From positions 668,606 through 732,605 of the forward strand of contig MKVB01000002.1 of NCBI GenBank assembly GCA_001899085.1: DNA of 64,000 nucleotides, read 5' to 3'. The notes beneath the pieces were generated by a model. The model was not told the origin of the DNA. It saw only the letters and a program-made list of their open reading frames with translations, and ran no database searches. Below, piece by piece: positions 1-64,000 of the stretch. The DNA comes from Devosia sp. 66-14 (lineage in GTDB: Bacteria > Pseudomonadota > Alphaproteobacteria > Rhizobiales > Devosiaceae). Position 1 is the first letter of the stretch. Every line of letters begins with the position of its first letter. A program made the translations under genes and the position numbers.

Positions 1-481
1 GTCGTTCGAAGTGCCGGTGGTGCAGGGCTCGGGCAACATGACGGCCGGCGTCATCATCCAGGATGCGCTGCGCGGCATCGGGCTCGACATGCAGATCAAG
101 CCGCTGACCCAGAACGCCTTCGACGACATCGCCTGGGGCAAGCGCGACCTCAAGGTCTCGATCCACTCGATGGGGCCGTGGTGGAACGACTTCATGTACT
201 GGGCCTACTGGATGTATCGCACCGACAGCGCCACCAACCACATCCAGTTCTCCAACGCGACGCTCGACAAGGATGTGCTGGCGGCCCTGCTGGTGCCGCA
301 GGAGGACACCGAGACCTACGGCAAGCTGCAGACCGAAGTGCTCGGCATCCTCAATGGCGAGCACCTGGCGGCGCCGCTCTACCAGGTGAACTGGAACGCC
401 GCGGTCTCCAGCCGGATCTGCAACGTCAACAAGTTCCCCTGGGGCACCATCACCTTCTCCTGGCTGCGCCCCTGCGCCTGA
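1..481 (+). CDS. ABC transporter solute-binding protein, family 5 (C-terminal part, 5' end outside window)
   Basis: The reading frame is open from the first base and ends with TGA at 479-481, so only about the last 159 residues of the protein are present. The visible part resembles the C-terminal lobe of SBP_bac_5 (DppA/OppA-type) proteins: a stretch on a second half-ligand (GIGLDMQIKPL), then a WNDF/YWMYR segment and a terminal hydrophobic tail. It would be the periplasmic receptor of the importer encoded just downstream (permeases from 539). The ligand cannot be told from this fragment. A GC-rich stem-loop at 496-522 separates it from the permease gene. Confidence 0.85.
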   Translation, partial: SFEVPVVQGSGNMTAGVIIQDALRGIGLDMQIKPLTQNAFDDIAWGKRDLKVSIHSMGPWWNDFMYWAYWMYRTDSATNHIQFSNATLDKDVLAALLVPQEDTETYGKLQTEVLGILNGEHLAAPLYQVNWNAAVSSRICNVNKFPWGTITFSWLRPCA

Positions 482-495
482 CCCACCCGTGACCT

Positions 496-522
496 GCCGT
501 CCCGGCCCCTGGCCGGGGCGGC
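496..522 (+). other. Stem-loop after the solute-binding protein gene
   Basis: GC-rich inverted repeat between the binding-protein stop codon (481) and the permease start (539), with arms around CCGTCCCGG and CCGGGGCGG. No long T-run follows, so it is not a strong intrinsic terminator. In binding-protein operons such hairpins often protect the 3' end of the receptor mRNA and let the receptor be made in excess; that role is inferred here. Confidence 0.45.
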
Positions 523-538
523 TTCTTCGGACCATCCG

Positions 539-1579
539 GTGACCAAGATGCGCCTTCCACCGATCCTTGTTTACGTGTTGAGACGCCTCGCGATCGGGCT
601 CGTCGTGCTGTTCGGCATCAGCGCGGTCGCCTTCTCGATGGCATACCTCTTGCCGTCCGATCCGGTGACCAGCCGCTATCCCGACATCACCAACGAGCAG
701 CGCGCCGAGATGCGGCGCCAGATGGGCCTCGATCAGCCGCTGGTGGTGCAATATGCGCGCTATATGGAATCGGTGTTTCGCGGCGAGTTCGGCCGCTCCT
801 TCGGCACCGGCAACAGCGTTGTGCAAGACCTGGCGCAGCGCATCCCGGCAACGCTGGAACTGGCGAGTTTCGGCATCGCCTTCGGCGTGCTGGTCGGCAT
901 TCCGCTCGGGCTGGTCGCCGCGGTGCGGCGCGGCAAGCCGACCGACCACCTGGTGCGGGTGGTCAATATCGCCATCCAGTCGGTGCCGGCATTCTGGCTC
1001 GGCGTGGTGCTGATCTTTCTCTTATATTTCCAGTGGCGGCTGGTGCCCTCGCCAATCGGCCGGCTGTCGCCGATGTTCATCTCGCCGCCGCCGGTCACCG
1101 GCTTCCTCACCATCGATGCGCTGCTCGCCGGCAAGCCAGATATCGCTTTCGCCGCCCTGCGCCAGCTGATGCTGCCGGCGCTGGTGCTGGGGCTGGGCGT
1201 GGTGTCGCCGCTGGCGCGGATCACCCGCTCGGCCATGGGCGAGTCGCTGGGCGAGGACTATGTCACCTTCGGCCGGGCGCTGGGGCTGAGGCCGCGCCAG
1301 GTGGTGCTGGGCGATGCGTTCCGCGGCGCGCTGGTGCCGATCGTCACGACGCTCGGCTTCGTTGTCGCCAACGTGCTGGCCGGCGCCGCCATCGTCGAGA
1401 CGGTGTTCGCCTGGCCGGGCATCGGCCGCTACGCCGTCACCGCCATCACCACCTCGGACATGGCGCCGGTTTCGACCTGCATCCTGTTGATCGCCTCCAG
1501 CGTCGCCGTCACCAACCTGATTGTCGACCTCTCCTATGCCCTCATCGACCCCCGGATCCGGCATGAATATGCAAGGTGA
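539..1579 (+). CDS. ABC transporter permease, DppB type
   Basis: 346-aa inner-membrane permease of the BPD_transp_1 family, the usual size for DppB/OppB. The N-terminus (VLRRLAIGLVVLFGISAVAFSM) is the first membrane helix. It is followed by a periplasmic stretch with the family hallmark MGLDQPLVVQYARYMESVFRGEFG and then a five-helix core with the EAA-type loop near GRALGLRPRQVVLGDAFRGALVP. Start taken at GTG 539; ATG 548 in the same frame is an alternative. It overlaps the next gene by 17 bp, indicating translational coupling. With the DppC-, DppD- and DppF-like products it forms a complete importer. A peptide or another small amide compound is plausible given the downstream amidohydrolases, but the substrate is not determined. 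Confidence 0.93.
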   Translation: MTKMRLPPILVYVLRRLAIGLVVLFGISAVAFSMAYLLPSDPVTSRYPDITNEQRAEMRRQMGLDQPLVVQYARYMESVFRGEFGRSFGTGNSVVQDLAQRIPATLELASFGIAFGVLVGIPLGLVAAVRRGKPTDHLVRVVNIAIQSVPAFWLGVVLIFLLYFQWRLVPSPIGRLSPMFISPPPVTGFLTIDALLAGKPDIAFAALRQLMLPALVLGLGVVSPLARITRSAMGESLGEDYVTFGRALGLRPRQVVLGDAFRGALVPIVTTLGFVVANVLAGAAIVETVFAWPGIGRYAVTAITTSDMAPVSTCILLIASSVAVTNLIVDLSYALIDPRIRHEYAR

Positions 1580-2462
1580 TCGCATCGTGCCGCTCACGGC
1601 ATCCCGCCCCCGACCGAGCCGCAGCTGGCGGAAGCTCTATTTCGGCGCCTTTGGCGGCGACCCGCTGGGCGTCGTCGGGGTGGTGCTGCTCGCCATCCTG
1701 TTGCTGACGGCAATCTTCGGGCCGTTCCTCGTCACCCACGACCCGATCCTCACCACGCCCGACGTGCTGCTGCCGCCTTCGGCAGCGCACTGGCTGGGGA
1801 CCGATCATTTCGGCCGCGACGTGTTCTCGCGCACCATCACTTCGCTCCGGATCGACTTCATCGTCGCCGGCGTCGGGGTGAGCGGCGCCATCGTCATCGG
1901 CTCCCTGATCGGGCTGATCTGCGGCTATGTCGGTGGCTGGTTCGACGACCTGGTGATGCGGCTGGTCGATATCATCCAGTCCTTCCCGCTGATCCTCGTC
2001 GCGATGATCCTGGTGCTGGTGCTCGGGCCGGGCGTCGAGAGCATCGTCATCGTCACGGTGCTGATCAATATCCCGCTCTATGCGCGGGTGATCCGCGGCC
2101 AGGCGCTGAGCAAGAAGAGCCTCGAGTATATCGACGCGGCGCGCTGCTCGGGCGCCTCGGAGATGTCGATCCTGTTCCGGCATCTGCTCCCCAATACGGT
2201 CAACCCGATCGTCATCCATGGCAGCCTCAACCTCGCCGCGGCGGTGGGTAATGTCGCGGTGCTGTCGTTCCTCGGCATCGGCATCAGGCCGCCGACGCCG
2301 GACCTCGGGGTGATGGTGGCCGAAGGCACCAACTACCTGGTGCAGGGCGCCTGGTGGATGAGCATCTGCCCCGGCCTCGTGCTCGCCACCACGATCTTCA
2401 GCCTCAACCTGATGGGCGACGCGCTCGAGGCGCGGCTCGATCCGCGCCGGGGGAGCGAGTGA
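1563..2462 (+). CDS. ABC transporter permease, DppC type
   Basis: 299-aa second permease of the Dpp/Opp system. After a short cytoplasmic tail there is a membrane helix (DPLGVVGVVLLAILLLTAIFG), the DppC signature LGTDHFGRDVFSR, then the BPD_transp_1 core with GYVGGWFDDLVMRLVDIIQSFP and the EAA loop IDAARCSGASEMSILFRHLLPN. ATG 1563 is chosen because it fits the family N-terminus; the frame is also open a little further upstream, but inside dppB. The stop codon overlaps the ATG of the next gene (TGATG at 2460-2464). It pairs with the permease encoded at 539. Confidence 0.93.
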   Translation: MNMQGDRIVPLTASRPRPSRSWRKLYFGAFGGDPLGVVGVVLLAILLLTAIFGPFLVTHDPILTTPDVLLPPSAAHWLGTDHFGRDVFSRTITSLRIDFIVAGVGVSGAIVIGSLIGLICGYVGGWFDDLVMRLVDIIQSFPLILVAMILVLVLGPGVESIVIVTVLINIPLYARVIRGQALSKKSLEYIDAARCSGASEMSILFRHLLPNTVNPIVIHGSLNLAAAVGNVAVLSFLGIGIRPPTPDLGVMVAEGTNYLVQGAWWMSICPGLVLATTIFSLNLMGDALEARLDPRRGSE

Positions 2463-3427
2463 TGGGCGAGAAACTGTTCGAAATCCAGAACCTCTCGATT
2501 GATACCAGGCGCGGTGGGGTCACCCGGCGCATCGTCGAGAACATGAACCTCGCGGTGGAGCGCGGGCAGATCTACGGCCTTGTCGGCGAAAGCGGCTCGG
2601 GCAAATCGATCTCGATGATGGCGAGCGTCGGCCTTGCGGCGCCGGGCCTCCTGGTCAGAAGCGGCGAGGTCGGCTTCGGTGGCCGGCGGCTGCCGGCGAG
2701 CGACCAGAAGGGCCTGCGCGGCAACCTCTCGCATGGCGTGTCGCTGCTGTTCCAGAACGCCAAGGGGGCGCTGAGCCCGTTCCTCACCACCGGACGGCAG
2801 GTCGAGCGGGTGCTGGCGCAGCGCAAGGTGCCGAAACCGGCCCGGCCGAAAGAGATCACCGAACTGTTCCGGCTGGTGGGGCTCAATTTTGCCGATCTGG
2901 GTGAAAAATACCCGCACCAGATCAGCGGGGGGCAGGCGCAGCGCGTCGCCATGGCCTGCGCCATGGCCAGCAACCCGGCGCTGCTGATCGCCGACGAGCC
3001 GACCACGGCGCTCGATGTCACCACCGAGCGCGAGCTCCTGCGCTTCCTCACCCGGATCTGCCGGGAGCGCGACATGGCGATCGTCCTCATCGCGCACAAC
3101 CTGTCGCTGGTGTCGGAATATTGCTCGGGCCTCAGCATCATGCATGCCGGACAGGTGGTGGAGGAGGGGGCGCTGCGCTCGATCTTCGCCACGCCGCTCC
3201 ACCCCTATACGAAGGGGCTGATCGCGGCAGTGCCGGATGTCGACGAGCCGCATGAACTGGTGCCGCTCGAGGGCAGCGTCTGGGGCGGACGCAACGATAT
3301 CGTGCGCTGCCGGTTCTCGCATCGCTGTCCGCATGTAAGGGCCCGATGCGAGGCGGGCCTGCCGCCGGCCATCGCGCGCGGCGGGCACCAGGTGCATTGC
3401 GTGCTCTATGAGGGAGAAGCGGCATGA
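2462..3427 (+). CDS. ABC transporter ATP-binding protein, DppD type
   Basis: 321-aa cytoplasmic ATPase. It shows Walker A GESGSGKS, a Q-loop (LLFQNAKGALSP), the ABC signature ISGGQAQR, Walker [13 protein letters not shown] and H-loop IAHN. The C-terminal oligopeptide-transporter extension ends with a cysteine pattern (CRFSHRCPHVRARCEAG) that in DppD/OppD proteins binds an iron-sulfur cluster. The signature reads SGGQAQR and the H-loop reads AHN instead of the common SGGMRQR and THD, a mild divergence. Start ATG 2462 overlaps the dppC stop; the end overlaps the next start as ATGA. Confidence 0.93.
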   Translation: MGEKLFEIQNLSIDTRRGGVTRRIVENMNLAVERGQIYGLVGESGSGKSISMMASVGLAAPGLLVRSGEVGFGGRRLPASDQKGLRGNLSHGVSLLFQNAKGALSPFLTTGRQVERVLAQRKVPKPARPKEITELFRLVGLNFADLGEKYPHQISGGQAQRVAMACAMASNPALLIADEPTTALDVTTERELLRFLTRICRERDMAIVLIAHNLSLVSEYCSGLSIMHAGQVVEEGALRSIFATPLHPYTKGLIAAVPDVDEPHELVPLEGSVWGGRNDIVRCRFSHRCPHVRARCEAGLPPAIARGGHQVHCVLYEGEAA

Positions 3428-4416
3428 GCGCTCCGGCCCTCAGCGTTCGCACGCTGACCAAGCTGTTCCACAATCCGGCGGCGCCGGACGCCATGCCGGT
3501 GGGGGTGCGCGGCGTCTCGTTCGATGTCCAGCCGGGCGAAGTGGTCGGGCTGATCGGCGAGAGCGGCTGCGGCAAGACCACGCTGGGCCGCTGCGTCGTC
3601 GGGCTGCAATCGGCCGATGCCGGCGAGATCATCGTCGATAGCACCGATTTCTCGGCGCTCAGCGGCGCGGCCAAGCGCCGCTTCAGGAAGAACGTGCAGA
3701 TCGTCTTCCAGCGGCCGGAAACCTGCCTCAACCCGCGGATGACGGTCGCGACCTTCGTCACCGAGGCGCTGCGCAATTTCCGCACCGTGGCGCGCGAGGA
3801 CGAGCGGGCCCGGCTCGTGGAACTCGCGACGCTGGTCGGCCTCCGCGAAGAGACGCTGGAGCGCTATCCGCATCAGCTGTCGGGCGGCGAGCGGCAGCGC
3901 GTCGCCATCATGCGGGCGCTGGCCTGCGAACCGCAGGTCATGGTGCTCGACGAGCCGACTTCGGCGCTCGACGTTTCGGTGCAGGCGCAGGTGCTGCGCA
4001 CCCTCAAGGACCTGCAGGTGGCGGTGGGCACGGCCATGCTGTTCATCAGCCATGACGTGGCGGTGGTGCGCTACATCTCGAGCCGCGTCATGGTGATGTA
4101 TCTGGGCGTGATCGTCGAGGAAGGGCCGGCCGACGCGGTGTTCTCGGCGCCCTCGCACCCCTATACGCGCGCCTTGCTGGGCGCGGCGCCGCGCCTCACC
4201 CCAAAACCGGACGACGGCATCGCGATGCGCGGCGAACTGGTGCTCGGCGAGGTGAAACCGGGCGAGTGCCCGGTGCGCGCCCGCTGTCCCCTGGCGCATG
4301 AGCGCTGCCACACTGCTCCTCCCGTGACCGAGCTCGGCGGCGGCCACCGTGCCGCCTGCTGGCTCAGCGGCGAAACCCCAAACCAAAACCAAGTCGATCA
4401 GAAAGCGGCATCATGA
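3424..4416 (+). CDS. ABC transporter ATP-binding protein, DppF type
   Basis: 330-aa partner ATPase of the first Dpp system. Walker A GESGCGKTT, signature LSGGERQR, Walker [14 protein letters not shown]-loop ISHD and the C-terminal oligopeptide extension with cysteines (CPVRARCPLAHERC) are all visible. ATG 3424 overlaps the preceding stop (ATGA), and its own end overlaps the start of the DUF6282 gene at 4413. The transporter and the two DUF6282 genes are therefore very probably on one mRNA. Confidence 0.93.
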   Translation: MSAPALSVRTLTKLFHNPAAPDAMPVGVRGVSFDVQPGEVVGLIGESGCGKTTLGRCVVGLQSADAGEIIVDSTDFSALSGAAKRRFRKNVQIVFQRPETCLNPRMTVATFVTEALRNFRTVAREDERARLVELATLVGLREETLERYPHQLSGGERQRVAIMRALACEPQVMVLDEPTSALDVSVQAQVLRTLKDLQVAVGTAMLFISHDVAVVRYISSRVMVMYLGVIVEEGPADAVFSAPSHPYTRALLGAAPRLTPKPDDGIAMRGELVLGEVKPGECPVRARCPLAHERCHTAPPVTELGGGHRAACWLSGETPNQNQVDQKAAS

Positions 4417-5420
4417 CTATCAGTGAGTTCTTCTACGATCGGTCGATGGAACTGCCATCCGAGTTGCTCGTCGGCGCCATCGACAGCCACGTCCATGCCG
4501 GCCCGGTGCTGCGCTCCAACCCGGGCCATCAGGACCCCTTCGAAGTGGCCATCGAGGCGCGGGAAGCGGGGATGCGGGCCATCGTCTATTACGATGTGTT
4601 CGGCTGGGCCTCGGGCACCGCCTGGATGGTCAACCGGCATGTGCCGGGGATCAAGACCTTCGGCGGCTACCTGATGAACTCGGCGCATGGCGGGCTCAAC
4701 CCCCGCTCGGTGCGCACCGCGCTCTACATGGAGGAAGGGTGTCGGTTCATCAGCTTCGGCTCGCACTGCACCTATTTCTCGGCCAGCCGGGAGTCGACGA
4801 TCATCGACGGGCAACTGGTGCCGTTCAAGGATGCCTATCCGGAATTCGTCAAGGAGGAGCTGAGCCGCGCCATCCGCATTCCGGAGGAGGGGCCGATCTC
4901 GGATGATCTGGCCGAGATCCTGCAGATGGTGGCCGACCACCCGGATGTCTATCTCAACACCGGCCATGTCTCGGGGCCCGAGGTGCTGCGCATCCTCGAC
5001 CTCGCCGAGGAGTTCGGCATCCACAAGGTGCTGATCGCCCATCCGGCGCGCCAGCAGCTCAGCATCGAGCAGCAGAAGGATGCGGCGCGCCGCGGCTTCT
5101 TCCTCGAGGGGTGCCTGGTCGACTGGCTCTACCCGCATGCGCCGCGCACCCACTATTATGTCGAGAAGAAATACATGGACCGCTCGGGCGACCTGCCGCG
5201 GCTGAGGCGCACCGCGACGCAGTGGATGGGAGACATCCGCGAGGTCGGGCCGGAGCATTTCGTGCTCGGTACCGATTACGGCATCCGCGCCGCCTCGACG
5301 CCGGTGCAGGGGATGCGCACGCTGATCACCACGCTGCTCGACTACGAGTTCACCCCCGACGAAATCCGCACCATGACCGCGCATAACCCGGCGCGGCTCA
5401 TCGGCCTCGATCCGGTCTGA
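4413..5420 (+). CDS. DUF6282 family protein, amidohydrolase-like (copy 1)
   Basis: 335-aa protein that I recognise as the DUF6282 type, of unknown function. The pattern is that of a metal-dependent amidohydrolase: AIDSHVHAGP with H26 and H28 after strand 1, followed by histidine motifs SAHGG, GSHCTY, TGHVSG and AHPARQ, and an aspartate motif GTDYG near the C-terminus, ending with MTAHNPARLIGL as in many amidohydrolases. No signal peptide, so cytoplasmic. It overlaps the dppF gene by 4 bp and is followed after 14 bp by a paralogue. Likely role: hydrolysis of an amide, lactam or lactone compound brought in by the adjacent importer. The metal ligands are inferred from motif position only. Confidence 0.8.
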   Translation: MTISEFFYDRSMELPSELLVGAIDSHVHAGPVLRSNPGHQDPFEVAIEAREAGMRAIVYYDVFGWASGTAWMVNRHVPGIKTFGGYLMNSAHGGLNPRSVRTALYMEEGCRFISFGSHCTYFSASRESTIIDGQLVPFKDAYPEFVKEELSRAIRIPEEGPISDDLAEILQMVADHPDVYLNTGHVSGPEVLRILDLAEEFGIHKVLIAHPARQQLSIEQQKDAARRGFFLEGCLVDWLYPHAPRTHYYVEKKYMDRSGDLPRLRRTATQWMGDIREVGPEHFVLGTDYGIRAASTPVQGMRTLITTLLDYEFTPDEIRTMTAHNPARLIGLDPV

Positions 5421-5434
5421 GGGGAGCGGGCGTC

Positions 5435-6427
5435 ATGGCGACTTACGAACCCTTCTACAACCGCACCATGGAACTGCCCGAGGAGCTGCTGGTCGGCGCC
5501 ATCGACAGCCATGTGCATGCCGGACCGGTGCTGCGCTCCAACCCGGGGCATTTCGACCCGATCCAGGTGGCGGAGATGGCGCGAGCGGCGGGCATGCGCA
5601 CCATCCTCTACTACGACGTGTTCGGCTGGGCCTCGGGCACGGCCTGGATGGTCAACCGCTACATGAAGGACTTCCGCACCTATGGCGGATACCTGATGAA
5701 CTCGGCGCATGGCGGCATGAACCCGCGCGCCGTGCGCACGGCGCTGAACCTGGGCGATGGCTGCCGGATGATCAGCTTCGGCTCGCACTGCACCTATCAC
5801 TCGGCCTCGACGGAATCGACGCTGGTCGAGGGCAAGCTGGTGCCGTTCAAGGACGCGATCCCCGGCTTTGCCGAGAAGGAACTGAGCCGCGCCGTGCGCA
5901 TCCCGCTCGATGGGCCGGTGCCGGATGAGCTCAAGCAGATCCTCGAAATGGTGGCCGAGCGCCCCGAGGTCTATCTCAATACCGGGCACGTGTCGGGACC
6001 CGAGGCGCTGCGGGTGGTGGAACTGGCCGAAGAGTACGGGATCAGGAAGGTGCTGGTGGCGCACCCGGCGCGCCAGCTGCTGACCATCGAGCAGCAGAAG
6101 GAAGTGGCGCGCAAGGGCTTCTTCCTCGAAGCCTGCGCCGTCGATTTCGGTGGACCGTGGATGCCGCAGACCCACTACTATGTCGAGCGCGAGCTGATGG
6201 ACATGGGCTCGATCGTGCATGGCCGGGCGATGAGCTGGCTGCAGGGCATCCGCGATGTCGGGCCTTCGCAGTTCGTGCTGGCCACCGATTACGGGGTGCG
6301 CGTGCTGCCATCGCCGATCGAAGGGATGCGGATGATGATCTCGATGCTGCTGTATTTCGGCTTCTCGGTGGAGGAAGTGCAGACCATGACCGCCACCAAC
6401 CCGGCACGACTGATCGGATTGGACTGA
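5435..6427 (+). CDS. DUF6282 family protein, amidohydrolase-like (copy 2)
   Basis: 330-aa paralogue of the preceding gene product, about two thirds identical by eye across the full length. It keeps AIDSHVHAGP (H26, H28), YYDVFGWASGTAWMVNR, GSHCTY, TGHVSG and AHPARQ, but reads ATDYG where copy 1 has GTDYG. The main divergence is around residues 230-270, where copy 1 has LVDWLYPHAPRTHYY and copy 2 has AVDFGGPWMPQTHYY, which could alter substrate or partner choice. The tandem arrangement suggests duplication followed by specialisation, or a hetero-oligomer. The next gene begins 1 bp after its stop. Confidence 0.8.
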   Translation: MATYEPFYNRTMELPEELLVGAIDSHVHAGPVLRSNPGHFDPIQVAEMARAAGMRTILYYDVFGWASGTAWMVNRYMKDFRTYGGYLMNSAHGGMNPRAVRTALNLGDGCRMISFGSHCTYHSASTESTLVEGKLVPFKDAIPGFAEKELSRAVRIPLDGPVPDELKQILEMVAERPEVYLNTGHVSGPEALRVVELAEEYGIRKVLVAHPARQLLTIEQQKEVARKGFFLEACAVDFGGPWMPQTHYYVERELMDMGSIVHGRAMSWLQGIRDVGPSQFVLATDYGVRVLPSPIEGMRMMISMLLYFGFSVEEVQTMTATNPARLIGLD

Positions 6428-6428
6428 G

Positions 6429-7829
6429 GTGAGCGGTTTCGATCTCTATATCCGCAACGGACGCGTCGTCACCGAGGAGCGCGAGTTTCTCGGCGGCGTC
6501 GCGGTGACGGGCGGCCGCATCGCGCAACTGGTGGAGGGCAATCCGCCGCTCGAGGCGCTGGAGGAAATCGACGCCGGCGGGTTGCTGCTGCTGCCCGGGC
6601 TGGTCGACGCCCATGTGCATTTCTCCGAGCCGGGGCGGGGACACTGGGAAGGGTTCGAGACCGGCAGCCGCGCCGCGGCGGCCGGCGGCGTCACCAGTTT
6701 CGTCGAGATGCCGCTCAATGCGCATCCGCCCACCATCAACGCCGAGGCATTGCGGCTGAAGCAGGCCGCGGCGGCGGTGAGCCATGTCGACTATGCGCTG
6801 TGGGGCGGGCTGGTGGAGGACAACCTCGCCGATCTCGCGGACCTCCAGGCCGGCGGCGTCGTCGGGTTCAAGGCGTTCATGGTCACGGCGACGGATTTTC
6901 CGCGCTCCGATGCGCGGATCATGCGCGAGGGCATGGCGCAGATCGCCAGCTTCGGCTCGTTCCTCGCGGTGCATGCCGAGGACGAGGAAATGACCGGCCG
7001 GCTGACGATGGCGTTGCGCGCCGCGGGGCGGACGGATCGGGCGGCGTGGGGCGAGGCGCGGCCGATCGCGGCCGAACTCACGGCGATCGACGAGGCCATC
7101 GGGCTCGCCGAGGCGACCGGGGCGCGGCTCCATATCGTGCATGTCTCGTGTGCCGAGGGCATCGACCGGATCAGCGCCGCCAGGGCGCGCGGCGTGGCGG
7201 TGACGTCGGAGACCTGCGCCCACTACCTGTTCTTCGACGAGACCGATCTCGAACGGCTGGGGCCGGTGGCCAAATGCGCACCGCCGCTGCGCGCCCCGGC
7301 CGAGCGGGAAGCACTGTGGGACCGGGTGCTGGCCGGAGCGGTGGACGTGATCACCTCCGACCACTCGCCCTGCCTCCGGGAAGAAAAGACCGCCGGCGAC
7401 GCCGACATCTTCGAGGCCTGGGGCGGGATTTCCGGCGTGCAGTCGACGCTGCCGGCGCTGCTCACCGAAGGCGTGGCCAAGCGCGGGCTGCCGCTGCCCG
7501 ACCTGGTGCGGATGACGGCGGCCAACCCGGCGCGGCTGTTCGGCCACTACCCCAAAAAGGGCAGCCTGTCGGCCGGCGCCGATGCCGACCTGGTGCTGGT
7601 CGATCCGGACCGTCGCTTCACGCTGCAGGCGGCGGACCTCGAATACCGCAACCCGCATAGCGCCTATGTCGGCGCTCAGTTTTTAGGCAGTGTGCAGAAA
7701 ACGATCAGCCGCGGGTTGACTGTGTTCGACGGGGGACGAATTATCGGCCCCGCGGGACACGGCGAGCGGCTCGACGGGGCGGGCCTGGCGCTATCCGGCA
7801 GATCTCGAACAGGCGGCGGACGGGCTTAG
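6429..7829 (+). CDS. allB: Allantoinase family amidohydrolase
   Basis: 466-aa cyclic amidohydrolase. Allantoinase opens the hydantoin ring of allantoin to give allantoate in ureide breakdown. Visible binuclear metal site: H62 and H64 in DAHVHFSEPGR, the carboxylated lysine K148 in VGFKAF, H182 (VHAED), H238 (HIVHVS) and D311 (SDHSPC). The motif EPGRGHWEGFETGS and the AWGGISGVQS stretch near the end match AllB proteins better than dihydropyrimidinases or dihydroorotases. Length is typical. Start GTG 6429. No other ureide gene (allantoate amidohydrolase, ureidoglycolate enzyme) is in the window, so the true substrate could be a related cyclic amide, and the symbol reflects family resemblance only. 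Confidence 0.82.
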   Translation: MSGFDLYIRNGRVVTEEREFLGGVAVTGGRIAQLVEGNPPLEALEEIDAGGLLLLPGLVDAHVHFSEPGRGHWEGFETGSRAAAAGGVTSFVEMPLNAHPPTINAEALRLKQAAAAVSHVDYALWGGLVEDNLADLADLQAGGVVGFKAFMVTATDFPRSDARIMREGMAQIASFGSFLAVHAEDEEMTGRLTMALRAAGRTDRAAWGEARPIAAELTAIDEAIGLAEATGARLHIVHVSCAEGIDRISAARARGVAVTSETCAHYLFFDETDLERLGPVAKCAPPLRAPAEREALWDRVLAGAVDVITSDHSPCLREEKTAGDADIFEAWGGISGVQSTLPALLTEGVAKRGLPLPDLVRMTAANPARLFGHYPKKGSLSAGADADLVLVDPDRRFTLQAADLEYRNPHSAYVGAQFLGSVQKTISRGLTVFDGGRIIGPAGHGERLDGAGLALSGRSRTGGGRA

Positions 7830-7834
7830 GGCAG

Positions 7835-10090
7835 ATGGGTTTTTCGGCGGGCGATACTCCAGTACAGACCGGCGTCTCGCTCGCCCGCCCGCTCTACCGC
7901 GACGACGATGACGGGATGCAGGCGCTGCGGTTGCAGCACCTGTTGACCACCGACCCGGAAATCGCCGACCGGCAGAAGCTGATCGAACGGATGGAACGGG
8001 CGATCGGCGTCACCGGCGCCCGCTGGGCGGCGCTGCTCCTGGGCGGGGAACGCGGCGTCGAAGTGCTGGTATCGGGCGATATTCCGCCGTCGATCCACCG
8101 GCAGCTGGGCGAGGTGAGGCTGCGCGCGGGGGAAACGGTCAGCTTTCCCACCCACCTGATCAACCGGGCGGCCAGCCAGGGCTATGCCGTGGAGGGCGCG
8201 GTGCTGGCCGGCATCGAAGGGCCGCAAGGCCATGTGGTGCTCGGTTTTCCGCTGGCCGAGCGCGGGGCCCGGCGGCGCACCGAACTGGTGCGGCTGGTGG
8301 CCGACGATCTCAGCGGCCTGTTGCAGACCAGCGCGCTGATGGCGCAGAGCGAGCGCATCCGCAGCCACCTGTCGCTGGTGCACCGTCTGGGCCAGCAGGT
8401 GACCTCGATCCACAACCGGGCGGAACTGTTCGAGGAGATCACCCGGCTGATCCATCGCTCCCTAGGCTACGAGCATATCCAGCTGCTTTTGGTCGACGAG
8501 GCGGCGGGCAGCACCGACCTGGTGCATGCGAGCGGGCCGTTTGCCGAGCAGCTGATGGCGGCGGGGTTCAGCGAAACCATCGGCCGCGGCATCATCGGGC
8601 GGGTGGCCGAAACCGGCAGGATCCGCATTTCGGCCGACGTGACGCAGGACACGCATTTCGTCTCGCACGCCATGCTGCCCAACACCGCCTCGGAACTGGC
8701 CCTGCCGCTGCGGCTGGGGCAGCGGGTGATCGGGGTGCTCGATATCCAGAGCGACCGGCGCGATGCGTTCCGGCGTGACGACGTGATCCTCCTCCAGACC
8801 ATTGCCGACCAGATCGCTCCGGCGATCGAACAGAACCGGCTGTTCGCGGCCGAGCGGCAGGAGCGCGAACTCGCCGACACGCTGGCCGACGTGTCGCGCA
8901 TCATCTCGTCCAGCCTCGACCCCAGCCATGTGCTCGAGGCGGTGCTCAAGGAGCTGGGCCGGGTGGTGCCGCATCGCGGCTGCCGGGTGACGCTGCTGGG
9001 CGAGGATGGGCTGATGCGGGTGGTGGCGGCCAAGGGCTACCCCGATGACGCGCTGGTGCGCAGCGTGGTGTTCCGGCCCGAGGATGCGCCGCTCAGCGCG
9101 CCGGTGCTGCGCGACCACCGCACGCTGATCATCGGCGATGTCCGCACCCAGCTCGACTGGGTGTGGCAGCCTGGAACCGGGCAGGTGCGCTCGTGGTGCA
9201 GCGCCCCGCTGGTGCTGGGTGACGATTGCATCGGCTGGCTCTGCATCGACTGGCCGGAGCCGGATTTCTACAGCACCGAGCATGGCCGGGTGGTGCGTAC
9301 CTTTGCCGACCAGGCCGTGGTGGCGATCGGCAACGCGCGGCTGTTCGCGCGCGCCACCGAGCTCAGCGAGGCGCTGGAGCAGAAGGTCGCGAGCCGCACG
9401 GCGCAACTGCAGGATGCGCGCGACGAGATCGCCCACAAGGCGCACGAATTGCAGGCGCTGCTGCGGCGGCTGGTGGGCGTGCAGGAAGAAGAGCGGCGGC
9501 GCATCGCCTATGACCTGCATGACAGCGTGGCGCAGTCGATCCTCGCCTCCACCTATGAACTGCAGGCGCTCAGGCGACGGGTGGTCGATCCGGAATTCGA
9601 CCAGCGGCTGACGCAGTGCCAGCGCATGCTCGACACCACGCTGCAGGAGATGAAGCAGATCATCTATGCCCTGCGGCCGACGGTGCTGGACGAGCTGGGG
9701 CTGATCCCGGCGCTCGAGAACTACCTGTCGTCGCTGCCGGCCAGCGTGTCGCTCGCCACCGATATCAGCGTCAGCGGCACGCCGTTCGCGCTCGGGCCGG
9801 AGGCCGACCTCGCGGTCTACCGCATCGTGCAGGAGGCGTGCCAGAACGCCGTCCGCCATGCCGGGGCGGAGCGGCTCGAGCTGCTGCTGGATTTCGCCCC
9901 GACGCGGCTCGAAGTGTCGATCCGCGACGATGGTTGCGGTTTCGCGCTCGATGCGGCCGAACAGGGGCTGGGCCTCGTCGGCATCCGCGAGCGGGCGAAC
10001 GCGGTGGGCGGCGAGGTGTCGATCGACAGCCGCCCAGGGCAGGGGACCAACATCATCATCGGGGTGCCAGGTGGATCAGCAGCGCATTAA
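7835..10090 (+). CDS. Soluble multi-GAF sensor histidine kinase (NarL/DegS type)
   Basis: 751-aa sensor kinase without any membrane segment. Order: a degenerate GAF-like region (about 25-170), a clear GAF domain (about 180-335), a second GAF domain (about 350-505), a coiled coil, a HisKA_3 dimerisation domain with phospho-accepting H562 in AYDLHDSVAQS, and an HATPase_c domain with N-box (VQEACQNAVRHAG), a G1-type box (DDGCGFA) and GLGLVGIRER. It starts 5 bp after the allantoinase gene, so it looks co-transcribed with the transport/hydrolase genes and probably senses a cytoplasmic metabolite or redox state. Its 3' end overlaps the response regulator gene by 20 bp. Confidence 0.9.
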   Translation: MGFSAGDTPVQTGVSLARPLYRDDDDGMQALRLQHLLTTDPEIADRQKLIERMERAIGVTGARWAALLLGGERGVEVLVSGDIPPSIHRQLGEVRLRAGETVSFPTHLINRAASQGYAVEGAVLAGIEGPQGHVVLGFPLAERGARRRTELVRLVADDLSGLLQTSALMAQSERIRSHLSLVHRLGQQVTSIHNRAELFEEITRLIHRSLGYEHIQLLLVDEAAGSTDLVHASGPFAEQLMAAGFSETIGRGIIGRVAETGRIRISADVTQDTHFVSHAMLPNTASELALPLRLGQRVIGVLDIQSDRRDAFRRDDVILLQTIADQIAPAIEQNRLFAAERQERELADTLADVSRIISSSLDPSHVLEAVLKELGRVVPHRGCRVTLLGEDGLMRVVAAKGYPDDALVRSVVFRPEDAPLSAPVLRDHRTLIIGDVRTQLDWVWQPGTGQVRSWCSAPLVLGDDCIGWLCIDWPEPDFYSTEHGRVVRTFADQAVVAIGNARLFARATELSEALEQKVASRTAQLQDARDEIAHKAHELQALLRRLVGVQEEERRRIAYDLHDSVAQSILASTYELQALRRRVVDPEFDQRLTQCQRMLDTTLQEMKQIIYALRPTVLDELGLIPALENYLSSLPASVSLATDISVSGTPFALGPEADLAVYRIVQEACQNAVRHAGAERLELLLDFAPTRLEVSIRDDGCGFALDAAEQGLGLVGIRERANAVGGEVSIDSRPGQGTNIIIGVPGGSAAH

Positions 10091-10718
10091 GGTCATGATC
10101 GTCGACGACCACGAGATCTTCCGCCGCGGCGTGAAGAGCCTGCTGGAGGGTGAAGGCGACATGAAGGTGGTGGCCGAAGCGGGCAATGCCAACGATGCGC
10201 TGGAGGAGCTGGTGCGGCGCAAGCCCGATGTGGTGACCATCGACATCCGGCTCGGCACCATGGACGGCATCCAGTTGGCGCGGCTGATCAAGGCGCGGGC
10301 CGATGCGCCCAAATGCATTATCCTCTCCACCTATGACGACCGGCAGTACCTGGTCGGGGCGCTGGAGGCGGGCGCCGATGCGTATCTGCTCAAGACCAAT
10401 TCCTACGAGACGCTGGCGCAGGCGATCCGCGCCATCCATGCCGGCGAGCGCACGCTGTCGGCCGAGCTGATCCCGGCAATGATGGAGGAATATCGGCGCG
10501 TGGCATCGCAGCAGATCCAGCGCGACAGCGGGCTCAGCCCGCAGGAGGTCAGGATGCTCAGGCTGCTCGCCGACGGCAGCCGTTCGCAGGACATCGCCAG
10601 CGAGATGGCGCTCACCGAGATCACCGTGAAGCGCAAGGTGCAGGAGATCACCACCAAGCTCAACGCCTCCAACCGCGTGCAGGCAGTGGCCGAGGCGATC
10701 AGACGCGGGGTGATTTAG
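10071..10718 (+). CDS. LuxR/NarL-family response regulator
   Basis: 215-aa two-component regulator. The receiver domain shows the acidic pair D12-D13, phospho-acceptor D58 in TIDIRLG, T87 and K108 (LLKTN). The C-terminal domain has a GerE/LuxR helix-turn-helix (LSPQEVRMLRLLADGSRSQDIA, then LTEITVKRKVQEI). GTG 10071 is chosen because it gives the complete first beta strand and places the start inside the kinase gene's end; ATG 10095 would cut it off. Cognate partner of the kinase encoded immediately upstream. Target promoters cannot be read from sequence. Confidence 0.92.
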   Translation: MDQQRIKVMIVDDHEIFRRGVKSLLEGEGDMKVVAEAGNANDALEELVRRKPDVVTIDIRLGTMDGIQLARLIKARADAPKCIILSTYDDRQYLVGALEAGADAYLLKTNSYETLAQAIRAIHAGERTLSAELIPAMMEEYRRVASQQIQRDSGLSPQEVRMLRLLADGSRSQDIASEMALTEITVKRKVQEITTKLNASNRVQAVAEAIRRGVI

Positions 10719-10746
10719 GGGCATCTTGTGCACGCCGCGCGCAGTC

Positions 10747-10918
10747 AGGATTCCTCTCCCGCTTGCGGAGGAGGGGGACCACGCGAAAGCGTGGTGGGAG
10801 GGGGGAGCCCCACGCACGAATGATGGGCGGACTGGGCGGAGGCCGGTGTTTGTGGCACCCCCCTCCCACCAGCCTTTCGGCTGGTCCCCCCTCCCCCGCA
10901 AGCGGGAGAGGAAATCCC
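10747..10918. repeat. Intergenic palindromic repeat (GC-rich CTCCCGC family)
   Basis: Inverted repeat in the gap between two convergent genes. The left arm near 10748-10780 (TCCTCTCCCGCTTGCGG) is mirrored by the right arm near 10883-10917 (GCAAGCGGGAGAGGA), with inner hairpins such as CCACGCGAAAGCGTGG. Related elements lie in other gaps of the window. No gene is visible here; the element may act as a two-way transcription end. Confidence 0.75.
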
Positions 10919-10960
10919 GACTGCCGCCTCGGTGGGGAGGAATCCTGCTGCAAGTCGTGC

Positions 10961-12256
10961 CTAGGCCTTCAGCGGCCCACCTGCTTCCTTCACCATCTCC
11001 ACCAGCCGCTTGAACACGTCGCCGCTCTGACGGATGCCGTCATGTTCGTATTCGTTGGTGACCCAGTGCTGGAGGTTCCCGACCGCGGCGGCGGTTTCGA
11101 GCGACAGGCCGGCATCGACATAGAGATCGTCGAAATAGACCACGGCGCTGACCGGCACCTGGTTGGCGGCAAGCCGCTGCAGGTCGTAGAGCGCGGAGTA
11201 GCTCCGTCGCGCCGCCAGCGCCTCGACGCCGGCGCGGAACGGGCGGAGCGAGCGGATTTCCTCGAACATCCAAGGATACATCATCTCGCCGGTGAACAGC
11301 AGCGGACGGGCCGACGGATCGAACTCGGGATGCTCGGCGCGGACCCGCTCGGCGGCCCAGTCGGTGGCGCCGGCGCCGTGACCGTAAATGCTCTCCTGCA
11401 GCGCGGCAAAGAGCGGGCCGCCGTCATAGCTGGTGAGGCTCATGACACTGGCGAGGAAGTGGTCGGATAGCCGGCCCGGGGCGGAGAAGGCTTCGTCGAT
11501 CAGCCAGTGGACGTTCTCGTGGCCGGGCGCCATGCCGAGATCAATGCCGATGGTCTGCAGCCGTTTGACGGTGAGCCGGTCGCCATCGGGCAGGCGGACC
11601 TCGTTGCCGTCGATGAAATCGGCGATAGCGGCGACGCGGGCGACGTCGTCGGGATAGCGCTTGTAATAGAGCCGGCTCTTTGCTGCGGCGCGCGGGTAGG
11701 TGCGGCGGTAGACCTCGTCGGCATCGGGCTTGAGGCTGGCGAGGCCGCCGGCGACATAGCAGGCAGCGAGCGCTTCGGGGTAACGGCTCAAATAGGTGAG
11801 GGTGAGGAAGCCGCCATAGCTCTGGCCCAGCGATTCCCAGCGCTTGCCGGCGAACAGGGTTTTGCGGGCGTGCTCGAAATCGTCGACGATGGAATCGGCG
11901 CGGAAATGGCCGAGATAGTCGGCGGCGGCCTCTGCATCGGAGAACTGCGCCATGGTGGCGGCTTCGATGCGGGTGGAGCGACCGGTGCCGCGCTGGTCGG
12001 GCAGGATCACCCGATGCGTCTTCAGCGCCTCGGCCAGCCAGGACGGGCTGCCCTTGGTCGGACGCGGTGACTTGCCGCCGGGGCCGCCCTGCAGGAACAC
12101 CAATAGCGGCAGGTCGTCATGGCGCTTGGTCGGATCGACCACCTCGCGCAGGAACAGCTCGATCGACTGACCCTCGGGCTTCTGCCAATCGAGCGGCACC
12201 GGCAGCAGGTGATCGCGGATCAGCATGCCGGGGATGATGTATTCGGCGACGGGCAT
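10961..12256 (-). CDS. Alpha/beta hydrolase, prolyl aminopeptidase-like (S33 family)
   Basis: 431-aa alpha/beta hydrolase resembling the long form of prolyl aminopeptidase (proline iminopeptidase), which removes N-terminal proline from peptides. Visible: oxyanion motif LQGGPGG (55-61), PDQRGTGRS (87-94), nucleophile S146 in GQSYGG, and acid/histidine candidates in FTGEMMYPWMF and HWVTNEYEHDG near the C-terminus. No signal peptide. ATG 12256 is preferred over GTG 12283 because GGAGAGG sits just upstream of it. It lies downstream of the second Dpp importer on the same strand, after a repeat element. Other S33 hydrolases share the motifs, so substrate is moderately certain at best. Confidence 0.8.
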   Translation of the reverse strand: MPVAEYIIPGMLIRDHLLPVPLDWQKPEGQSIELFLREVVDPTKRHDDLPLLVFLQGGPGGKSPRPTKGSPSWLAEALKTHRVILPDQRGTGRSTRIEAATMAQFSDAEAAADYLGHFRADSIVDDFEHARKTLFAGKRWESLGQSYGGFLTLTYLSRYPEALAACYVAGGLASLKPDADEVYRRTYPRAAAKSRLYYKRYPDDVARVAAIADFIDGNEVRLPDGDRLTVKRLQTIGIDLGMAPGHENVHWLIDEAFSAPGRLSDHFLASVMSLTSYDGGPLFAALQESIYGHGAGATDWAAERVRAEHPEFDPSARPLLFTGEMMYPWMFEEIRSLRPFRAGVEALAARRSYSALYDLQRLAANQVPVSAVVYFDDLYVDAGLSLETAAAVGNLQHWVTNEYEHDGIRQSGDVFKRLVEMVKEAGGPLKA

Positions 12257-12303
12257 TGAAGAACCTCTCCAGAGCTTTTTCACTGATGACCCGAGCCGGG
12301 CGC

Positions 12304-12395
12304 GATGTCATCCCTGCGAAAGCAGGGACCCATCTCGCAGCCTACGCCAGCGGATAGTTGGGTCCCTGCTTTCGCAGGGATGACAGCCGGTGGGT
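12304..12395. repeat. Intergenic repeat, CCCTGCGAAAGCAGGG family (copy 1)
   Basis: About 90-bp inverted repeat. Arm GATGTCATCCCTGCGAAAGC starts at 12304, and the mirror arm CTGCTTTCGCAGGGATGACA runs to 12385, followed by GCCGGTGGGT. The same element with the same flanking words occurs at 24934 and 51801. It separates dppB from the hydrolase gene in the minus-strand operon, so it could trim or stabilise that mRNA. Elements of this type are common between genes in alphaproteobacteria. Confidence 0.85.
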
Positions 12396-12432
12396 GTGTC
12401 GGGATCGTGCTCAACGACATTCCTGCACACCC

Positions 12433-13386
12433 CTACCGCACGCGCGGGTCGAGCAGCACATACGCGATGTCGACGATGATGTTGGCGACGACGATGAAGA
12501 GGCCGCCGAGCAGCACCACGCCGATGATGATCGGCCGGTCCTGGTTGGCCACCGCCTGCACCGCGAGGGCGCCGACGCCCTGCAGGCCATAGACCTGTTC
12601 GATGACGATGGCGCCGCCGAGCAGCAGCGCGATATCGGCGCCGAGCTGGGTGGCGAGCGGGGTGAGGGTAGCGCGCATGCCGTGCTTCCACACCACCTTT
12701 CGCTCCGAAAGCCCCTTGGCGCGGGCGGTGCGGATGTAATCCTCGCCCATCACTTCGAGCATCTGGCCGCGGGTGAGCCGGGCATAGACCGCGGCGGTGG
12801 TCAGCGCCAGCGTGGTCCAGGGGAGGATCAGGTGCCAGGCCCAGATCGCCGGGTTGGGCAGGAACGGCTTGAAGCCGCCGGCCGGGAACAGCATGAAGCC
12901 CGATTGCCGGGGCAGGAAATAGAACAGGTAGAGCGACATCATGCCGAGCACGAAGGTCGGAAAGCTGAGGCCGATGAGGATGAAGCCCTGGCCGAGCCGA
13001 TCGCGCACTCCGCCGGGATGGCGGGCCGACATGATGCCGATGGGGATGCCGACGGCAAGCCAGACCAGGACGCCACCCACCACCAGCGACAGGGTGGCGG
13101 GCAGGCGGTTGAAGATCAGCTTCGCGACCGGCTGCTGGTTGCGGTAGGAAAAGCCGAGATCGCCGGTCACGGCCTTGCCGAGAAAGCTCAGATATTGCTC
13201 GTGGATCGGCCGGTCGAGGCCGAGATTGGTGCGGATCTGGATCAGCTGCGTCTCGGTCGCCTTGTCGCCCGCCACCATGCGGGCCGGATCGCCCGGGGCG
13301 ACGAAGAACAGGAAGAACACGAACATGCTGAGCGTCAAAAGGATCAGCGCGCCGAACGCCACCCGCCCGAGGAGATAGCGGATCAT
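12433..13386 (-). CDS. ABC transporter permease, DppB type (second system)
   Basis: 317-aa permease starting MIRYLLGRVAFGALILLTLS (first membrane helix). The DppB hallmark LGLDRPIHEQYLSFLGKAVTGDLG follows, then a five-helix core with EAA loop TARAKGLSERKVVWKHGMRAT and the C-terminal DIAYVLLDPRVR ending typical of the family. ATG 13386 overlaps the dppC stop as ATGA, so the genes are translationally coupled. The frame extends far upstream of this ATG without stops, but that stretch lies antisense-like across dppC and does not match the family. Works with the DppC and fused ATPase encoded upstream. Confidence 0.93.
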   Translation of the reverse strand: MIRYLLGRVAFGALILLTLSMFVFFLFFVAPGDPARMVAGDKATETQLIQIRTNLGLDRPIHEQYLSFLGKAVTGDLGFSYRNQQPVAKLIFNRLPATLSLVVGGVLVWLAVGIPIGIMSARHPGGVRDRLGQGFILIGLSFPTFVLGMMSLYLFYFLPRQSGFMLFPAGGFKPFLPNPAIWAWHLILPWTTLALTTAAVYARLTRGQMLEVMGEDYIRTARAKGLSERKVVWKHGMRATLTPLATQLGADIALLLGGAIVIEQVYGLQGVGALAVQAVANQDRPIIIGVVLLGGLFIVVANIIVDIAYVLLDPRVR

Positions 13387-14318
13387 CTGGCTTTCCCCTT
13401 GGCAGCTTTCCTGACTGGCCGGCCGCGCGGGTCGAGCGCGTCGCGCAGCCCATCGCCGAGGATGTTGAAGGCGAGCGTGGTGAAGAGCAGCGCGAGGCCC
13501 GGGATCAGCACCAGCCAGGCCGCGACGAGGTAGAGCGAATTGCCGGCGGCATCGGCCAGCATGCCGCCCCAACTGGGGGCCGGCGGCACGATGCCCATGC
13601 CGAGAAAGCTCAGCGTCGCCTCGAAGACGATGGAGCCCGGGATCATCATGGTGGTGTAGACGATGATCGGCACGCTGAGATTGGGCAGGATGTCGATGAA
13701 CATGATCGACAGCGGCCCGGCGCCGAGCGAGCGGCTGGCTTCGACGAATTCCTGCCGGCGCAGCGACATCACCTGGCCGCGGATGACGCGGCCCATGGTG
13801 GTCCAGCTGAAAAAGACGATGACGCCGATACTGAGCGACAGGCTGGGGCCGAACACCGAGACCAGCGCCAGGGCGCAGAGCAGGAACGGCACGCTCATCA
13901 CCAGATCCATGGCGCGGCTCAGCACGGTATCGACCCAGCCGCCGAAATAGCCGGCGACCATGCCGACGGTGATGCCGATCAGGGCGGCAACCACGGCGGC
14001 GAGCACGCCGACAGTGAGCGAGACCTGTGCGCCATAGGCGAGGCGGACGAGGACATCGCGGCCGAGATGGTCGGTGCCGAACAGGAATTCGGCATTCGGC
14101 GCCACCGGCAGGCCCATCTCGGAGAGGCCGGTATCGCGGTACTGCTCGATGGCGGAGTGGCCGGTCAGCGCCGAAATCCACGGCGCCGAGAGGGCGAAGA
14201 TCACCACCAGCACGATGAAGACCAGCGCGGCGATGATGGCCGGGTCACGCCCGAGCCGGCGCAGCGTCAGCGCCAGCGAGCCGCGCTGCACGACGGGGAT
14301 GGCGGCTGGCGCGGTCAT
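13383..14318 (-). CDS. ABC transporter permease, DppC type (second system)
   Basis: 311-aa permease with N-terminal tail, first helix (PAIIAALVFIVLVVIFALSA), DppC signature FGTDHLGRDVLVR, GYFGGWVDTVLSRAMDLVMS, and EAA loop VEASRSLGAGPLSIMFIDILPN. The end is basic (RPVRKAAKGKAR). It overlaps both neighbours by 4 bp: the ATPase stop upstream and dppB downstream. Normal length and complete. Confidence 0.93.
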   Translation of the reverse strand: MTAPAAIPVVQRGSLALTLRRLGRDPAIIAALVFIVLVVIFALSAPWISALTGHSAIEQYRDTGLSEMGLPVAPNAEFLFGTDHLGRDVLVRLAYGAQVSLTVGVLAAVVAALIGITVGMVAGYFGGWVDTVLSRAMDLVMSVPFLLCALALVSVFGPSLSLSIGVIVFFSWTTMGRVIRGQVMSLRRQEFVEASRSLGAGPLSIMFIDILPNLSVPIIVYTTMMIPGSIVFEATLSFLGMGIVPPAPSWGGMLADAAGNSLYLVAAWLVLIPGLALLFTTLAFNILGDGLRDALDPRGRPVRKAAKGKAR

Positions 14319-16159
14319 GCGGCCTCCGGAACGTGCGAGGCGACCAGCGTGCGGCCGGCGGCAGGGTGGCGGGGCGGGGTGGCGACCGAGGCGGCGAGCA
14401 GGGTCTGGGTGTAGGGGTGCTGCGGCGTGCGGTAGAGCGTTTCGGCGTCGGCGAGCTCGACGATCTGGCCGGCCTGCATCACTGCGATGCGATCGCAGAC
14501 ATGCCGGACCACGGCGAGATCGTGCGAGATGAACAGGTAAGTGAGGTCGAGATCGCGCTGCAGCGAGCGCATCAGGTTCAGCACCTGCGCCTGGATCGAC
14601 ACATCGAGGGCCGAGACCGGCTCGTCATAGATGATCAGCGCGGGGTTTAGCGCCAGGGCCCGGGCGATGCCGATGCGCTGGCGCTGGCCGCCGGAGAATT
14701 CCGAGGGGAAGCGGTTGTAGTGCTCGGGGTTGAGCCCGACCAGTTCCATCAGCCGCTGCACTTCCCGCTTGCGTTCGGCGCCCGCGGCGAGGCCGTGGAT
14801 GCGGAACGGATCGCCGATGATGGCGCCGACACGGCGGCGCGGGTTGAGCGCGCCGAACGGGTTCTGGAACACCAGTTGCACCTCACGCCGCATCGCCTGC
14901 CAGGCGCGCGGGTCGAGCGAGCCGAGGTCGCGGCCGAGCAGCGCCACCTTGCCTGAGGTCATCGGGATCAGCCCGGCGAGGACGCGGGCAAAGGTGGATT
15001 TGCCGCAGCCGCTTTCGCCGACAAGGCCGAGGGTTTCGCCACGGCGGAGTTCGAGATCGATGCCCTTCAGCACCTCGAAGCCGGCGCCGGGGTTGAAGAG
15101 ACTTCCAGCGCCATAGGTGAGGCGGACGCCCTCGGCCTTGACCACGGTCTCGTCGGCGGCCGGGGCTTTGGCGACGGCCGCGACGCTGGCGGCGGCATCG
15201 GCGGGCGGGCCTTCGAGCCAGCACAGCGACTGCAAGCCATCGCTGAACACCCGCAGCGGCGGCGCCTCGCTGGTGCAGCGGGGCAGGGCGCTGGCGCAGC
15301 GCGGCGCGAACACGCATCCGGCCGGCGTTTCGAGCAGGCTGGGCGGCCGGCCAGGGATCGGCACCAGTTCGGCGCCGGCCTCGTAATTGGCGGGTGAGGA
15401 GGCGAGCAGCCCCGCGGTGTAGGGATGGGCCGGGGCGGCGAAGAGCGGGGCGCTTGGCCCCAGTTCCATGCGCCGGCCGGCATACATCACCATCACATGG
15501 TCGGCGATGCTGGAGAGGAGGCCGAGGTCGTGGGTGATCATCACCACGGTGGTGCCAAGTTCGCGCCGCATCTCGTCGAGCAGCGCGACGATCTGCGCCT
15601 GCACGGTGACATCGAGGGCGGTGGTGGGCTCGTCCGCGATGACCAGCGGCGGGTTGAGCACCAGCGCCATGGCGATCATCACGCGCTGCCGCATGCCGCC
15701 GGAGAACTGGTGCGGGAAACTATCGAAGCGGCGATCGGCTTCGGCGATACCGACGCGGGCGAGGAGGTCGACGGCACGGCGCCGCGCCACCGGCTTTTCC
15801 ACCTTCTCGTGGGCGTGGATCATCTCGGTGATCTGGCTGCCGACGGTGTAATAGGGGTGGAGGCTCGACATCGGATCCTGGAAGATCATGCCGATGCGCG
15901 AGCCGCGGATCGATTGCAGTTCGGCGGGCTTGAGGCCGAGCAGGTTGCGGCCCTCGAACAGCACTTCACCCGACACGATCGCATTGGGAAGCAGGCCGAG
16001 GATGGCCTGGGTGAGGACGCTCTTGCCCGAGCCGGACTCGCCGGCAATGCCGAACAGTTCGCCGGCTTCGAGCGCAAAGGAGACGTCGCGCACCGCGTGG
16101 ATCACACCGTCCTCGGTGGGGATATCGACGCTCAGATGCCGCGCTTCGAGAACTGCCAC
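14315..16159 (-). CDS. Fused dual ATP-binding protein (DppD-DppF type, second system)
   Basis: 614-aa protein with two ABC ATPase domains, like GsiA-type fusions. Domain 1: Walker A GESGSGKS, signature FSGGMRQR, Walker [12 protein letters not shown], ending with a cysteine-bearing oligopeptide extension (CVFAPRCASALPRC). Domain 2 (from about 345): Walker [10 protein letters not shown], signature FSGGQRQR, Walker B IIYDEPVSALD, H-loop ISHD. The second domain has only a short C-terminal extension without a cysteine cluster. One polypeptide supplies both nucleotide-binding sites for the DppBC pair. The gene is separated from the binding-protein gene by a repeat element, which may reduce its expression relative to the receptor. 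Confidence 0.93.
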   Translation of the reverse strand: MAVLEARHLSVDIPTEDGVIHAVRDVSFALEAGELFGIAGESGSGKSVLTQAILGLLPNAIVSGEVLFEGRNLLGLKPAELQSIRGSRIGMIFQDPMSSLHPYYTVGSQITEMIHAHEKVEKPVARRRAVDLLARVGIAEADRRFDSFPHQFSGGMRQRVMIAMALVLNPPLVIADEPTTALDVTVQAQIVALLDEMRRELGTTVVMITHDLGLLSSIADHVMVMYAGRRMELGPSAPLFAAPAHPYTAGLLASSPANYEAGAELVPIPGRPPSLLETPAGCVFAPRCASALPRCTSEAPPLRVFSDGLQSLCWLEGPPADAAASVAAVAKAPAADETVVKAEGVRLTYGAGSLFNPGAGFEVLKGIDLELRRGETLGLVGESGCGKSTFARVLAGLIPMTSGKVALLGRDLGSLDPRAWQAMRREVQLVFQNPFGALNPRRRVGAIIGDPFRIHGLAAGAERKREVQRLMELVGLNPEHYNRFPSEFSGGQRQRIGIARALALNPALIIYDEPVSALDVSIQAQVLNLMRSLQRDLDLTYLFISHDLAVVRHVCDRIAVMQAGQIVELADAETLYRTPQHPYTQTLLAASVATPPRHPAAGRTLVASHVPEAA

Positions 16160-16285
16160 GCAACTGCTCCAGACTGCGGACCGGCGAAGTGAGGGCGCTG
16201 GTCCAAGGCACGACTATTAAGTACCGGCCCCGAACCCTCGAGAAATCGCACATGGCGACAACGCGGCCGATGAGCCGGTGAGGAA

Positions 16286-16399
16286 AGAGTACCCCCACCC
16301 CTGTCCCCTCCCCGCAAGGGGGAGGGAGACCAAAACACTGGCGCCGGTGTGGGCGTCTCTTCCCCCCTTGCGGGGGAGGGACAGGGTGGGGGGTACTCT
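16286..16399. repeat. Intergenic palindromic repeat between receptor and ATPase genes
   Basis: Inverted repeat with arms 16286-16330 (AGAGTACCCCCACCCCTGTC onward) and 16355-16399 (ending GACAGGGTGGGGGGTACTCT). The right half of the 48 kb element (48168-48213) matches it closely. It sits between the binding-protein stop and the ATPase start on the minus strand, where a strong hairpin would act as an mRNA processing or attenuation point. No gene seen in 16160-16441. Confidence 0.8.
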
Positions 16400-16441
16400 G
16401 TGCGCACCGCGCAATCCCCGCGCCGGCTCGTCAGCCTCAGC

Positions 16442-18199
16442 CTATTGCTGCAGCCAGACGTTGGTCCAGTCGCCTTGCACGCCGATCGAGTAGGGCTGGA
16501 AGTTCTGCACGGCGGCGCCGTGGTAGAGCACGATCAGGTTGGCGATCAGCGGCACCACCGGGGCGTCGGCCATGACCAGCTCGTCGACCTGGGCCCAGAG
16601 CGCGCCGACTTCTTCGGGCGTCGTGGCGTTGATCGCCTGCTGGGCCAGCTCGTTGGCCTTGTCGTTGTTGTAGTCGGTGTAGTTGTAGGTCTGGTGCGTG
16701 CCGTCATAGCTGAACTGCGGCTGGAACACCGAGCGCGCCGAGCCGCCGGCCCAATCCGGAGTCCAGCCGACCGGGGCGATATCCCAGGTGCCTTCCTGGG
16801 TGTTCACAGGGTTGGTCATGAACTTCGAGTAGTAGTCGGCGGGGGCCACCGGGGTCAGCTCGAGGGTGATGCCGGCCTTGGCCATCGAGGCCTGGATGGT
16901 CTGCGCCACCGCCGGCTCGTTGCCCTTGTTGCGGAACGGCATTTTCAGCGTGATGCCGTTGGGGAAGCCGGCTTCGGCGAGCAGCGCCTTGGCCTTTTCC
17001 GGGTCGCCCTTGGCGTCAGCCGAGGGGTAGAGGTCGAACTCGTGGTAGCCGAGCACCCCGAGGCCGAAAATGCCGTTCACCGGCTTGGCGATCGACGGCC
17101 CGCCCATCTGCTGGACGATGGCGGCCTTGTCGACGGCGTAGTTCAGCGCCTGGCGGACCTTCAGGTCCTTGAGCGCGCCATTGTTGTTGCCCGAGACGGT
17201 GTTGATGAAGATGAAGTTGGTGTTGCCCGACGACACCGTCATCAGCTTGTCGTCGCCCTGGGCGGTCAGCATCGACAGGATGGCCGGCGGGATGGTGACG
17301 TCATAGGTCATGTCGCCGTCGCCCGATTGCAGCTGCTGCATGATGGCGTCGACGGTGAGCCCGAAGGTGATGTCGATCTGGTCGACATAGGCCTTGCGCA
17401 GCGGATCGCTGTCGGCGGTCCAGGCCGGGTTGCGCACCAGCTGCAGCGAGGAATCCGGGGTGTAGGCACCGGGGGTGTAGGGGCCGCTGGCGATGAAATT
17501 GCTGCGGTAATCCGGGCCATCCGGCATGTAGTCGAGCACTTCGACGGGTGCCGGAGCAGAGGTGGCGAGCGACAACATGTAGATGAAGTCGCCGGCGCGC
17601 TGCGTCAGCCGGATCACCACGGTTTCGTCATCCGGCGTCTCGATGCCGGTGATGTCGTTGCCCTCGATATAGGCCTTCATCGCCTCGACGGTCGGCTCGA
17701 CCTTACTGAAGCCATCGCAGAACTCGGCCATGCCGGCGACGAGGCTCGAGTAGTAGGTCAGCGCCGCCGAGCCGAGCGCCGGGTTGCACATGCGCTTGAA
17801 GCCGCGTTCGAGATCGGCCGAGGTGATCTGGCGGGCGCCCGACGGGGCGTTCCACTGCGCGCCCTGGCGGAGCTTGAAGGTGTAGGTGAGCCCGTCATCG
17901 GTGGGCTGCGGCACTTCGGTGGCGAGATCGCCCTTGGGGGTGATGCGGACCGTTTCGTCGGTCGAGGCCTCGTAGGAGATCAGCTGGCGCGATACGGCGC
18001 GCAGGAAATTGTTGGTGGTGACCAGGGCCGCCGAGGTGGGGTCGAAATGGTCGAGATCCTCGGTGCCGAGGATGCGCAGCGTGCCGCCCGGCTGGGCGTC
18101 CTGCGCCAGGCTCGGTACGGTCGACAGGGCGGTCGCGACGAGGCCGGCCAGCGCCAGCCGCGGCAGCAATCCGCCTCGTTTCAGGTTGGTATGCGCCAT
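16442..18199 (-). CDS. ABC transporter solute-binding protein, family 5 (second system)
   Basis: 585-aa periplasmic receptor. A signal peptide covers roughly residues 1-33 (basic NLKRGG, hydrophobic LALAGLVATALSTVPSLAQ). The mature part begins PGGTLRILGTEDLDHFDPTSA, typical of SBP_bac_5 proteins. It keeps the family features LATEVPQPTDDGLTYTFKLRQGAQW and ALNYAVDKAAIVQQMGG. ATG 18199 has AAGGAGGG upstream. The frame stays open a long way further upstream but runs back across the divergent enzyme genes and lacks a signal peptide there. The neighbouring prolyl-aminopeptidase and aminopeptidase-P genes suggest a peptide ligand; this is inference from context. Confidence 0.93.
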   Translation of the reverse strand: MAHTNLKRGGLLPRLALAGLVATALSTVPSLAQDAQPGGTLRILGTEDLDHFDPTSAALVTTNNFLRAVSRQLISYEASTDETVRITPKGDLATEVPQPTDDGLTYTFKLRQGAQWNAPSGARQITSADLERGFKRMCNPALGSAALTYYSSLVAGMAEFCDGFSKVEPTVEAMKAYIEGNDITGIETPDDETVVIRLTQRAGDFIYMLSLATSAPAPVEVLDYMPDGPDYRSNFIASGPYTPGAYTPDSSLQLVRNPAWTADSDPLRKAYVDQIDITFGLTVDAIMQQLQSGDGDMTYDVTIPPAILSMLTAQGDDKLMTVSSGNTNFIFINTVSGNNNGALKDLKVRQALNYAVDKAAIVQQMGGPSIAKPVNGIFGLGVLGYHEFDLYPSADAKGDPEKAKALLAEAGFPNGITLKMPFRNKGNEPAVAQTIQASMAKAGITLELTPVAPADYYSKFMTNPVNTQEGTWDIAPVGWTPDWAGGSARSVFQPQFSYDGTHQTYNYTDYNNDKANELAQQAINATTPEEVGALWAQVDELVMADAPVVPLIANLIVLYHGAAVQNFQPYSIGVQGDWTNVWLQQ

Positions 18200-18289
18200 G
18201 GGTTCCCTCCTTGATGGGCGAGCGAGTGCAGAGGGCAGCCGCTCCCGTAACTGCAATAGTCGACAGCCTGTACGCAGATTGTCAATAGT

Positions 18290-18301
18290 AATGTCGACAA
18301 C
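18290..18301. promoter_or_regulatory. Candidate operator, TGTCGACA palindrome
   Basis: AATGTCGACAAC in the 201-bp divergent promoter region between the binding-protein gene (start 18199, minus) and the DHDPS-family gene (start 18401, plus). The core TGTCGACA is a perfect palindrome and recurs inside a longer palindrome at 49422-49437. The form TGT-NN-ACA fits FadR-type GntR regulators, three of which are encoded nearby. A related half (ATTGTCAATAGT) lies at 18279-18290. Confidence 0.5.
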
Positions 18302-18400
18302 TTGCCGACAGTTACTTTTGCGCCTAAGACACTGGCAAAGTCGGACGCCCGGATGTGTTCGAACGATGGCGGCCGTTGCCCGCGAGACAAGGACAAGACA

Positions 18401-19315
18401 ATGCGAAAGAGCGATTTCCGCGGCGTGTTCCCGGCGATCACCACCAAGATGACGAGCGATCAGGAGGTCGATCTCGCCGCCGTCAAAGCAGATGTCGCCT
18501 ATCAGATCGCCGCCGGGGTCGACGGCGTCATCGTCTGCGGTTCGCTCGGCGAGGCCAGCAGCCTGACGCGCGAGGAAAAGCTCGCCATCGCCCGGGTGGC
18601 CATCGAGGCCGCGGCAGGGCGGAAGCCGATTCTGCTCACCATCGCCGAGGACTCGACCCGGGCCGGCGCAGCGCTCGCCGCCGAAGCCGAAAAGCTCGGC
18701 ATCGAGGGACTGATGGTGCTGCCGGCGATGCGCTACCTCGCCGACGATCGCGAAGTGGTGGCGCATTACCGGGCCATCGCCGCTGCCTCCAACCTGCCGA
18801 TCATCATCTACAACAACCCGATCGCCTATGGCATCGACGTGAGCAAGGAGATGCTCCTCGAAATGGCCGACGAGCCGAAATTCGTCGCCATCAAGGAATC
18901 GACCGGCGACACCCGCCGCATCAACGAGACGCTGGCCGCCCTGGGCGATCGCTACCAGCTGCTCACCGGGGTCGACGACCTGGCGCTCGAAAGCCTGATC
19001 CTGGGCTGCAGCGGTTGGATCGCCGGGCTGGTCGTGGCCTTCCCGCGTGAAACCGTCGCCATCTACCGGCTGGTCGAGGAGGGGCGGATCCCCGAAGCGC
19101 TGGAAATCTACCGCTGGTTCCTGCCACTGCTGCACATGGATATCGGGCCGAAATTCGTCCAGAACATCAAGCTGGTGGAGACGATCGTGCGCGGCACCTC
19201 GCCGGTCACCCGCGCGCCGCGCCTCGCCCTGGTCGGGGCCGAGGAGGCGCAGGTTCGCGCCGTCACCGAGGCCGGGCTGAAGTCCCGTCCGGACCTTGCC
19301 AAATATGGCTTCTGA
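18401..19315 (+). CDS. DHDPS-family lyase/dehydratase/deaminase (paralogue A)
   Basis: 304-aa class I (Schiff-base) TIM-barrel enzyme of the dihydrodipicolinate synthase family. Visible: substrate loop CGSLGEASS in place of the usual GTTGE, active-site Y137 in IIYNNPIAYG and Schiff-base K165 in VAIKESTGD. The opening DFRGVFPAITTKMT and the YNNPIAYG motif resemble rhizobial proteins proposed to deaminate 1-pyrroline-4-hydroxy-2-carboxylate in hydroxyproline breakdown; keto-deoxy sugar-acid dehydratase is an alternative. True DapA is unlikely because the GTTGE threonines are absent. ATG 18401. Its stop lies within the start region of the aminopeptidase gene, so the two are co-expressed. Confidence 0.87.
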   Translation: MRKSDFRGVFPAITTKMTSDQEVDLAAVKADVAYQIAAGVDGVIVCGSLGEASSLTREEKLAIARVAIEAAAGRKPILLTIAEDSTRAGAALAAEAEKLGIEGLMVLPAMRYLADDREVVAHYRAIAAASNLPIIIYNNPIAYGIDVSKEMLLEMADEPKFVAIKESTGDTRRINETLAALGDRYQLLTGVDDLALESLILGCSGWIAGLVVAFPRETVAIYRLVEEGRIPEALEIYRWFLPLLHMDIGPKFVQNIKLVETIVRGTSPVTRAPRLALVGAEEAQVRAVTEAGLKSRPDLAKYGF

Positions 19316-21095
19316 GATGAACCGGCTCGCCGCCCTGAGGGCCGAACTCGCCGGGCTCGGCATAGACGGGGTGATCGTGCCGCGCTTCGACGCGCACCAG
19401 GGCGAATATTGCGCCCCGCATGACGAGCGGCTGCGCTACCTCACGCGCTTCACCGGTTCGGCCGGCATCGCGCTGGTGACCGCCGACAGCGCGGTGATCT
19501 TCGTCGATGGCCGCTACCAGGTGCAGGTGCGCCAGGAAGTCGATCTCGACGCATTCGAGATCTCGCATTTTTACGACTTTCCGCTGGAACGCTGGCTCGG
19601 CGACAAGCTGCCCCGCAACCAACGGATCGGCTTCAACCCGATGCTGATTCCGTCAGATCTGCATGAGCGGCTGAAAGCGGCGATGCAGAAGGCCGACGGC
19701 GAACTGGTGGCGCTCGAGGCCGATCCGATCGATGCGATCTGGCCGGATCAGCCGGCGCCGCCGACCGGACGGATCCAGCACTTTGCCAATGCCGGCGAAG
19801 CGGCGCTCGACAAGCGGCGCCGCATCGGGGCACGGCTCACCGAGCTCGGCGCGGATTTCCTGGTCGAGACGCAACCCGACAATATCGCCTGGCTGCTCAA
19901 CGTGCGGGGCAGCGATGTCCAGTACACGCCGTTGCCGCAGTCGTTCCTGCTGCTCGACCGGAGCGGCGAGACCGAGTGGTTCGTCGATGAGCGCAAGCTT
20001 CCCAACGATCGCGAAGCCTATGAGCTCGAAGCGGTGACGACGCGGTCGCCGGCCGACCTGCTCGGGCGCATCGCGGCGCGCTCGGGCGGCAAGCGGGCGC
20101 TGGTCGATCCGCGCTTTGCCTCGGTGGCGGCAGCGCTGGCCGTGCAGGGGGCCGGCGGCACGGTATTGTCGGAGACGAGCCCGATCACCATCGCCAAGGC
20201 GATCAAGAACAGTACCGAACTCGATGGTTTCCGCTCGTCGCATGTCAGTGACGGCGTGGCGCTCACCGAGTTCCTGAGCTGGCTGCACGAGCATGTGGCG
20301 GCGCGCGAAATGGCCGGCGACCCGATCACCGAGCTCGAAGCCGAGGACAAGCTGCTGGCGTTCCGGGCGCGCGGCGAAGGCTTCGTCGAGCCGAGCTTCC
20401 GCTCGATCTCGGCTTCGGCGGCCAATGCCGCGATGTGCCATTATGCTTCGAGCGAAGCGACCAATGCGCCGCTCACCATCAGCGGCGTCTACCTGATCGA
20501 TTCCGGCGGGCAGTATCTGAGCGGCACCACCGACGTCACCCGCACCACCGCCTTCGCCCCGGTGTCCGTTGAGGTCCGCCGCACCTATACCGCGGTGCTC
20601 AAGGGGTTCGTGGCGCTGATGACGGCGCAGTTCCCGGTGACGGCGCGCGGCCACCATCTCGATGCGCTGGCGCGGCGGCCGCTGTGGGACCTGGGGCTCG
20701 ATTACGATCATGGCACCGGGCACGGCGTCGGGCACTTCCTCTCGGTGCACGAGCACCCGCAGCGCTTCGGCAAGGTGGTGAACAATTACGAGTTCGCGCC
20801 CGGCGTGATCATGACGATCGAGCCCGGCTATTACCGCGAAGGCGAGTTCGGGCTCAGGGTCGAGAACCAGGTGGAGACGGTCGCCGCAGCGCCGGGCTTC
20901 CTGCGCTTCGAGACGCTGACCCTGGCGCCGATCGACCTGGCACTGGCCGATGTGAGTGCGCTGACCCGGGACGAGGTGGCGTGGATCGACGGCTACCACG
21001 CGCGGGTGCGCGCGGCGCTGGTGGAGAAGCTGTCGGCTACGGCACGCGTGTGGCTTGAGCAGATGACGGCGCCGATCGGCTCCCCTCCCCCTTGA
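19305..21095 (+). CDS. M24B aminopeptidase P family protein (Xaa-Pro aminopeptidase)
   Basis: 596-aa metallopeptidase with the three-domain layout of long aminopeptidase P: two creatinase-like N-terminal domains and a C-terminal pita-bread domain. Dinuclear metal ligands are visible in YLIDSGGQY (Asp), TTDVTRTTAF (Asp), GTGHGVGHF (His), MTIEPGYY (Glu) and RVENQVE (Glu). It releases an N-terminal residue preceding proline. No signal peptide, so it acts on imported peptides. ATG 19305 overlaps the DHDPS gene; ATG 19317 just after that stop is an equally possible start. The final residues and stop codon lie inside a palindromic repeat (21079-21178), so the tail SPPP comes from the repeat. Confidence 0.93.
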   Translation: MASEMNRLAALRAELAGLGIDGVIVPRFDAHQGEYCAPHDERLRYLTRFTGSAGIALVTADSAVIFVDGRYQVQVRQEVDLDAFEISHFYDFPLERWLGDKLPRNQRIGFNPMLIPSDLHERLKAAMQKADGELVALEADPIDAIWPDQPAPPTGRIQHFANAGEAALDKRRRIGARLTELGADFLVETQPDNIAWLLNVRGSDVQYTPLPQSFLLLDRSGETEWFVDERKLPNDREAYELEAVTTRSPADLLGRIAARSGGKRALVDPRFASVAAALAVQGAGGTVLSETSPITIAKAIKNSTELDGFRSSHVSDGVALTEFLSWLHEHVAAREMAGDPITELEAEDKLLAFRARGEGFVEPSFRSISASAANAAMCHYASSEATNAPLTISGVYLIDSGGQYLSGTTDVTRTTAFAPVSVEVRRTYTAVLKGFVALMTAQFPVTARGHHLDALARRPLWDLGLDYDHGTGHGVGHFLSVHEHPQRFGKVVNNYEFAPGVIMTIEPGYYREGEFGLRVENQVETVAAAPGFLRFETLTLAPIDLALADVSALTRDEVAWIDGYHARVRAALVEKLSATARVWLEQMTAPIGSPPP

Positions 21096-21178
21096 GGGGA
21101 GGGGATGGGGGTGGGGGTCCATCGGTGATCACAGAACCACCCCCACCCCCCGCCCCTCCCCTCAAGGGGGAGGGGAGC
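21079..21178. repeat. Palindromic repeat overlapping the aminopeptidase stop codon
   Basis: Inverted repeat with arms 21079-21118 (GCTCCCCTCCCCCTTGAGGG onward) and 21137-21178 (ending CTCAAGGGGGAGGGGAGC). The TGA of the M24 peptidase at 21093-21095 is within the left arm. It lies between the peptidase and GH127 genes, both on the plus strand. Confidence 0.8.
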
Positions 21179-21231
21179 GACCGCGGATAATTCGATCATT
21201 CGTGAAGTAACCGTCCAAGAAAGCCCACCCC

Positions 21232-23151
21232 ATGTCCGCCCCCGCCAAGCCCAGCCTCGATCGCTACACCCCAATCGACCACGCCAAGGTCGATTTCAGC
21301 GGCGGGTTCTGGGAGAGCTGGAGCGAGACGGTGCGCAAGGTCACCGTGCCGACGCAGCATCAGCGGCTCGACGAGGAGGGGTTCCTCGAGGTGCTCAACT
21401 TCCACCTGCCGCCGGCGCCGCTGGTTCGCCCGATCCAGCCGAGCGGGCTCTCGATGCAGCACTTCTTCGACAGCGATTTCGGCAAGTGGATCGAAGCGGC
21501 CAGCTATACGCTGAAGGCCCACCCCAACCCGGCGCTGGAAGAAAAGATCGACGCGATCGTCGAGCAGCTGGCCAAGGGGCAATTGGCGGATGGCTATCTC
21601 AACTCGTGGTTCATCCGGCGCGAGCCGGACAAGCGCTGGACGAACCTCCGCGACCTGCACGAAATGTATTCGATGGGGCACCTGCTCGAGGGCGCGGTCG
21701 CCTATTTCGAGGCGACCGGCAAGCGCCGCTTCCTCGAGGTGATGATCCGCGCGGTCGACCACATCATCGATACCTTCGGGTCCGAGCCGGGGAAACTGCG
21801 CGGCTACGACGCGCATGAGGAAATCGAGATCGCGCTGATCAAGCTCCATGGCGTCACCAACGATCCGCGCCATCTCGACCTCGCGAGCTTCTTCGTCAAC
21901 GAGCGCGGGCAGCAGCCCGCCTATTACGACGAGGAAGCGCGGCGACGCGGCAAGGACCCCAAGGACTATATCTTCAAGGATTACTCCTACAGCCAGGCGC
22001 ACATGCCGGTGCGCGAGCAGACCCAGGTGGTGGGCCATGCGGTGCGCGCCATGTATCTGTTTTCGGCGATGGCGGATGTGGCGGCGGCCACCGGCGACCT
22101 CTCGCTGTTCGCCGCCTGCGACACGCTGTTCGACAACCTCACCGGGCGGCAGCTCTATGTCACCGGCGGGCTGGGGCCGGCGCATGCCAATGAGGGGTTC
22201 ACCCGGGAATACGACCTGCCCAACGTCACCGCCTATGCCGAGACCTGCGCCGCGGTGGCGCTGGCGTTCTGGGGCCATCGCATGGCGCAGATCGAGCTCG
22301 ACGGGCGCTTCACCGACCATGTCGAACTGGTGCTGTTCAACGGCGCGCTGTCGGGGATTTCGCGCGACGGCGAGCACTATTTCTACGAGAACGTGCTGGA
22401 GAGCCACGGCGACAACCGGCGCTGGAAATGGCACTACTGCCCGTGCTGCCCTACCAATATCGCGCGGCTGATCGCGTCGCTCGGCAGCTATTTCTACACC
22501 ACCAAGCCGGACGAGCTGGCGGTGCACCTCTATGGCGCCAATACCGGCGAGGCGGTGCTGGGCGAGACGGTGGTCAGGCTCAGCCAGGAAACGCGCTACC
22601 CGTGGGATGGCGATATCCGGCTCGGCATCGCTCCGGTGACGCCGAAGCGCTTCGCCCTGCGGCTCCGCGTGCCGGGCTGGTGCCGGGACGCGAAGTTCAG
22701 CGTCAACGGGGCCTTCGTGCCAGCCGAAATCCATAAGGGTTATGCAACGATCGAGCGCGAGTGGCGAGCCGGCGACGAGGTGCGGATCGGCTTCGCCATG
22801 CCGGTCGAGCGGCTCTATGCCAACCCGGAGGTGAGCGAAGATGCCGGGCGGGTGGCGCTGAAGCGCGGTCCGGTGGTCTATTGCCTCGAGGAGGTCGATA
22901 ACGGTTTTGCGCCGCAGCGGCTGCGGCTGGCGCCGGGAGCAGGCATCGAGACCTCGTATGATCCGGGACTGCTGGGTGGCGCGGTGACGCTGAGCGGCAG
23001 CGCGGTGAAGGCCAGCGACGCCGGCTGGGGCGGGGCGCTTTACCGCACGGCGCCGTCGGCGCTGGAACCGGTGCGCTTCAAGGCGATCCCTTACCACCTA
23101 TGGGCCAATCGCGCGCCGGGCGGCATGCTGGTATGGCTGCTGGAAGCCTAG
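21232..23151 (+). CDS. GH127 family protein, beta-L-arabinofuranosidase-like
   Basis: 639-aa glycoside hydrolase resembling HypBA1 of Bifidobacterium, which releases L-arabinose from beta-L-arabinofuranosyl chains attached to hydroxyproline in plant extensins. The unusual cysteine chemistry is preserved: E337 and C339 in AYAETCAAV, and C403, C405 and C406 in HYCPCCPTN, matching the zinc-holding glutamate/cysteines and the cysteine nucleophile of the family. The (alpha/alpha)6 barrel is followed by beta-sandwich domains from about 490. No signal peptide, so it works on imported substrate. ATG 21232. Other GH127 members act on different L-sugar linkages, so the exact bond is inferred. The preceding proline-specific peptidase makes a Hyp-arabinoside plausible. 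Confidence 0.88.
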   Translation: MSAPAKPSLDRYTPIDHAKVDFSGGFWESWSETVRKVTVPTQHQRLDEEGFLEVLNFHLPPAPLVRPIQPSGLSMQHFFDSDFGKWIEAASYTLKAHPNPALEEKIDAIVEQLAKGQLADGYLNSWFIRREPDKRWTNLRDLHEMYSMGHLLEGAVAYFEATGKRRFLEVMIRAVDHIIDTFGSEPGKLRGYDAHEEIEIALIKLHGVTNDPRHLDLASFFVNERGQQPAYYDEEARRRGKDPKDYIFKDYSYSQAHMPVREQTQVVGHAVRAMYLFSAMADVAAATGDLSLFAACDTLFDNLTGRQLYVTGGLGPAHANEGFTREYDLPNVTAYAETCAAVALAFWGHRMAQIELDGRFTDHVELVLFNGALSGISRDGEHYFYENVLESHGDNRRWKWHYCPCCPTNIARLIASLGSYFYTTKPDELAVHLYGANTGEAVLGETVVRLSQETRYPWDGDIRLGIAPVTPKRFALRLRVPGWCRDAKFSVNGAFVPAEIHKGYATIEREWRAGDEVRIGFAMPVERLYANPEVSEDAGRVALKRGPVVYCLEEVDNGFAPQRLRLAPGAGIETSYDPGLLGGAVTLSGSAVKASDAGWGGALYRTAPSALEPVRFKAIPYHLWANRAPGGMLVWLLEA

Positions 23152-23248
23152 GCGCGACAAAGACCGCGTAGCCGGAAGCAGCCGTTGCAATCGCCGATGG
23201 AACCGGCTTTCTAGCGCCCGGACAGATTTTGAATGCAGGAGAATCGTC

Positions 23249-24004
23249 GTGGCTGCAGCGCGCGGGGCGACAAGGATCAAACCGGCCGCCGGCAAGGCGG
23301 CGACGCCCGCCGGCGACGAGCCGGTGCGGGTGCGCGGGCAAGGGGCGCAGACCGTCTATGAGAAGCTGCGCCAGTCGATCCTCGACCTGACGCTGGAGCC
23401 GGGCAGCCCCCTCGACGAGGTGGGGCTCTCCGAGCAGTTCGAGATGTCGCGCACGCCGATCCGCGAGGCGCTGGTGCGGCTCTCGGCCGAGGGACTGGTG
23501 ACGACGCTGCCCAACCGCAGCACGATCGTCTCGTCGATCGATTTCGTCCGCCTGCCGATCTATTTCGAGGCGCTGACGCTGATGTACCGGGTGACGACGC
23601 GCGGCGCCGCGGTGCACCGGCGCGACAGCGACATGCTGGTGATCCGCACGCTGCAGGCCGCCTATGCCGATGCCGTGGCGCAGCGCGACGCACTCAAGAT
23701 GATCCAGTCGAACCGCGATTTCCACGTGGCGATCGCCACTGCCGGCGGCAACAGCTATTTCACCGGGCTGTTCACCCGGCTGCTCGACGAAGGCCGCCGC
23801 ATCCTCAGGCTCTACTACCAGAGCTTCGACGACACCCTGCCGCGCCAGTATGTCGACGAGCACGAAGCAATGGTGGCGGCGGTTGCCGCGGGGGATGCCG
23901 AGCTCGCCGACAAGCTGGCCGCCGAACACGCCGCCCAGATCGTGCGGCAGATCCAGAGCTACATCGCGCGCGATACGACGTCGCATATCAGCCTGGCGTC
24001 GTAG
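23249..24004 (+). CDS. GntR-family transcriptional regulator, FadR subfamily (1)
   Basis: 251-aa regulator. After a 30-residue basic, alanine-rich tail comes a winged helix-turn-helix (about 33-97; VYEKLRQSILDLTLEPGSPL, SRTPIREALVRLSAEGLV) and a helical FCD ligand-binding domain with histidines in NRDFHVAI, DEHEAMVAA and EHAAQIV that typically hold a metal. GTG 23249 has AGGAG upstream. It follows the GH127 gene on the same strand and precedes a second GntR gene. Probably controls the DHDPS/peptidase/GH127 genes, but no operator can be assigned to it with certainty. Confidence 0.92.
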   Translation: MAAARGATRIKPAAGKAATPAGDEPVRVRGQGAQTVYEKLRQSILDLTLEPGSPLDEVGLSEQFEMSRTPIREALVRLSAEGLVTTLPNRSTIVSSIDFVRLPIYFEALTLMYRVTTRGAAVHRRDSDMLVIRTLQAAYADAVAQRDALKMIQSNRDFHVAIATAGGNSYFTGLFTRLLDEGRRILRLYYQSFDDTLPRQYVDEHEAMVAAVAAGDAELADKLAAEHAAQIVRQIQSYIARDTTSHISLAS

Positions 24005-24065
24005 GGGGGCGAGGCCCCTCCATTTACGGATCACCCCCAATCAGCTAATTGCTGGTTGATGGTTG

Positions 24066-24077
24066 ATCGTCAGCAAT
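24066..24077. promoter_or_regulatory. Candidate operator, ATCGTCAGCAAT (variant of ATTGTCAGCAAT)
   Basis: One mismatch from the 12-bp motif found upstream of the UxaA and both sialidase-like genes. It lies 13-24 bp before the ATG of the GntR gene at 24090. ATTGCTG at 24048-24054 and CAGCAAT at 24071-24077 also form a wider inverted repeat. This is the position expected for autorepression. Confidence 0.55.
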
Positions 24078-24089
24078 CGCGAGGGGCTT

Positions 24090-24779
24090 ATGGCCAAGTT
24101 GACTAGCCTGAAGTCCGAGAAGCGGTTGCTGGATCGGCAGGCGGCCGATGGGATTCGGACCCATATCCTCGAGGGGATTCTGCCGGCCGGCGGGCGGTTG
24201 CTCGAGACGCAGCTTTCCGAGGAACTCGAGGTGAGCCGCGGCACGGTGCGGGCGGCGCTGGCGCAGCTGGCGCGCGAGGGGCTGGTGCAGCAGGTGGCGT
24301 TCACCCGCTGGCAGGTGTCCGAGACCTCGCCGCGCGATGCCTGGGAGCTCTATACGCTGCGGGCGGCGCTCGAGGGGCTGGCGGCGCGGCTAGCGGCCGA
24401 GAACGGCGTGGCGGCCGATCACAAGCGGCTCAAATCCACCGTCGCCGAGTTGACGCGGGCGGTGAAGGACAAGCGCTTCGGGGATGTGACCGATATCGAT
24501 TTCCGCCTGCACCAGGAAATCGTCGAGATCGCCAAGCACCGGCGGCTGGCCGAGCAGCATGGCTACATCATGCAGCAGGTGCGCTTCCACATGGTGCATT
24601 CGGGGTTCTTCCCCAAGGACTATGCGGCGCTGGTCGATGAGCACGCAGCGCTGATCGGCGCGGTGATCGAGCGCCAGCCCGATCTGGCCGAGGCGCTGGC
24701 CAAGAGCCACAACGAGGCCGAGGTGAAGCTGCTCGCCGCCCACACCGAAGAAAATCCGCGCGCCGAAACCGCTTCCTGA
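24090..24779 (+). CDS. GntR-family transcriptional regulator, FadR subfamily (2)
   Basis: 229-aa regulator: winged helix-turn-helix about 20-85 (GIRTHILEGILPAGGRLLET, SRGTVRAALAQLAREGLVQQ), then an FCD-type helical domain (WELYTLRAALEGLAARLAA, DFRLHQEIVEIA, LVDEHAALIGAV). Start ATG 24090 chosen because GAGGGG precedes it at good spacing; an upstream TTG at 24063 is less convincing and would place the candidate operator inside the gene. The motif ATCGTCAGCAAT just upstream recurs near the UxaA and sialidase genes, making this the best candidate for the regulator of that set. Confidence 0.92.
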   Translation: MAKLTSLKSEKRLLDRQAADGIRTHILEGILPAGGRLLETQLSEELEVSRGTVRAALAQLAREGLVQQVAFTRWQVSETSPRDAWELYTLRAALEGLAARLAAENGVAADHKRLKSTVAELTRAVKDKRFGDVTDIDFRLHQEIVEIAKHRRLAEQHGYIMQQVRFHMVHSGFFPKDYAALVDEHAALIGAVIERQPDLAEALAKSHNEAEVKLLAAHTEENPRAETAS

Positions 24780-24933
24780 GGGGCGGGAGCGCTTCTGTTA
24801 TCGAGTTGCTTCGGCAAAGGGGGGGCTGGGCTAGGCACTGCCACCGAAGGCGGGGAGATGGAGGATATCTCGGCCTCAGCGGATGCAACTGCATCCCACT
24901 AGATCGTTTCACCAATGACCGGAACCATACTCG

Positions 24934-25024
24934 GTGTCATCCCTGCGAAAGCAGGGACCCATTTCACCGCCCGCGTCAGCTGATAATTGGGTCCCTGCTT
25001 TCGCAGGGATGACAGCCGGTGGGT
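24934..25024. repeat. Intergenic repeat, CCCTGCGAAAGCAGGG family (copy 2)
   Basis: Same element as at 12304 and 51801: left arm TGTCATCCCTGCGAAAGCAG from about 24935, right arm CTGCTTTCGCAGGGATGACA to 25014, then GCCGGTGGGT. A decayed half-copy (TTCGCGGGAATGACGCCGGT) follows at about 25083-25102. The 445-bp gap 24780-25224 holds this element and the operator at 25170; no gene is visible in it. Confidence 0.85.
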
Positions 25025-25169
25025 GGTCCAAGGCCGAGCTATGCCGATGCCGCTCAACCGTGAAATGCCCCAGGTTCGCGTCTTCGCGGGAATGACGCCG
25101 GTGGTGCACTGAGCCGCGGATGGTTTCTCCAGCCGGGCAGACAAAAATCCGCCTCATCTCTTTCTGCTG

Positions 25170-25181
25170 ATTGCTGACAAT
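25170..25181. promoter_or_regulatory. Candidate operator, ATTGCTGACAAT (= ATTGTCAGCAAT on the other strand)
   Basis: Inverted repeat ATTG-NNNN-CAAT, extended to GATTGCTGACAATC at 25169-25182, centred about 49 bp before the ATG of the UxaA-family gene at 25225. Exact copies of the 12-mer occur at 47958 and 49483. The symmetric arms suggest binding by a dimeric regulator such as a GntR protein. Confidence 0.6.
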
Positions 25182-25224
25182 CGACGATTTGTGTGATTGT
25201 CTCGTCGCTCGAGGAGAGACGGTC

Positions 25225-26757
25225 ATGGCTGGTCAGGTTGCTGCCGTGTTGCAGCTGAAGCCCGGGGACGAGGTGGGGATTGCGTTGCGCGACCTCCATG
25301 CCGGCGAAGCGCTGGCGCCGTTTGCCGGCGTCGCGGCCGGCGAGATTCCGTTCGGGCACAAGGTGGCGCTGGTGGCGCTGCGGCCCGGCGATGCGGTGCA
25401 TCGGTTCGGCCAGCCGATCGGGCTGGCGCGGCAGGCGATTGCCGCAGGGGCGCATGTGCACCTCCATAATCTGGGGTTCGAGACCTCGATGGCCGGCCAT
25501 GCCATCGGCACCCGGCTTTCCAACGCGCCGCCGGCGGGCAGGGCGGAGATCCCGAGTTTTGACGGCATCGTGCGCGCCGATGGGCGGGTGGCGACGCGCA
25601 ACTATGTGGGCGTCCTCACCTCGGTGAACTGCTCGTCGCTGGTGGCGCGGATGATCGCCGACCATTTCCGCGATCCGGCGCGGCTCGCGCCTTATCCCGG
25701 CGTCGATGGCGTCGTTGCGCTGACGCATAAATCGGGCTGTAGCGTCGCCGACGGCTCGATGTCGATGGCGATGCTGCGGCGGACGCTCGGCGGCTATGCC
25801 CGGCACCCGAATTTCGCCGGGGTGCTGCTGGTGGGGCTGGGCTGCGAGGACAACCAGATCGACCAGCTGATCGACGAGCAGCAGCTCGAACTGGGCGACG
25901 AGCTCAACAAGCTGGTGATGCAGGAAACCGGCGGCACGCGGACCTCGATCGGCCGCGGCATCGAACTGGTCGAGGCGATGCTGGAGCGGGCGGCGCAGGC
26001 AAAGCGCGAGCCGGTGCCGGTGAGCGAGATCATCGTCGGGCTGCAATGCGGCGGCTCGGACAGTTTCTCCGGTATTTCCGCCAACCCGGCGCTGGGCGCC
26101 GCGGTCGACCGGCTGGTGGCGGCGGGCGGCACCGCCATCCTCGCCGAAACGCCGGAAATCTATGGCGCGGAGAACCTGCTGCTGGAGCGCGCGGTGACGC
26201 GCGAGGTGGGCGAAAAGCTGCTCGGCCTCCTCGACTGGTGGGAGGATTACACCCGCAACGAGCCGCAGGGTTTCGACAACAACCCTTCGCCCGGCAACAA
26301 GGCGGGCGGGCTCACCACCATTCTCGAAAAATCGCTCGGCGCGGTGGCCAAGGGCGGCACCACCAACCTCACCGATGTCATCGGCTACGCGCAGCCGCTG
26401 GGCACCAGGGGCCTCGTCTTCATGGACTCCCCCGGGTTCGACCCGATGTCGGCGACCGGGCAGGTGGCGAGCGGCGCCAACCTCATCGCCTTCACCACCG
26501 GACGCGGCTCGTGTTTCGGCTGCCGGCCGTCACCCTCGATCAAGCTCGCCACCAACACCGCGATGTTCCGGCGCATGGAAGAGGACATGGACGTCAACTG
26601 CGGCGCCATCCTCGATGACGAGGCGACCATCGACGAGATGGGCGAGCTGGTGTTCCGCGAGATGATCGCCACCGCCTCGGGCAAGCCGACCAAGAGCGAG
26701 CTGCTGGGCTATGGCGAGGACGAGTTCGCGCCCTGGCATGTCAATGCGTGGCTGTGA
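25225..26757 (+). CDS. UxaA-family sugar-acid dehydratase (altronate/galactarate dehydratase type)
   Basis: 510-aa hydro-lyase: N-terminal SAF domain (about 5-90, with FGHKVALVAL and AGAHVHLHNL) joined to the large catalytic domain. Family motifs include HKSGCSVADG, GLGCEDNQ, GLQCGGSDSFSG, AETPEIYGAENLL, NPSPGNKAGG and FTTGRGSCFGCRPSPSIKLA. These enzymes dehydrate altronate or galactarate-type acids to keto-deoxy acids using iron. The C-terminal part (DVNCGAILDDEATIDEMGEL) leans towards galactarate dehydratase, the total length fits both, so substrate is open. ATG 25225 has GAGGAGAG upstream; earlier starts lack one. Products of this reaction are typical substrates of DHDPS-family enzymes, three of which are in the window. 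Confidence 0.88.
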   Translation: MAGQVAAVLQLKPGDEVGIALRDLHAGEALAPFAGVAAGEIPFGHKVALVALRPGDAVHRFGQPIGLARQAIAAGAHVHLHNLGFETSMAGHAIGTRLSNAPPAGRAEIPSFDGIVRADGRVATRNYVGVLTSVNCSSLVARMIADHFRDPARLAPYPGVDGVVALTHKSGCSVADGSMSMAMLRRTLGGYARHPNFAGVLLVGLGCEDNQIDQLIDEQQLELGDELNKLVMQETGGTRTSIGRGIELVEAMLERAAQAKREPVPVSEIIVGLQCGGSDSFSGISANPALGAAVDRLVAAGGTAILAETPEIYGAENLLLERAVTREVGEKLLGLLDWWEDYTRNEPQGFDNNPSPGNKAGGLTTILEKSLGAVAKGGTTNLTDVIGYAQPLGTRGLVFMDSPGFDPMSATGQVASGANLIAFTTGRGSCFGCRPSPSIKLATNTAMFRRMEEDMDVNCGAILDDEATIDEMGELVFREMIATASGKPTKSELLGYGEDEFAPWHVNAWL

Positions 26758-26820
26758 GGGGCGGGCGGATGGCTTATCGGAGCATGAGTACCGGCTCGGT
26801 CCCCGTTGCCCCCACATCCA

Positions 26821-26926
26821 CGATGTCACCCCGGCGCAGGCCGGGGCCCATCCTGAGGTGGCGAGGGAGTTGCGCCAGAGCCGCCACATCTCAGGATGGG
26901 TCCCGGCCTTCGCCGGGATGACATCG
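26821..26926. repeat. Intergenic inverted repeat (GATGTCACCCCGGCG family)
   Basis: Arms 26821-26863 (CGATGTCACCCCGGCGCAGG, then CCCATCCTGAGGTGGCG) and 26882-26926 (CGCCACATCTCAGGATGGG, then GCCGGGATGACATCG). Its layout (GATGTCA and a C-rich hairpin at both ends) resembles the CCCTGCGAAAGCAGGG elements, so it may be a relative. It occupies the 284-bp gap before the tautomerase gene; no gene seen there. Confidence 0.8.
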
Positions 26927-27041
26927 CGTTTGGGGTGCCGTCTTGTGACAAACTCAACCGAGCGCGCGGCCTCAGACGGGTGGGGCGAGGGCCGAACCCA
27001 TCCAATCGTCACGCGCACCAGAACGCCGTAGGAGGACACCA

Positions 27042-27227
27042 ATGCCGATGATCAAGGTCGAGCTGCTCAAGGGACGCAGCATCGAACAGAAGCGCGAGTT
27101 CGCCGAGGTGGTGACGCGCGAGACGGCGCGCATCCTCAAGTGCCGGCCCGAGGTGGTCGATATCGTGTTCCACGATATCGAGCCGCATGACTGGGCCAAT
27201 GGCGGCAAACTCAACTCCGACAAGTAG
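27042..27227 (+). CDS. 4-oxalocrotonate tautomerase family protein
   Basis: 61-aa tautomerase-superfamily subunit. Pro2, which becomes N-terminal after methionine removal, is the catalytic base of the family. MPMIKVELLKGRSIEQKREF and the PEVVDIVFHDIEPHDWANGG half match 4-OT proteins, normally 60-65 residues and hexameric. ATG 27042 with AGGAGG upstream. It lies 3 bp before hyuA and is thus probably in the same operon. Likely role: keto-enol isomerisation of an unsaturated acid in the pathway. Substrate unknown. Confidence 0.88.
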   Translation: MPMIKVELLKGRSIEQKREFAEVVTRETARILKCRPEVVDIVFHDIEPHDWANGGKLNSDK

Positions 27228-27230
27228 CCG

Positions 27231-29309
27231 ATGACCCACAGCGCCCGGCTCAGCGTCGATATCGGCGGCACCTTTACCGACCTCGTGCTGCTGCGCAGCG
27301 ATGGCGCCAGTTTTTCGGCCAAGGTGAGTTCCACCCCCGAGGCGCCGGAGGATGCGCTGGTCACCGGCATGCTCGAGGTGCTGGCGGCGGCCGAGGTCGG
27401 CGCCGGGGCGCTGAGCGAGGTGCTGCACGGCACTACGGTCGGCTCCAATACGCTGCTGCAGAAGCTGGGGGCGCGCTGCGGGCTGATCACCACGCGCGGG
27501 TTTCGCGATGTGCTGGAGATCGGGCGGCTGCGCACTCCGGGCATGTTCGACCTCACCTGGGACAAGCCCGAGCCGCTGGTGGTGCGCCGCTACAGGCTGG
27601 AGGCGCGCGAGCGGGTGCGGGCCGATGGCACGGTGATGACGCCGCTCGCGCTCGAGGACGTGCTCGAGGCGGGGCGGTTCTTTGCCGCCGAGGGGATCGA
27701 GTCGGTCGCCATCTGCTTTCTCAACTCGCACAAGAACCCGGTACACGAGCGGCAGGCGGCAACGGCTTTCGCCGCGGCCTTCCCCGATATCGCGGTGACC
27801 GCCTCGGTGGATGTGCTGCCCGAAGCGGGCGAATATGAGCGCAGCTCGACCACGGCGGTGAATGCCTATGTGCTGCCGCCGCTGCGCGGCTATCTGACCC
27901 GGCTGGAACAGAAGCTGCGGGCCCATGGGGTGACGGCGCCGCTGCTGATCGGCAACTCCAATGGCGGGCTCTCCTCGGCCAACGTGGCGCAGCAGAAGCC
28001 GGTGTTCTTCATCTCCTCGGGGCGCTCGTCGGGCGCGGTGGGGGCGGAGCGGCTCGGGGCCGCGACGAACGAGCTCAACCTCGTCGCCTTCGACATGGGC
28101 GGCACCACCGCCTCGGCGGCGCTGATCCATCGCGGCGTGCTGGCGCGCACGCATGAATACGAGTTCCGCGCCGGCATGTCGGTGCCATCGCGCTTCATCA
28201 AGGCCGGCGGCTACATGATGCGGGTGCCGACGGTCGACGTGGCCGAGGTGGGGAACGGCGCCGGCTCGATCGCCGCCATCGATCCGGCGGGGCTCCTGAC
28301 CGTCGGGCCGCGCTCGGCCGGGGCGGCGCCCGGGCCGGTCTGCTATGGCCGCTGCGGTACGCAGCCGACGGTCACCGATGCCAATGTGGTGCTGGGGCTG
28401 CTGCCGCCGCGCCTCGCCGGCGGCAGCCTGTCGCTCGACATCCCGGCGGCCCGCGCCGCCATCGACCGGCAACTGGCGCAGCCGCTGGGGCTCGCCATCG
28501 AGGCCGCCGCCTATGGGATCCGCGAGATCGCCAATGCCAACATGGTGCGGGCCATCCGGGCGGTGACGGTGGAGCGCGGGCTCGACCCGCGCGAGCTGAC
28601 GCTCCTCGCCTTTGGCGGTTCCGGGCCGGTGCATGCGGCGGACCTGGCGCAGACGCTCGGCATCACGAGGGTGCTGTTCCCGCCCTCGCCGGGGGTGTTC
28701 ACCGCCATGGGGATGCTGGCCGGCATGGTCGAGCATCACGAGTTGCGGGCGCTCGAAGGGCGGCTCGATCGCATCGATGCGGCCGAGGTGGCGGCGCTTT
28801 CGGCCCAGATGCGGCAGGCGGCGGCGACGCAGCTGACGGAAGAGGGCTATGAGGCGGCTGCCATCACCTTTAGCTTCGAGATCGATTTGAGGCTCGACGG
28901 CCAGGATGCGGCGCTGTCGATCCCATTCGAGCGGTTCGATGCAGCGGCGCTGCGGCCCGCCTTCATCGCTGCCTATCGCGACAGTTACGGCTATACGCCC
29001 ACCGACGCGGTCGAGGCGGTGGCGCTGCGGCTCCACGCCCATGCACGGGCCACGGCGCCGCTGGATTTCCGTGACCTCAAAGCCACCGCCCCTGAGGACG
29101 GGGGCGGCGGCGCCGGCACGCGCCAGGTGCATTTCGGTCGCCACGGCGCGGTGCTGACGCCGGTGCTCAGGCGCGAGGCGGTGAGCGGGATGATCGAGGG
29201 GCCGGTGATCATCGAGGGGCCCGATACCACCATCGTCATTCCGCCGGGGGCGCAGGTCGCGCCGAACGCCACCGGCAGCCTCGTCGCCACGCTGGAGTCG
29301 CTGAAATGA
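27231..29309 (+). CDS. Hydantoinase/oxoprolinase A subunit (HyuA type)
   Basis: 692-aa ATP-dependent amidase subunit. N-terminal actin-like signature SVDIGGTFTDLVLL, then HGTTVGSNTLLQK, a second phosphate motif FDMGGTTASAALI, GSIAAIDPAG and the family stretch GPRSAGAAPGPVCYGR. The FGGSGPVHAADLA motif follows, as in HyuA and 5-oxoprolinase. With HyuB it would hydrolyse a hydantoin or 5-oxoproline-like ring at the cost of ATP. 5-Oxoproline (pyroglutamate) would suit a peptide-degrading locus, but N-methylhydantoin or acetone-carboxylase-like roles are not excluded. Overlaps hyuB by 4 bp. Confidence 0.9.
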   Translation: MTHSARLSVDIGGTFTDLVLLRSDGASFSAKVSSTPEAPEDALVTGMLEVLAAAEVGAGALSEVLHGTTVGSNTLLQKLGARCGLITTRGFRDVLEIGRLRTPGMFDLTWDKPEPLVVRRYRLEARERVRADGTVMTPLALEDVLEAGRFFAAEGIESVAICFLNSHKNPVHERQAATAFAAAFPDIAVTASVDVLPEAGEYERSSTTAVNAYVLPPLRGYLTRLEQKLRAHGVTAPLLIGNSNGGLSSANVAQQKPVFFISSGRSSGAVGAERLGAATNELNLVAFDMGGTTASAALIHRGVLARTHEYEFRAGMSVPSRFIKAGGYMMRVPTVDVAEVGNGAGSIAAIDPAGLLTVGPRSAGAAPGPVCYGRCGTQPTVTDANVVLGLLPPRLAGGSLSLDIPAARAAIDRQLAQPLGLAIEAAAYGIREIANANMVRAIRAVTVERGLDPRELTLLAFGGSGPVHAADLAQTLGITRVLFPPSPGVFTAMGMLAGMVEHHELRALEGRLDRIDAAEVAALSAQMRQAAATQLTEEGYEAAAITFSFEIDLRLDGQDAALSIPFERFDAAALRPAFIAAYRDSYGYTPTDAVEAVALRLHAHARATAPLDFRDLKATAPEDGGGGAGTRQVHFGRHGAVLTPVLRREAVSGMIEGPVIIEGPDTTIVIPPGAQVAPNATGSLVATLESLK

Positions 29310-30964
29310 GCGCCATCGACCCCATCACCTTCGCGGTCATCAAGTCGGGGCTCGATACCATTGTCGACGACATGGCCTATGCGGTGATGCGCACGGCGCG
29401 CTCGCCGATCGTGCGCGACGTGCTCGATTACTCGGTGACCATCTGCGATCGGCAGGGCCGGATCCTGAGTCAGGCCAAGACCGTAGCGCTGCATCTTGGT
29501 GCGGTGCCCGATGCAATGGACGTGGTGCTCGAGCGGTTCGCGGATAACCTGTTTCCGGGTGACGTGATCGTCCTCAACGATCCCTATGACGGCGGCATGC
29601 ACCTGCCCGATATCTTCATGTTCAAGCCGATCTTCGCCGGCGAGCGGCTGCTCGGCTTTTCCGTGGTGATCGCGCATCACTGCGATGTCGGCGGCCGGGT
29701 GCCGGGCTCGAACGCCTCGGATTCGACCGAGATCTTCCAGGAGGGGCTGCGCATCGCCCCGATGAAGCTCTACGAGCGCGGGGAGCCCAACCGGACGCTG
29801 CTGACCATCATCGAGAAGAACGTGCGGCTGCCCGAGCTGGTGCTGGGCGATCTCGATGCGCAATACGCCACCTGCAATATCGGCGAACGCGAAATGCTGC
29901 GGCTGTTCGCCCGGCATGGCGACGCGCTGGAAGGCTATTTCGACCGGCTGATCGACTATGGCGAGGCCTTGACGCGAAAGGCCATCGCCAGCTGGCCGGA
30001 TGGCGAGTACCGCTTCACCGACCATATCGACGGCGACGGTTTCTCTCCGGCGCCGATCCCTATCGTCTGCTGCATCACGGTCAGGGGTGACCACCTGTGG
30101 GTGGATTTCGCCGGCTCGTCGCCGCAGGTCAAAGGTGCCATCAACTCGACGCTGAGCTTCGTCAAATCCTCGACTTACCTCACCATACGCTGCGCGCTCG
30201 ACCATGACGTGCCCAACAATGCCGGGGTCTATCGCTGCATCACGGTGACGGCGCCGGAGGGCTCGATCCTCAACCCGCGCATGCCGGCGCCGGTGGCGGC
30301 GCGGGCGCTTACCGGTTATCGCGTCGTCGATACGGTGATGGGGGCGCTGGCGCAGATCGCGCCGAAAAAGCTGATGGCGGCTGGCGAGGGCGGCAATACC
30401 GTGGTGGCGATCGGCGGCTATCACGGCGCGGCGCGCAAGCCGTTCGTGTTCGTCGACATGATCAACGGCGCCTGGGGCGGGCGGGCCGACAAGGACGGGG
30501 TGGAGGGGATCACCAACCCCAGCCAGAACATGTCGAACCTGCCGATCGAAACCATCGAGGCGCGCTATCCGCTGCTGATGGAGGAATATGCGCTGCGGCC
30601 GGATTCCGGCGGCGCCGGCGAGTTTCGCGGCGGGCTCGGGCTGGTGCGGCAATATCGGCTGCTGGCCGACAGCGCCGTGCTGCAGCTGCGCGCCGACCGC
30701 CACGAGCATCCGCCCTATGGGCTGTTCGGCGGTGGCCCGGCTGCCTCGTCGCGCAACCTGATCGATCGCGGTGGTGGCTTCGAGGTGCTGCCGGCCAAGG
30801 TGACGCTGGAGATCGGCAAGGACACGGTGATCCGGCACGAGCAGGCGGGCGGCGGTGGCTGGGGCGAGCCGCGGCGGCGCGATCGTGCCGCCATCGCCGC
30901 CGATATCGGCAACGGCAAGGTGACGCCCGAAGCGGCGGCCAGGGATTATGGGGGGACGCCATGA
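29306..30964 (+). CDS. Hydantoinase B/oxoprolinase family subunit (HyuB type)
   Basis: 552-aa partner subunit. Typical opening DPITFAVIKSGLDTIVDDMA, then VLNDPYDGGMHLPDIFMFKPIF, VIAHHCDVGGRVPGS, and glycine-rich segments GAGEFRGGLGLVRQYRLL and FGGGPAASSRN. Length is normal for HyuB. ATGA overlaps couple it to hyuA (29306) and to the SDR gene (30961). It forms the catalytic complex with HyuA. No signal peptide. Confidence 0.9.
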   Translation: MSAIDPITFAVIKSGLDTIVDDMAYAVMRTARSPIVRDVLDYSVTICDRQGRILSQAKTVALHLGAVPDAMDVVLERFADNLFPGDVIVLNDPYDGGMHLPDIFMFKPIFAGERLLGFSVVIAHHCDVGGRVPGSNASDSTEIFQEGLRIAPMKLYERGEPNRTLLTIIEKNVRLPELVLGDLDAQYATCNIGEREMLRLFARHGDALEGYFDRLIDYGEALTRKAIASWPDGEYRFTDHIDGDGFSPAPIPIVCCITVRGDHLWVDFAGSSPQVKGAINSTLSFVKSSTYLTIRCALDHDVPNNAGVYRCITVTAPEGSILNPRMPAPVAARALTGYRVVDTVMGALAQIAPKKLMAAGEGGNTVVAIGGYHGAARKPFVFVDMINGAWGGRADKDGVEGITNPSQNMSNLPIETIEARYPLLMEEYALRPDSGGAGEFRGGLGLVRQYRLLADSAVLQLRADRHEHPPYGLFGGGPAASSRNLIDRGGGFEVLPAKVTLEIGKDTVIRHEQAGGGGWGEPRRRDRAAIAADIGNGKVTPEAAARDYGGTP

Positions 30965-31722
30965 GCAAGGTGGTTGTGGTCACCGGCGGGGCAAGCGGCA
31001 TCGGCGAGGCGACGGCGCGCCGCTTCGCCGCCGGCGGCTGGACGGTGGAGATCGCCGACCAAAACGCGAGTCGCGGTAAGCAGATATGCTTAGAACTTGA
31101 TGCGACCTACGAGGCGCTTGATGTGGCGGATGAGGCTTCGGTCAAAGCCTATGCCGCGGCGGTGCTGCAACGGCGCGGCCAGGTCGATGCGGTGGTGAAC
31201 TCGGCCGGGGTGCTGCAGAACGCGGTGCGGATCACCGAGATGGAGATGGCCGAGTTCGACCGCATCCACGCCATCAACGTGCGCGGCACACTGCTGGTCA
31301 ACCGGGCTTTCGGCGCGGCGATGAGCGCGGCGGGGAGCGGGGCCATCGTCAACATGGGCTCGCTCACCACCTACCGGCCATCGGGCCAGCCGGCCTATGC
31401 GATGGGCAAGGCGTCGATCAAGATGCTGACCGAGATCATGGCCGCCGAGTTCGGGCCCAGCGGCGTGCGGGTCAACGCGGTGGCGCCGGGTTATGTGCTG
31501 ACCCCGGCCATGCAGGCGCGCATCGACTCGGGCCAGCGCGACCCGAAACTGATCGTCGAGAAAGCCGCGCTCAGGCGCTTCGTGCAGCCGGCCGACGTGG
31601 GCGAAGCGATCTGGTTCCTGTGCTCGGAGGCGGCCGGGGCGATCACCGGGGTGACACTGCCGGTCGATTGCGGCTGGCTGGCGACGAGTGCGTATACGGC
31701 ATACGCAGCGGTGCCGGAGTAG
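30961..31722 (+). CDS. SDR family oxidoreductase
   Basis: 253-aa short-chain dehydrogenase: NAD(P)-binding TGGASGIG (8-15), NSAGV (80-84), catalytic S134, Y146 and K150 (YAMGK), and the C-terminal VTLPVDCGWLATS. Co-transcribed with hyuAB through a 4-bp overlap, so it probably oxidises or reduces a hydroxy/keto intermediate made from the ring-opened product. Bases 31060-31110 are visibly less GC-rich than the rest of the gene, without a frame break. FabG-like sequences are too general for a substrate call. Confidence 0.9.
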   Translation: MSKVVVVTGGASGIGEATARRFAAGGWTVEIADQNASRGKQICLELDATYEALDVADEASVKAYAAAVLQRRGQVDAVVNSAGVLQNAVRITEMEMAEFDRIHAINVRGTLLVNRAFGAAMSAAGSGAIVNMGSLTTYRPSGQPAYAMGKASIKMLTEIMAAEFGPSGVRVNAVAPGYVLTPAMQARIDSGQRDPKLIVEKAALRRFVQPADVGEAIWFLCSEAAGAITGVTLPVDCGWLATSAYTAYAAVPE

Positions 31723-32087
31723 GGGGCTCACCCCCACCCTAGCTCTGCCAGGTCGCTTCGCTCCCGGCGACGCTACCCTCCCCACAAGGGGGAGGGAGAC
31801 CTGACTGCGAGCTTTCGGTTCCATCGTCTCCCTCCCCTTGATGGGGAGGGTTGCGCAGCTCGCCGCGTCAGCGGCCTAGCGAAGCTGGGTGGGGTGGGGC
31901 GGGAAGCATCGTGCCCAAAACGTCCCCCCTCTTGGAATTTCTAGGACTTAGCGAAGGGCTAAGCCCAAGAAATTCCATTCTCCCCCGCAAGGGGGGAGAT
32001 GGCTGAGAGGCCGGTGGTTGGTCCTGGACATGGACTTGAACCGCGGGTTGACGCTGCCCCGCGGTTCACCCCGCGTCCACGACGGGA
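31723..32087. repeat. Intergenic region with mosaic repeats between convergent genes
   Basis: 365 bp without a gene. It contains CCCTCCCCACAAGGGGGAGG (about 31778-31797) mirrored by CTCCCTCCCCTTGATGGGGA (about 31829-31848), and a separate AT-richer inverted repeat with arms 31934-31952 (GGAATTTCTAGGACTTAGC) and 31958-31976 (GCTAAGCCCAAGAAATTCC). A further piece, CCCGCAAGGGGGGAG, follows at about 31984. SDR and aldehyde dehydrogenase genes converge here, so the hairpins may end transcription from both sides. Confidence 0.7.
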
Positions 32088-33557
32088 TCAGGCATAGTTC
32101 ACGTAGATCGTCTTCTTTTGGAAGTAGGCATCTAGTCCATAGCGGCCGTCTTCGCCGCCGATGCCGCTGTCGCGGATGCCGGCGTGGTGGGCCTGGACCA
32201 CGTCGCCGCCAGGCTTGTTGACGTAGATCTCGCCGAATTTCAGTTCGCGGATCAGCCGCATCATGCGGCGCATGTCCTTGGTGAAGACATAGGCCGAGAG
32301 GCCGTAGCGGCTCTCGTTGGCGAGCCGCAGGCCCTCGTCGAAATCGGTGACGGTCATCACCGGGACTACCGGGCCGAACACTTCGTCCTGCATGATCTGC
32401 ATGGCGTTGTCGTTCACCTTCAGCACCGTCGGATCATACCAATGCCCGCGCGAGAACTCGCCCTCGGTGAGCCGGCGGCCGCCGGTCAGCACCTCGGCGC
32501 CGGCGGCGCGCGCCGTCTCGACCATGCGATCGACCTTGTCGAGTTCGGGGCGGGAGAATTTGGGCCCGATATCGACCAGCGTGGTGGGGTCGCCGACCTT
32601 CAATTGCTTCACCGCGCTGGTGAAGCGATCGAGGAATTCGTCGGCGATCTTTTCATGCACATACATGCGCTCGTTGCAGATGCAGACCTGGCCGCAATTC
32701 TCGAAGCGCGACAGCACCGCGGCGCGCACCGCGGCGCCGATATCGGCATCCTCGGCGACGATGAAGGGCGCCTTGCCGCCCAGTTCGAGGCGGAGAATCT
32801 TGAGGTCGTCGGCGGCGTTGCGGAAGATGTCCTTGCCGGCGCGGACCGAGCCGGTGAGAGTGATCAGCCGGCTCAGCGGGTGGGTGACCAGCGCCCGGCC
32901 GACACCTTCGCCGGTGCCGCTGACCATGTTGATGACGCCCGCCGGAAAGCCGACCTGGTCGGCGAGCTGGGCGATTTCCAGAGCCGTCGTGGGCGTGCCC
33001 TCATGCGATTTCACCACCACGGTATTGCCCGCGATCAGCGCCGGGCCGATCTTGCGGCACATCAGGGCGGCCGGATAATTCCAGGCGGTGAGCGCGATCA
33101 CCACGCCATGCGCCACCTTCTGGATCCAGATCTGTTCGTCGGGATTGTCGGAGGGGATGATGTCGCCGGTGATGCGGCGGGCTTCCTCGGCGGCATAGCT
33201 CAGGTAAAGCGCGGCGCTTTCGATTTCGCCGCGCGCTTCCTGCAAAGGCTTGCCCTGCTCGGCGATCACCATGCGGGCGAGCCGTTCGCGATTTTCGAGC
33301 ACGACGCGGGCGAGGTCCTTCAGCAGCTGGCCGCGCGCTGCCGGGGGCAGGGCTTCCCAGGCCGGCTGGGCCTGGTAGGCGGCGGTGACGGCGCGATCGG
33401 CATCGTCGGCATTGCCGCGCGGCACCGAGGCGATGACCTGGCCGGTGGCCGGGTTCTCGACCTCGATCCACTCCTTGAGCGTCGATTCCACCCACTGCCC
33501 ACCGATGAAGTTGCGGTAGCGGTCGGTGCCTTTGACGAGATCTTTCATGCCGGGCAT
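32088..33557 (-). CDS. Aldehyde dehydrogenase, AldA (lactaldehyde/glycolaldehyde) type
   Basis: 489-aa NAD(P)-dependent aldehyde dehydrogenase. Catalytic C292 in NCGQVCICNERM, general base E258 in RLELGGKAP, oxyanion N160 in TAWNYP. The C-terminal stretch (KFGEIYVNKPGG, then AHHAGIRDSGIGGEDGRYGL) resembles E. coli AldA, which oxidises lactaldehyde and glycolaldehyde. The usual KPSE loop reads KSHE (183-186). Related enzymes oxidise alpha-ketoglutarate semialdehyde, so it could serve DHDPS-type pathways. ATG 33557 with GAGG upstream fits the family N-terminus; the frame is open further up but without match. First gene after the TRAP transporter set. Confidence 0.88.
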   Translation of the reverse strand: MPGMKDLVKGTDRYRNFIGGQWVESTLKEWIEVENPATGQVIASVPRGNADDADRAVTAAYQAQPAWEALPPAARGQLLKDLARVVLENRERLARMVIAEQGKPLQEARGEIESAALYLSYAAEEARRITGDIIPSDNPDEQIWIQKVAHGVVIALTAWNYPAALMCRKIGPALIAGNTVVVKSHEGTPTTALEIAQLADQVGFPAGVINMVSGTGEGVGRALVTHPLSRLITLTGSVRAGKDIFRNAADDLKILRLELGGKAPFIVAEDADIGAAVRAAVLSRFENCGQVCICNERMYVHEKIADEFLDRFTSAVKQLKVGDPTTLVDIGPKFSRPELDKVDRMVETARAAGAEVLTGGRRLTEGEFSRGHWYDPTVLKVNDNAMQIMQDEVFGPVVPVMTVTDFDEGLRLANESRYGLSAYVFTKDMRRMMRLIRELKFGEIYVNKPGGDVVQAHHAGIRDSGIGGEDGRYGLDAYFQKKTIYVNYA

Positions 33558-33576
33558 GGCGAGGTTCCTCAGGTGG

Positions 33577-34887
33577 TCAACGCATAAAATTGCCCTGGAC
33601 TTTGTAGCCCGCCATTTCGGGCAGCCAGAGCGTGATTTGGGGGACATAGGCGAGCACGAAGAGCAGGCCGATCAAGACGATCAGGAACGGCCAGAGCTCC
33701 TTGGTGATGTCGGCAACCTTGATGCCGGAGACACCGGCGATCAGGAACACCAGCTCGCCCATCGGCGGGGTGACCAGACCGATCATCAGGTTCACCACCG
33801 AGACGACGCCGAAATGCACCGGGTCGATGCCGAGCGCGATCACCGTCGGCATCAGGATGGGGATGATGATCAGCAGCATCAGCAGCGTATCGAGGAAGGC
33901 GCCGAGGATGAGGAACAGCACCGTCACCACGAACATGAACAGCACGGGGCTGAGATCGAGGCTGACCATCCACTGGCCCATCGCCTCGGGGATCTGCTCG
34001 GCCGCCACCACCCAGTTCATCACCAGCGCGCCGGCAATGGTGACGGCAACGATGGCGGTGGCTTTCGAGCTGTCGACCAGCACCCGGTAGAACGCCTTGA
34101 GCGTCAGCGAGCGGTAGAGGAAAAAGGCCAGCAGCAGGGCGCAGAAGGCGGCGACGGCAGCGGCCTCGGTGGGGGTGACGGCGCCCGAATAGATGCCGCC
34201 GAGCAGGATCACCGGCAGGAACAGCACCGGGATGGCCTTGAACACGGTCTGCGCCGCCTCGCGGAATTTCGGCACCGGCTCGACCGGGAAATCCTTGTAG
34301 CGCGCCATCACCGTGACGATGGCCGACTGGGCGCCGGCGAGCAGCAGGCCGGGGATGACACCGCCCATGAACAGGTAGCCGATCGAGGTGTTGGCGACGA
34401 CGCCGTAGAGCACCATGGGGATCGATGGCGGGATGATCGGCCCGATGATCGCCGAAGTGGAGCTCAGCGCCGCGGCAAAGCCCGGCTTGTAGCCGGCCTT
34501 CACCATGGCATCGACCTCGAGCTTGCCGGGGCCGGCCGCGTCGGCGAGGGCCGAGCCGCTCATGCCGGAAAAAATCACCGAGGCGAGGATGTTCACATGG
34601 GCAAGGCCGCCCTTGAAGCGGCCGACCAGCATGTTGGCGACGCCATACATCTTCTCGGTGAGCCCGCCGGCATTCATGATCTCGGCGGCGAGGATGAACA
34701 GCGGCACCGAGAGCAGCACGAAGCTGCCATAGAGGCCGTTGAGGCTCTGGGTGGCGACCAGCGCGATATCCTGCTGGGTCAGCAGCAGGTAGACGATGCC
34801 GCTCGCCAGCATGGCATGGCCGATCGGCATGCCGAGGAACGACCACAGGAAGAACAGGACGAACATCGCCCAGGCGGAAAAGCTCAT
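33577..34887 (-). CDS. TRAP transporter large permease (DctM type)
   Basis: 436-aa membrane protein of the DctM/SiaM type with about 12 hydrophobic segments and the family motifs GMPIGHAML, VPLFILAAEIMNAGG, ASVIFSGMSGSALADAAGPG, PSIPMVLYG and GLVTPPMGELVFL. It moves an organic or sugar acid with sodium, together with the small permease and DctP receptor encoded upstream. ATG 34887; the stop is 19 bp before the aldehyde dehydrogenase start. Complete and of normal length. Confidence 0.93.
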   Translation of the reverse strand: MSFSAWAMFVLFFLWSFLGMPIGHAMLASGIVYLLLTQQDIALVATQSLNGLYGSFVLLSVPLFILAAEIMNAGGLTEKMYGVANMLVGRFKGGLAHVNILASVIFSGMSGSALADAAGPGKLEVDAMVKAGYKPGFAAALSSTSAIIGPIIPPSIPMVLYGVVANTSIGYLFMGGVIPGLLLAGAQSAIVTVMARYKDFPVEPVPKFREAAQTVFKAIPVLFLPVILLGGIYSGAVTPTEAAAVAAFCALLLAFFLYRSLTLKAFYRVLVDSSKATAIVAVTIAGALVMNWVVAAEQIPEAMGQWMVSLDLSPVLFMFVVTVLFLILGAFLDTLLMLLIIIPILMPTVIALGIDPVHFGVVSVVNLMIGLVTPPMGELVFLIAGVSGIKVADITKELWPFLIVLIGLLFVLAYVPQITLWLPEMAGYKVQGNFMR

Positions 34888-34900
34888 GTCTCAGCGGTGC

Positions 34901-35383
34901 TCAAAGAGATTTCTGCCACTCGGCGCCCAATAGCCGCCGGATGCGGATGGCCGCGCCGACGACGACAGCGATGAGGAAGATGGCAAAACACGAATAGACC
35001 AGGTCCATCCGCACATGCAGCAGCATGGTGGTGCGCCGGCCCAGGAACAGTAGGTAGTCGATGACGCCGGGCAGGGCCGCGAGGAAGGCGAGGCCGAGGC
35101 AGGCGGTGTTGAAGATGGCAAGCCAGCGCCGCGGCCCCGGCTTGAACCAGTTGTAGATGACGTCGAAGACGATCTGCTGCCGCTCCGGCACCAGGATGCC
35201 GCAACTCCAGAACACCACCCAGACATAGGCGATGGCGCAGAGCTCCAGCGTCCAGGCCACCGGCGCGTTGAAGACGTAGCGCGAGATGACCTGGACGATG
35301 AAGGCGAAGAACATGACGGCAAAGCTCAATGCCGCCACGCCTTCGGCGACCTGCGTCCACAGGGTCTGGAGCCGGGCGAGCAC
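34901..35383 (-). CDS. TRAP transporter small permease (DctQ type)
   Basis: 160-aa protein with four hydrophobic helices (GVAALSFAVMFFAFIVQVISR, VAWTLELCAIAYVWVVFWSC, WLAIFNTACLGLAFLAAL, LVYSCFAIFLIAVVVGAAI). The RYVFNAPVAWTLELC segment is characteristic of DctQ subunits. GTG 35383 starts 3 bp after the receptor gene stop. Bridges the large permease and receptor. Confidence 0.9.
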   Translation of the reverse strand: MLARLQTLWTQVAEGVAALSFAVMFFAFIVQVISRYVFNAPVAWTLELCAIAYVWVVFWSCGILVPERQQIVFDVIYNWFKPGPRRWLAIFNTACLGLAFLAALPGVIDYLLFLGRRTTMLLHVRMDLVYSCFAIFLIAVVVGAAIRIRRLLGAEWQKSL

Positions 35384-35386
35384 GGA

Positions 35387-36403
35387 TCAGGCGCCGGCGG
35401 CGTTGATGCGATCGAGCAGGCCGGCCGGCCAGGTCTTGGCGAAGTCGCTCTCGAGGAACTTCTTCTGCACCTGGTCGCGGAACGCGGCGACATCGGGGGT
35501 GACCACGGTCAGGCCCTGGCCCTCGAGGAACTTCACCGCATCGGCCTCGGCGGCCAGCACGGCGTCGTCGTTGAAGGCCTTGGCCGCCGCCTCGGCGGTC
35601 TCGATGGCCTTTTTCTGCTCGTCGCTCAGCCCGTCCCAATAGGGCTTGGCTATGGCAAAGAAGGTGTTGGAGACCATATGGTCGGTCAGCACCACTTCCT
35701 TGGTGACCTCGTAGAACTTGTTGGCGATCACGTCGGCCAGGGGGTTCTCGAAGCCGTCAATGGTGCCGGTCTGCAGCGCCAGGTAGATTTCCTCGAAGGC
35801 CAGCGGCGTGGCGGCGCCGCCCAGCGCATTGCCGAGGAACTGCCAGGTTTCGGAACCCGGCATGCGGAGCTTGAGGCCGGCGAGATCGGCCGGGGTCTTC
35901 ACCTCGCGCGGCTTCACCAGCACCAGCTGGCGCGAGCCGAGATACTGGCTGCGGATGATTTCGAGCCCAAGATCGGCCCCCACCTTGGCCTTGTATTCGG
36001 CGCCGACGTCGCCGTCATAGACCGCGTCGAGATGCTTGGCATCGCGCATCAGGTAGCCATTGGTGAAGATCGAGTATTCGGGGATCAGCGCCGCGACATC
36101 CTGCGGCGAGATCATCCCGACCTCGAGATTGCCGCGCTGCATCGCCTCGATCTCTGTGCCCTGGGCGAACAGCGTGCCGTTGTAGTGGATCTGCACGTCG
36201 AAGCCGCCGGGCAGCGCCTTTTCCAGCTCGTCCTTGAACACCACGAGCGCCTTGGACTGGATCTCGTTCTCGGCGCCCGGGGTGGAGATACGGAGCACCT
36301 TGGCCTCGGCGAAGGCCGGCCCGGCCATCGCGAGGGACGTCACGACAAGTGCGGCGCCAGCCAGCAGCGTGCGGCGCCCGAATTTCGGAACGGTTAGCGT
36401 CAT
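35387..36403 (-). CDS. TRAP transporter solute-binding protein (DctP type)
   Basis: 338-aa periplasmic receptor. Signal peptide about 1-32 (FGRRTLLAGAALVVTSLAMAG, cleavage likely after AFA), then DctP features: STPGAENEIQSKALVVFKDE, IHYNGTLFAQGTEIEAMQRG, and the ligand arginine region LKLRMPGSETWQFLGNALGG. The arginine in LRMPG normally pairs with the carboxylate of the ligand, so a carboxylic acid such as a sugar acid is likely. ATG 36403 has GGGAG upstream. Heads the minus-strand operon receptor-DctQ-DctM-ALDH. Confidence 0.93.
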   Translation of the reverse strand: MTLTVPKFGRRTLLAGAALVVTSLAMAGPAFAEAKVLRISTPGAENEIQSKALVVFKDELEKALPGGFDVQIHYNGTLFAQGTEIEAMQRGNLEVGMISPQDVAALIPEYSIFTNGYLMRDAKHLDAVYDGDVGAEYKAKVGADLGLEIIRSQYLGSRQLVLVKPREVKTPADLAGLKLRMPGSETWQFLGNALGGAATPLAFEEIYLALQTGTIDGFENPLADVIANKFYEVTKEVVLTDHMVSNTFFAIAKPYWDGLSDEQKKAIETAEAAAKAFNDDAVLAAEADAVKFLEGQGLTVVTPDVAAFRDQVQKKFLESDFAKTWPAGLLDRINAAGA

Positions 36404-36499
36404 GATTGTTCTCCCTGCTCGAGCCGCACGCCGAAGCGCCCTCTGCGGCTCCCTTTTGCAGTTTCGATGCTTCAACAGGGCAGGGGATGCGTCAAGCAC

Positions 36500-36511
36500 A
36501 ATGTTGACAAT
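36500..36511. promoter_or_regulatory. Candidate operator, AATGTTGACAAT
   Basis: Imperfect palindrome with core TGTTGACA (TGT-NN-ACA form) in the divergent region between the TRAP receptor gene (start 36403, minus) and the DHDPS-family gene (start 36592, plus). Only one base in the core differs from TGTCGACA at 18292 and 49426. FadR-type GntR binding is plausible. Confidence 0.4.
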
Positions 36512-36591
36512 CGGCAATTAATCTTGAAGATGGCGGGCATCCTGAAGCTGGCCATTCGAGCCACGAAATGCCGTTATCTCAAGAGGTTAGA

Positions 36592-37566
36592 GTGGATGGT
36601 CTGCCAAAGACCCGGTGCCTTGCGGTCGCCATCGCGACCCCTCTGACCAGGGATTTTCACCCCGATACGGAACGCTTGGTCGCCCGCATGGAGGCGCTGC
36701 TGGCGGCCGGTTGCGACGGCATCACGCTGTTCGGCACCACCGGCGAGGGGGCGGAGTTCTCCACCGAGGACCGGATGCGCACGCTCGAGACGGTGATTGC
36801 CGCGGGCATCCCGGCCGGGCGGCTGGTGGTGTCGATCGGCGCGCTGTCGATCCCCGACGTGGTGGCGCTGGCGCGCCATGCGACGGAGCAGGGGGTGCAT
36901 GGCGTGCTGCTGATGCCGCCCTGCGTCTATCGCGGCGGCATCACCGAGGACGCGACGTTCCGCTTCTTTTCGGCGGTGATCGACCGGGTGGCGCTCTCGG
37001 CGCTGAGGCTCTACCTCTACCACTTCCCCGATATCTGCGGCGTGCCGATCACCGCGCAGGTGGTGCGGCGGCTCGACGAGCGCTATCCGGGGATGATCGC
37101 CGGGGTGAAGGATTCCGGCGGCGACCTCGATTTCACCATGGACCTGGTGCGGCGCTTCTCGCACCTGTCGATCTTCACCGGCAGCGAGATCCACCTGCCC
37201 GAGCTGATCGCGGCGGGGGCGCGCGGCACCATTTGCGGCCTTGCCAATGTGATGCCGCGGCTGATGCGGGCGATGCTGGATGCGCCGACCGCCTTCGACC
37301 GGCGGGCGCTGCTGCCGATGATCTTTGCCGGCGACGCCATCCTGTCGCGGCGGCCGTTCATTCCCTCGGCCAAGGCCGTGGTGGCCGATTGGCTCGGCGA
37401 TGCCGAATGGCGCCGGGTGATCCCGCCAATGCCCGACATCGCCATGATCGAACGCCAGCACATCGTCGCCGATTTCCGCGCCTGGGATGCGGGCCTGCCC
37501 GAGCCGTGGCGCAGCCTCGCCGCGGCGCCGCCGGCGGGCAATGTCGTCGATCTCAAGCGCGCCTGA
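36592..37566 (+). CDS. DHDPS-family aldolase/lyase (paralogue B)
   Basis: 324-aa Schiff-base TIM-barrel enzyme. It keeps the canonical FGTTGEGAEF loop and Schiff-base K173 (AGVKDSGGD), but the tyrosine motif reads LYLYHFPD (Y143) instead of YNxP. It is clearly divergent from paralogues A and C and has a C-terminal extension. Start GTG 36592 is preferred because AAGAGG precedes it; ATG 36568 has no ribosome site. A class II aldolase gene follows 13 bp later. Likely acts on a keto acid from the substrate of the divergent TRAP transporter; aldol cleavage or dehydration are both possible. Confidence 0.85.
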   Translation: MDGLPKTRCLAVAIATPLTRDFHPDTERLVARMEALLAAGCDGITLFGTTGEGAEFSTEDRMRTLETVIAAGIPAGRLVVSIGALSIPDVVALARHATEQGVHGVLLMPPCVYRGGITEDATFRFFSAVIDRVALSALRLYLYHFPDICGVPITAQVVRRLDERYPGMIAGVKDSGGDLDFTMDLVRRFSHLSIFTGSEIHLPELIAAGARGTICGLANVMPRLMRAMLDAPTAFDRRALLPMIFAGDAILSRRPFIPSAKAVVADWLGDAEWRRVIPPMPDIAMIERQHIVADFRAWDAGLPEPWRSLAAAPPAGNVVDLKRA

Positions 37567-37579
37567 GGGGAGACGACAC

Positions 37580-38383
37580 GTGGCCCATGCGCTCGACGGC
37601 AAGCCGCAACTTGCCACCGCCGCCGTGCCGCGCAGCAATGCGCCGGATCTGCATGGTCCCGATGTCCGCGAGGCGCGCGTCGACCTCGCCGCGTGCTTCC
37701 GCATGGCGGCGCGGCTGGGCATGCACGAGGGGATCTGCAACCACTTCTCGGCGGTGGTGCCGGGCCATGACGAACTGTTCCTCGTCAACCCCTATGGCCG
37801 CGCCTTTGCCGAGGTGACGGCGTCATCGCTGCTGATCTGCGACTATCATGGCAACGTCATCGACGGCGATGGGGTGCCCGAGGCGACGGCCTTCTACATC
37901 CATGCCCAGGTGCACAAGCGCCTGCCCCGCGCCCGCGCCGCGTTCCATACCCACATGCCCTATGCCACGGCCCTGTCGATGACCGAGGGCGAGCCGCTGA
38001 TCTTTGCCGGCCAGACGGCGCTGAAGTTCTATGGCCGTACGGCGGTCGACCGCGACTATAACGGCCTCGCGCTCGATGCCAGCGAAGGCGAGCGCATCGC
38101 CGCCGCCATCGGCGACGCCGACATCGTGTTCATGAAGCACCATGGCGTGATGGTGTGCGGCCGGACCATCGCCGAGGCGTGGGACGATCTCTACTACCTC
38201 GAACGGGCCTCGGAAGTGCAGGTGCTCGCCATGTCGACCGGCCGCGAGATCAGGCCGGTGCGACCGGAGATCGCCGCGGCGGCAGCCCGGCAGATGCGCG
38301 AGGGCGACGCGGAATCGGGCCGGCTGCACCTCGAGAGCATCAAGCGGCAGCTGGATGTGAGCGAGCCGGGGTATCGGCACTAG
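37580..38383 (+). CDS. Class II aldolase/adducin family protein
   Basis: 267-aa metal-dependent aldolase-type protein. Zinc motif H123 and H125 in AFHTHMPYAT, conserved NHFSAVVPG phosphate/substrate loop (54-62), acid in PEATAFYIHAQ, and MKHHGVMVCGRT holding a further histidine. GTG 37580 is placed by the upstream GAGGGGAGA; the frame is open inside the preceding gene but without homology. It shares the operon with DHDPS paralogue B. Members cleave or decarboxylate sugar phosphates and hydroxy-keto acids; the actual substrate is unknown. Confidence 0.88.
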   Translation: MAHALDGKPQLATAAVPRSNAPDLHGPDVREARVDLAACFRMAARLGMHEGICNHFSAVVPGHDELFLVNPYGRAFAEVTASSLLICDYHGNVIDGDGVPEATAFYIHAQVHKRLPRARAAFHTHMPYATALSMTEGEPLIFAGQTALKFYGRTAVDRDYNGLALDASEGERIAAAIGDADIVFMKHHGVMVCGRTIAEAWDDLYYLERASEVQVLAMSTGREIRPVRPEIAAAAARQMREGDAESGRLHLESIKRQLDVSEPGYRH

Positions 38384-38418
38384 TTCTCCGGAGCCACGCT
38401 GAGGTGCGAGAGGTTGTG

Positions 38419-38598
38419 GCCTTCTCCCCTTGTGGTCAGCGGACGAGGGCGAAGCCCTCGCCGCGAGGTGGCCGAAGGCCGGATGAGGGGTTCTCTCCGC
38501 GCACACTGCCGCTCGTCGCTTCGCTCCGATCGCGCAACCTTCGGTTGCGATACCCCTCATCCGCCCTTCGGGCACCTTCTCCCACAAGGGGAGAAGGC
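38419..38598. repeat. Intergenic palindromic repeat (GCCTTCTCCCCTTGTGG family)
   Basis: About 180-bp element with perfect 17-bp outer arms, GCCTTCTCCCCTTGTGG at 38419-38435 and CCACAAGGGGAGAAGGC at 38582-38598, and inner pairs such as GAGGGCGAAGCCCTC. It lies between convergent genes (aldolase, plus; GntR, minus). No gene seen in the 279-bp gap. Confidence 0.85.
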
Positions 38599-38662
38599 AG
38601 TCACCGAGAGGCCGATGCTTCGCGACACAACGTATCGTCGCTCCAGCGCGAGCTCCGAGCGA

Positions 38663-39301
38663 CTACCCCGCCGGCTGCAGCATCCGCCCGGCGTCCTCGA
38701 TGTGCTGCCGCAACAACCCGACGGCCTTCGTCACATCGCGTTTCCGGCAGGCATCGAGGATCAGTTTGTGCTCGCGATGCGCATCGGCGCGGCCGTTGGT
38801 GGCCATCACCTGCATGCGGATGTAGCGGCCGATGGTTTCGTGGGTGCGGCGCAAGAGCTTCAGCATGCCGGGGCGGCCGGCCGGGGCGTAGAGCACCTCG
38901 TGCAGCCGCCAGTTGGCGTCGCCCCAGCCGTCGAGGCTGATATCGGCCATTTCCGAGATGATGGAGGTGGCCTTGTTGAGGTCGGCCTCGGTCATCTCGG
39001 GGATCGCCAACGCCAACAGATGCGGCTCGACCAGCAGGCGCAGCTCGAACAGTTCGGCGATCTCGGCGCGTGAGATGGGTGAGACCTGGGCGCCTTTCTG
39101 CGGGGTCAGCACCACCAGCCCCTCGGCCTCCAGCTGGCCGAGCGCCTCGCGCACCGGGCTGCGGCTGACGCCGAGCTCGGCGGCGATCTGCTCCTGCTGC
39201 AGCTTGACGCCTTGCGGATAGTGGCCGGCGAGGATGCGCCGGCGCAGTTCCTGCGCCACCTGGATGCTGATGGTGGTCTTGTCGAGCAGGCCTGTCGGCA
39301 T
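38663..39301 (-). CDS. GntR-family transcriptional regulator, FadR subfamily (3)
   Basis: 212-aa regulator: winged helix-turn-helix about 10-75 (VAQELRRRILAGHYPQGVKL, SRSPVREALGQLEAEGLVVL), then FCD helices with ELFELRLLVEPHLLALAIPE and metal-type histidines in NWRLHEVLYA and DAHREHKLI. ATG 39301 has GGAGAG upstream. Divergent from DHDPS paralogue C with a perfect 14-bp palindrome between them, the classic layout of a local repressor. Confidence 0.92.
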   Translation of the reverse strand: MPTGLLDKTTISIQVAQELRRRILAGHYPQGVKLQQEQIAAELGVSRSPVREALGQLEAEGLVVLTPQKGAQVSPISRAEIAELFELRLLVEPHLLALAIPEMTEADLNKATSIISEMADISLDGWGDANWRLHEVLYAPAGRPGMLKLLRRTHETIGRYIRMQVMATNGRADAHREHKLILDACRKRDVTKAVGLLRQHIEDAGRMLQPAG

Positions 39302-39381
39302 GTCCCGTCTCTCCAGCTGGCGCTCAAGGCCCAGACTCGCTGTTACACGAGCCATCCCACGCCTTGCAACGCCGAAATGAG

Positions 39382-39395
39382 GAATGTATACATTC
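39382..39395. promoter_or_regulatory. Candidate GntR operator, GAATGTATACATTC
   Basis: Perfect 14-bp palindrome with core TGTATACA in the 148-bp divergent region between the GntR gene (start 39301) and DHDPS paralogue C (start 39450). It is 55-68 bp before the enzyme ATG. FadR-subfamily regulators commonly bind TGT-NN-ACA palindromes, so binding by the adjacent GntR protein is the simplest reading. Confidence 0.65.
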
Positions 39396-39449
39396 GACAT
39401 ACGGCGGACGAGAGGTCCGGCCTTCCCCAAGAGAAGTTTGAGGCGAGAG

Positions 39450-40337
39450 ATGACCTGGAGCGGCGTGTTCCCTGCGGCCACCACCAAGATGACGGCGAGC
39501 GGCGAGCTCGATCTCAAGTCCATGCAGGTGAGCATCGAGCGGCTGGTGAAGGGCGGCGTCAGCGGCGTCATCGTGCTGCCGATGCTGGGCGAGAATGCCG
39601 CGCTGACCCAGGCCGAAAAGGACAGGGTGGTGCCGGCGGCGAAAGAAGCGGTGGCCGGCAAGGTGCCGCTGCTGTCGGGGCTCGCAGAGCTCTCCACCGC
39701 CGACGCCATTGCCGCGGCGAAGAACTATCGCAAGCTCGGGGCCGAGGGGCTGATGGTGTTCCCCAGCCTCGCCTATCGTACCGACCGGCGCGAGACCATC
39801 GCCTGGTACAAGGCGGTGGCGACCGGCGGGCTGCCGATCATGATCTACAACAATCCCATCGCCTATAAGGTCGATGTCGACGTACCGACGCTCGAAGGGC
39901 TGGCGGGCGTGCCGGAGATCGTGGCGGTGAAGGAAGAGACCGGCGATATCCGCCGCGTCACCGATCTCTACAATGCCTTCGGCGACCGCTTCGATATCTT
40001 CTGCGGCGTCGACGACCTGATCCTCGAAAGCGTGGCGCTGGGGGTGGTCGGCTGGGTCTCGGGCATGACCAATGCCTGGCCGGACGAATGCGTGAAATTG
40101 TTCAACGCCGCCAAGGCTGGGGACTTCAAGGCGGCGCTGCCGCTGTACCGGCTGATGACCCCGGCCTTCCACCTCGATACCGACGTCAAGCTGGTGCAGT
40201 ACATCAAGTTCGCCGAGCACCTGGTCTATGGCGCGCCGGAGCATATCCGCCCCCCGCGGCTGCCGCTGGAAGGCGAGGAGCGGGCGCGGGTCGAGGCGGT
40301 GATCCGGAAGACGATCGCGGATCTGAAGCGGGTTTAG
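39450..40337 (+). CDS. DHDPS-family lyase/dehydratase/deaminase (paralogue C)
   Basis: 295-aa Schiff-base TIM-barrel enzyme, closely similar to paralogue A: both open GVFPA-TTKMT and share MIYNNPIAY (Y133 here), VAVKEETGDIRRV (K161), FCGVDDLILES and a C-terminal RPPRLPLEGEE. The substrate loop reads LPMLGENAAL, again lacking the GTTGE threonines. ATG 39450 with a GAGGCGAG ribosome site. Rhizobial proteins of this subgroup have been linked to hydroxyproline catabolism; keto-deoxy sugar-acid dehydratase is the alternative. Probably controlled by the divergent GntR gene. Confidence 0.87.
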   Translation: MTWSGVFPAATTKMTASGELDLKSMQVSIERLVKGGVSGVIVLPMLGENAALTQAEKDRVVPAAKEAVAGKVPLLSGLAELSTADAIAAAKNYRKLGAEGLMVFPSLAYRTDRRETIAWYKAVATGGLPIMIYNNPIAYKVDVDVPTLEGLAGVPEIVAVKEETGDIRRVTDLYNAFGDRFDIFCGVDDLILESVALGVVGWVSGMTNAWPDECVKLFNAAKAGDFKAALPLYRLMTPAFHLDTDVKLVQYIKFAEHLVYGAPEHIRPPRLPLEGEERARVEAVIRKTIADLKRV

Positions 40338-40345
40338 GGCTCGAG

Positions 40346-40510
40346 GCGCCGGCCTCTCCTGATCCTCCCCCGCGGGGCGGGGGAGGGGGACCGCCCGAAG
40401 GGTGGTGGAGAGGGCGGCAAGAGTCGACGGTTGGTTGTGCTCCCCCCTCCACCAGCTTCGCTGGTCCCCCTCCCCCGCCCCGCGGGGGAGGATCAGGGAG
40501 AGGCCGGCGC
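40346..40510. repeat. Long intergenic inverted repeat
   Basis: Outer arms GCGCCGGCCTCTCC-TGATCC from 40346 and GGATCA-GGGAGAGGCCGGCGC ending 40510, continuing inward through CTCCCCCGCGGGGCGGGGGAG type tracts. The inner pair is GGTGGTGGAG/CTCCACCAGC. It fills the whole gap between two convergent genes. Same style as the 10747 element. Confidence 0.85.
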
Positions 40511-40514
40511 TACC

Positions 40515-41528
40515 CTAAGCCACCCCACGCAAACTCAGCGCCTCGGCAAAGTGGCATGCCGCCAGATGCGCCCCTGATGCCCCCTCGACCTGCCGCAGGG
40601 CCGGGACCGTGCTCTTGCACACCTCCTGGGCATACGGACAGCGCGGATGGAACGGGCAGCCGGACGGCCGGTTGGCGGGGTCGGCGACTTCGCCGCGGAT
40701 CGCCACCCGCTCGCGCCGGACATGCGGGTCGGGTTCGGGGACGGCCGAGAGCAGGGCTTCGACATAGGGCATCTTCGGGGTGCGGAGCAGCGCTTCGGTT
40801 TCGGCGAACTCGACGATCCGGCCCAGATACATCACCGCCACCCGGTCGCACTGGTGTTCGATGACGCCGAGATCGTGCGAGATGAACAGGTAGGTGGTGC
40901 CCAGCCGCTCCTGGATGTCGCTCAACAGGTTCAGCACCTGCGCCTGCACCGACACATCGAGGGCCGATACCGCCTCGTCGCAGACGACGAAATCGGGTTC
41001 CAGCGCCAGCGCGCGGGCGATGCCGATGCGCTGGCGCTGGCCACCGGAAAAGGTGTGCGGGTAGCGCAGCAGGTAGCTGGCATTGAGCCCCACCAGCTCG
41101 AGCAGTTCGACCACCCGGTCGCGGCGCTGCCTGTGCGTGAGGTGCTCGAGGCAGATCAGCGGCTCGGCGATAAGCGCCTCGACATTCATGCGCGGGTTGA
41201 GCGAGGCATAGGGATCCTGGAACACCATCTGCATGCGGCGCCGGACGCGCTTGAGCTCGTCGCGGCCCAGCTTTGCGACGTCGACAGTGCCGGCGCGATC
41301 GTGGAACAGGATCTCGCCCTCGGTGGGCTCGATGGCGCGGAGGATGGCGCGGCCGGTCGTGGATTTGCCGCAGCCGCTTTCCCCGACAAGGCCGAGCGTT
41401 TCGCCGCGCATGATGGTCAGGTCGACGCCGTCGATGGCCCGCACTTCGCCGGTGACGCGGCGCGACAGCCCGGAATGGATGGGGAAGCGCTTGCTCAGCC
41501 CGCGGATCTCGAGCAGCGGTTCGCTCAT
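40515..41528 (-). CDS. ABC transporter ATP-binding protein, DppF/OppF type (third system)
   Basis: 337-aa ATPase: Walker [11 protein letters not shown]-loop [12 protein letters not shown], signature FSGGQRQR, Walker [13 protein letters not shown] (DEA rather than the usual DEP), H-loop ISHD, and the oligopeptide extension with cysteines [14 protein letters not shown]. It overlaps the DppD gene by 4 bp. Last gene of the minus-strand operon that begins at the sialidase-like genes. Confidence 0.93.
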
Positions 41529-42562
41529 GCGGCCTCCAGCGCGGCCGAAGCCGCCAGCACTTCAGGATAGAGCAGGCAGCGGGCCCGGTGCCCGGGCGCC
41601 ACCTCGGCCATCCGCGGTTTCACCACGTCGCAAAGCCCGGCAACCGCCTTGGGGCAACGCGGATGGAAGGCGCAGCCGGGCAGCTCGGCCAGCGCCGGCG
41701 GCACCGAGCCGCGCATCGCCGGCAGTCGTTCGCGCCTGCCGCGCCGGCTGCCGAGCCGCGGCACCGAGCCGAGCAGCCCCTGGGTGTAAGGGTGCTTCGG
41801 GTTATCGAACAGCGACTCGGTGGTGGTCTCTTCGACCACCTGCCCGAGATACATCACGGCGACGCGGCTTGTGGTGCGGGCCACGACGCCCAGATCATGG
41901 GTGATCAGCAGCACCGTCATCCCCAGCTCCTGCTGCAGGCGTTGCAGCAGTTCGAGGATCTGCGCCTGGATGGTGACATCGAGAGCGGTGGTCGGCTCGT
42001 CCGCCACCAGCACTTCGGGCTTGCAGGCCAGCGCCATGGCGATCATGGCGCGCTGTCGCATGCCGCCCGACAGGTTGAACGGATGGGCGTCGAAGCGCTG
42101 CCGGGCATTGGGCATGCCGACCAGGTCGAGCATCTCGATCGAGCGTTCCCGCGCGGCGCGCTTGTCGAGCTTTTCGTGGATCAGCAGCATTTCGGCGATC
42201 TGGTTGCCGATGGTGTGGACCGGGGAGAAGGCGGTCATCGGTTCCTGGAAGATCATCGCCAGCCGGCGGCCGCGAATGGCGCGCATCGGGGCGCCGTCGG
42301 GGTCGAGCGCCGCAAGGTCGACGGGCGGGGTCTTGCCGTCATCGAGGGTGATCGAGCCGGCGGTGATCCGCATCGGCGACGGCGTGATGTTGAGCAGGGC
42401 CCGCGCCGTCATCGACTTGCCGCAGCCGCTTTCGCCGACGAGGCCGGTGGTGGCGGCGTGCGGCAGGTCGAGGTCGATGCCGCGCAGGGGGCGCAGCATG
42501 CCGTGGCGGCTCAGCGCCCCGACCTCGAGACCGCGAATGGAGATGATCGGTCCGGGCGTCAT
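41525..42562 (-). CDS. ABC transporter ATP-binding protein, DppD/OppD type (third system)
   Basis: 345-aa ATPase: Walker [10 protein letters not shown]-loop [16 protein letters not shown], signature LSGGMRQR, Walker [14 protein letters not shown]-loop ITHD, C-terminal cysteines [15 protein letters not shown]. Overlaps both neighbours by 4 bp. In this system the two ATPases are separate proteins, whereas the neighbouring paralogous system has a fused one. Confidence 0.93.
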
Positions 42563-43695
42563 TTGAAGCTCTCCCGCGAGAAGGGGTCGGCCGCATCGCG
42601 GAGGCCATCGCCGAGGAAGTTGAAGGCGAGCACGGTGACGATCACCAGCGCGCCGGGCAGCAGCAGCCAGGGGGCGGTGGCGAGGGTGTTGACGTTCTGC
42701 GCATCCTGCAGCAGCACGCCCCAGCTCAGCGCCGGCGGGGTGAGGCCGATGCCGAGAAAGCTCAGCGCCGTCTCTGCGAGGATCATCGAAGGGATCGACA
42801 GCGTCACCGAGGCGATGATGTGGCTCATGAAGCTGGGCAGCAGGTGCTTTCTGATGATGCGCGCTTCGCTGGCCCCGGCGAGCCGGGCGGCCATGACGAA
42901 ATCCTCCTCGCGCAGCGACAGGAAGCGGCCGCGGACGACGCGCGCCAGGTCGGTCCAGCCGACCAGCGACAGGATGACGGTGATGCCGAAATATACCTGG
43001 ATGGTGGTCCAGTCATGCGGCAGCGCCGCCGCCAGTGCCATCCATAGGGGGATCGAGGGAAAACACTGGATGATCTCGATCAGCCGCTGCACGGCGAGAT
43101 CGACCCAGCCGCCGAAATAGCCCGAGATGCCGCCGAGGATGACGCCCAGCACCAGGCTGATGGCGACGCCGACGAGGCCGATCGACAGCGAGATGCGCGA
43201 GCCATAGACCATGCGCGAGAACACGTCGCGCCCAAGACTGTCGGTACCCATCAGGAAGAAGGCGCCGCCCTTGTCGACGCCGATCACATGCATGTCGGAG
43301 GGGAACAGGCCGAACCAGCTGTGCCGGTCGCCTGTTATGAACAGCTGCACCGGATAACGCTGCGTGGTGTCGATGGCATAGACGCGCTTGAAGGTCTTGC
43401 GGTCGAGCTGCTGCGACACGCCGAAGGCCACCGGTGGCCAGACGAATGCGCCATCGACCATCACCGTGGGCCAGCTCGGCGGCGAGAAGGGCAGGCCGGT
43501 GCGGGTTTCGGGGTCGAACGGCGCAATCCAGTTGGCGAAGATCGCGGTCAGATAGAGCGCCGCGATCACCCAGATGCTCCAGACCGCCAGCCGGTGGGCG
43601 CGGAACTTGTACCACATCAGGGTCAGCGGGGATTCGACCGGCGTGGCGTGGACCAGTTCCCTGGTTGCCGGCATGGGCTTGGCGTCGACGCTCAT
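42559..43695 (-). CDS. ABC transporter permease, DppC/OppC type with long periplasmic insert (third system)
   Basis: 378-aa permease, about 70-80 residues longer than ordinary DppC. The extra sequence lies between the first helix (LAVWSIWVIAALYLTAIFANW) and the signature MGTDSLGRDVFSR, and includes FSPPSWPTVMVDGAFVWPP and YPVQLFITGDRHSWFGLFPS. The permease encoded at 55061 has the same kind of insert. Core motifs GYFGGWVDLAVQRLIEIIQ and VMAARLAGASEARIIRKHLLPS are normal. Long-insert permeases accompany large oligosaccharide-type receptors, consistent with a glycan ligand. Confidence 0.92.
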   Translation of the reverse strand: MSVDAKPMPATRELVHATPVESPLTLMWYKFRAHRLAVWSIWVIAALYLTAIFANWIAPFDPETRTGLPFSPPSWPTVMVDGAFVWPPVAFGVSQQLDRKTFKRVYAIDTTQRYPVQLFITGDRHSWFGLFPSDMHVIGVDKGGAFFLMGTDSLGRDVFSRMVYGSRISLSIGLVGVAISLVLGVILGGISGYFGGWVDLAVQRLIEIIQCFPSIPLWMALAAALPHDWTTIQVYFGITVILSLVGWTDLARVVRGRFLSLREEDFVMAARLAGASEARIIRKHLLPSFMSHIIASVTLSIPSMILAETALSFLGIGLTPPALSWGVLLQDAQNVNTLATAPWLLLPGALVIVTVLAFNFLGDGLRDAADPFSRESFK

Positions 43696-44678
43696 GACAG
43701 CCGGATCCGGGGATCGAGCCAGGCCAGCAGGATATCGGAGATGAGGACGCCGATGACCGTGAGCACCGCCAGCATCAGCACGAACGCGCCGGCGAGATAG
43801 GTATCCTGGCTGAGGAGCGCGGCGTAGAGCAGCGGCCCGGTGGTGGGCAGGTTCAGGACGATCGAGACGATCACCTCGCCCGAGATCATGCCGGGCAGGA
43901 TGAAGCCCATCGAGGAGACGAAGGGGTTGAGCGCGATGCGCACCGGGTATTTGAGGATCAGCAGCATCGGGTGGAGGCCCTTGGCCCGCGCCGTCTCGAC
44001 ATAGGGCTTCCTGAGCTCATCGAGCACGTTGGCGCGGGTGATGCGGATCAGCCCGGCGGTGCCGGCGGTGCCGACGATGACCACCGGGATCCACAGGTGG
44101 CTGAGGAGGTCGATGAACTTGTCGAGGCTCCACGGCGCGTTGATGTAGTTGGGCGAAAACAGCCCGCCGATCGACAGGCCGAAATAGCGGTTGGAGACGT
44201 AGAGGAAGGTCAGGGCCAGCATGAAATTGGGGATGCCGAGGCCGAGAAAGCCGAGCACGGTGAAGACGTAATCCCCCCAGGAATATTGCTTCACCGCCGA
44301 GAAGATGCCGATCGGCAGGGCCACGCTCCAGGCAAACAGCAGCGAGCAGGTGGCGACGAGGAAGGTGGTGGGCAGCCGCTCGACGATCAGCTGGCTGACC
44401 GGCAGGCGCCACTCGAACGAGTAGCCGAAATTGCCGTTGAAGATGATGTTGCCCAGCCACTTGAAATACTGCACCCAGATCGGGTCATCGAGGCCGTAGC
44501 GCAGGCGCAGCGCATCGATGGTCGCCTGGTCGACGGTGGTGCCGAGCGCCTCGAGCCGCGCGATGTAGGAGCTCAGGTAGTCGCCGGGCGGCAGCTGGAT
44601 GATGATGAACGAGATGATCGAAATGACGATCAGCGTCGGCACCATCCAGACGAGCCGTCTCAGTATGAAACCCCACAT
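43692..44678 (-). CDS. ABC transporter permease, DppB/OppB type (third system)
   Basis: 328-aa permease: first helix FILRRLVWMVPTLIVISIIS, a periplasmic segment with IIQLPPGDYLSSYIARLEAL and LRYGLDDPIWVQYFKWLGNI, then the core with EAA loop VETARAKGLHPMLLILKYPV and end DILLAWLDPRIRLS. It closely resembles the permease encoded at 54075. ATG 44678 lies 59 bp after the receptor stop, across a GC-rich hairpin; its end overlaps dppC by 4 bp. Confidence 0.93.
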   Translation of the reverse strand: MWGFILRRLVWMVPTLIVISIISFIIIQLPPGDYLSSYIARLEALGTTVDQATIDALRLRYGLDDPIWVQYFKWLGNIIFNGNFGYSFEWRLPVSQLIVERLPTTFLVATCSLLFAWSVALPIGIFSAVKQYSWGDYVFTVLGFLGLGIPNFMLALTFLYVSNRYFGLSIGGLFSPNYINAPWSLDKFIDLLSHLWIPVVIVGTAGTAGLIRITRANVLDELRKPYVETARAKGLHPMLLILKYPVRIALNPFVSSMGFILPGMISGEVIVSIVLNLPTTGPLLYAALLSQDTYLAGAFVLMLAVLTVIGVLISDILLAWLDPRIRLS

Positions 44679-44699
44679 CGCACCGCCCCGGCAGAAAGT

Positions 44700-44719
44700 C
44701 GGGGGGCAACTCGCCCCCC
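44700..44719 (-). other. Stem-loop between receptor and permease genes
   Basis: GGGGGGC-AACTC-GCCCCCC at about 44701-44718 in the 59-bp gap between the receptor stop and dppB start, read on the minus strand. No run of T follows in the transcript direction. Probably a 3' stabiliser of the receptor message that lowers downstream expression; inferred from position. Confidence 0.5.
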
Positions 44720-44737
44720 TCTAGTTGGCAGGAAGAA

Positions 44738-46672
44738 CTACTGAGCGAGATAGAACTGCTCGGGATGGTAGCGCGCCATATAGCCCCAGTCCCATGACGC
44801 CATGCCCTTTTCGGGGATATTGCGCATGGCGTTGGAGACGATCAGCGGCTGCGGGAAGGCGCCGACGGTGCCGATGGTCCAGGCGCCCTGAGCATTGGCC
44901 TTGACCACCGCCTTGCAGCCTTCGACCAGTGCCTCGGGGGTGCCGACTGCCTTGGCCTTCTGCCAGGCGGCGACGGCATCCTTCATATCCTGGGGAGGCT
45001 CTTCGCCCTTCTCGCCATGGGTCTCGAACCAGGTGGCCCAGAGCGTGGCGAAGGCGCCGTGGCGCTGGCGCACCGGGATGATCTTGGGGCCCGTGACCCA
45101 GAGCGGATCGGTGGCGCTGTCGGCGTGCCACAGGCCCATATCGTGCTGGTTGGAGGTGGTGAACTCGAAATAGAGGCTGCGCTCGACCTCGCGTACATCG
45201 AAGTTGAGGCCGATATTGCGGAAATAGGTCTGGGTCAGCTGGACGATCTTGCGCTTGGCATCGCCGCCTTCGCCGGGCCAGTAGGTGAGGGTGAACTTGA
45301 ACGGCTTGCCGTTGGGCAGGGTGCGCCAGTCGCCATCCATCTTCATGCCGATTTCATCGAGCAGCGCCTTGGCGCCGTCGGGATCGAACTGGGTGTTGGT
45401 CTTGGAAACGGCTTCATCCCAGCAGCGCCCGCCGATCGGCAGGATCGAGTTCTGCATCGGCGTGCCGAGCCCGAAGAAGACCAGTTCGTTGATCTCGTCG
45501 CGGTTGATGGCGATCTCGAGCGCCTTCCTGAACCGGATGTCCTGGAACAGGGCGCGCTTGTCCGGATCGGCAACGGTCTGGTTCAGCATCATGTTGGCGA
45601 TGTTGGTGAAGCCGGCGCTGTATTCGAGCACGCGGTAGCCGCCCTTCTCGGCATTCTCGAGAAACACCGGCATCTGCGTGATGGTGGTGTTTTCGAGCGC
45701 CAGGTCGGCCTCGCCCGAGGAGGCCTTGAGCGTATAGACCTCGGGGTTCTGCACCAGGTCGACATCGACCTTGTCGATATAGGGCAGCTGGTTGCCGGCT
45801 GTATCGACCTTGAAATAGTAGGGGTTGCGCTCGAGGATCAGGTGGCTGCCATTGGTCGAGGCCGGCTTGAAGGCGCGGATCACCGGGCTGTCGAAATTGG
45901 CGACGCCGAACACGTCGTCGCTCAGCGCCTTCTGCGCGAACAGCTCCGCCCAGGTGGCGTAGCCGGCGGCTTTCGCCATTTCGGCGAGCTTCGTCGGATC
46001 GGCATATTTGGGGTGGAACTGCTTCAAGAAATGCGCCGGCAGGAAGATCTGGCCCTGATAGCCGTCGCGAGCGATCAAGAGTTCAAGCAGCCGGTTCGGT
46101 TCCTTGAAGTCCAGCTTGAAGGTCTCGGCGTCGACCACCGTCAGCTTCATCGGCTCGCCGCCCGACATCCAGTCGCCCGGCATGGTCGGGGTCAGCTCGG
46201 TATTGTTGATGACGTCATCCCACCAGAAGGCGATGTCGGCGGTGGTGAAGGGTTCGCCGTCGGACCATTTCAGCCCCTTGCGGAGCGTCATGGTGAGGGT
46301 CTTGTCGTCGTTCGACCACTCCCAGGACTGAGCGAGGTTGGGTTCGATCGTCGCGCCGTCCTCGGCGTTGAGCCGGGTCAGCGACTCGATCCCCACCACC
46401 GAGGTGGCATCGCCGAACTCTTCGGTCGACGAGCGCATGGCGCGGGCGGTGCCGCCATAGCTGCCGACCTCGGAGACCGGCGTGATCACCAGCGGCTCGG
46501 GCGGCAGGCGCTGCTCGACCGGGGGCAGGCTGCCATCGGCAACACCCGCGTCGAGCATGGGAGACTGTTGGAATGCGGCTGCCCCGAAAGCCGTGGTCGA
46601 AAGCAACAAAGTCGCGAGGGCGGCAGTGCCGACAAGGCGCCGGCTCCATCCCCCGATTGTGATGAGTGTCAT
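44738..46672 (-). CDS. ABC transporter solute-binding protein, oligosaccharide type (third system)
   Basis: 644-aa periplasmic receptor of SBP family 5. Signal peptide about 1-33 (WSRRLVGTAALATLLLSTTAFG). The mature part begins with EQRLPPEPLVITPVSEVGSYGGT, a leader found in the larger receptors that bind oligosaccharides rather than peptides. Other family features: LAQSWEWSNDDKTLTMTLRKG, ERNPYYFKVDTAGNQLPYID, RFRKALEIAINRDEINELV. ATG 46672 with GGGGAAG upstream; the frame continues upstream without homology. Paralogue of the receptor encoded at 49744. Located between a sialidase-like gene and its permeases, so a glycan ligand is likely. Confidence 0.92.
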   Translation of the reverse strand: MTLITIGGWSRRLVGTAALATLLLSTTAFGAAAFQQSPMLDAGVADGSLPPVEQRLPPEPLVITPVSEVGSYGGTARAMRSSTEEFGDATSVVGIESLTRLNAEDGATIEPNLAQSWEWSNDDKTLTMTLRKGLKWSDGEPFTTADIAFWWDDVINNTELTPTMPGDWMSGGEPMKLTVVDAETFKLDFKEPNRLLELLIARDGYQGQIFLPAHFLKQFHPKYADPTKLAEMAKAAGYATWAELFAQKALSDDVFGVANFDSPVIRAFKPASTNGSHLILERNPYYFKVDTAGNQLPYIDKVDVDLVQNPEVYTLKASSGEADLALENTTITQMPVFLENAEKGGYRVLEYSAGFTNIANMMLNQTVADPDKRALFQDIRFRKALEIAINRDEINELVFFGLGTPMQNSILPIGGRCWDEAVSKTNTQFDPDGAKALLDEIGMKMDGDWRTLPNGKPFKFTLTYWPGEGGDAKRKIVQLTQTYFRNIGLNFDVREVERSLYFEFTTSNQHDMGLWHADSATDPLWVTGPKIIPVRQRHGAFATLWATWFETHGEKGEEPPQDMKDAVAAWQKAKAVGTPEALVEGCKAVVKANAQGAWTIGTVGAFPQPLIVSNAMRNIPEKGMASWDWGYMARYHPEQFYLAQ

Positions 46673-46823
46673 AACGCTTCCCCTTTCCTGACTTCTTCCG
46701 AAGTCCCCTCGGGCTGGCCATGTCCCGGAACGCCTGTCCGCCCCCTCGGCAGCAGGCTCCGTTGCGGCTATGGCGCGGTCCGATCTCCTTTCCGGCCTGC
46801 CCCATGGCAGGCCCGTAATCGCG

Positions 46824-47912
46824 TCAGGGCGCCCAGATGGTGGCGCCGATGAAGCGCTCGCCGAGCGCCTCGTTGAAGTAATAGGCGGTGACCAGCTCGC
46901 CGGCCGCGTTGGCGACGGTGCGCGGGTAGCCGAGATCGTGATTGCCGCCGTTGCGCCGCAAATGCCGCGCGGCGCTCCAACTGCGGCCACCATCCGACGA
47001 GAGGCGCGCGTCGATGGTGTAGGGCGCGTCGCGATTGCCGTAGGTCAGCGCGATGCGGCCATCGGGCAGGAGGTTCAACGTCGCCGGGTTGCCGAGGTGG
47101 TTGGCATGGCGATCGCGGAAGGCGGTGGCAAGGCTCGGGCCCTCCCAGCTCTTGCCCTCGTCGGTCGAGCGGTAGATCTCGACGGTGTAATCCTGGCCGT
47201 GCCCGGCGCGAGTGGCGACGAGAATGGTGCCGTCCTCGAGCCTCAGGCTCGCCGGCATGATGCCGTGGTCGAGATCGGGCAGTTCCTCGCCGATCCAGCT
47301 CAGAAACTTCCAGCTCAGGCCGCCGTCACGGGTTTCGGCCGAGAACACCCGACCTTCGACGCCATCCGCCTTGTTGGCGGTGAGGAAAACGATCAGGTGG
47401 TGCTGGCCCAGCACCAGGTAATCGGTGCGGGCGGCGACCCCGGCCCAGACGAATTGCGGGAAGGCGAAGGGGCCCTGCCAGCTCTTCGCCCGATCGAGCG
47501 ACAGGTAGTAGAAGCTGCGGCAGCCCGGCTCGAGCCCGTCGCGGGCGCACATCAGGGCGAAATCGGGATGGGTGAAATCCACCGCCTCGGTCTGCGGTTT
47601 CGGCCCTTCCGGGCCGTCGAGCAGCTCGCCGAGCCTGAGGCCTGCCGCCATGTGCTCGTCGGCCGACAGGCCACGGCCACCCGGCGTCCTGCCGGGGAAG
47701 GGGATCACCTGCCAGTTGCGCCCGCCATCGAGCGAACGGGCCTGATGGGTCAGCGCCGGATAGTTCTCGTCGCGGGCGTGGAACTCGGCATCGCGCTCGT
47801 AATGGCAGGTGACGAAGCCGACGACCAGCTCGTCGCCCCAGGCCCACATGCCGTAATTGGCAGGCCAGCCCGCGAAGCGCCCCGGTTCTGAATAGACGGT
47901 TACCTGCTCCAC
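46824..47912 (-). CDS. Sialidase-like Asp-box beta-propeller protein (1)
   Basis: 362-aa protein with four Asp-box (BNR) motifs, SLDGGRNW, TRDGGLSW, STDEGKSW and SSDGGRSW, which mark a six-bladed sialidase-type beta-propeller. No FRIP motif, signal peptide or membrane segment, so it is not an obvious GH33 sialidase and should be cytoplasmic. N-terminus: VEQVTVYSEPGRFAGWPANYG. GTG 47912 fits GGAGG upstream and the paralogue's start. Very similar to the protein encoded next upstream (48313). The co-transcribed importer points to hydrolysis or binding of an imported acidic oligosaccharide. Enzyme activity is not established. Confidence 0.8.
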   Translation of the reverse strand: MEQVTVYSEPGRFAGWPANYGMWAWGDELVVGFVTCHYERDAEFHARDENYPALTHQARSLDGGRNWQVIPFPGRTPGGRGLSADEHMAAGLRLGELLDGPEGPKPQTEAVDFTHPDFALMCARDGLEPGCRSFYYLSLDRAKSWQGPFAFPQFVWAGVAARTDYLVLGQHHLIVFLTANKADGVEGRVFSAETRDGGLSWKFLSWIGEELPDLDHGIMPASLRLEDGTILVATRAGHGQDYTVEIYRSTDEGKSWEGPSLATAFRDRHANHLGNPATLNLLPDGRIALTYGNRDAPYTIDARLSSDGGRSWSAARHLRRNGGNHDLGYPRTVANAAGELVTAYYFNEALGERFIGATIWAP

Positions 47913-47957
47913 GGCGCGTCCTCCATAGAGCCGGGAGCAAGCCCCTGCTGAGGGTAT

Positions 47958-47969
47958 ATTGTCAGCAAT
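47958..47969. promoter_or_regulatory. Candidate operator, ATTGTCAGCAAT
   Basis: Exact 12-mer, within TATTGTCAGCAATA (47957-47970), 46-57 bp before the GTG of sialidase-like gene 1 on the minus strand. Identical copies at 25170 (reverse) and 49483; near-copy at 24066. It implies an extra regulated promoter inside the sialidase-transporter cluster, after the repeat element. Confidence 0.6.
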
Positions 47970-48027
47970 AAAATCGATGCACAAGCCGAGGTGACGGGTG
48001 CGGCGGGCAGGGGACTTTCCGAGATCC

Positions 48028-48269
48028 TCCCCCGCGTGGAGCTATCGCACTTTGCGGGGGGACAGTTCGGTGCGGGAAACGCACCCCCCACCCTGTCCCT
48101 CCCCCGCCTAGCGGACGCGGTAGCGCCGCGGGGGGGAGGAGACGCTAACACCGGCGTCAGTGTTCTGGTCTCCCTCCCCCTTGCGGGGAGGGGACAGGGG
48201 TGGGGGTACTCTTCCCGCACCGGCTTGTCGGTTGCGTTGGTGCCGTATGCCCTGCCACGCGGGGGAGGA
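48028..48269. repeat. Nested palindromic repeats between the two sialidase-like genes
   Basis: Two elements, one inside the other. Outer arms CCTCCCCCGCGTGG (48028-48041) and CCACGCGGGGGAGG (48256-48269). Inner arms are near 48080-48107 (GCACCCCCCACCCTGTCCCT) and 48168-48213 (ending GGACAGGGGTGGGGGTACTC). The inner one is the same family as 16286-16399. The gap 47913-48312 (400 bp) holds these and the operator at 47958; no gene seen. Confidence 0.75.
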
Positions 48270-48312
48270 TTATGGAGAGGCCGGTGGCTCAATTGCTTTG
48301 GCAGCGACATGT

Positions 48313-49404
48313 TCACGGCCGCCAGCGGGTGGCGCCGATGAAGCGCTCGGTTTTGGCGTCCTCGTTGAAGTAATAGGCGGTGACCAGCGTGCCGTCGGCG
48401 GTCGCGACGGTGCGCGGATAGCCCAGGTCATGGCTGCCGCCGCCGCTGCGCAGCACGATGGTGGGACCCCAGGTTTCGCCATTGTCGGCCGAAACCTTGG
48501 CATCGATGGTGTAGGGGGCGTCGCGGTTGCCGTAGGTCATCACCACGCGGCCGTCGGCCAGCTGGTTGAGCGTGCCGGGATTTCCGAGATGATCCCTCGC
48601 GTTGTCCTTGAAGGCGGTGGCGACCTGCATCGGTCCCCAGGTGCGGCCCAGGTCGCGGGATCGGTAGGTTTCCATGGTGTAGTCGTGGCCATGCCCGGCG
48701 CGCACCACGACGAGGATATCGCCATTGGCCAGCTTGAGGCTGGCGGGCATGATGCCGTGGTCCTTGCCCCAGAGTTCCTCGCCGATCCAACTGAGGAACT
48801 TCCAGCTCAACCCGCCATCCAGCGTTTCGGCCGAGAACACCCGGCCTTCCTCGCCGTCGAACTTGTTGGCGGTGAGAAAGACGATCAGGTGGTCCTTGTT
48901 CACCACCACATAGTCGGTGCGGGCGGCAACGCCGGCCCAGACGAATTGCGGCCACTTGAACGGGCCCTGCCAGCTCTTCGCCCGATCGTAGGAAAAGTAG
49001 AAGAACGACTGGACGCCCGGCTCGAGCCCGGTGCGGGCGGCCATGAAGGCGAAATCGGGGTGGGTGAAGTCGATCTTTTCGGTGAGGGTGGTCGGACCCT
49101 CCGGGCCATCCATCACCTCTTCGAGCTTCAGACCCTTGACCATGTGCTCGTCGGCCGACAGCGCCCGGCCGCCGGGCAGCCGCCCGGGGAACGGGCCATA
49201 AGTCCAGGTGCGGCCGCCATCGAGGCTGCGCGCCATGGTGGTGGTGGTGGGTTGTGAGCGGTCGCGGGCGTGGAAGCCGGAATTGGCGTTGAAGGTCGAG
49301 ACGGTGAAGCCGACGACCAGTTCATCGCCCCAAGCCCACATGCCGTAATTGGCCGGCCAGCCGGCGAATTTCCCCGGTTCGCGAAAGATCGTCACCTGCT
49401 CCAC
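48313..49404 (-). CDS. Sialidase-like Asp-box beta-propeller protein (2)
   Basis: 363-aa paralogue of the protein encoded at 46824, sharing long stretches (FAGWPANYGMWAWGDELVVG, VWAGVAARTDY, DHGIMPASL, LTYGNRDAPYTIDA versus MTYGNRDAPYTIDA, HDLGYPRTVA). Asp-box-like motifs: SLDGGRTW, TLDGGLSW, SRDLGRTW, SADNGETW. Again no signal peptide and no FRIP. GTG 49404 with GGAGGGG upstream. First gene of the minus-strand operon, with a perfect 16-bp palindrome 18-33 bp upstream. Substrate unknown; role inferred from the transporter neighbourhood. Confidence 0.8.
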   Translation of the reverse strand: MEQVTIFREPGKFAGWPANYGMWAWGDELVVGFTVSTFNANSGFHARDRSQPTTTTMARSLDGGRTWTYGPFPGRLPGGRALSADEHMVKGLKLEEVMDGPEGPTTLTEKIDFTHPDFAFMAARTGLEPGVQSFFYFSYDRAKSWQGPFKWPQFVWAGVAARTDYVVVNKDHLIVFLTANKFDGEEGRVFSAETLDGGLSWKFLSWIGEELWGKDHGIMPASLKLANGDILVVVRAGHGHDYTMETYRSRDLGRTWGPMQVATAFKDNARDHLGNPGTLNQLADGRVVMTYGNRDAPYTIDAKVSADNGETWGPTIVLRSGGGSHDLGYPRTVATADGTLVTAYYFNEDAKTERFIGATRWRP

Positions 49405-49421
49405 GGACCCCTCCAGCCTGC

Positions 49422-49437
49422 ATAATGTCGACATTAT
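49422..49437. promoter_or_regulatory. Candidate operator, perfect palindrome ATAATGTCGACATTAT
   Basis: Perfect 16-bp palindrome containing TGTCGACA, 18-33 bp before sialidase-like gene 2 (start 49404, minus), in the 339-bp divergent region that also serves the receptor gene at 49744. TGTCGACA also occurs at 18292-18299. Its nearness to the start suggests repression. Confidence 0.65.
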
Positions 49438-49482
49438 CCACGATGCGGTACCGGTTCGGACCGGTCAAGCGGAAAATAGATG

Positions 49483-49494
49483 ATTGTCAGCAAT
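49483..49494. promoter_or_regulatory. Candidate operator, ATTGTCAGCAAT
   Basis: Exact 12-mer 79-90 bp before sialidase-like gene 2 on the minus strand, and also upstream of the receptor gene at 49744. The divergent region 49405-49743 thus holds two different palindromic sites and no visible gene; its remainder to 49743 is leader sequence of the receptor gene. Confidence 0.6.
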
Positions 49495-49743
49495 GTTGCC
49501 GGACGCTCTGCCCCACCTTTGTCAGCGCCCATGACCATAATCTCATATTGGCGCAGCTGATAAGCCTCAATCGGTGGCCCGAGTGCAACTTTCGTCGTGT
49601 ATTTGTCATGGGCCTTGACAAAGTAGGCGTTGGCGCTACCGTTCAGCTCAGGCCTGCCTCGGGGGTGTTGAGGCGGGCAGGGCCGACAGGGCGGCCAGTT
49701 TCGGGCGGGAGCAAGGGGCTCCGCGCGCTGCAATCAGGGGAAC

Positions 49744-51684
49744 ATGTTAGAGATGATCAAGCTATCCAGGAGACTGTTCGTCACGTCGTCCTTGGCGACG
49801 CTGGCTGCCGCCGCAACCGGGCTCGGCCCGGCGCTCGCCGCGGCGATCGGCGAGGCGCCGATGCTGAAGGCGCTGGCCGATGCGGGAACGCTGCCGCCGC
49901 TGGCCGATCGCCTGCCCAAGAACCCGATGGTGGTGACCCCGCTCAAGGAAGTGGGCAAGTATGGCGGCACCTGGCGGTCGACCATTGTCGGCGGCGGCTC
50001 GCTGTCGATGCTGTTCCGCTACCAGGCCTATGAGCCGCTGATGCGCTACAACCCGGAATGGACCGGGGTGATCCCCAATGTCGCCGAATCCGTCGTCGCC
50101 AACGACGCCGCGACCGAGTTCACCTTCAAGCTGCGCGAAGGCCACAAGTGGTCGGACGGGCAGCCCTATACCACCGACGACGTGATGTTCTGGTATGAGG
50201 ACGTGTTCTCGAACCCCGATATCGAGGTGACCAACCAGGACCACCTGATCGTCGGCGAAGACAAGGCGGTGTTCACCAAGATCGACGACGTCACCTTCAA
50301 GGTCAGCTTCAAGAGTTCGAACGGGCTGTTCCTGCTGCTGCTCGCCTGGGCCGATAGCGACCAGACCACGCGCTTTCCCAAGCACTATCTCAGCCAGTTC
50401 CTGCCCAAGTACAATCCGGATGCCGACAAGCTGGCGACCGAGCAGGGCCTGTCGGGCTGGGTGCAGCTGTTCCAGAAGAAATCCGGCGCGGCGCTCGAGG
50501 ACGACTTCTTCACCAACAGCGAAATCCCCGTCCTCCATCCCTGGAAGATGAAGGTGGCGCCGGGCGAGAGCACCGAGCACGCCATCGCCGAGCGCAACCC
50601 CTACTATTTCAAGGTCGACACGGCAGGCAACCAGCTGCCCTATCTCGACACCATCGACTACGTGCTGGTCGCCGATGCGCAGGTGCTGCTGCTCAAGTGC
50701 CTGCAGGGCGAGATCGACCTGCTCGACCAGTATATCGGCACCCCGACCAACAAGTCGGTGCTGTTCGACGGCAAGGAGCGTGGCGGCTACGGCTTCTATA
50801 CGACGCTGTCGACGCAGCCCAACGAGATGGCGATCTGCCTCAACATGACCCACCCGGACAAGGTGAAGGCCGAGCTCTATGCCAACAAGGATTTCCGCAT
50901 CGGGCTGTCGCATGCCATCGACCGGCAGGCGCTGATCGACTCGGTGTTCGTCGGTATCGGCTCGGCCTCGCAGCCGGCCATTGCCGAGGGCGATCCGCTC
51001 TACAACGAGCGGCTGGCCAAGCAGTTTACCGAGTTCGACCTCGCCAAGGCCAATGAGGCGCTCGACAAGGCAGCGCCGAACAAGGATGCCGATGGCTATC
51101 GCCTCGACAGTTCCGGCCGGCGCATCACCATCATTTTCGAGCAGGACCAGAACCGGCTCGAAATGGTCGACATGATGCAGCTGATGATGCCGATGCTGAA
51201 GGCGGTCGGCATTGACGGCCAGCTCAAGCTGATCGATCGCTCGCTGTGGGAAGTGCGCATCCGCCAGAACATGGATTACGATGCCACCACCAACCGCTTC
51301 GGCGGCGGCATCGGCCTCGCCGCGATGCTCGATCCGCGCTACTTCGTGCCCTATAGCGGCAACGCCTTCTACGCCATGGGCTGGCAGATCTGGTACAACG
51401 ACAAGACGGCGCCCAATGCCGTCGAGCCGCCGGCCCAGGTGCAGGATGCGCTCAAGCTCTATGACGTCGTGAAGAGCACGGTCGACGACGCCAAACGCGT
51501 CGACGCGTTCAAGCAGATCCTCGAGATCGCCGCCGACCAGTTCTACTGCATCGGGATCAAGGTGCCCAACGACGCCTATGGCATCGTGCGCAACGACTTC
51601 CACAACGTGCCGGAGAAGATGCCGAACTCGTTCGGCTACCCGACCCCGGCGCCGACCAATCCCGAGCAGTATTTCAAGGCCTGA
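49744..51684 (+). CDS. ABC transporter solute-binding protein, oligosaccharide type (fourth system)
   Basis: 646-aa receptor, paralogue of the one encoded at 44738. The N-terminus KLSRRLFVTSSLATLAAAATG looks like a twin-arginine (Tat) signal, and LADRLPKNPMVVTPLKEVGKYGGTW repeats the oligosaccharide-receptor leader. Also ERNPYYFKVDTAGNQLPYLD and FRIGLSHAIDRQALIDSVF. ATG 49744 has AGGGGAAC upstream; ATG 49753 is a second option. First gene of the plus-strand operon with a hydrolase, permeases and fused ATPase. Two hairpins follow its stop, so receptor mRNA is probably more abundant than the rest. Confidence 0.93.
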   Translation: MLEMIKLSRRLFVTSSLATLAAAATGLGPALAAAIGEAPMLKALADAGTLPPLADRLPKNPMVVTPLKEVGKYGGTWRSTIVGGGSLSMLFRYQAYEPLMRYNPEWTGVIPNVAESVVANDAATEFTFKLREGHKWSDGQPYTTDDVMFWYEDVFSNPDIEVTNQDHLIVGEDKAVFTKIDDVTFKVSFKSSNGLFLLLLAWADSDQTTRFPKHYLSQFLPKYNPDADKLATEQGLSGWVQLFQKKSGAALEDDFFTNSEIPVLHPWKMKVAPGESTEHAIAERNPYYFKVDTAGNQLPYLDTIDYVLVADAQVLLLKCLQGEIDLLDQYIGTPTNKSVLFDGKERGGYGFYTTLSTQPNEMAICLNMTHPDKVKAELYANKDFRIGLSHAIDRQALIDSVFVGIGSASQPAIAEGDPLYNERLAKQFTEFDLAKANEALDKAAPNKDADGYRLDSSGRRITIIFEQDQNRLEMVDMMQLMMPMLKAVGIDGQLKLIDRSLWEVRIRQNMDYDATTNRFGGGIGLAAMLDPRYFVPYSGNAFYAMGWQIWYNDKTAPNAVEPPAQVQDALKLYDVVKSTVDDAKRVDAFKQILEIAADQFYCIGIKVPNDAYGIVRNDFHNVPEKMPNSFGYPTPAPTNPEQYFKA

Positions 51685-51692
51685 CCCGGCCT

Positions 51693-51720
51693 GGTCGGGG
51701 AGCCTAGAGGCTTCCCGACC
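51693..51720 (+). other. Stem-loop after the receptor gene
   Basis: GGTCGGGGAGCC-TAGA-GGCTTCCCGACC, a near-perfect 12-bp stem starting 9 bp after the receptor stop. Directly followed by a second, terminator-like hairpin. Confidence 0.6.
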
Positions 51721-51724
51721 TCCT

Positions 51725-51757
51725 GACCGGGGACGCCTGACAGCTCCCCGGTCCTTT
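51725..51757 (+). terminator. Intrinsic terminator-like hairpin after the receptor gene
   Basis: GACCGGGGA (51725-51733) pairs with TCCCCGGTC (51745-51753), followed by CTTTT. A 9-bp GC-rich stem with a short U-run fits a partial Rho-independent terminator. It would limit read-through into the hydrolase and permease genes. Confidence 0.7.
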
Positions 51758-51800
51758 TCTCCCGCGCATTGAGCATTCACCGATGACCCGAACCACCCTC

Positions 51801-51893
51801 GATGTCATCCCTGCGAAAGCAGGGACCCATCTATCTGCCAGCGCTGGCTGCGCGTTGGGTCCCTGCTTTCGCAGGGATGACAGCCGGTGGGTC
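51801..51893. repeat. Intergenic repeat, CCCTGCGAAAGCAGGG family (copy 3)
   Basis: Third copy of the element at 12304 and 24934: left arm from 51801 (GATGTCATCCCTGCGAAAGC), right arm to 51882 (CTGCTTTCGCAGGGATGACA), then GCCGGTGGGT. Flanking words (CACCGATGACCCGAACCACC before, CGGTCCAG-CCGAG after) are also shared with copy 2, so the mobile or conserved unit is larger than the palindrome. Confidence 0.85.
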
Positions 51894-51961
51894 GGTCCAG
51901 ACCGAGCCTGAACACTATGCCGATGCAGCCCAATGCAAAACCGATCCTACCGGAATCAGCG

Positions 51962-54070
51962 ATGAACAGCACAGCCGAGGCCCTGAGCGGTCTCAGGTCT
52001 CCAACCTGGTATGAAGGCGCGACGCGCTGGACGCAGCTCACCCTGGTCGAGGACGACCCGGGGAACTACGACCTCGATTTCTGGCTTGGCGTATTCGACG
52101 AGACCCAGTCGAACGCCACCTGCCTGTCGGCCGGCGGCTATGTCGCCTACTACCCGAGCAAGATCCCGCTGCACTATGTCAGCCGCTTTATCGGCGACAG
52201 CGACCCGTTCGGCGATCTGGTCAAGGGCGCGCGGCAGCGCAACATGCATGTGGTCGCCCGCGTCGACCCGCATGCGGTGCATGCCGACGTGGCGGCAGCG
52301 CATCCCGAATGGATTTCGGTCACCGCCGAGGGCGAGCTCAGGAAGCACTGGTCGTTCCCCGATGCCTATGTCACCTGCGCCTGGGGCGGCTATAACCGCG
52401 AGTTCATGAGCGAGGTGATCCGCGAGATCGCCGCCGGCTACGATATCGACGCCATCTTTGCCAATCGCTGGTCCGGCCATGGCGTCTGCTACTGCGCGCA
52501 TTGCAGCACCGATTTCCGCTCGAAGACCGGCCGCGAACTGCCGCGCCGGCGCGACCCGTTCGATCCGACCTGGCAGGCCTGGCTGGGCTGGTCGCGCGAT
52601 GTGCTCACCGAGCTCGTCGGGCACTGGAACGGCATCGTCGCCTCGGAGCGCCCGCATGGCCGGTTCATTCCCAACATCGGCAACTCGTCGATGCTCGACT
52701 TCGCCCTCGACGAGGTGAAGCGCTATTGCCCGATCCTGTTCGTCGATCACCAGGGCCGCACCGGGGTGGTGCCGATCTGGTCGGCCGGGCGCGACGGCAA
52801 GCGGATGCGCGGCGTGATGGGCGACAAGCCGATCGGGCTGGTCACCTCGACCTCGGTGGAAGAGAAGTGGCGCTGGAAGGATTCCGTGCAATCGCCCGAG
52901 GAAATCCGCATGTGGATGATCGACGGCATGGCGCATGGCTTGCGGCCCTGGTTCACCAAGTTCAACGCCAAGGTGCACGACAACCGCTGGCTGCCGCCGA
53001 TCGTCGAAACCTATAGCCTCCATGCCGAGCTCGAGCCGGTGCTGTCAAAACTCGCGCCGACCGCCGAGATCGCGCTGCTCGATCCCAGCACGACGCTCCG
53101 GACCTGGCATTCCGACGACCGCGACAATGCCGAGGGGCACGAGCTCGGCTTCTACCATGCGCTGGTCGAAGCGCGGATGCCGTTCGACCTGCTCTCCGAC
53201 CTGGTGATGACCGATGAAGCGCTCGATCGCTACCGGCTGATTGCCGTTGCCAATGCGGCGTTCCTTTCCCAAGCGCAGTGCGACATGCTCACCCGCTATG
53301 TCGAACGCGGCGGCGGGCTGGTCACCAGCTTCGAAACCTCGCTCTATGACGAGCACGGGGTGCAGCGCGCCGATTTCGGGCTGTCGCGGCTGTTCGGCGC
53401 CAGCGTTGCCGGGCCGACCGAGGGGCCGGTCAAGAACACCTATATCGCGCTCGAGGGCGCCGAACATCCGATCCTCCAGGGGTTTGACGGCGCCAGCCGC
53501 ATCATGGGCGGCACCCGCCGCATTCCGCTCCGGCTCGAGGGCGAGGCGGAGGTGCCATTCCGCTTCGTGCCGCATTTCCCCGATCTCCCGATGGAGGAAA
53601 TCTATGTGCGCGCGCCGGCAGTGGAGCCGGCCGTGCTGGCCCGGCGGGTCGGCAAGGGCAGGGTGGTGTATTTCCCCTGGAATGTCGGCGAGATCTTCTG
53701 GGAAGTGACCAATGCCGACCATTCGCGCCTGCTCGACAACGCCTTCCGCTGGGCGCTCGGCGTCCCGGCGCGGGTGCAATCGGCAGGTCCGGGCATTGTC
53801 GACATTGCCACCCGCGACGGCGCAGGCCAGATTTCGGTGCACCTCGTGAACCTCACCAACCCGATGATGATGAAGGGCCCGATCCGCGAAACCATTCCGC
53901 TGCGCGGCCAGTCGGTGTCCGTCGCCCTGCCGCCGGGCGCCACGACGGCCACGGCGCGGCTGCTGGTGTCGGGGTTGGTGCCGGCCACCAGTCTCCAGGC
54001 CGGGCGGCTGCATGTCGACCTGCCCGAGATCCACACCAACGAGGTGGTGCTGGTCGAGTTCGGGCCCTGA
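51962..54070 (+). CDS. Putative glycoside hydrolase with beta-galactosidase trimerisation-like domain
   Basis: 702-aa cytoplasmic protein, not assigned to a known CAZy family by me. The N-terminal 330 residues look like a TIM barrel of the alpha-L-fucosidase/GHL6 type (ARVDPHAVHADVAAAHPEWI, FANRWSGHGVCYCAHCSTDF with a cysteine pair, PNIGNSSMLDFALDEV). The middle (about 370-600) resembles the GH42 trimerisation domain (YRLIAVANAAFLSQAQCDML, TRYVERGGGLVTSFETSLYD). The end is beta-rich. ATG 51962 is chosen because earlier starts lie in or next to the repeat. It sits between the receptor and permeases, so it probably cleaves the imported sugar. Confidence 0.75.
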   Translation: MNSTAEALSGLRSPTWYEGATRWTQLTLVEDDPGNYDLDFWLGVFDETQSNATCLSAGGYVAYYPSKIPLHYVSRFIGDSDPFGDLVKGARQRNMHVVARVDPHAVHADVAAAHPEWISVTAEGELRKHWSFPDAYVTCAWGGYNREFMSEVIREIAAGYDIDAIFANRWSGHGVCYCAHCSTDFRSKTGRELPRRRDPFDPTWQAWLGWSRDVLTELVGHWNGIVASERPHGRFIPNIGNSSMLDFALDEVKRYCPILFVDHQGRTGVVPIWSAGRDGKRMRGVMGDKPIGLVTSTSVEEKWRWKDSVQSPEEIRMWMIDGMAHGLRPWFTKFNAKVHDNRWLPPIVETYSLHAELEPVLSKLAPTAEIALLDPSTTLRTWHSDDRDNAEGHELGFYHALVEARMPFDLLSDLVMTDEALDRYRLIAVANAAFLSQAQCDMLTRYVERGGGLVTSFETSLYDEHGVQRADFGLSRLFGASVAGPTEGPVKNTYIALEGAEHPILQGFDGASRIMGGTRRIPLRLEGEAEVPFRFVPHFPDLPMEEIYVRAPAVEPAVLARRVGKGRVVYFPWNVGEIFWEVTNADHSRLLDNAFRWALGVPARVQSAGPGIVDIATRDGAGQISVHLVNLTNPMMMKGPIRETIPLRGQSVSVALPPGATTATARLLVSGLVPATSLQAGRLHVDLPEIHTNEVVLVEFGP

Positions 54071-54074
54071 CGCG

Positions 54075-55064
54075 ATGCTGCTCTATATCCTCAAGCGCCT
54101 CGCCTACATGATCCCGACGCTGTTCGGCATGTCGCTGGTGTCATTCCTGATCATCCAGCTGCCGCCGGGCGATTTCCTGACCTCGCTGACCTCGGCGATC
54201 GCCGATTCCGGGCAATCGCTGGACCAGGCCTCGATCGACCGGCTTACCGCGCTCTACGGGCTCGATCAGCCGTTCTACGTGCAGTACTGGAACTGGATCT
54301 CCAACATCATCCTGCGCGGCGATTTCGGCTGGTCGTTCGACTGGGGCCAGCCGGTGAGCCGGCTGCTGTGGGACCGCATGGGGGTGACGATTTTCGTGTC
54401 GGCGCTGAGCCTGGTGCTGATCTGGGCGCTGGCCATTCCGATCGGCATCTACTCGGCGGTGCGCCGCTACTCGATCGGCGACTACGTCTTCACCTTTCTC
54501 GGCTTTGTCGGGCTCGCGGTGCCGACCTTCATCCTGGCGCTGGGGCTCATGTATATCAGCTTCACCTGGTTCGGGCTCAATGTCGGCGGGCTGTTCTCGC
54601 CCGAATACGAGCAGGCGCCGTGGAGCCTCGCCAAGTTCATCGACCTGTTGCAGCACCTGTGGATCCCGGTGGTGGTGATCGCCATCTCGTCGACCGCGGC
54701 GCTGATCCGGGTGATGCGCGCCAATCTCTCCGATGAGCTTTCGAAGCCCTATGTCGTCACCGCCCGCGCCAAGGGGCTGTCGGAGTTCACGCTGATCATG
54801 CGCTACCCGGTGCGCCTGGCGCTCAACCCGTTCGTTTCCACCATCGGCTGGGTGCTGCCCTCGCTGATCTCGGGGGTCACCATCACGGCGATCGTGCTCA
54901 ACCTGCCGATGGCCGGCCCGCTGCTGCTGCGCGCCCTGGTCAGCCAGGACATGTACCTCGCCGGCGCCTTCATCCTGATCATGAGCGTGCTGACGCTGGT
55001 CGGCATGCTGATCTCGGACATCCTGCTGGCGGTGCTCGATCCACGCGTCAGGTACCAGCAATGA
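54075..55064 (+). CDS. ABC transporter permease, DppB/OppB type (fourth system)
   Basis: 329-aa permease. First helix ILKRLAYMIPTLFGMSLVSF; periplasmic part with IIQLPPGDFLTSLTSAIADS and LTALYGLDQPFYVQYWNWIS; core with EAA loop VTARAKGLSEFTLIMRYPVR and end ISDILLAVLDPRVRYQQ. Strongly similar to the permease encoded at 43692, supporting duplication of the whole transporter. ATG 54075 is 4 bp after the hydrolase stop; its end overlaps dppC. Confidence 0.93.
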   Translation: MLLYILKRLAYMIPTLFGMSLVSFLIIQLPPGDFLTSLTSAIADSGQSLDQASIDRLTALYGLDQPFYVQYWNWISNIILRGDFGWSFDWGQPVSRLLWDRMGVTIFVSALSLVLIWALAIPIGIYSAVRRYSIGDYVFTFLGFVGLAVPTFILALGLMYISFTWFGLNVGGLFSPEYEQAPWSLAKFIDLLQHLWIPVVVIAISSTAALIRVMRANLSDELSKPYVVTARAKGLSEFTLIMRYPVRLALNPFVSTIGWVLPSLISGVTITAIVLNLPMAGPLLLRALVSQDMYLAGAFILIMSVLTLVGMLISDILLAVLDPRVRYQQ

Positions 55065-56221
55065 GCGGCGCGATGTCAGACGAGGAACTGTCGCTGCCGC
55101 CGCCGATCATCGCGCGAGCGGGCAGTTCGGCCGCCACGGCGGGCCAATGGCGGCTGATGGCCTGGCGGTTCAGCCGCCACAAGCTGGCGGTGGTGTCGCT
55201 GGTCGTGGTGGTGCTGCTCTACCTCACCGGCATCTTCGCCGAGTTCCTCGCGCCCTACAGCCCCGAGACGACGCGGCCGCAATATACCTATGCGCCGCCG
55301 CAGGGGATCAACCTGTTCGCGCCGACCCCCGATGGCGGCTGGACGTTCAACCTCCACGCTTCGGGCTATGACATCACCGTCGACACCGAAGCGATGCGCC
55401 GGACCTTTACCGCTAACCCGGACAAGCTGATCCCGCTCGGGCTGTTCGTTACCGGCCAGCCTTACAAGCTGTTCGGGCTGATCGATGCCGATATCCACCT
55501 GATCGGGGCCACCGACCCCAAGGAGGTGGTGTACCTGCTCGGCAGCGACCGGCTGGGACGCGACGTGCTGAGCCGGCTGATCCACGGCACCCGCATCTCG
55601 ATGTCGATCGGGCTGGTCGGGGTGGTGATCTCGCTGGTCCTCGGCGTCTTCTTCGGCGGTATCTCCGGCTATTACGGCGGCTGGCTCGACAGCGTCATCC
55701 AGCGGCTGATCGAGGTGATCAGCGCCATGCCCACCATCCCCTTGTGGATGGGGCTGGCCGCGGCGATCCCGCTGACCTGGGGGCCGATCGATGTGTATTT
55801 CACCGTCACCGCCATCGTCTCGCTGCTCGGCTGGACGTCGCTGGCGCGTGAGGTACGCGGCCGCTTCTTCTCGCTGCGCAACGAGGATTTCGTCACCGCG
55901 GCGCGGCTCGACGGGGCCGGCGAGATGCGGATCATCTTCCGCCAGATGCTGCCCTCGATGACCAGCCACATCCTCGCCATGGTGACCCTGGCGGTGCCGG
56001 CGATGATCATCGCCGAGACCTCGCTCTCCTTCCTCGGCGTCGGGCTGAAGCCGCCGGTGGTGAGTTGGGGCGTGCTGTTGCAGGACGCCCAGAACCTGCG
56101 CGCCATCACCAGCGCGCCGTGGCTGCTGTTCTGGCCGGCCCTGTTCGTGATGGTGGCGGTGCTGAGCTTCAACTTCCTCGGGGATGGGCTTCGAGACGCG
56201 GCGGACCCCTATGACAACTGA
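55061..56221 (+). CDS. ABC transporter permease, DppC/OppC type with long periplasmic insert (fourth system)
   Basis: 386-aa permease with the same expanded first periplasmic region as its paralogue at 42559: APPQGINLFAPTPDGGWTFN, then LIPLGLFVTGQPYKLFGLID, before the signature LGSDRLGRDVLSR. Core GYYGGWLDSVIQRLIEVISA and VTAARLDGAGEMRIIFRQMLPS are intact. ATG 55061 overlaps the dppB stop; ATG 55073 is an alternative. The end overlaps the ATPase gene by 11 bp. Confidence 0.92.
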   Translation: MSGAMSDEELSLPPPIIARAGSSAATAGQWRLMAWRFSRHKLAVVSLVVVVLLYLTGIFAEFLAPYSPETTRPQYTYAPPQGINLFAPTPDGGWTFNLHASGYDITVDTEAMRRTFTANPDKLIPLGLFVTGQPYKLFGLIDADIHLIGATDPKEVVYLLGSDRLGRDVLSRLIHGTRISMSIGLVGVVISLVLGVFFGGISGYYGGWLDSVIQRLIEVISAMPTIPLWMGLAAAIPLTWGPIDVYFTVTAIVSLLGWTSLAREVRGRFFSLRNEDFVTAARLDGAGEMRIIFRQMLPSMTSHILAMVTLAVPAMIIAETSLSFLGVGLKPPVVSWGVLLQDAQNLRAITSAPWLLFWPALFVMVAVLSFNFLGDGLRDAADPYDN

Positions 56222-57905
56222 ACCCGATATCGTCCTTTCGGTCCGCGACCTCACGGTGGATTTCGCCCAGCGGCAGGGCAGTTTTCGCGCTGTCGACAGC
56301 GTCAGCTTCGATTTGAGGGCCGGCCGCACGCTGGGCATCGTGGGGGAAAGCGGCTCGGGCAAATCCGTGACCGCCCGCGCCCTGATGCAGCTGGTCGATC
56401 CGCCTGGGCGGATCACCGGCGGCTCGATCCGGCTCGGCGAGATCGACATCGCGCAGTTGCCGCGGCGCGGCGAGGCGATCCGCGCCATTCGCGGCGCCGA
56501 TATCTCGATGATCTTCCAGGAGCCGATGAGCTCGCTGTCGCCGGTGCACACCATCGGCGCCCAGGTGATGGAGGTGCTGGAGCTGCATCTGAAGCTCGAT
56601 CGCAAGGCGGCGCGCGCCCGCACCATCGAGCTGCTCGGACAGGTGGAAATTCCCAATCCGGAACAGGCCATCGACCGCTATGCCTACGAGTTCTCGGGCG
56701 GCATGCGGCAGCGGGCGATGATCGCCATGGCGCTGGCCTGCAACCCGCGCGTGCTGATCGCCGACGAGCCGACCACGGCGCTCGACGTCACCACGCAGGC
56801 CGAGGTGCTCGACCTGATCGGGCGCATCCAGCGCGAGCGCGGCATGGCGATGATCCTCATCACCCATGACATGGGCGTGGTGGCGGAGACGGTCGACGAC
56901 GTGGCGGTGATGTATCGCGGGCAGGTGGTCGAGGCCGGGCCGGTGGACCAGATCTTCCATGGCGCCACCCATCCCTATACGCAGCGGCTGCTGGCCGCGA
57001 CGCTGAAGCTCGAGCAGCCGGCGGAACGGCCACTGCCCGTCGCCGGGGCCGGGCCGATCCTCACGGTGCGCAACCTGGGCAAGACCTACCAGCTCGGCAT
57101 CGGGGCGTTCGGCGGCAAGGCCAAGGGCACGCTGCGCGCCGTCGACGACGTGAGCCTCGAACTCAGGGCCGGCGAGACGCTGGGGATCGTCGGCGAGAGC
57201 GGCTCGGGTAAAACCACCCTGGGCCGGCTGATCCTCAGGACAGTCGAGCCGACCGATGGCGAGGTGGTCTACTCGCCGCCCGGCGCGCCGGCGGTCAAGG
57301 TGCGCGGGCTCGACAAGGCCGGCTTGCGCAACCTCTACAGCGAGATCCGCTTCATCTTCCAGGATCCGTTCGCTTCGCTCAATCCGCGGATGACGGTGCG
57401 CCAGATCGTCGGCGAGCCGCTGCTGATCAACCGGCGCGGTTCGGCGGCCGAGATCAATACCCGGGTCACCGAGCTACTGGAGCTGGTCGGGCTCGATGCA
57501 GGGATGATGGCTCGTTATCCGCATGCCTTTTCCGGCGGGCAGCGGCAGCGCATCGGCATTGCCCGGGCGCTGGCGCTCGACCCCAAGGTGCTGATCGCGG
57601 ACGAGCCGACCTCGGCGCTCGATGTTTCCATTCGCAGCCAGATCCTCGATCTGCTGATCGAACTGAGGGCGCGGCTGGGGCTGAGCTTCATCTTCATCAG
57701 CCACGATATCGGGGTGATCCGCTATTTCTGCGATCGGGTCGCGGTGATGCGGCGCGGCCGGGTGGTCGAGGTGGGCGACGCGCAGACCATCTGTACGTCG
57801 CCCAGCCATCCGTATACGCAGGCACTGATCTCCGCCGTGCCCTATCCCGATCCGCGCCGACCGCGCATGCAGCAGCGCGCCCGCTACACTGAAACCACCG
57901 TCTAG
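56211..57905 (+). CDS. Fused dual ATP-binding protein (DppD-DppF type, fourth system)
   Basis: 564-aa ATPase with two ABC domains. Domain 1: [32 protein letters not shown]. Domain 2 (from about 280): [33 protein letters not shown]. Unlike the 614-aa fusion at 14315, the linker lacks the long cysteine-rich oligopeptide extension: domain 1 runs from [17 protein letters not shown] straight into domain 2, and the C-terminus ends soon after [16 protein letters not shown]. That loss is common in sugar-transporting relatives. ATG 56211. Confidence 0.93.
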
Positions 57906-57916
57906 AGAGGAATATC

Positions 57917-58783
57917 ATGGTCAAGGCAGCTTTCCTGGGGCTCGGCGTCATGGGCTATCCGATGGCCCGGCATCTGAAGGCCAAAGGGCACGACGTAACC
58001 GTCTATAACCGCACCACGGCCAAGGCCGAAAAATGGGTGTCGGAGCAGGGCGGCACGCAGGCGAAGACGCCGGCCGAGGCGGCCCAGGGCCAGGACATCG
58101 TCTTCGCCTGCGTCGGCAATGACGACGACCTGCGTGAGGTAACGCTGGGCGAGGCCGGCGCCTTCCAGGCGATGGCCAAGGGCGCGGTGTTCGTCGACCA
58201 CACCACCGCCTCGGCCGGCATCGCGCGCGAGCTCCACGCAGCGGCAACCGCCGCCGGTTTCGGCTTCCTCGATGCGCCGGTCTCGGGCGGGCAGGCCGGG
58301 GCCGAGAATGGCCAGCTGACGGTGATGGTCGGCGGCGACCAGCCGACCTTCGAGATCGCCCAGCCGGTGATCATGAGCTTTGCCAAGGCGGCGCGGCTGC
58401 TCGGCGAACCGGGCGCCGGCCAGCTCGCCAAGATGATGAACCAGATCTGCATTGCCGGGGTGGTGCAGGGCCTCGCCGAGGCCATCCATTTCGGCAAGCA
58501 ATCCGGCATGGATATCGAGGCGGTGATCGATGTCATCAGCAAGGGCGCGGCGCAGTCCTGGCAGATGGAAAACCGCTACAAGACCATGAATGCCGGCAAG
58601 TTCGATTTCGGCTTCGCCGTCGACTGGATGCGCAAGGACCTCGGTATCGTGCTCGAAGAGGGGCGCGCCAATGGCGCCAAGCTCCCGCTCACTGCGCTGG
58701 TCGATCAGTTCTATGCCGAAGTGCAGGCGATGGGCGGCAAGCGCTGGGATACTTCGAGCCTGCTCGCCCGGCTGGAGCGCTGA
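57917..58783 (+). CDS. NAD(P)-dependent beta-hydroxyacid dehydrogenase (3-hydroxyisobutyrate dehydrogenase family)
   Basis: 288-aa oxidoreductase. NAD(P)-binding GLGVMGYPMA (8-17) followed by NRTTAKAE, suggesting NADP preference; substrate loop DAPVSGGQAGA (S123-G124-G125) and catalytic K172 in GQLAKMMNQ. Same size and motifs as tartronate-semialdehyde reductase, glyoxylate reductase and 3-hydroxyisobutyrate dehydrogenase. ATG 57917 with AGAGAGGAA upstream. Last metabolic gene of the plus-strand operon, 11 bp after the ATPase gene; may reduce an aldehyde or keto acid released from the sugar. Confidence 0.9.
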   Translation: MVKAAFLGLGVMGYPMARHLKAKGHDVTVYNRTTAKAEKWVSEQGGTQAKTPAEAAQGQDIVFACVGNDDDLREVTLGEAGAFQAMAKGAVFVDHTTASAGIARELHAAATAAGFGFLDAPVSGGQAGAENGQLTVMVGGDQPTFEIAQPVIMSFAKAARLLGEPGAGQLAKMMNQICIAGVVQGLAEAIHFGKQSGMDIEAVIDVISKGAAQSWQMENRYKTMNAGKFDFGFAVDWMRKDLGIVLEEGRANGAKLPLTALVDQFYAEVQAMGGKRWDTSSLLARLER

Positions 58784-58791
58784 CCGGCATC

Positions 58792-60033
58792 GTGAGCGCG
58801 GACAGCGACCAGGCCCCTGTTCGTCCCAGCCAGCTGCCGCCGGTGGCGCGGCAGCTGTCGGTCCGCGCCATCATGGAAACGATCCTGCTCAATGGCCCGA
58901 CTTCGCGGGCCATGCTGGCCAAGTTCACCGGGCTGTCGCGCCAGACCACCACGCAGGTGGTGCTGGAGCTCGAGCGCGAGGGCTGGCTCGAAGTCTCGGG
59001 CAAGATGCAGGGCAAGATCGGCCGCAGCGCCCCGACCTATGAACTGAAGGCCGGGTCGGCCTATGTGCTGGGCATCCGGCTCGAGGGCGAGATCGCGCAG
59101 ATCGCCATCGCCAATATCCGCGGCGACGTGGTGGGCGAGATCGCCGCGGCCACCGACCCGCGCGGCGGCACCAGCGTGGTGCGCCAGATCGGCGTGCTCT
59201 ACCGCGAACTGACCGACCGGATCGGGGTGACGCGCGACCGGGTGAAGGTGGCGGTGGTGGGCAGCCCCGGTGTGGTTGACCCGGTTTCCGGGCATATCGA
59301 CATCGCACCCTCCATTCCGCATCTGGGCGATATCAACGTGGTCGAGGAGTTGCGCTCGGAGATCGGCGTGCCCTTGAGCATCGAGAACGGCGTCAAGCTC
59401 TCGGCGCTGGGCGAACTGTGGCAGGGGGTGGCCCGCGGGGCCCGTAACTTCGCCTATTTCGGCGTCGGGCGCGGCGTCGGCATGGGGATCGTCGCCGACG
59501 GCAAGCTGTTGCGGGGCGGACGCGGCGCGGCCGGCGAAATCGCCTACCTGCCGCTCGGCGGCAATCCGTTCGACCCTTCCGGCTTCGCCTCGGGCACCTT
59601 CGAAACGGCGGCCAATGTCGATGCGCTGCAGCGGCGCTACGAGGCCTATGGCGGCGGCGCCGGCTTCGCGGTGGCCGAAATCCTCGCCGCCTATGAGCGC
59701 GGCGAGGCGGCAGCGGTCGCCGCCATCGACGAAACCGCCCGGCTGCTGGCGCTGGCGATCGGCGCTGTGCATGCGGTGATCGATGCCGACCTGATCGTCT
59801 TCGGCGGCAGCATCGGGCTCAGGCCTGAGATCGTCGAGCGGGTGCGCGGCCTGCTGCCCCGCCTGATGCGCGAGCCGCCGGTGGTGGAAGCCAGCGCGCT
59901 GGCCGACCGCGCCACGCTGATCGGCGCGCTGGGCGAAGCGCTGCACCGGCTGCACGCCGAGCTGTTCGGGGTGGAGGCAGTCCGCCGCGAACTGACGCTG
60001 TCCGACCTGGGCAAGGGCGTGCGGGCGACGTGA
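58792..60033 (+). CDS. ROK-family transcriptional regulator
   Basis: 413-aa protein with an N-terminal winged helix-turn-helix (about 25-82; TSRAMLAKFTGLSRQTTTQVV) and a ROK sugar-binding domain (KVAVVGSPGVVDPVSG, IENGVKLSALGELWQG, GVGRGVGMGIVADGKLLRGG, GAAGEIAYLPLGG). The usual zinc motif CxCGxxGC after the GE-x-H region is missing, replaced by LPLGGNPFDPSG, so zinc binding is unlikely. GTG 58792, 8 bp after the dehydrogenase stop, so it is in the operon and likely regulates it in response to a sugar. Confidence 0.9.
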   Translation: MSADSDQAPVRPSQLPPVARQLSVRAIMETILLNGPTSRAMLAKFTGLSRQTTTQVVLELEREGWLEVSGKMQGKIGRSAPTYELKAGSAYVLGIRLEGEIAQIAIANIRGDVVGEIAAATDPRGGTSVVRQIGVLYRELTDRIGVTRDRVKVAVVGSPGVVDPVSGHIDIAPSIPHLGDINVVEELRSEIGVPLSIENGVKLSALGELWQGVARGARNFAYFGVGRGVGMGIVADGKLLRGGRGAAGEIAYLPLGGNPFDPSGFASGTFETAANVDALQRRYEAYGGGAGFAVAEILAAYERGEAAAVAAIDETARLLALAIGAVHAVIDADLIVFGGSIGLRPEIVERVRGLLPRLMREPPVVEASALADRATLIGALGEALHRLHAELFGVEAVRRELTLSDLGKGVRAT

Positions 60034-60130
60034 GTGCCGACGGAGCTGGTGGGGCGTGACGGCGCGCTTGGCAGCTCCGCGCACCCCTCCGAGCTATGCT
60101 AGCTCGCTTCGCTCACCGGCCTGATGTGTC

Positions 60131-60697
60131 CTAGATGACCGTGGCGTACTCGCGAAGTTCGGCGACGGTTTTCGTCAGTCCCTGCCGCTCCAGCGTGTCG
60201 AGATATTCAGTTGCCGTTCTCGGGGGATGCTTGAGGCGAGCGCGGCACCGCTGGGCCGCGACCAGCACGCTGGCAGTGTTCAACCCGAGCTGATGAAACA
60301 GGAAGTCGTCGGGATGCATCGGCTCGATGTCGAGCTTTTCCAGCGTTCGCTTGGGGAAATCCCTCAGATTGAAGGTCACGATGGCATCGCTTCCCGACTT
60401 TATGGCTGCCGCCAGGACGTGCCTGTCGTCCTCGTCCGGGAGCCGCAGCCCGGCAATAAGGTCCTCGTACCCTTCGACCAGGCAATCCGGCACGGCTCTG
60501 TTCATCAGCTCGCGCGTGCGGCTGATCTGCTCAGCAGGCAGATCCGGGCGGGCGGCGAGGAGGTTGCTGGTCCACTCGTCATGGATGCGGTCGGTCCATT
60601 TGGCCCGAAACAGGTTGCCTGCCGCGAGTTCAATGAGGAAATCGCGCAGCGGGGCTGGGTAGAGAACACAGGCGTCAAGGATGACGGTGTAGCTCGA
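60131..60697 (-). CDS. PIN-domain toxin of a type II toxin-antitoxin pair; normal start codon missing
   Basis: PIN-type ribonuclease. The frame is open from 60697 and encodes the complete family pattern: TVILDACVLYPAPLRDFL with catalytic Asp (60676-60674), KWTDRIHDEW with Glu, and DEDDRHVLAAAIKSGSDAIVTFNLRDFP. No ATG, GTG or TTG lies in frame before ATG 60505, which would remove the first catalytic Asp; an in-frame TGA stands upstream within the antitoxin gene. AGGAGG at 60698-60703 is placed for a start near 60694, where the codons read TCG AGC TAC. Either initiation uses a rare codon or the start was lost by mutation and the toxin is silent. Confidence 0.72.
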   Translation of the reverse strand, partial: SSYTVILDACVLYPAPLRDFLIELAAGNLFRAKWTDRIHDEWTSNLLAARPDLPAEQISRTRELMNRAVPDCLVEGYEDLIAGLRLPDEDDRHVLAAAIKSGSDAIVTFNLRDFPKRTLEKLDIEPMHPDDFLFHQLGLNTASVLVAAQRCRARLKHPPRTATEYLDTLERQGLTKTVAELREYATVI

Positions 60698-60701
60698 CCT
60701 C

Positions 60702-61148
60702 CTAATAGCCCATCCCCAAGTCCTGAGCCTGAGCTGCCAGTTCCTCCATCACTCGCTGGCGCTCTTCCTCCGAGGCCTTGCGATAAGCCTCAAGGTCGCT
60801 GAACTTCACGCGGCGGTGCGTTCCGACCATGCTGAACTTCACCTTGCCTTCCTTAAGCAGCCGAATGAGGTAAGGGCGGGAGACGTTCAGATAGTCCGCT
60901 GCTTCCTGCGTCGTCAGCTCGGCATGAATTGGGATCAGAGTTACCGCGTTGCCCTGGGCCATCTCGGTCAAGAGAAGGTACAGCAAATTGCTGACTGACT
61001 TGGGCAACCGTAGCGTCTCTCCGCCATCGATCTGGACGCGAAGTTCTGCTCCCTCCCGCCTTACGCGGGAGAGCTGACGGCTGGCCTCGGCTGCCAGTTC
61101 GGCATCATCGGCCGAGGGCATAGTCGGTCGTTCCAGCAGCCCACTCAT
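60702..61148 (-). CDS. Excisionase-type helix-turn-helix antitoxin
   Basis: 148-aa DNA-binding protein. The helix-turn-helix (about 78-125; LTTQEAADYLNVSRPYLIRL, VGTHRRVKFSDLEAYRK) is of the MerR/excisionase kind used by antitoxins paired with PIN toxins. ATG 61148 has AGGAG at good spacing. Its stop TAG overlaps the ribosome site of the toxin frame, showing the pair is coupled. It normally binds and silences the toxin and represses its own promoter. Base composition looks less GC-rich than the surrounding operons, consistent with separate acquisition. Confidence 0.85.
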   Translation of the reverse strand: MSGLLERPTMPSADDAELAAEASRQLSRVRREGAELRVQIDGGETLRLPKSVSNLLYLLLTEMAQGNAVTLIPIHAELTTQEAADYLNVSRPYLIRLLKEGKVKFSMVGTHRRVKFSDLEAYRKASEEERQRVMEELAAQAQDLGMGY

Positions 61149-61257
61149 TCTGATCTCCTATAATGCTCCTAACATAGCACCCCAACGATCAAGCGCAATA
61201 TTCGAAACATCCGAAACAAACGAACGAGTGCCGGCCGGCTGGCCGATGCCGTCGGCG

Positions 61258-62913
61258 TCAGCCCGCTCCCATCTCCACCAGCACGGCAAATGCCTGGTAC
61301 GGCGCCAGTTGCAGCTCTTCGCCCAGCGTCGTCACCGGCGCGCCGTTGCCGACCAGCGCGGTGCCGGTGCCGCGCATGGCGGGCGGGATCGTCACCGTGA
61401 CGGTATCGGCGGAGAAGTTGGCGATGACGTTGATGCGGGCATCGGGCAGGACGCGCGAATAGGCCATGACCTGCGGGTGGTCCTCGAGATGGGCCTCGTA
61501 GCGGCCGTGGACCATGACCGGTAGCTGCCGGCGCAGCGCGATCAGCTTCCGATAGGTGGCGAACACCGAGTTCTCGTCGGCGAGGGCGGCTTCGGCGTTG
61601 ATCGCGACATGGTTGGGGTTGACCTCGATCCATGGCGTGCCGGTGGTGAAGCCGGCCTCGGGGCCGGCGGTCCACTGCATCGGGGTGCGGGCATTGTCGC
61701 GGCCATTGGCATTGGCCCCGGCGATGAAATCGGCTTCCGGCAGGCCGGCATCGCGGTGCAGCCGGTGCATGTTGAGGGTTTCGATATCGCGGAACTGGTT
61801 CATCCTGGTGAACGGCACATTGGTCATCCCCAGTTCCTCGCCCTGATAGACATAGGGCGTGCCCTTGAGGAAATGCAGCGCGATGGCCAGCATCTTGGCC
61901 GACTGCACTCGATAGCGGCCGTCATCGCCATATTTGGAGACGGCGCGCGGCAGGTCGTGATTGCCCCAGAACAGCGAGTTCCAGCCATCGTCGGTGAGGG
62001 CATATTGCCAGCGGCTCAGCACCGATTTGAGCCTGACCAGGTCGAAGGGTTTCGGCTGCCACTTGCCCCAGGTCTCGTGCCACTGCGCCATGACGTGCTC
62101 GAACTGGAACACCATGGAAAGCTCGTGTCGGTCGCGGCCGGAATAGAGCAGGGCGCCCTCGGGCGTCGCGGTCCAGGATTCGCCGACGGTCAGCGCCTCG
62201 GAATTGCCGAAGCTGGCGCGGTTCATCTCCTGGATATAGTCGTGCAGCTTCGGGCCATCGGCAGTGATGCCGCGATCGACATCCTTGGCGATGAGGTTGA
62301 TCACGTCCATGCGAAAGCCGGCGATGCCGCGGGCGAGCCACCAGTTCATCATCTGGTAGATGGCGGCGCGGAGCTCGGGGTTCTCCCAGTTGAGGTCGGG
62401 CTGCCGGCGCGAGAACTGGTGCAGGTAGTATTGGCCGGTCGCCGGATCGAGCGTCCAGGCCGGGCCGCCGAAGGTCGATTGCAGGTCGGTGGGCGGGCCG
62501 CCATCGGCGGCCGGATCGCGCCAGACATAGTAATCGCGATAGCGGCTGGTGCGCGAGACGCGGGCGTCGACGAACCAGCGATGCTCGTCCGAGGTGTGGT
62601 TGACCACGAGGTCGAGCAGGATGCCGATGCCGCGCGCTTTTGCCTCGGCGATCAGCCGGTCGAAATCGGCGAGCGTGCCGAATTCCGGGGCGATAGCCTC
62701 GTAGTCGGAGATGTCGTAGCCGTTGTCGTCCATCGGCGAGGCGAAGACCGGCGACAGCCAGATGACGCCGATGCCGAGCCGCGCCAGGTAATCGAGCTTC
62801 GAAATGATGCCGGGGATGTCGCCGATGCCGTCGCCATTGCTGTCGGCAAAGCTGCGCGGATAGATCTGGTAGACGGTGGCGGTCTGCCACCAGCGGGTGC
62901 TGGGTTCGGTCAT
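61258..62913 (-). CDS. GH13 alpha-glucosidase (oligo-1,6-glucosidase type)
   Basis: 551-aa alpha-amylase-family hydrolase that releases glucose from the non-reducing ends of malto- or isomalto-oligosaccharides. Conserved regions: DLVVNHTSDEH (D101, H106), nucleophile D203 in GFRMDVINL, acid/base E245 in TVGESW, and D320 in WGNHDLPR. QPDLNWENPELR is typical of the GH13_31-like subgroup. Length is standard; no signal peptide, so intracellular. ATG 62913. The ROK regulator gene upstream on the same strand is its likely controller. No sugar importer lies directly beside it within the window. Confidence 0.92.
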   Translation of the reverse strand: MTEPSTRWWQTATVYQIYPRSFADSNGDGIGDIPGIISKLDYLARLGIGVIWLSPVFASPMDDNGYDISDYEAIAPEFGTLADFDRLIAEAKARGIGILLDLVVNHTSDEHRWFVDARVSRTSRYRDYYVWRDPAADGGPPTDLQSTFGGPAWTLDPATGQYYLHQFSRRQPDLNWENPELRAAIYQMMNWWLARGIAGFRMDVINLIAKDVDRGITADGPKLHDYIQEMNRASFGNSEALTVGESWTATPEGALLYSGRDRHELSMVFQFEHVMAQWHETWGKWQPKPFDLVRLKSVLSRWQYALTDDGWNSLFWGNHDLPRAVSKYGDDGRYRVQSAKMLAIALHFLKGTPYVYQGEELGMTNVPFTRMNQFRDIETLNMHRLHRDAGLPEADFIAGANANGRDNARTPMQWTAGPEAGFTTGTPWIEVNPNHVAINAEAALADENSVFATYRKLIALRRQLPVMVHGRYEAHLEDHPQVMAYSRVLPDARINVIANFSADTVTVTIPPAMRGTGTALVGNGAPVTTLGEELQLAPYQAFAVLVEMGAG

Positions 62914-62967
62914 GGCGGTGATCCTCGGGCTATGCAGTTCGGGGGGTGTTGGGCGGTGGCGCGCCCC

Positions 62968-64000
62968 TCATGTCTCCGCCGTGCGGCGGCCGAGGACGAA
63001 GGTCTGGATGGCGACGACGGCGGCGCCCCGGCACCATTCGATGTTCTCGCCGGAGCGGATGGTGAGCGGGATCGGGCGGGTGCGGGGGTCGCGGTCGGCG
63101 CGGAGGCCGGTATCGATGGCGGCGGCGGCGACTTCGGCGAGGCGCACGCCTTCGCCGCCCAGCACCACGGTTTCGGGCATGGTGAGGTTGGCGATGGCGG
63201 CGAGCAGCCGGCCGAGGCCGCGCCCGGCATCGTCGACGACGCGGCGGGCGGCGGGCTCGCCCGAAGCGGCGAGGTCGAGCGCTTCGGGGTAGCTGACCGG
63301 GCGGCCGATGGCCTGCGACACGGCATGGGTGATGGCGGTGTCGGTGAGCACGGCCTTGGCGCAGCCGCGATGGCCTTCCGAGCAGACCGGGCCGAACGGG
63401 TCGAGCGGCCAGTGCCCGACCAGGCCGATGCCGAACTCGTCGTTGCGGACGATCTCGTCGTGGATCACCAGGCCATAGCCGACGCCGGCGCCCAGCGTCA
63501 CCACGGCGAAGCGATCGAGGCCGCGGCCGGCGCCGAACCAGTGCTCGTATTCAGTGAAGGCGACGAGGTCGTTCTCCACCATGGTGGGGATGCCGGTGCG
63601 GGTCTCGATCATCAGGCCGAGGGGCACGTCCTGCCAGCCGAGGAAGGGAGCGCTGAGCACCTGGCCCTGCTCGCCCAGAAAGCCGCCAATGCCGATGCCG
63701 AGCGCCATCACCTCGGGCGTGCCGGCGGCGAGCGCGCGGGCGAGGTCGGCGACGATATCGGCTACCGCGTCGGGCGAGCGGTCGGTGAGGCGGCGCGATT
63801 GGCTGGCGAGCACATTGGCCCTGAGGTCGGTGGTGACGCCCACCACTTCGTCGGCCATCAGCTTCATGCCGATGAAACGGCGCGAGGCGGGAACCACGTC
63901 GAGCAATTGCTGCGGCCGGCCGACCTTGCCGTCGACCTGCTCGCCCGCCTCGACCAACAGGCCGGATTCGAGCAGCGGGGTGGAGAGGCGGGTGAGCGAG
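62968..64000 (-). CDS. ROK-family transcriptional regulator (5' end outside window)
   Basis: Open to the window edge; about 344 residues visible. The first visible residues (SLTRLSTPLLESGLLVEAGE) are the recognition part of a winged helix-turn-helix, so only the extreme N-terminus is missing. ROK domain follows, with GIGIGGFLGEQGQVLSAP, VENDLVAFTEYEHWFG, TLGAGVGYGLVI and a zinc-type motif GHWPLDPFGPVCSEGHRGCA. Located 54 bp upstream of the alpha-glucosidase gene on the same strand, so a local regulator of glucoside use is likely. Confidence 0.9.
   Translation of the reverse strand, partial: SLTRLSTPLLESGLLVEAGEQVDGKVGRPQQLLDVVPASRRFIGMKLMADEVVGVTTDLRANVLASQSRRLTDRSPDAVADIVADLARALAAGTPEVMALGIGIGGFLGEQGQVLSAPFLGWQDVPLGLMIETRTGIPTMVENDLVAFTEYEHWFGAGRGLDRFAVVTLGAGVGYGLVIHDEIVRNDEFGIGLVGHWPLDPFGPVCSEGHRGCAKAVLTDTAITHAVSQAIGRPVSYPEALDLAASGEPAARRVVDDAGRGLGRLLAAIANLTMPETVVLGGEGVRLAEVAAAAIDTGLRADRDPRTRPIPLTIRSGENIEWCRGAAVVAIQTFVLGRRTAET

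What the first reader, a model, noticed from the sequence alone, without database searches (positions are those of the whole stretch)
10961..23151. Possible pathway for arabinosylated hydroxyproline-rich plant peptides
Seen: a Dpp-type importer (12433-18199), a prolyl-aminopeptidase-like hydrolase (10961), an aminopeptidase P (19305), a DHDPS-family enzyme with the YNNPIAYG motif (18401) and a GH127 enzyme with the full Cys/Glu zinc site (21232), with the intracellular enzymes lacking signal peptides. Known: the GH127 founder HypBA1 removes beta-L-arabinofuranose from hydroxyproline of extensins; aminopeptidase P and prolyl aminopeptidase act at proline; a DHDPS-family deaminase takes part in bacterial hydroxyproline breakdown. 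Inference: the locus imports short arabinosylated Hyp/Pro peptides from plant cell walls, strips arabinose, cleaves at proline and feeds both products into alpha-ketoglutarate semialdehyde. I know of no described intracellular system combining these.
Basis: partly seen in the sequence, partly recalled or inferred. Interest (0 to 1): 0.82.

Follow-up and report, generated by a model that had tools for sequence, protein, structure and literature searches.

The report
Arabinosylated hydroxyproline peptide uptake locus
A soil bacterium carries a gene cluster that probably imports fragments of plant cell-wall protein, strips off their arabinose and burns the unusual amino acid hydroxyproline, and much the same genes sit together in many rhizobia and their relatives.

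Summary
Comparative evidence supports most of the interpretation. GH127 proteins of the window's clade (60-93% identical; Devosia, Rhizobium, Martelella, Kaistia, Cohaesibacter and others) have a proline peptidase within about 10 kb in 49 of 78 loci and a hydroxyproline gene in 25 of 78; a sister GH127 group (47-54%) from the Devosia family has 2 and 1 of 86. In Kaistia granuli the order is GH127-DHDPS-HypO-like dehydrogenase-hydroxyproline epimerase, beside a divergent HypR-like gene. The window's GntR at 23249 is 62% identical to the GntR of the S. meliloti hydroxyproline cluster. A palindrome, TTTGTCGACAAA, recurs before importer, peptidase, deaminase and GH127 genes; the window has a weaker version. 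Open points: the genome also has a S. meliloti-type deaminase, so the window's DHDPS is a second one or does something else; uptake of still-glycosylated peptides, the sugar linkage and the fate of arabinose are inferred; 65 of 78 clade members have a sugar ABC importer nearby. I read the locus as a new variant of bacterial hydroxyproline utilisation with intracellular de-arabinosylation.

The parts
10961..12283 (-). S33 alpha/beta hydrolase, prolyl-aminopeptidase-like (PAP)
   Evidence: PAP found in 35 of 78 GH127 clade-1 loci
12433..13386 (-). DppB-type permease
13383..14318 (-). DppC-type permease
14315..16159 (-). fused two-domain DppD/DppF-type ATPase
16442..18199 (-). SBP_bac_5 peptide-binding protein; signal peptide by eye
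   Evidence: best solved relative 2wok, clavulanic acid biosynthesis oligopeptide-binding protein 2
18290..18301 (.). variant of the HypR-type palindrome, AATGTCGACAAC (core TGTCGACA intact, 3 mismatches to TTTGTCGACAAA), between the divergent importer and enzyme runs
   Evidence: same letters in the two closest relatives L034 and L035
18401..19315 (+). DHDPS-family enzyme, probable second-type 1-pyrroline-4-hydroxy-2-carboxylate deaminase
19305..21095 (+). M24 aminopeptidase P (XPNPEP1 type)
21232..23151 (+). GH127, probable intracellular beta-L-arabinofuranosidase on Hyp-linked arabinose
23249..24004 (+). FadR-type GntR regulator, HypR-like (62% to the GntR in the S. meliloti hyp cluster)

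Best explanation
The locus is a HypR-type-controlled unit for using hydroxyproline-rich plant peptides. Step 1 (inferred): the Dpp-type importer brings short Pro/Hyp peptides, at least some arabinosylated, into the cytoplasm. Step 2 (active-site residues and conserved association shown, linkage inferred): the cytoplasmic GH127 removes beta-L-arabinofuranose from hydroxyproline. Step 3 (family shown, specificity inferred): aminopeptidase P and the PAP-like hydrolase open Xaa-Pro/Hyp and Pro/Hyp-Xaa bonds. Step 4 (genes shown, activities inferred): free hydroxyproline is epimerised and oxidised by enzymes encoded elsewhere in this genome (C5, about 347.7-350.0 kb) and beside the DHDPS gene in relatives; the DHDPS-family enzyme, or the S. 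meliloti-type HypD at C2:882.8k, converts the pyrroline to alpha-ketoglutarate semialdehyde. Step 5 (inferred from position, homology and palindrome): the HypR-like GntR represses the unit until hydroxyproline is present. How the arabinose is used is unknown.
For: (1) Association: clade 1 peptidase 49, Hyp gene 25 (23 if the HypR-like regulator is not counted), Dpp 15, any 55 of 78 loci; control group 2, 1, 3 and 3 of 86; outgroup 0 of 7. Restricted to the window's own bacterial family, any linked gene stands in 10 of 11 clade-1 loci (listing; L101 is the miss) against 3 of 86 controls. 76 of the 78 clade-1 loci gave sequences for the tree, and with the window they form one group of 77, support 0.99, midpoint-rooted. 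(2) Clustering of all ORFs in 78 clade-1 and 47 control loci: after GH127, a LacI-type regulator and the sugar ABC genes, the next eight most frequent families are PAP, M24, HypR-like, SBP, DppDF, long M24, DppC and DHDPS, each in at most 2 of 47 controls. (3) Several gene orders keep the link: Devosia PAP-Dpp|DHDPS-APP-GH127-GntR; Devosia sp. FKR38 (L103) Dpp|HypO-HypR|APP-GH127-Ser/Cys racemase relative; R. johnstonii 3841 sugar ABC-GH127, DHDPS, GntR, PAP, Xaa-Pro peptidase; Kaistia granuli HypR|GH127-DHDPS-HypO-HypE; Martelella, Cohaesibacter, Marinibacterium. (4) Orthologues of the window's DHDPS: of 14 loci read, 10 have an epimerase-family neighbour, 9 a HypO-like dehydrogenase, 12 a HypR-like regulator. 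Nine of the 15 genomes with the gene have no S. meliloti-type HypD at E 1e-60; two of the nine are only 77% and 85% complete. (5) Palindrome: in S. meliloti one exact copy before hypD and one with one mismatch before hypR; 35 sites with at most one mismatch in 27 of 78 clade-1 loci against 1 of 86 controls; 32 of 35 lie within 300 bp upstream of a listed gene, GH127 itself in three Kaistia genomes. (6) Of 13 clade-1 loci without nearby sugar SBP or permease genes, 12 carry Hyp or Pro-peptide genes.
Against: The genome has a relative of S. meliloti HypD (73%) elsewhere, so the window's DHDPS is not needed for the known path, and no close relative of S. meliloti HypH is found (best 31%). 23 of 78 clade-1 loci show none of the linked genes in the stretch read (18 of 71 where at least 8 kb is held on both sides). 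65 of 78 have a sugar ABC importer nearby, so GH127's natural substrate may enter as a small glycoside and not as a peptide. The window's palindrome is a 3-mismatch variant; the strict motif occurs 8 times in the genome and five of the eight sites lie inside long ORFs. Many of the 78 loci are Rhizobium and not independent, while the 86 controls are all from one bacterial family. No enzyme of this subfamily was assayed, and GH127 relatives also act on other sugars (recalled; the aceric acid hydrolase model scores 389 against a cut-off of 950).
Confidence: 0.72

Rival explanations
1. Two neighbouring jobs: a Pro/Hyp-peptide utilisation operon (importer, peptidases, DHDPS, HypR-like regulator) that imports unglycosylated peptides, with GH127 acting on free Hyp-arabinosides or arabino-oligosaccharides brought in by other sugar ABC systems.
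For: 65 of 78 clade-1 GH127 genes have sugar ABC permease or binding-protein genes nearby, and that sugar SBP family is in 62 of 78 against 0 of 47 controls. PAP-Dpp|DHDPS loci occur without GH127 in the 20 kb read (L038, L040, L047).
Against: In Devosia, GH127 lies in the same co-directional run as aminopeptidase P, 136 bp apart in the window and about 5-65 bp apart by tblastn ends in L089 and L087. Loci lacking the sugar ABC genes are the ones most tied to Dpp or Hyp genes (12 of 13).
Confidence: 0.4
2. The DHDPS-family enzyme is an L-2-keto-3-deoxyarabonate dehydratase that handles the arabinose released by GH127, not a hydroxyproline-pathway deaminase.
For: It sits in the GH127 run; the genome has a S. 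meliloti-type HypD elsewhere; the enzyme family and product are shared (recalled).
Against: Its orthologues lie beside hydroxyproline epimerase, HypO-like dehydrogenase and HypR-like regulator with no GH127 in the 20 kb read (L042-L046), and a related DHDPS lies between GH127 and HypO-HypE in Kaistia granuli.
Confidence: 0.2
3. GH127 acts on another plant beta-L-arabinofuranoside or related L-sugar, and its neighbours reflect a general plant-wall utilisation island.
For: The nearest solved relative is 4qjy, a GH127 whose organism is recalled as Geobacillus, and not HypBA1; other glycan genes lie near some members (R. johnstonii alpha-L-rhamnosidase and alpha-L-fucosidase annotations).
Against: The sister GH127 group in the window's family lacks the Pro/Hyp neighbours (any: 3 of 86), and the HypR-type palindrome stands directly before GH127 in three Kaistia genomes.
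Confidence: 0.15

Closest known systems
S. meliloti hyp cluster on pSymB (HypR, HypD, HypH, HypMNPQ, HypO, HypRE; gene names from passages of PMC5343134 and PMC6608401 and from recall; the record carries no annotation and I assigned the ORFs by homology and order)
   Same: GntR 62% identical, same palindrome, epimerase and dehydrogenase families, DHDPS-family deaminase
   Different: Reported to import hydroxyproline itself (PMC5343134 passage); no peptidase or GH127 query matched in the 45 kb read; its HypD is a different DHDPS subfamily (32%)
Bifidobacterium longum system for beta-L-arabino-oligosaccharides of hydroxyproline-rich glycoproteins, with HypBA1 (PMC7263609 and PMC10850190, abstract starts in a search listing only)
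   Same: GH127 with the same catalytic and zinc residues
   Different: Described as degradation and import of arabino-oligosaccharides; no prolyl peptidases or Hyp catabolism in the text seen
HypR regulons with collagenases (Shewanella, PMC5343134; Streptomyces, PMC6608401; passages read)
   Same: Hydroxyproline regulon extended upstream to a protein-degrading step
   Different: Secreted collagenase instead of peptide importer, cytoplasmic prolyl peptidases and arabinosidase

Membership tests
GH127 beta-L-arabinofuranosidase | Pfam GH127 catalytic, middle and C-terminal domains over cut-off | tested here: met
   331.6, 82.6 and 81.9 bits
GH127 beta-L-arabinofuranosidase | Cys nucleophile, Glu acid/base and Cys3-Glu zinc site of HypBA1 (roles recalled) | tested here: met
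   Glu321, Glu337, Cys339, Cys405, Cys406 aligned to 3wkw
GH127 beta-L-arabinofuranosidase | hydrolysis of Hyp-beta-L-Araf | not testable with these tools
   needs an assay
Aceric acid hydrolase (GH127) | NF049879 score over cut-off | tested here: not met
   389 bits against 950
Pyr4H2C deaminase (HypD/LhpC) | DHDPS family with Schiff-base lysine | tested here: met
   PF00701 161 bits; IKE lysine aligned with the FKE lysine of S. meliloti HypD
Pyr4H2C deaminase (HypD/LhpC) | orthology to S. meliloti HypD | tested here: not met
   32% identity; a separate 73% relative exists
Pyr4H2C deaminase (HypD/LhpC) | gene context with epimerase and D-Hyp dehydrogenase | tested here: met
   in relatives: epimerase-family neighbour 10 of 14, HypO-like 9 of 14; Kaistia run. 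Not in the window itself
HypR regulator | close similarity to the S. meliloti GntR of the hyp cluster | tested here: met
   62% over 231 aa
HypR regulator | binds an operator shared with hyp genes | tested here: inconclusive
   shared palindrome found, window site is a 3-mismatch variant; binding not testable
Aminopeptidase P (M24) | creatinase N, N2, M24 and C-terminal domains | tested here: met
   all four over cut-off; full-length match to 3ctz
Prolyl aminopeptidase (S33) | NCBIfam prolyl aminopeptidase cut-offs | tested here: not met
   35 bits against 260 and 168; alpha/beta hydrolase family member only

The most novel reading that the evidence does not exclude
A widespread alphaproteobacterial regulon for intracellular breakdown of arabinosylated hydroxyproline glycopeptides: a Dpp-type importer that carries O-glycosylated plant peptides, a cytoplasmic de-arabinosylating GH127 clade defined by this role, and a second type of hydroxyproline-pathway deaminase, all under HypR. 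In rhizobia the same system could also consume arabinosylated plant signalling peptides such as CLE hormones (a guess; nothing here bears on it).
Probability: 0.3. Interest if true: 0.85.

Novelty: new variant of a known kind. Interest (0 to 1): 0.68.

Why it matters
Hydroxyproline-rich wall proteins are a carbon and nitrogen source at plant surfaces, and I found no description of the steps between arabinosylated peptide and hydroxyproline catabolism in these bacteria in the open-licence library searched. The locus gives a testable substrate for a GH127 clade, a candidate glycopeptide importer, a possible second deaminase type and a concrete operator candidate for HypR.

Tried and rejected
Window DHDPS as the genome's only deaminase: rejected after one search found a 73% HypD relative. 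Aceric acid hydrolase: rejected by score. The strict palindrome as a regulon finder in this genome: not useful, five of eight sites lie inside long ORFs (L239, L240, L242, L243, L245). Of the other three, C5:238833 lies about 300 bp before another Dpp-like binding protein (it also overlaps two ORFs of 129-149 aa), C2:885241 about 125 bp before an unidentified 410-aa ORF, and C6:841808 about 200 bp before a 199-aa ORF. The site before the S. meliloti-type hypD of this genome has two mismatches. The palindrome was found in 32 hand-picked regions that include S. meliloti, so S. meliloti and most Devosia loci are not independent tests; the Rhizobium, Kaistia, Martelella and Brucella endophytica loci were not in that set. 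Ser/Cys proline-racemase neighbours, first labelled 'T3LHyp dehydratase' after their best NCBIfam model, score below its cut-off (375-380 against 550 in the three searched) and carry a Ser/Cys dyad in 5 of 5 checked, a dyad that PMC4113996 reports for its cluster 9, one of those it assigns to 4-hydroxyproline epimerase (passages). No structure prediction or fold search was run. The arabinose pathway was not examined.
Full report
What is there. In the plus run the first two genes overlap by 11 bases and the next gaps are 136 and 97 bases. The GH127 active-site and zinc residues align with HypBA1, and the aminopeptidase P aligns nearly end to end with human Xaa-Pro aminopeptidase 1.

Is GH127 tied to proline and hydroxyproline? 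I took the 80 best relatives of the window's GH127 in named genomes (528 matching stretches, the tool keeps 80) and loci from the 136 genomes of the Devosia family. At 59.8-93% identity, 73 of the 80 plus 5 further Devosia-family loci make 78 'clade 1' loci. The 7 of the 80 at 50-54% serve as an outgroup; at least two of them (L174, L175) have the contig lengths of control loci L195 and L194. The control is all 86 full-length Devosia-family matches at 47-54%. A clade-1 fragment in G094 (411 bases at a contig end) was not read. In a 131-sequence tree with 47 of the controls, 76 of the 78 clade-1 loci and the window form one group, support 0.99 (L155 and L091 gave no sequence long enough). In the stretch read (up to about 10 kb each side, less at contig ends), clade 1 has a proline peptidase in 49, a hydroxyproline gene in 25 (23 without counting the HypR-like regulator), a Dpp component in 15 and any of these in 55 of 78; control 2, 1, 3 and 3 of 86; outgroup 0 of 7. 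Fisher's test gives 1e-18 for the peptidases, but it ignores relatedness. Two of the three control exceptions, L202 and L208, are genomes in which a second GH127 lies close to the same PAP-Dpp locus; the third, L281, has relatives of this Dpp system. Within the Devosia family alone, 10 of 11 clade-1 loci have a linked gene (listing). A clustering of 2050 ORFs from 78 clade-1 and 47 control loci gave the same families without preselection. Twenty-three of 78 loci show none of the linked genes, and many of the 78 are Rhizobium. The strength lies in the different gene orders across Devosia, Rhizobium, Brucella endophytica, Martelella, Cohaesibacter, Kaistia and Marinibacterium.

What the DHDPS does. 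Orthologues at 79-91% were found in 14 further genomes of 136 (G062 as two pieces). In the 14 loci read (L034-L048 without the 5-kb L039), 6 carry 4-hydroxyproline epimerase and 4 others a proline-racemase relative (10 of 14), 9 a HypO-like dehydrogenase and 12 a HypR-like regulator. The epimerase of L044 scores 563 bits against a cut-off of 376 in the NCBIfam 4-hydroxyproline epimerase model. The 5 proline-racemase relatives of this type that I checked have a Ser/Cys dyad, which PMC4113996 reports for its cluster 9, assigned there to 4-hydroxyproline epimerase (passages). The S. meliloti-type HypD occurs in 45 of 136 family genomes at E 1e-60. Of the 15 genomes with the window-type DHDPS, 6 have both and 9 only the window type. 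The window genome has both, with an epimerase and a HypO-like dehydrogenase (39%) at C5. I therefore read the window enzyme as a second-type deaminase with a probability of about 0.7; an arabinonate-pathway dehydratase is the main rival.

Regulation. The GntR at 23249 is 62% identical to the GntR beside hypD on S. meliloti pSymB. That record has no annotation in the tool, so I assigned its genes by homology and recalled order. A palindrome search in 32 hand-picked intergenic regions gave the half-site TTTGTC, mirrored with at most one mismatch, in 18, against at most 2 for any half-site of that length and spacing in 20 block shuffles. In S. meliloti TTTGTCGACAAA stands exactly between hypR and hypD and, with one mismatch, before hypR. 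Of the 78 clade-1 loci, 27 hold 35 sites with at most one mismatch, against 1 site in 86 control loci over about the same number of bases. Of the 35, 32 lie within 300 bp upstream of an importer, peptidase, HypD, HypR, sugar-ABC or GH127 gene. In three Kaistia genomes the site lies 125-138 bp before GH127. In the window the SBP-DHDPS gap holds AATGTCGACAAC at 18290, the same in the two closest relatives. The looser WWTGTCGACAW is expected 0.03 times per window, but it was also found at 49424 and 53795, and the strict motif in the whole genome is mostly inside ORFs. HypR regulons are described in PMC5343134 (passages), whose motif logo was not visible to me, so the operator itself may already be known.

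Transport. Sixty-five of 78 clade-1 loci have a carbohydrate ABC permease or binding-protein gene in the stretch read; of the 13 that lack them, 12 have Hyp or Pro-peptide genes. In the window no such sugar importer adjoins GH127. This fits import of glycosylated peptides by the Dpp system, but it equally allows import of small Hyp-arabinosides by an unlinked sugar transporter.

Prior work. Full-text searches for GH127/hydroxyproline/extensin, hydroxyproline/Pyr4H2C deaminase, hydroxyproline/oligopeptide/arabinofuranosidase/transporter/rhizobi, hydroxyproline/meliloti/hypD/epimerase, keto-deoxyarabinonate dehydratase/hydroxyproline, beta-L-arabinofuranosidase/hydroxyproline/Rhizobium and hydroxyproline/extensin/catabolism/rhizobia/prolyl aminopeptidase, four of five terms showed no title or abstract start describing this combination. 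Only open-licence papers are held; one of the S. meliloti papers was looked up and is not held.

Verdict. The locus is a new variant of a known kind, hydroxyproline utilisation, extended upstream by peptide import, prolyl peptidases and an intracellular GH127.

Noticed in passing
window 539-7829: A second peptide-type ABC importer followed by two tandem DUF6282 proteins and an allantoinase-like amidohydrolase.
   Followed up: no
window 40515-46993 and 49744-57905: Two further Dpp-like importers with SBP_bac_5 proteins, making about four peptide-type importers in 64 kb.
   Followed up: no
window 36568-37566 and 39384-40337: Two more DHDPS-family genes; the second is 45% identical to the one in the finding and 48% to that of the R. 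johnstonii GH127 locus.
   Followed up: partly
window 25171-31722: Galactarate/altronate dehydratase-like gene followed by hydantoinase A and B and an SDR.
   Followed up: no
window 46824-49434: Two adjacent BNR-repeat proteins between importers.
   Followed up: no
window 49424 and 53795: Two more WWTGTCGACAW palindromes, one about 310 bp before the SBP gene at 49744.
   Followed up: partly
L085:5649-11798 and other clade-1 loci: A sugar-binding protein family near clade-1 GH127 in 62 of 78 loci and in 0 of 47 controls; a candidate Hyp-arabinoside importer.
   Followed up: partly
L202, L208: A different GH127 (49-50%) lies near the PAP-Dpp locus in two Devosia-family genomes.
   Followed up: no
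L281: Relatives (61-73%) of this Dpp importer about 5 kb from a sister-group GH127, without peptidase or Hyp genes in the stretch.
   Followed up: no
L081 (G000:C5:341000-360900): Second hydroxyproline cluster of this genome: GntR, ABC importer, HypO-like, HypE, cis-3-Hyp dehydratase-like, Ser/Thr proline-racemase relative, Ldh_2.
   Followed up: partly
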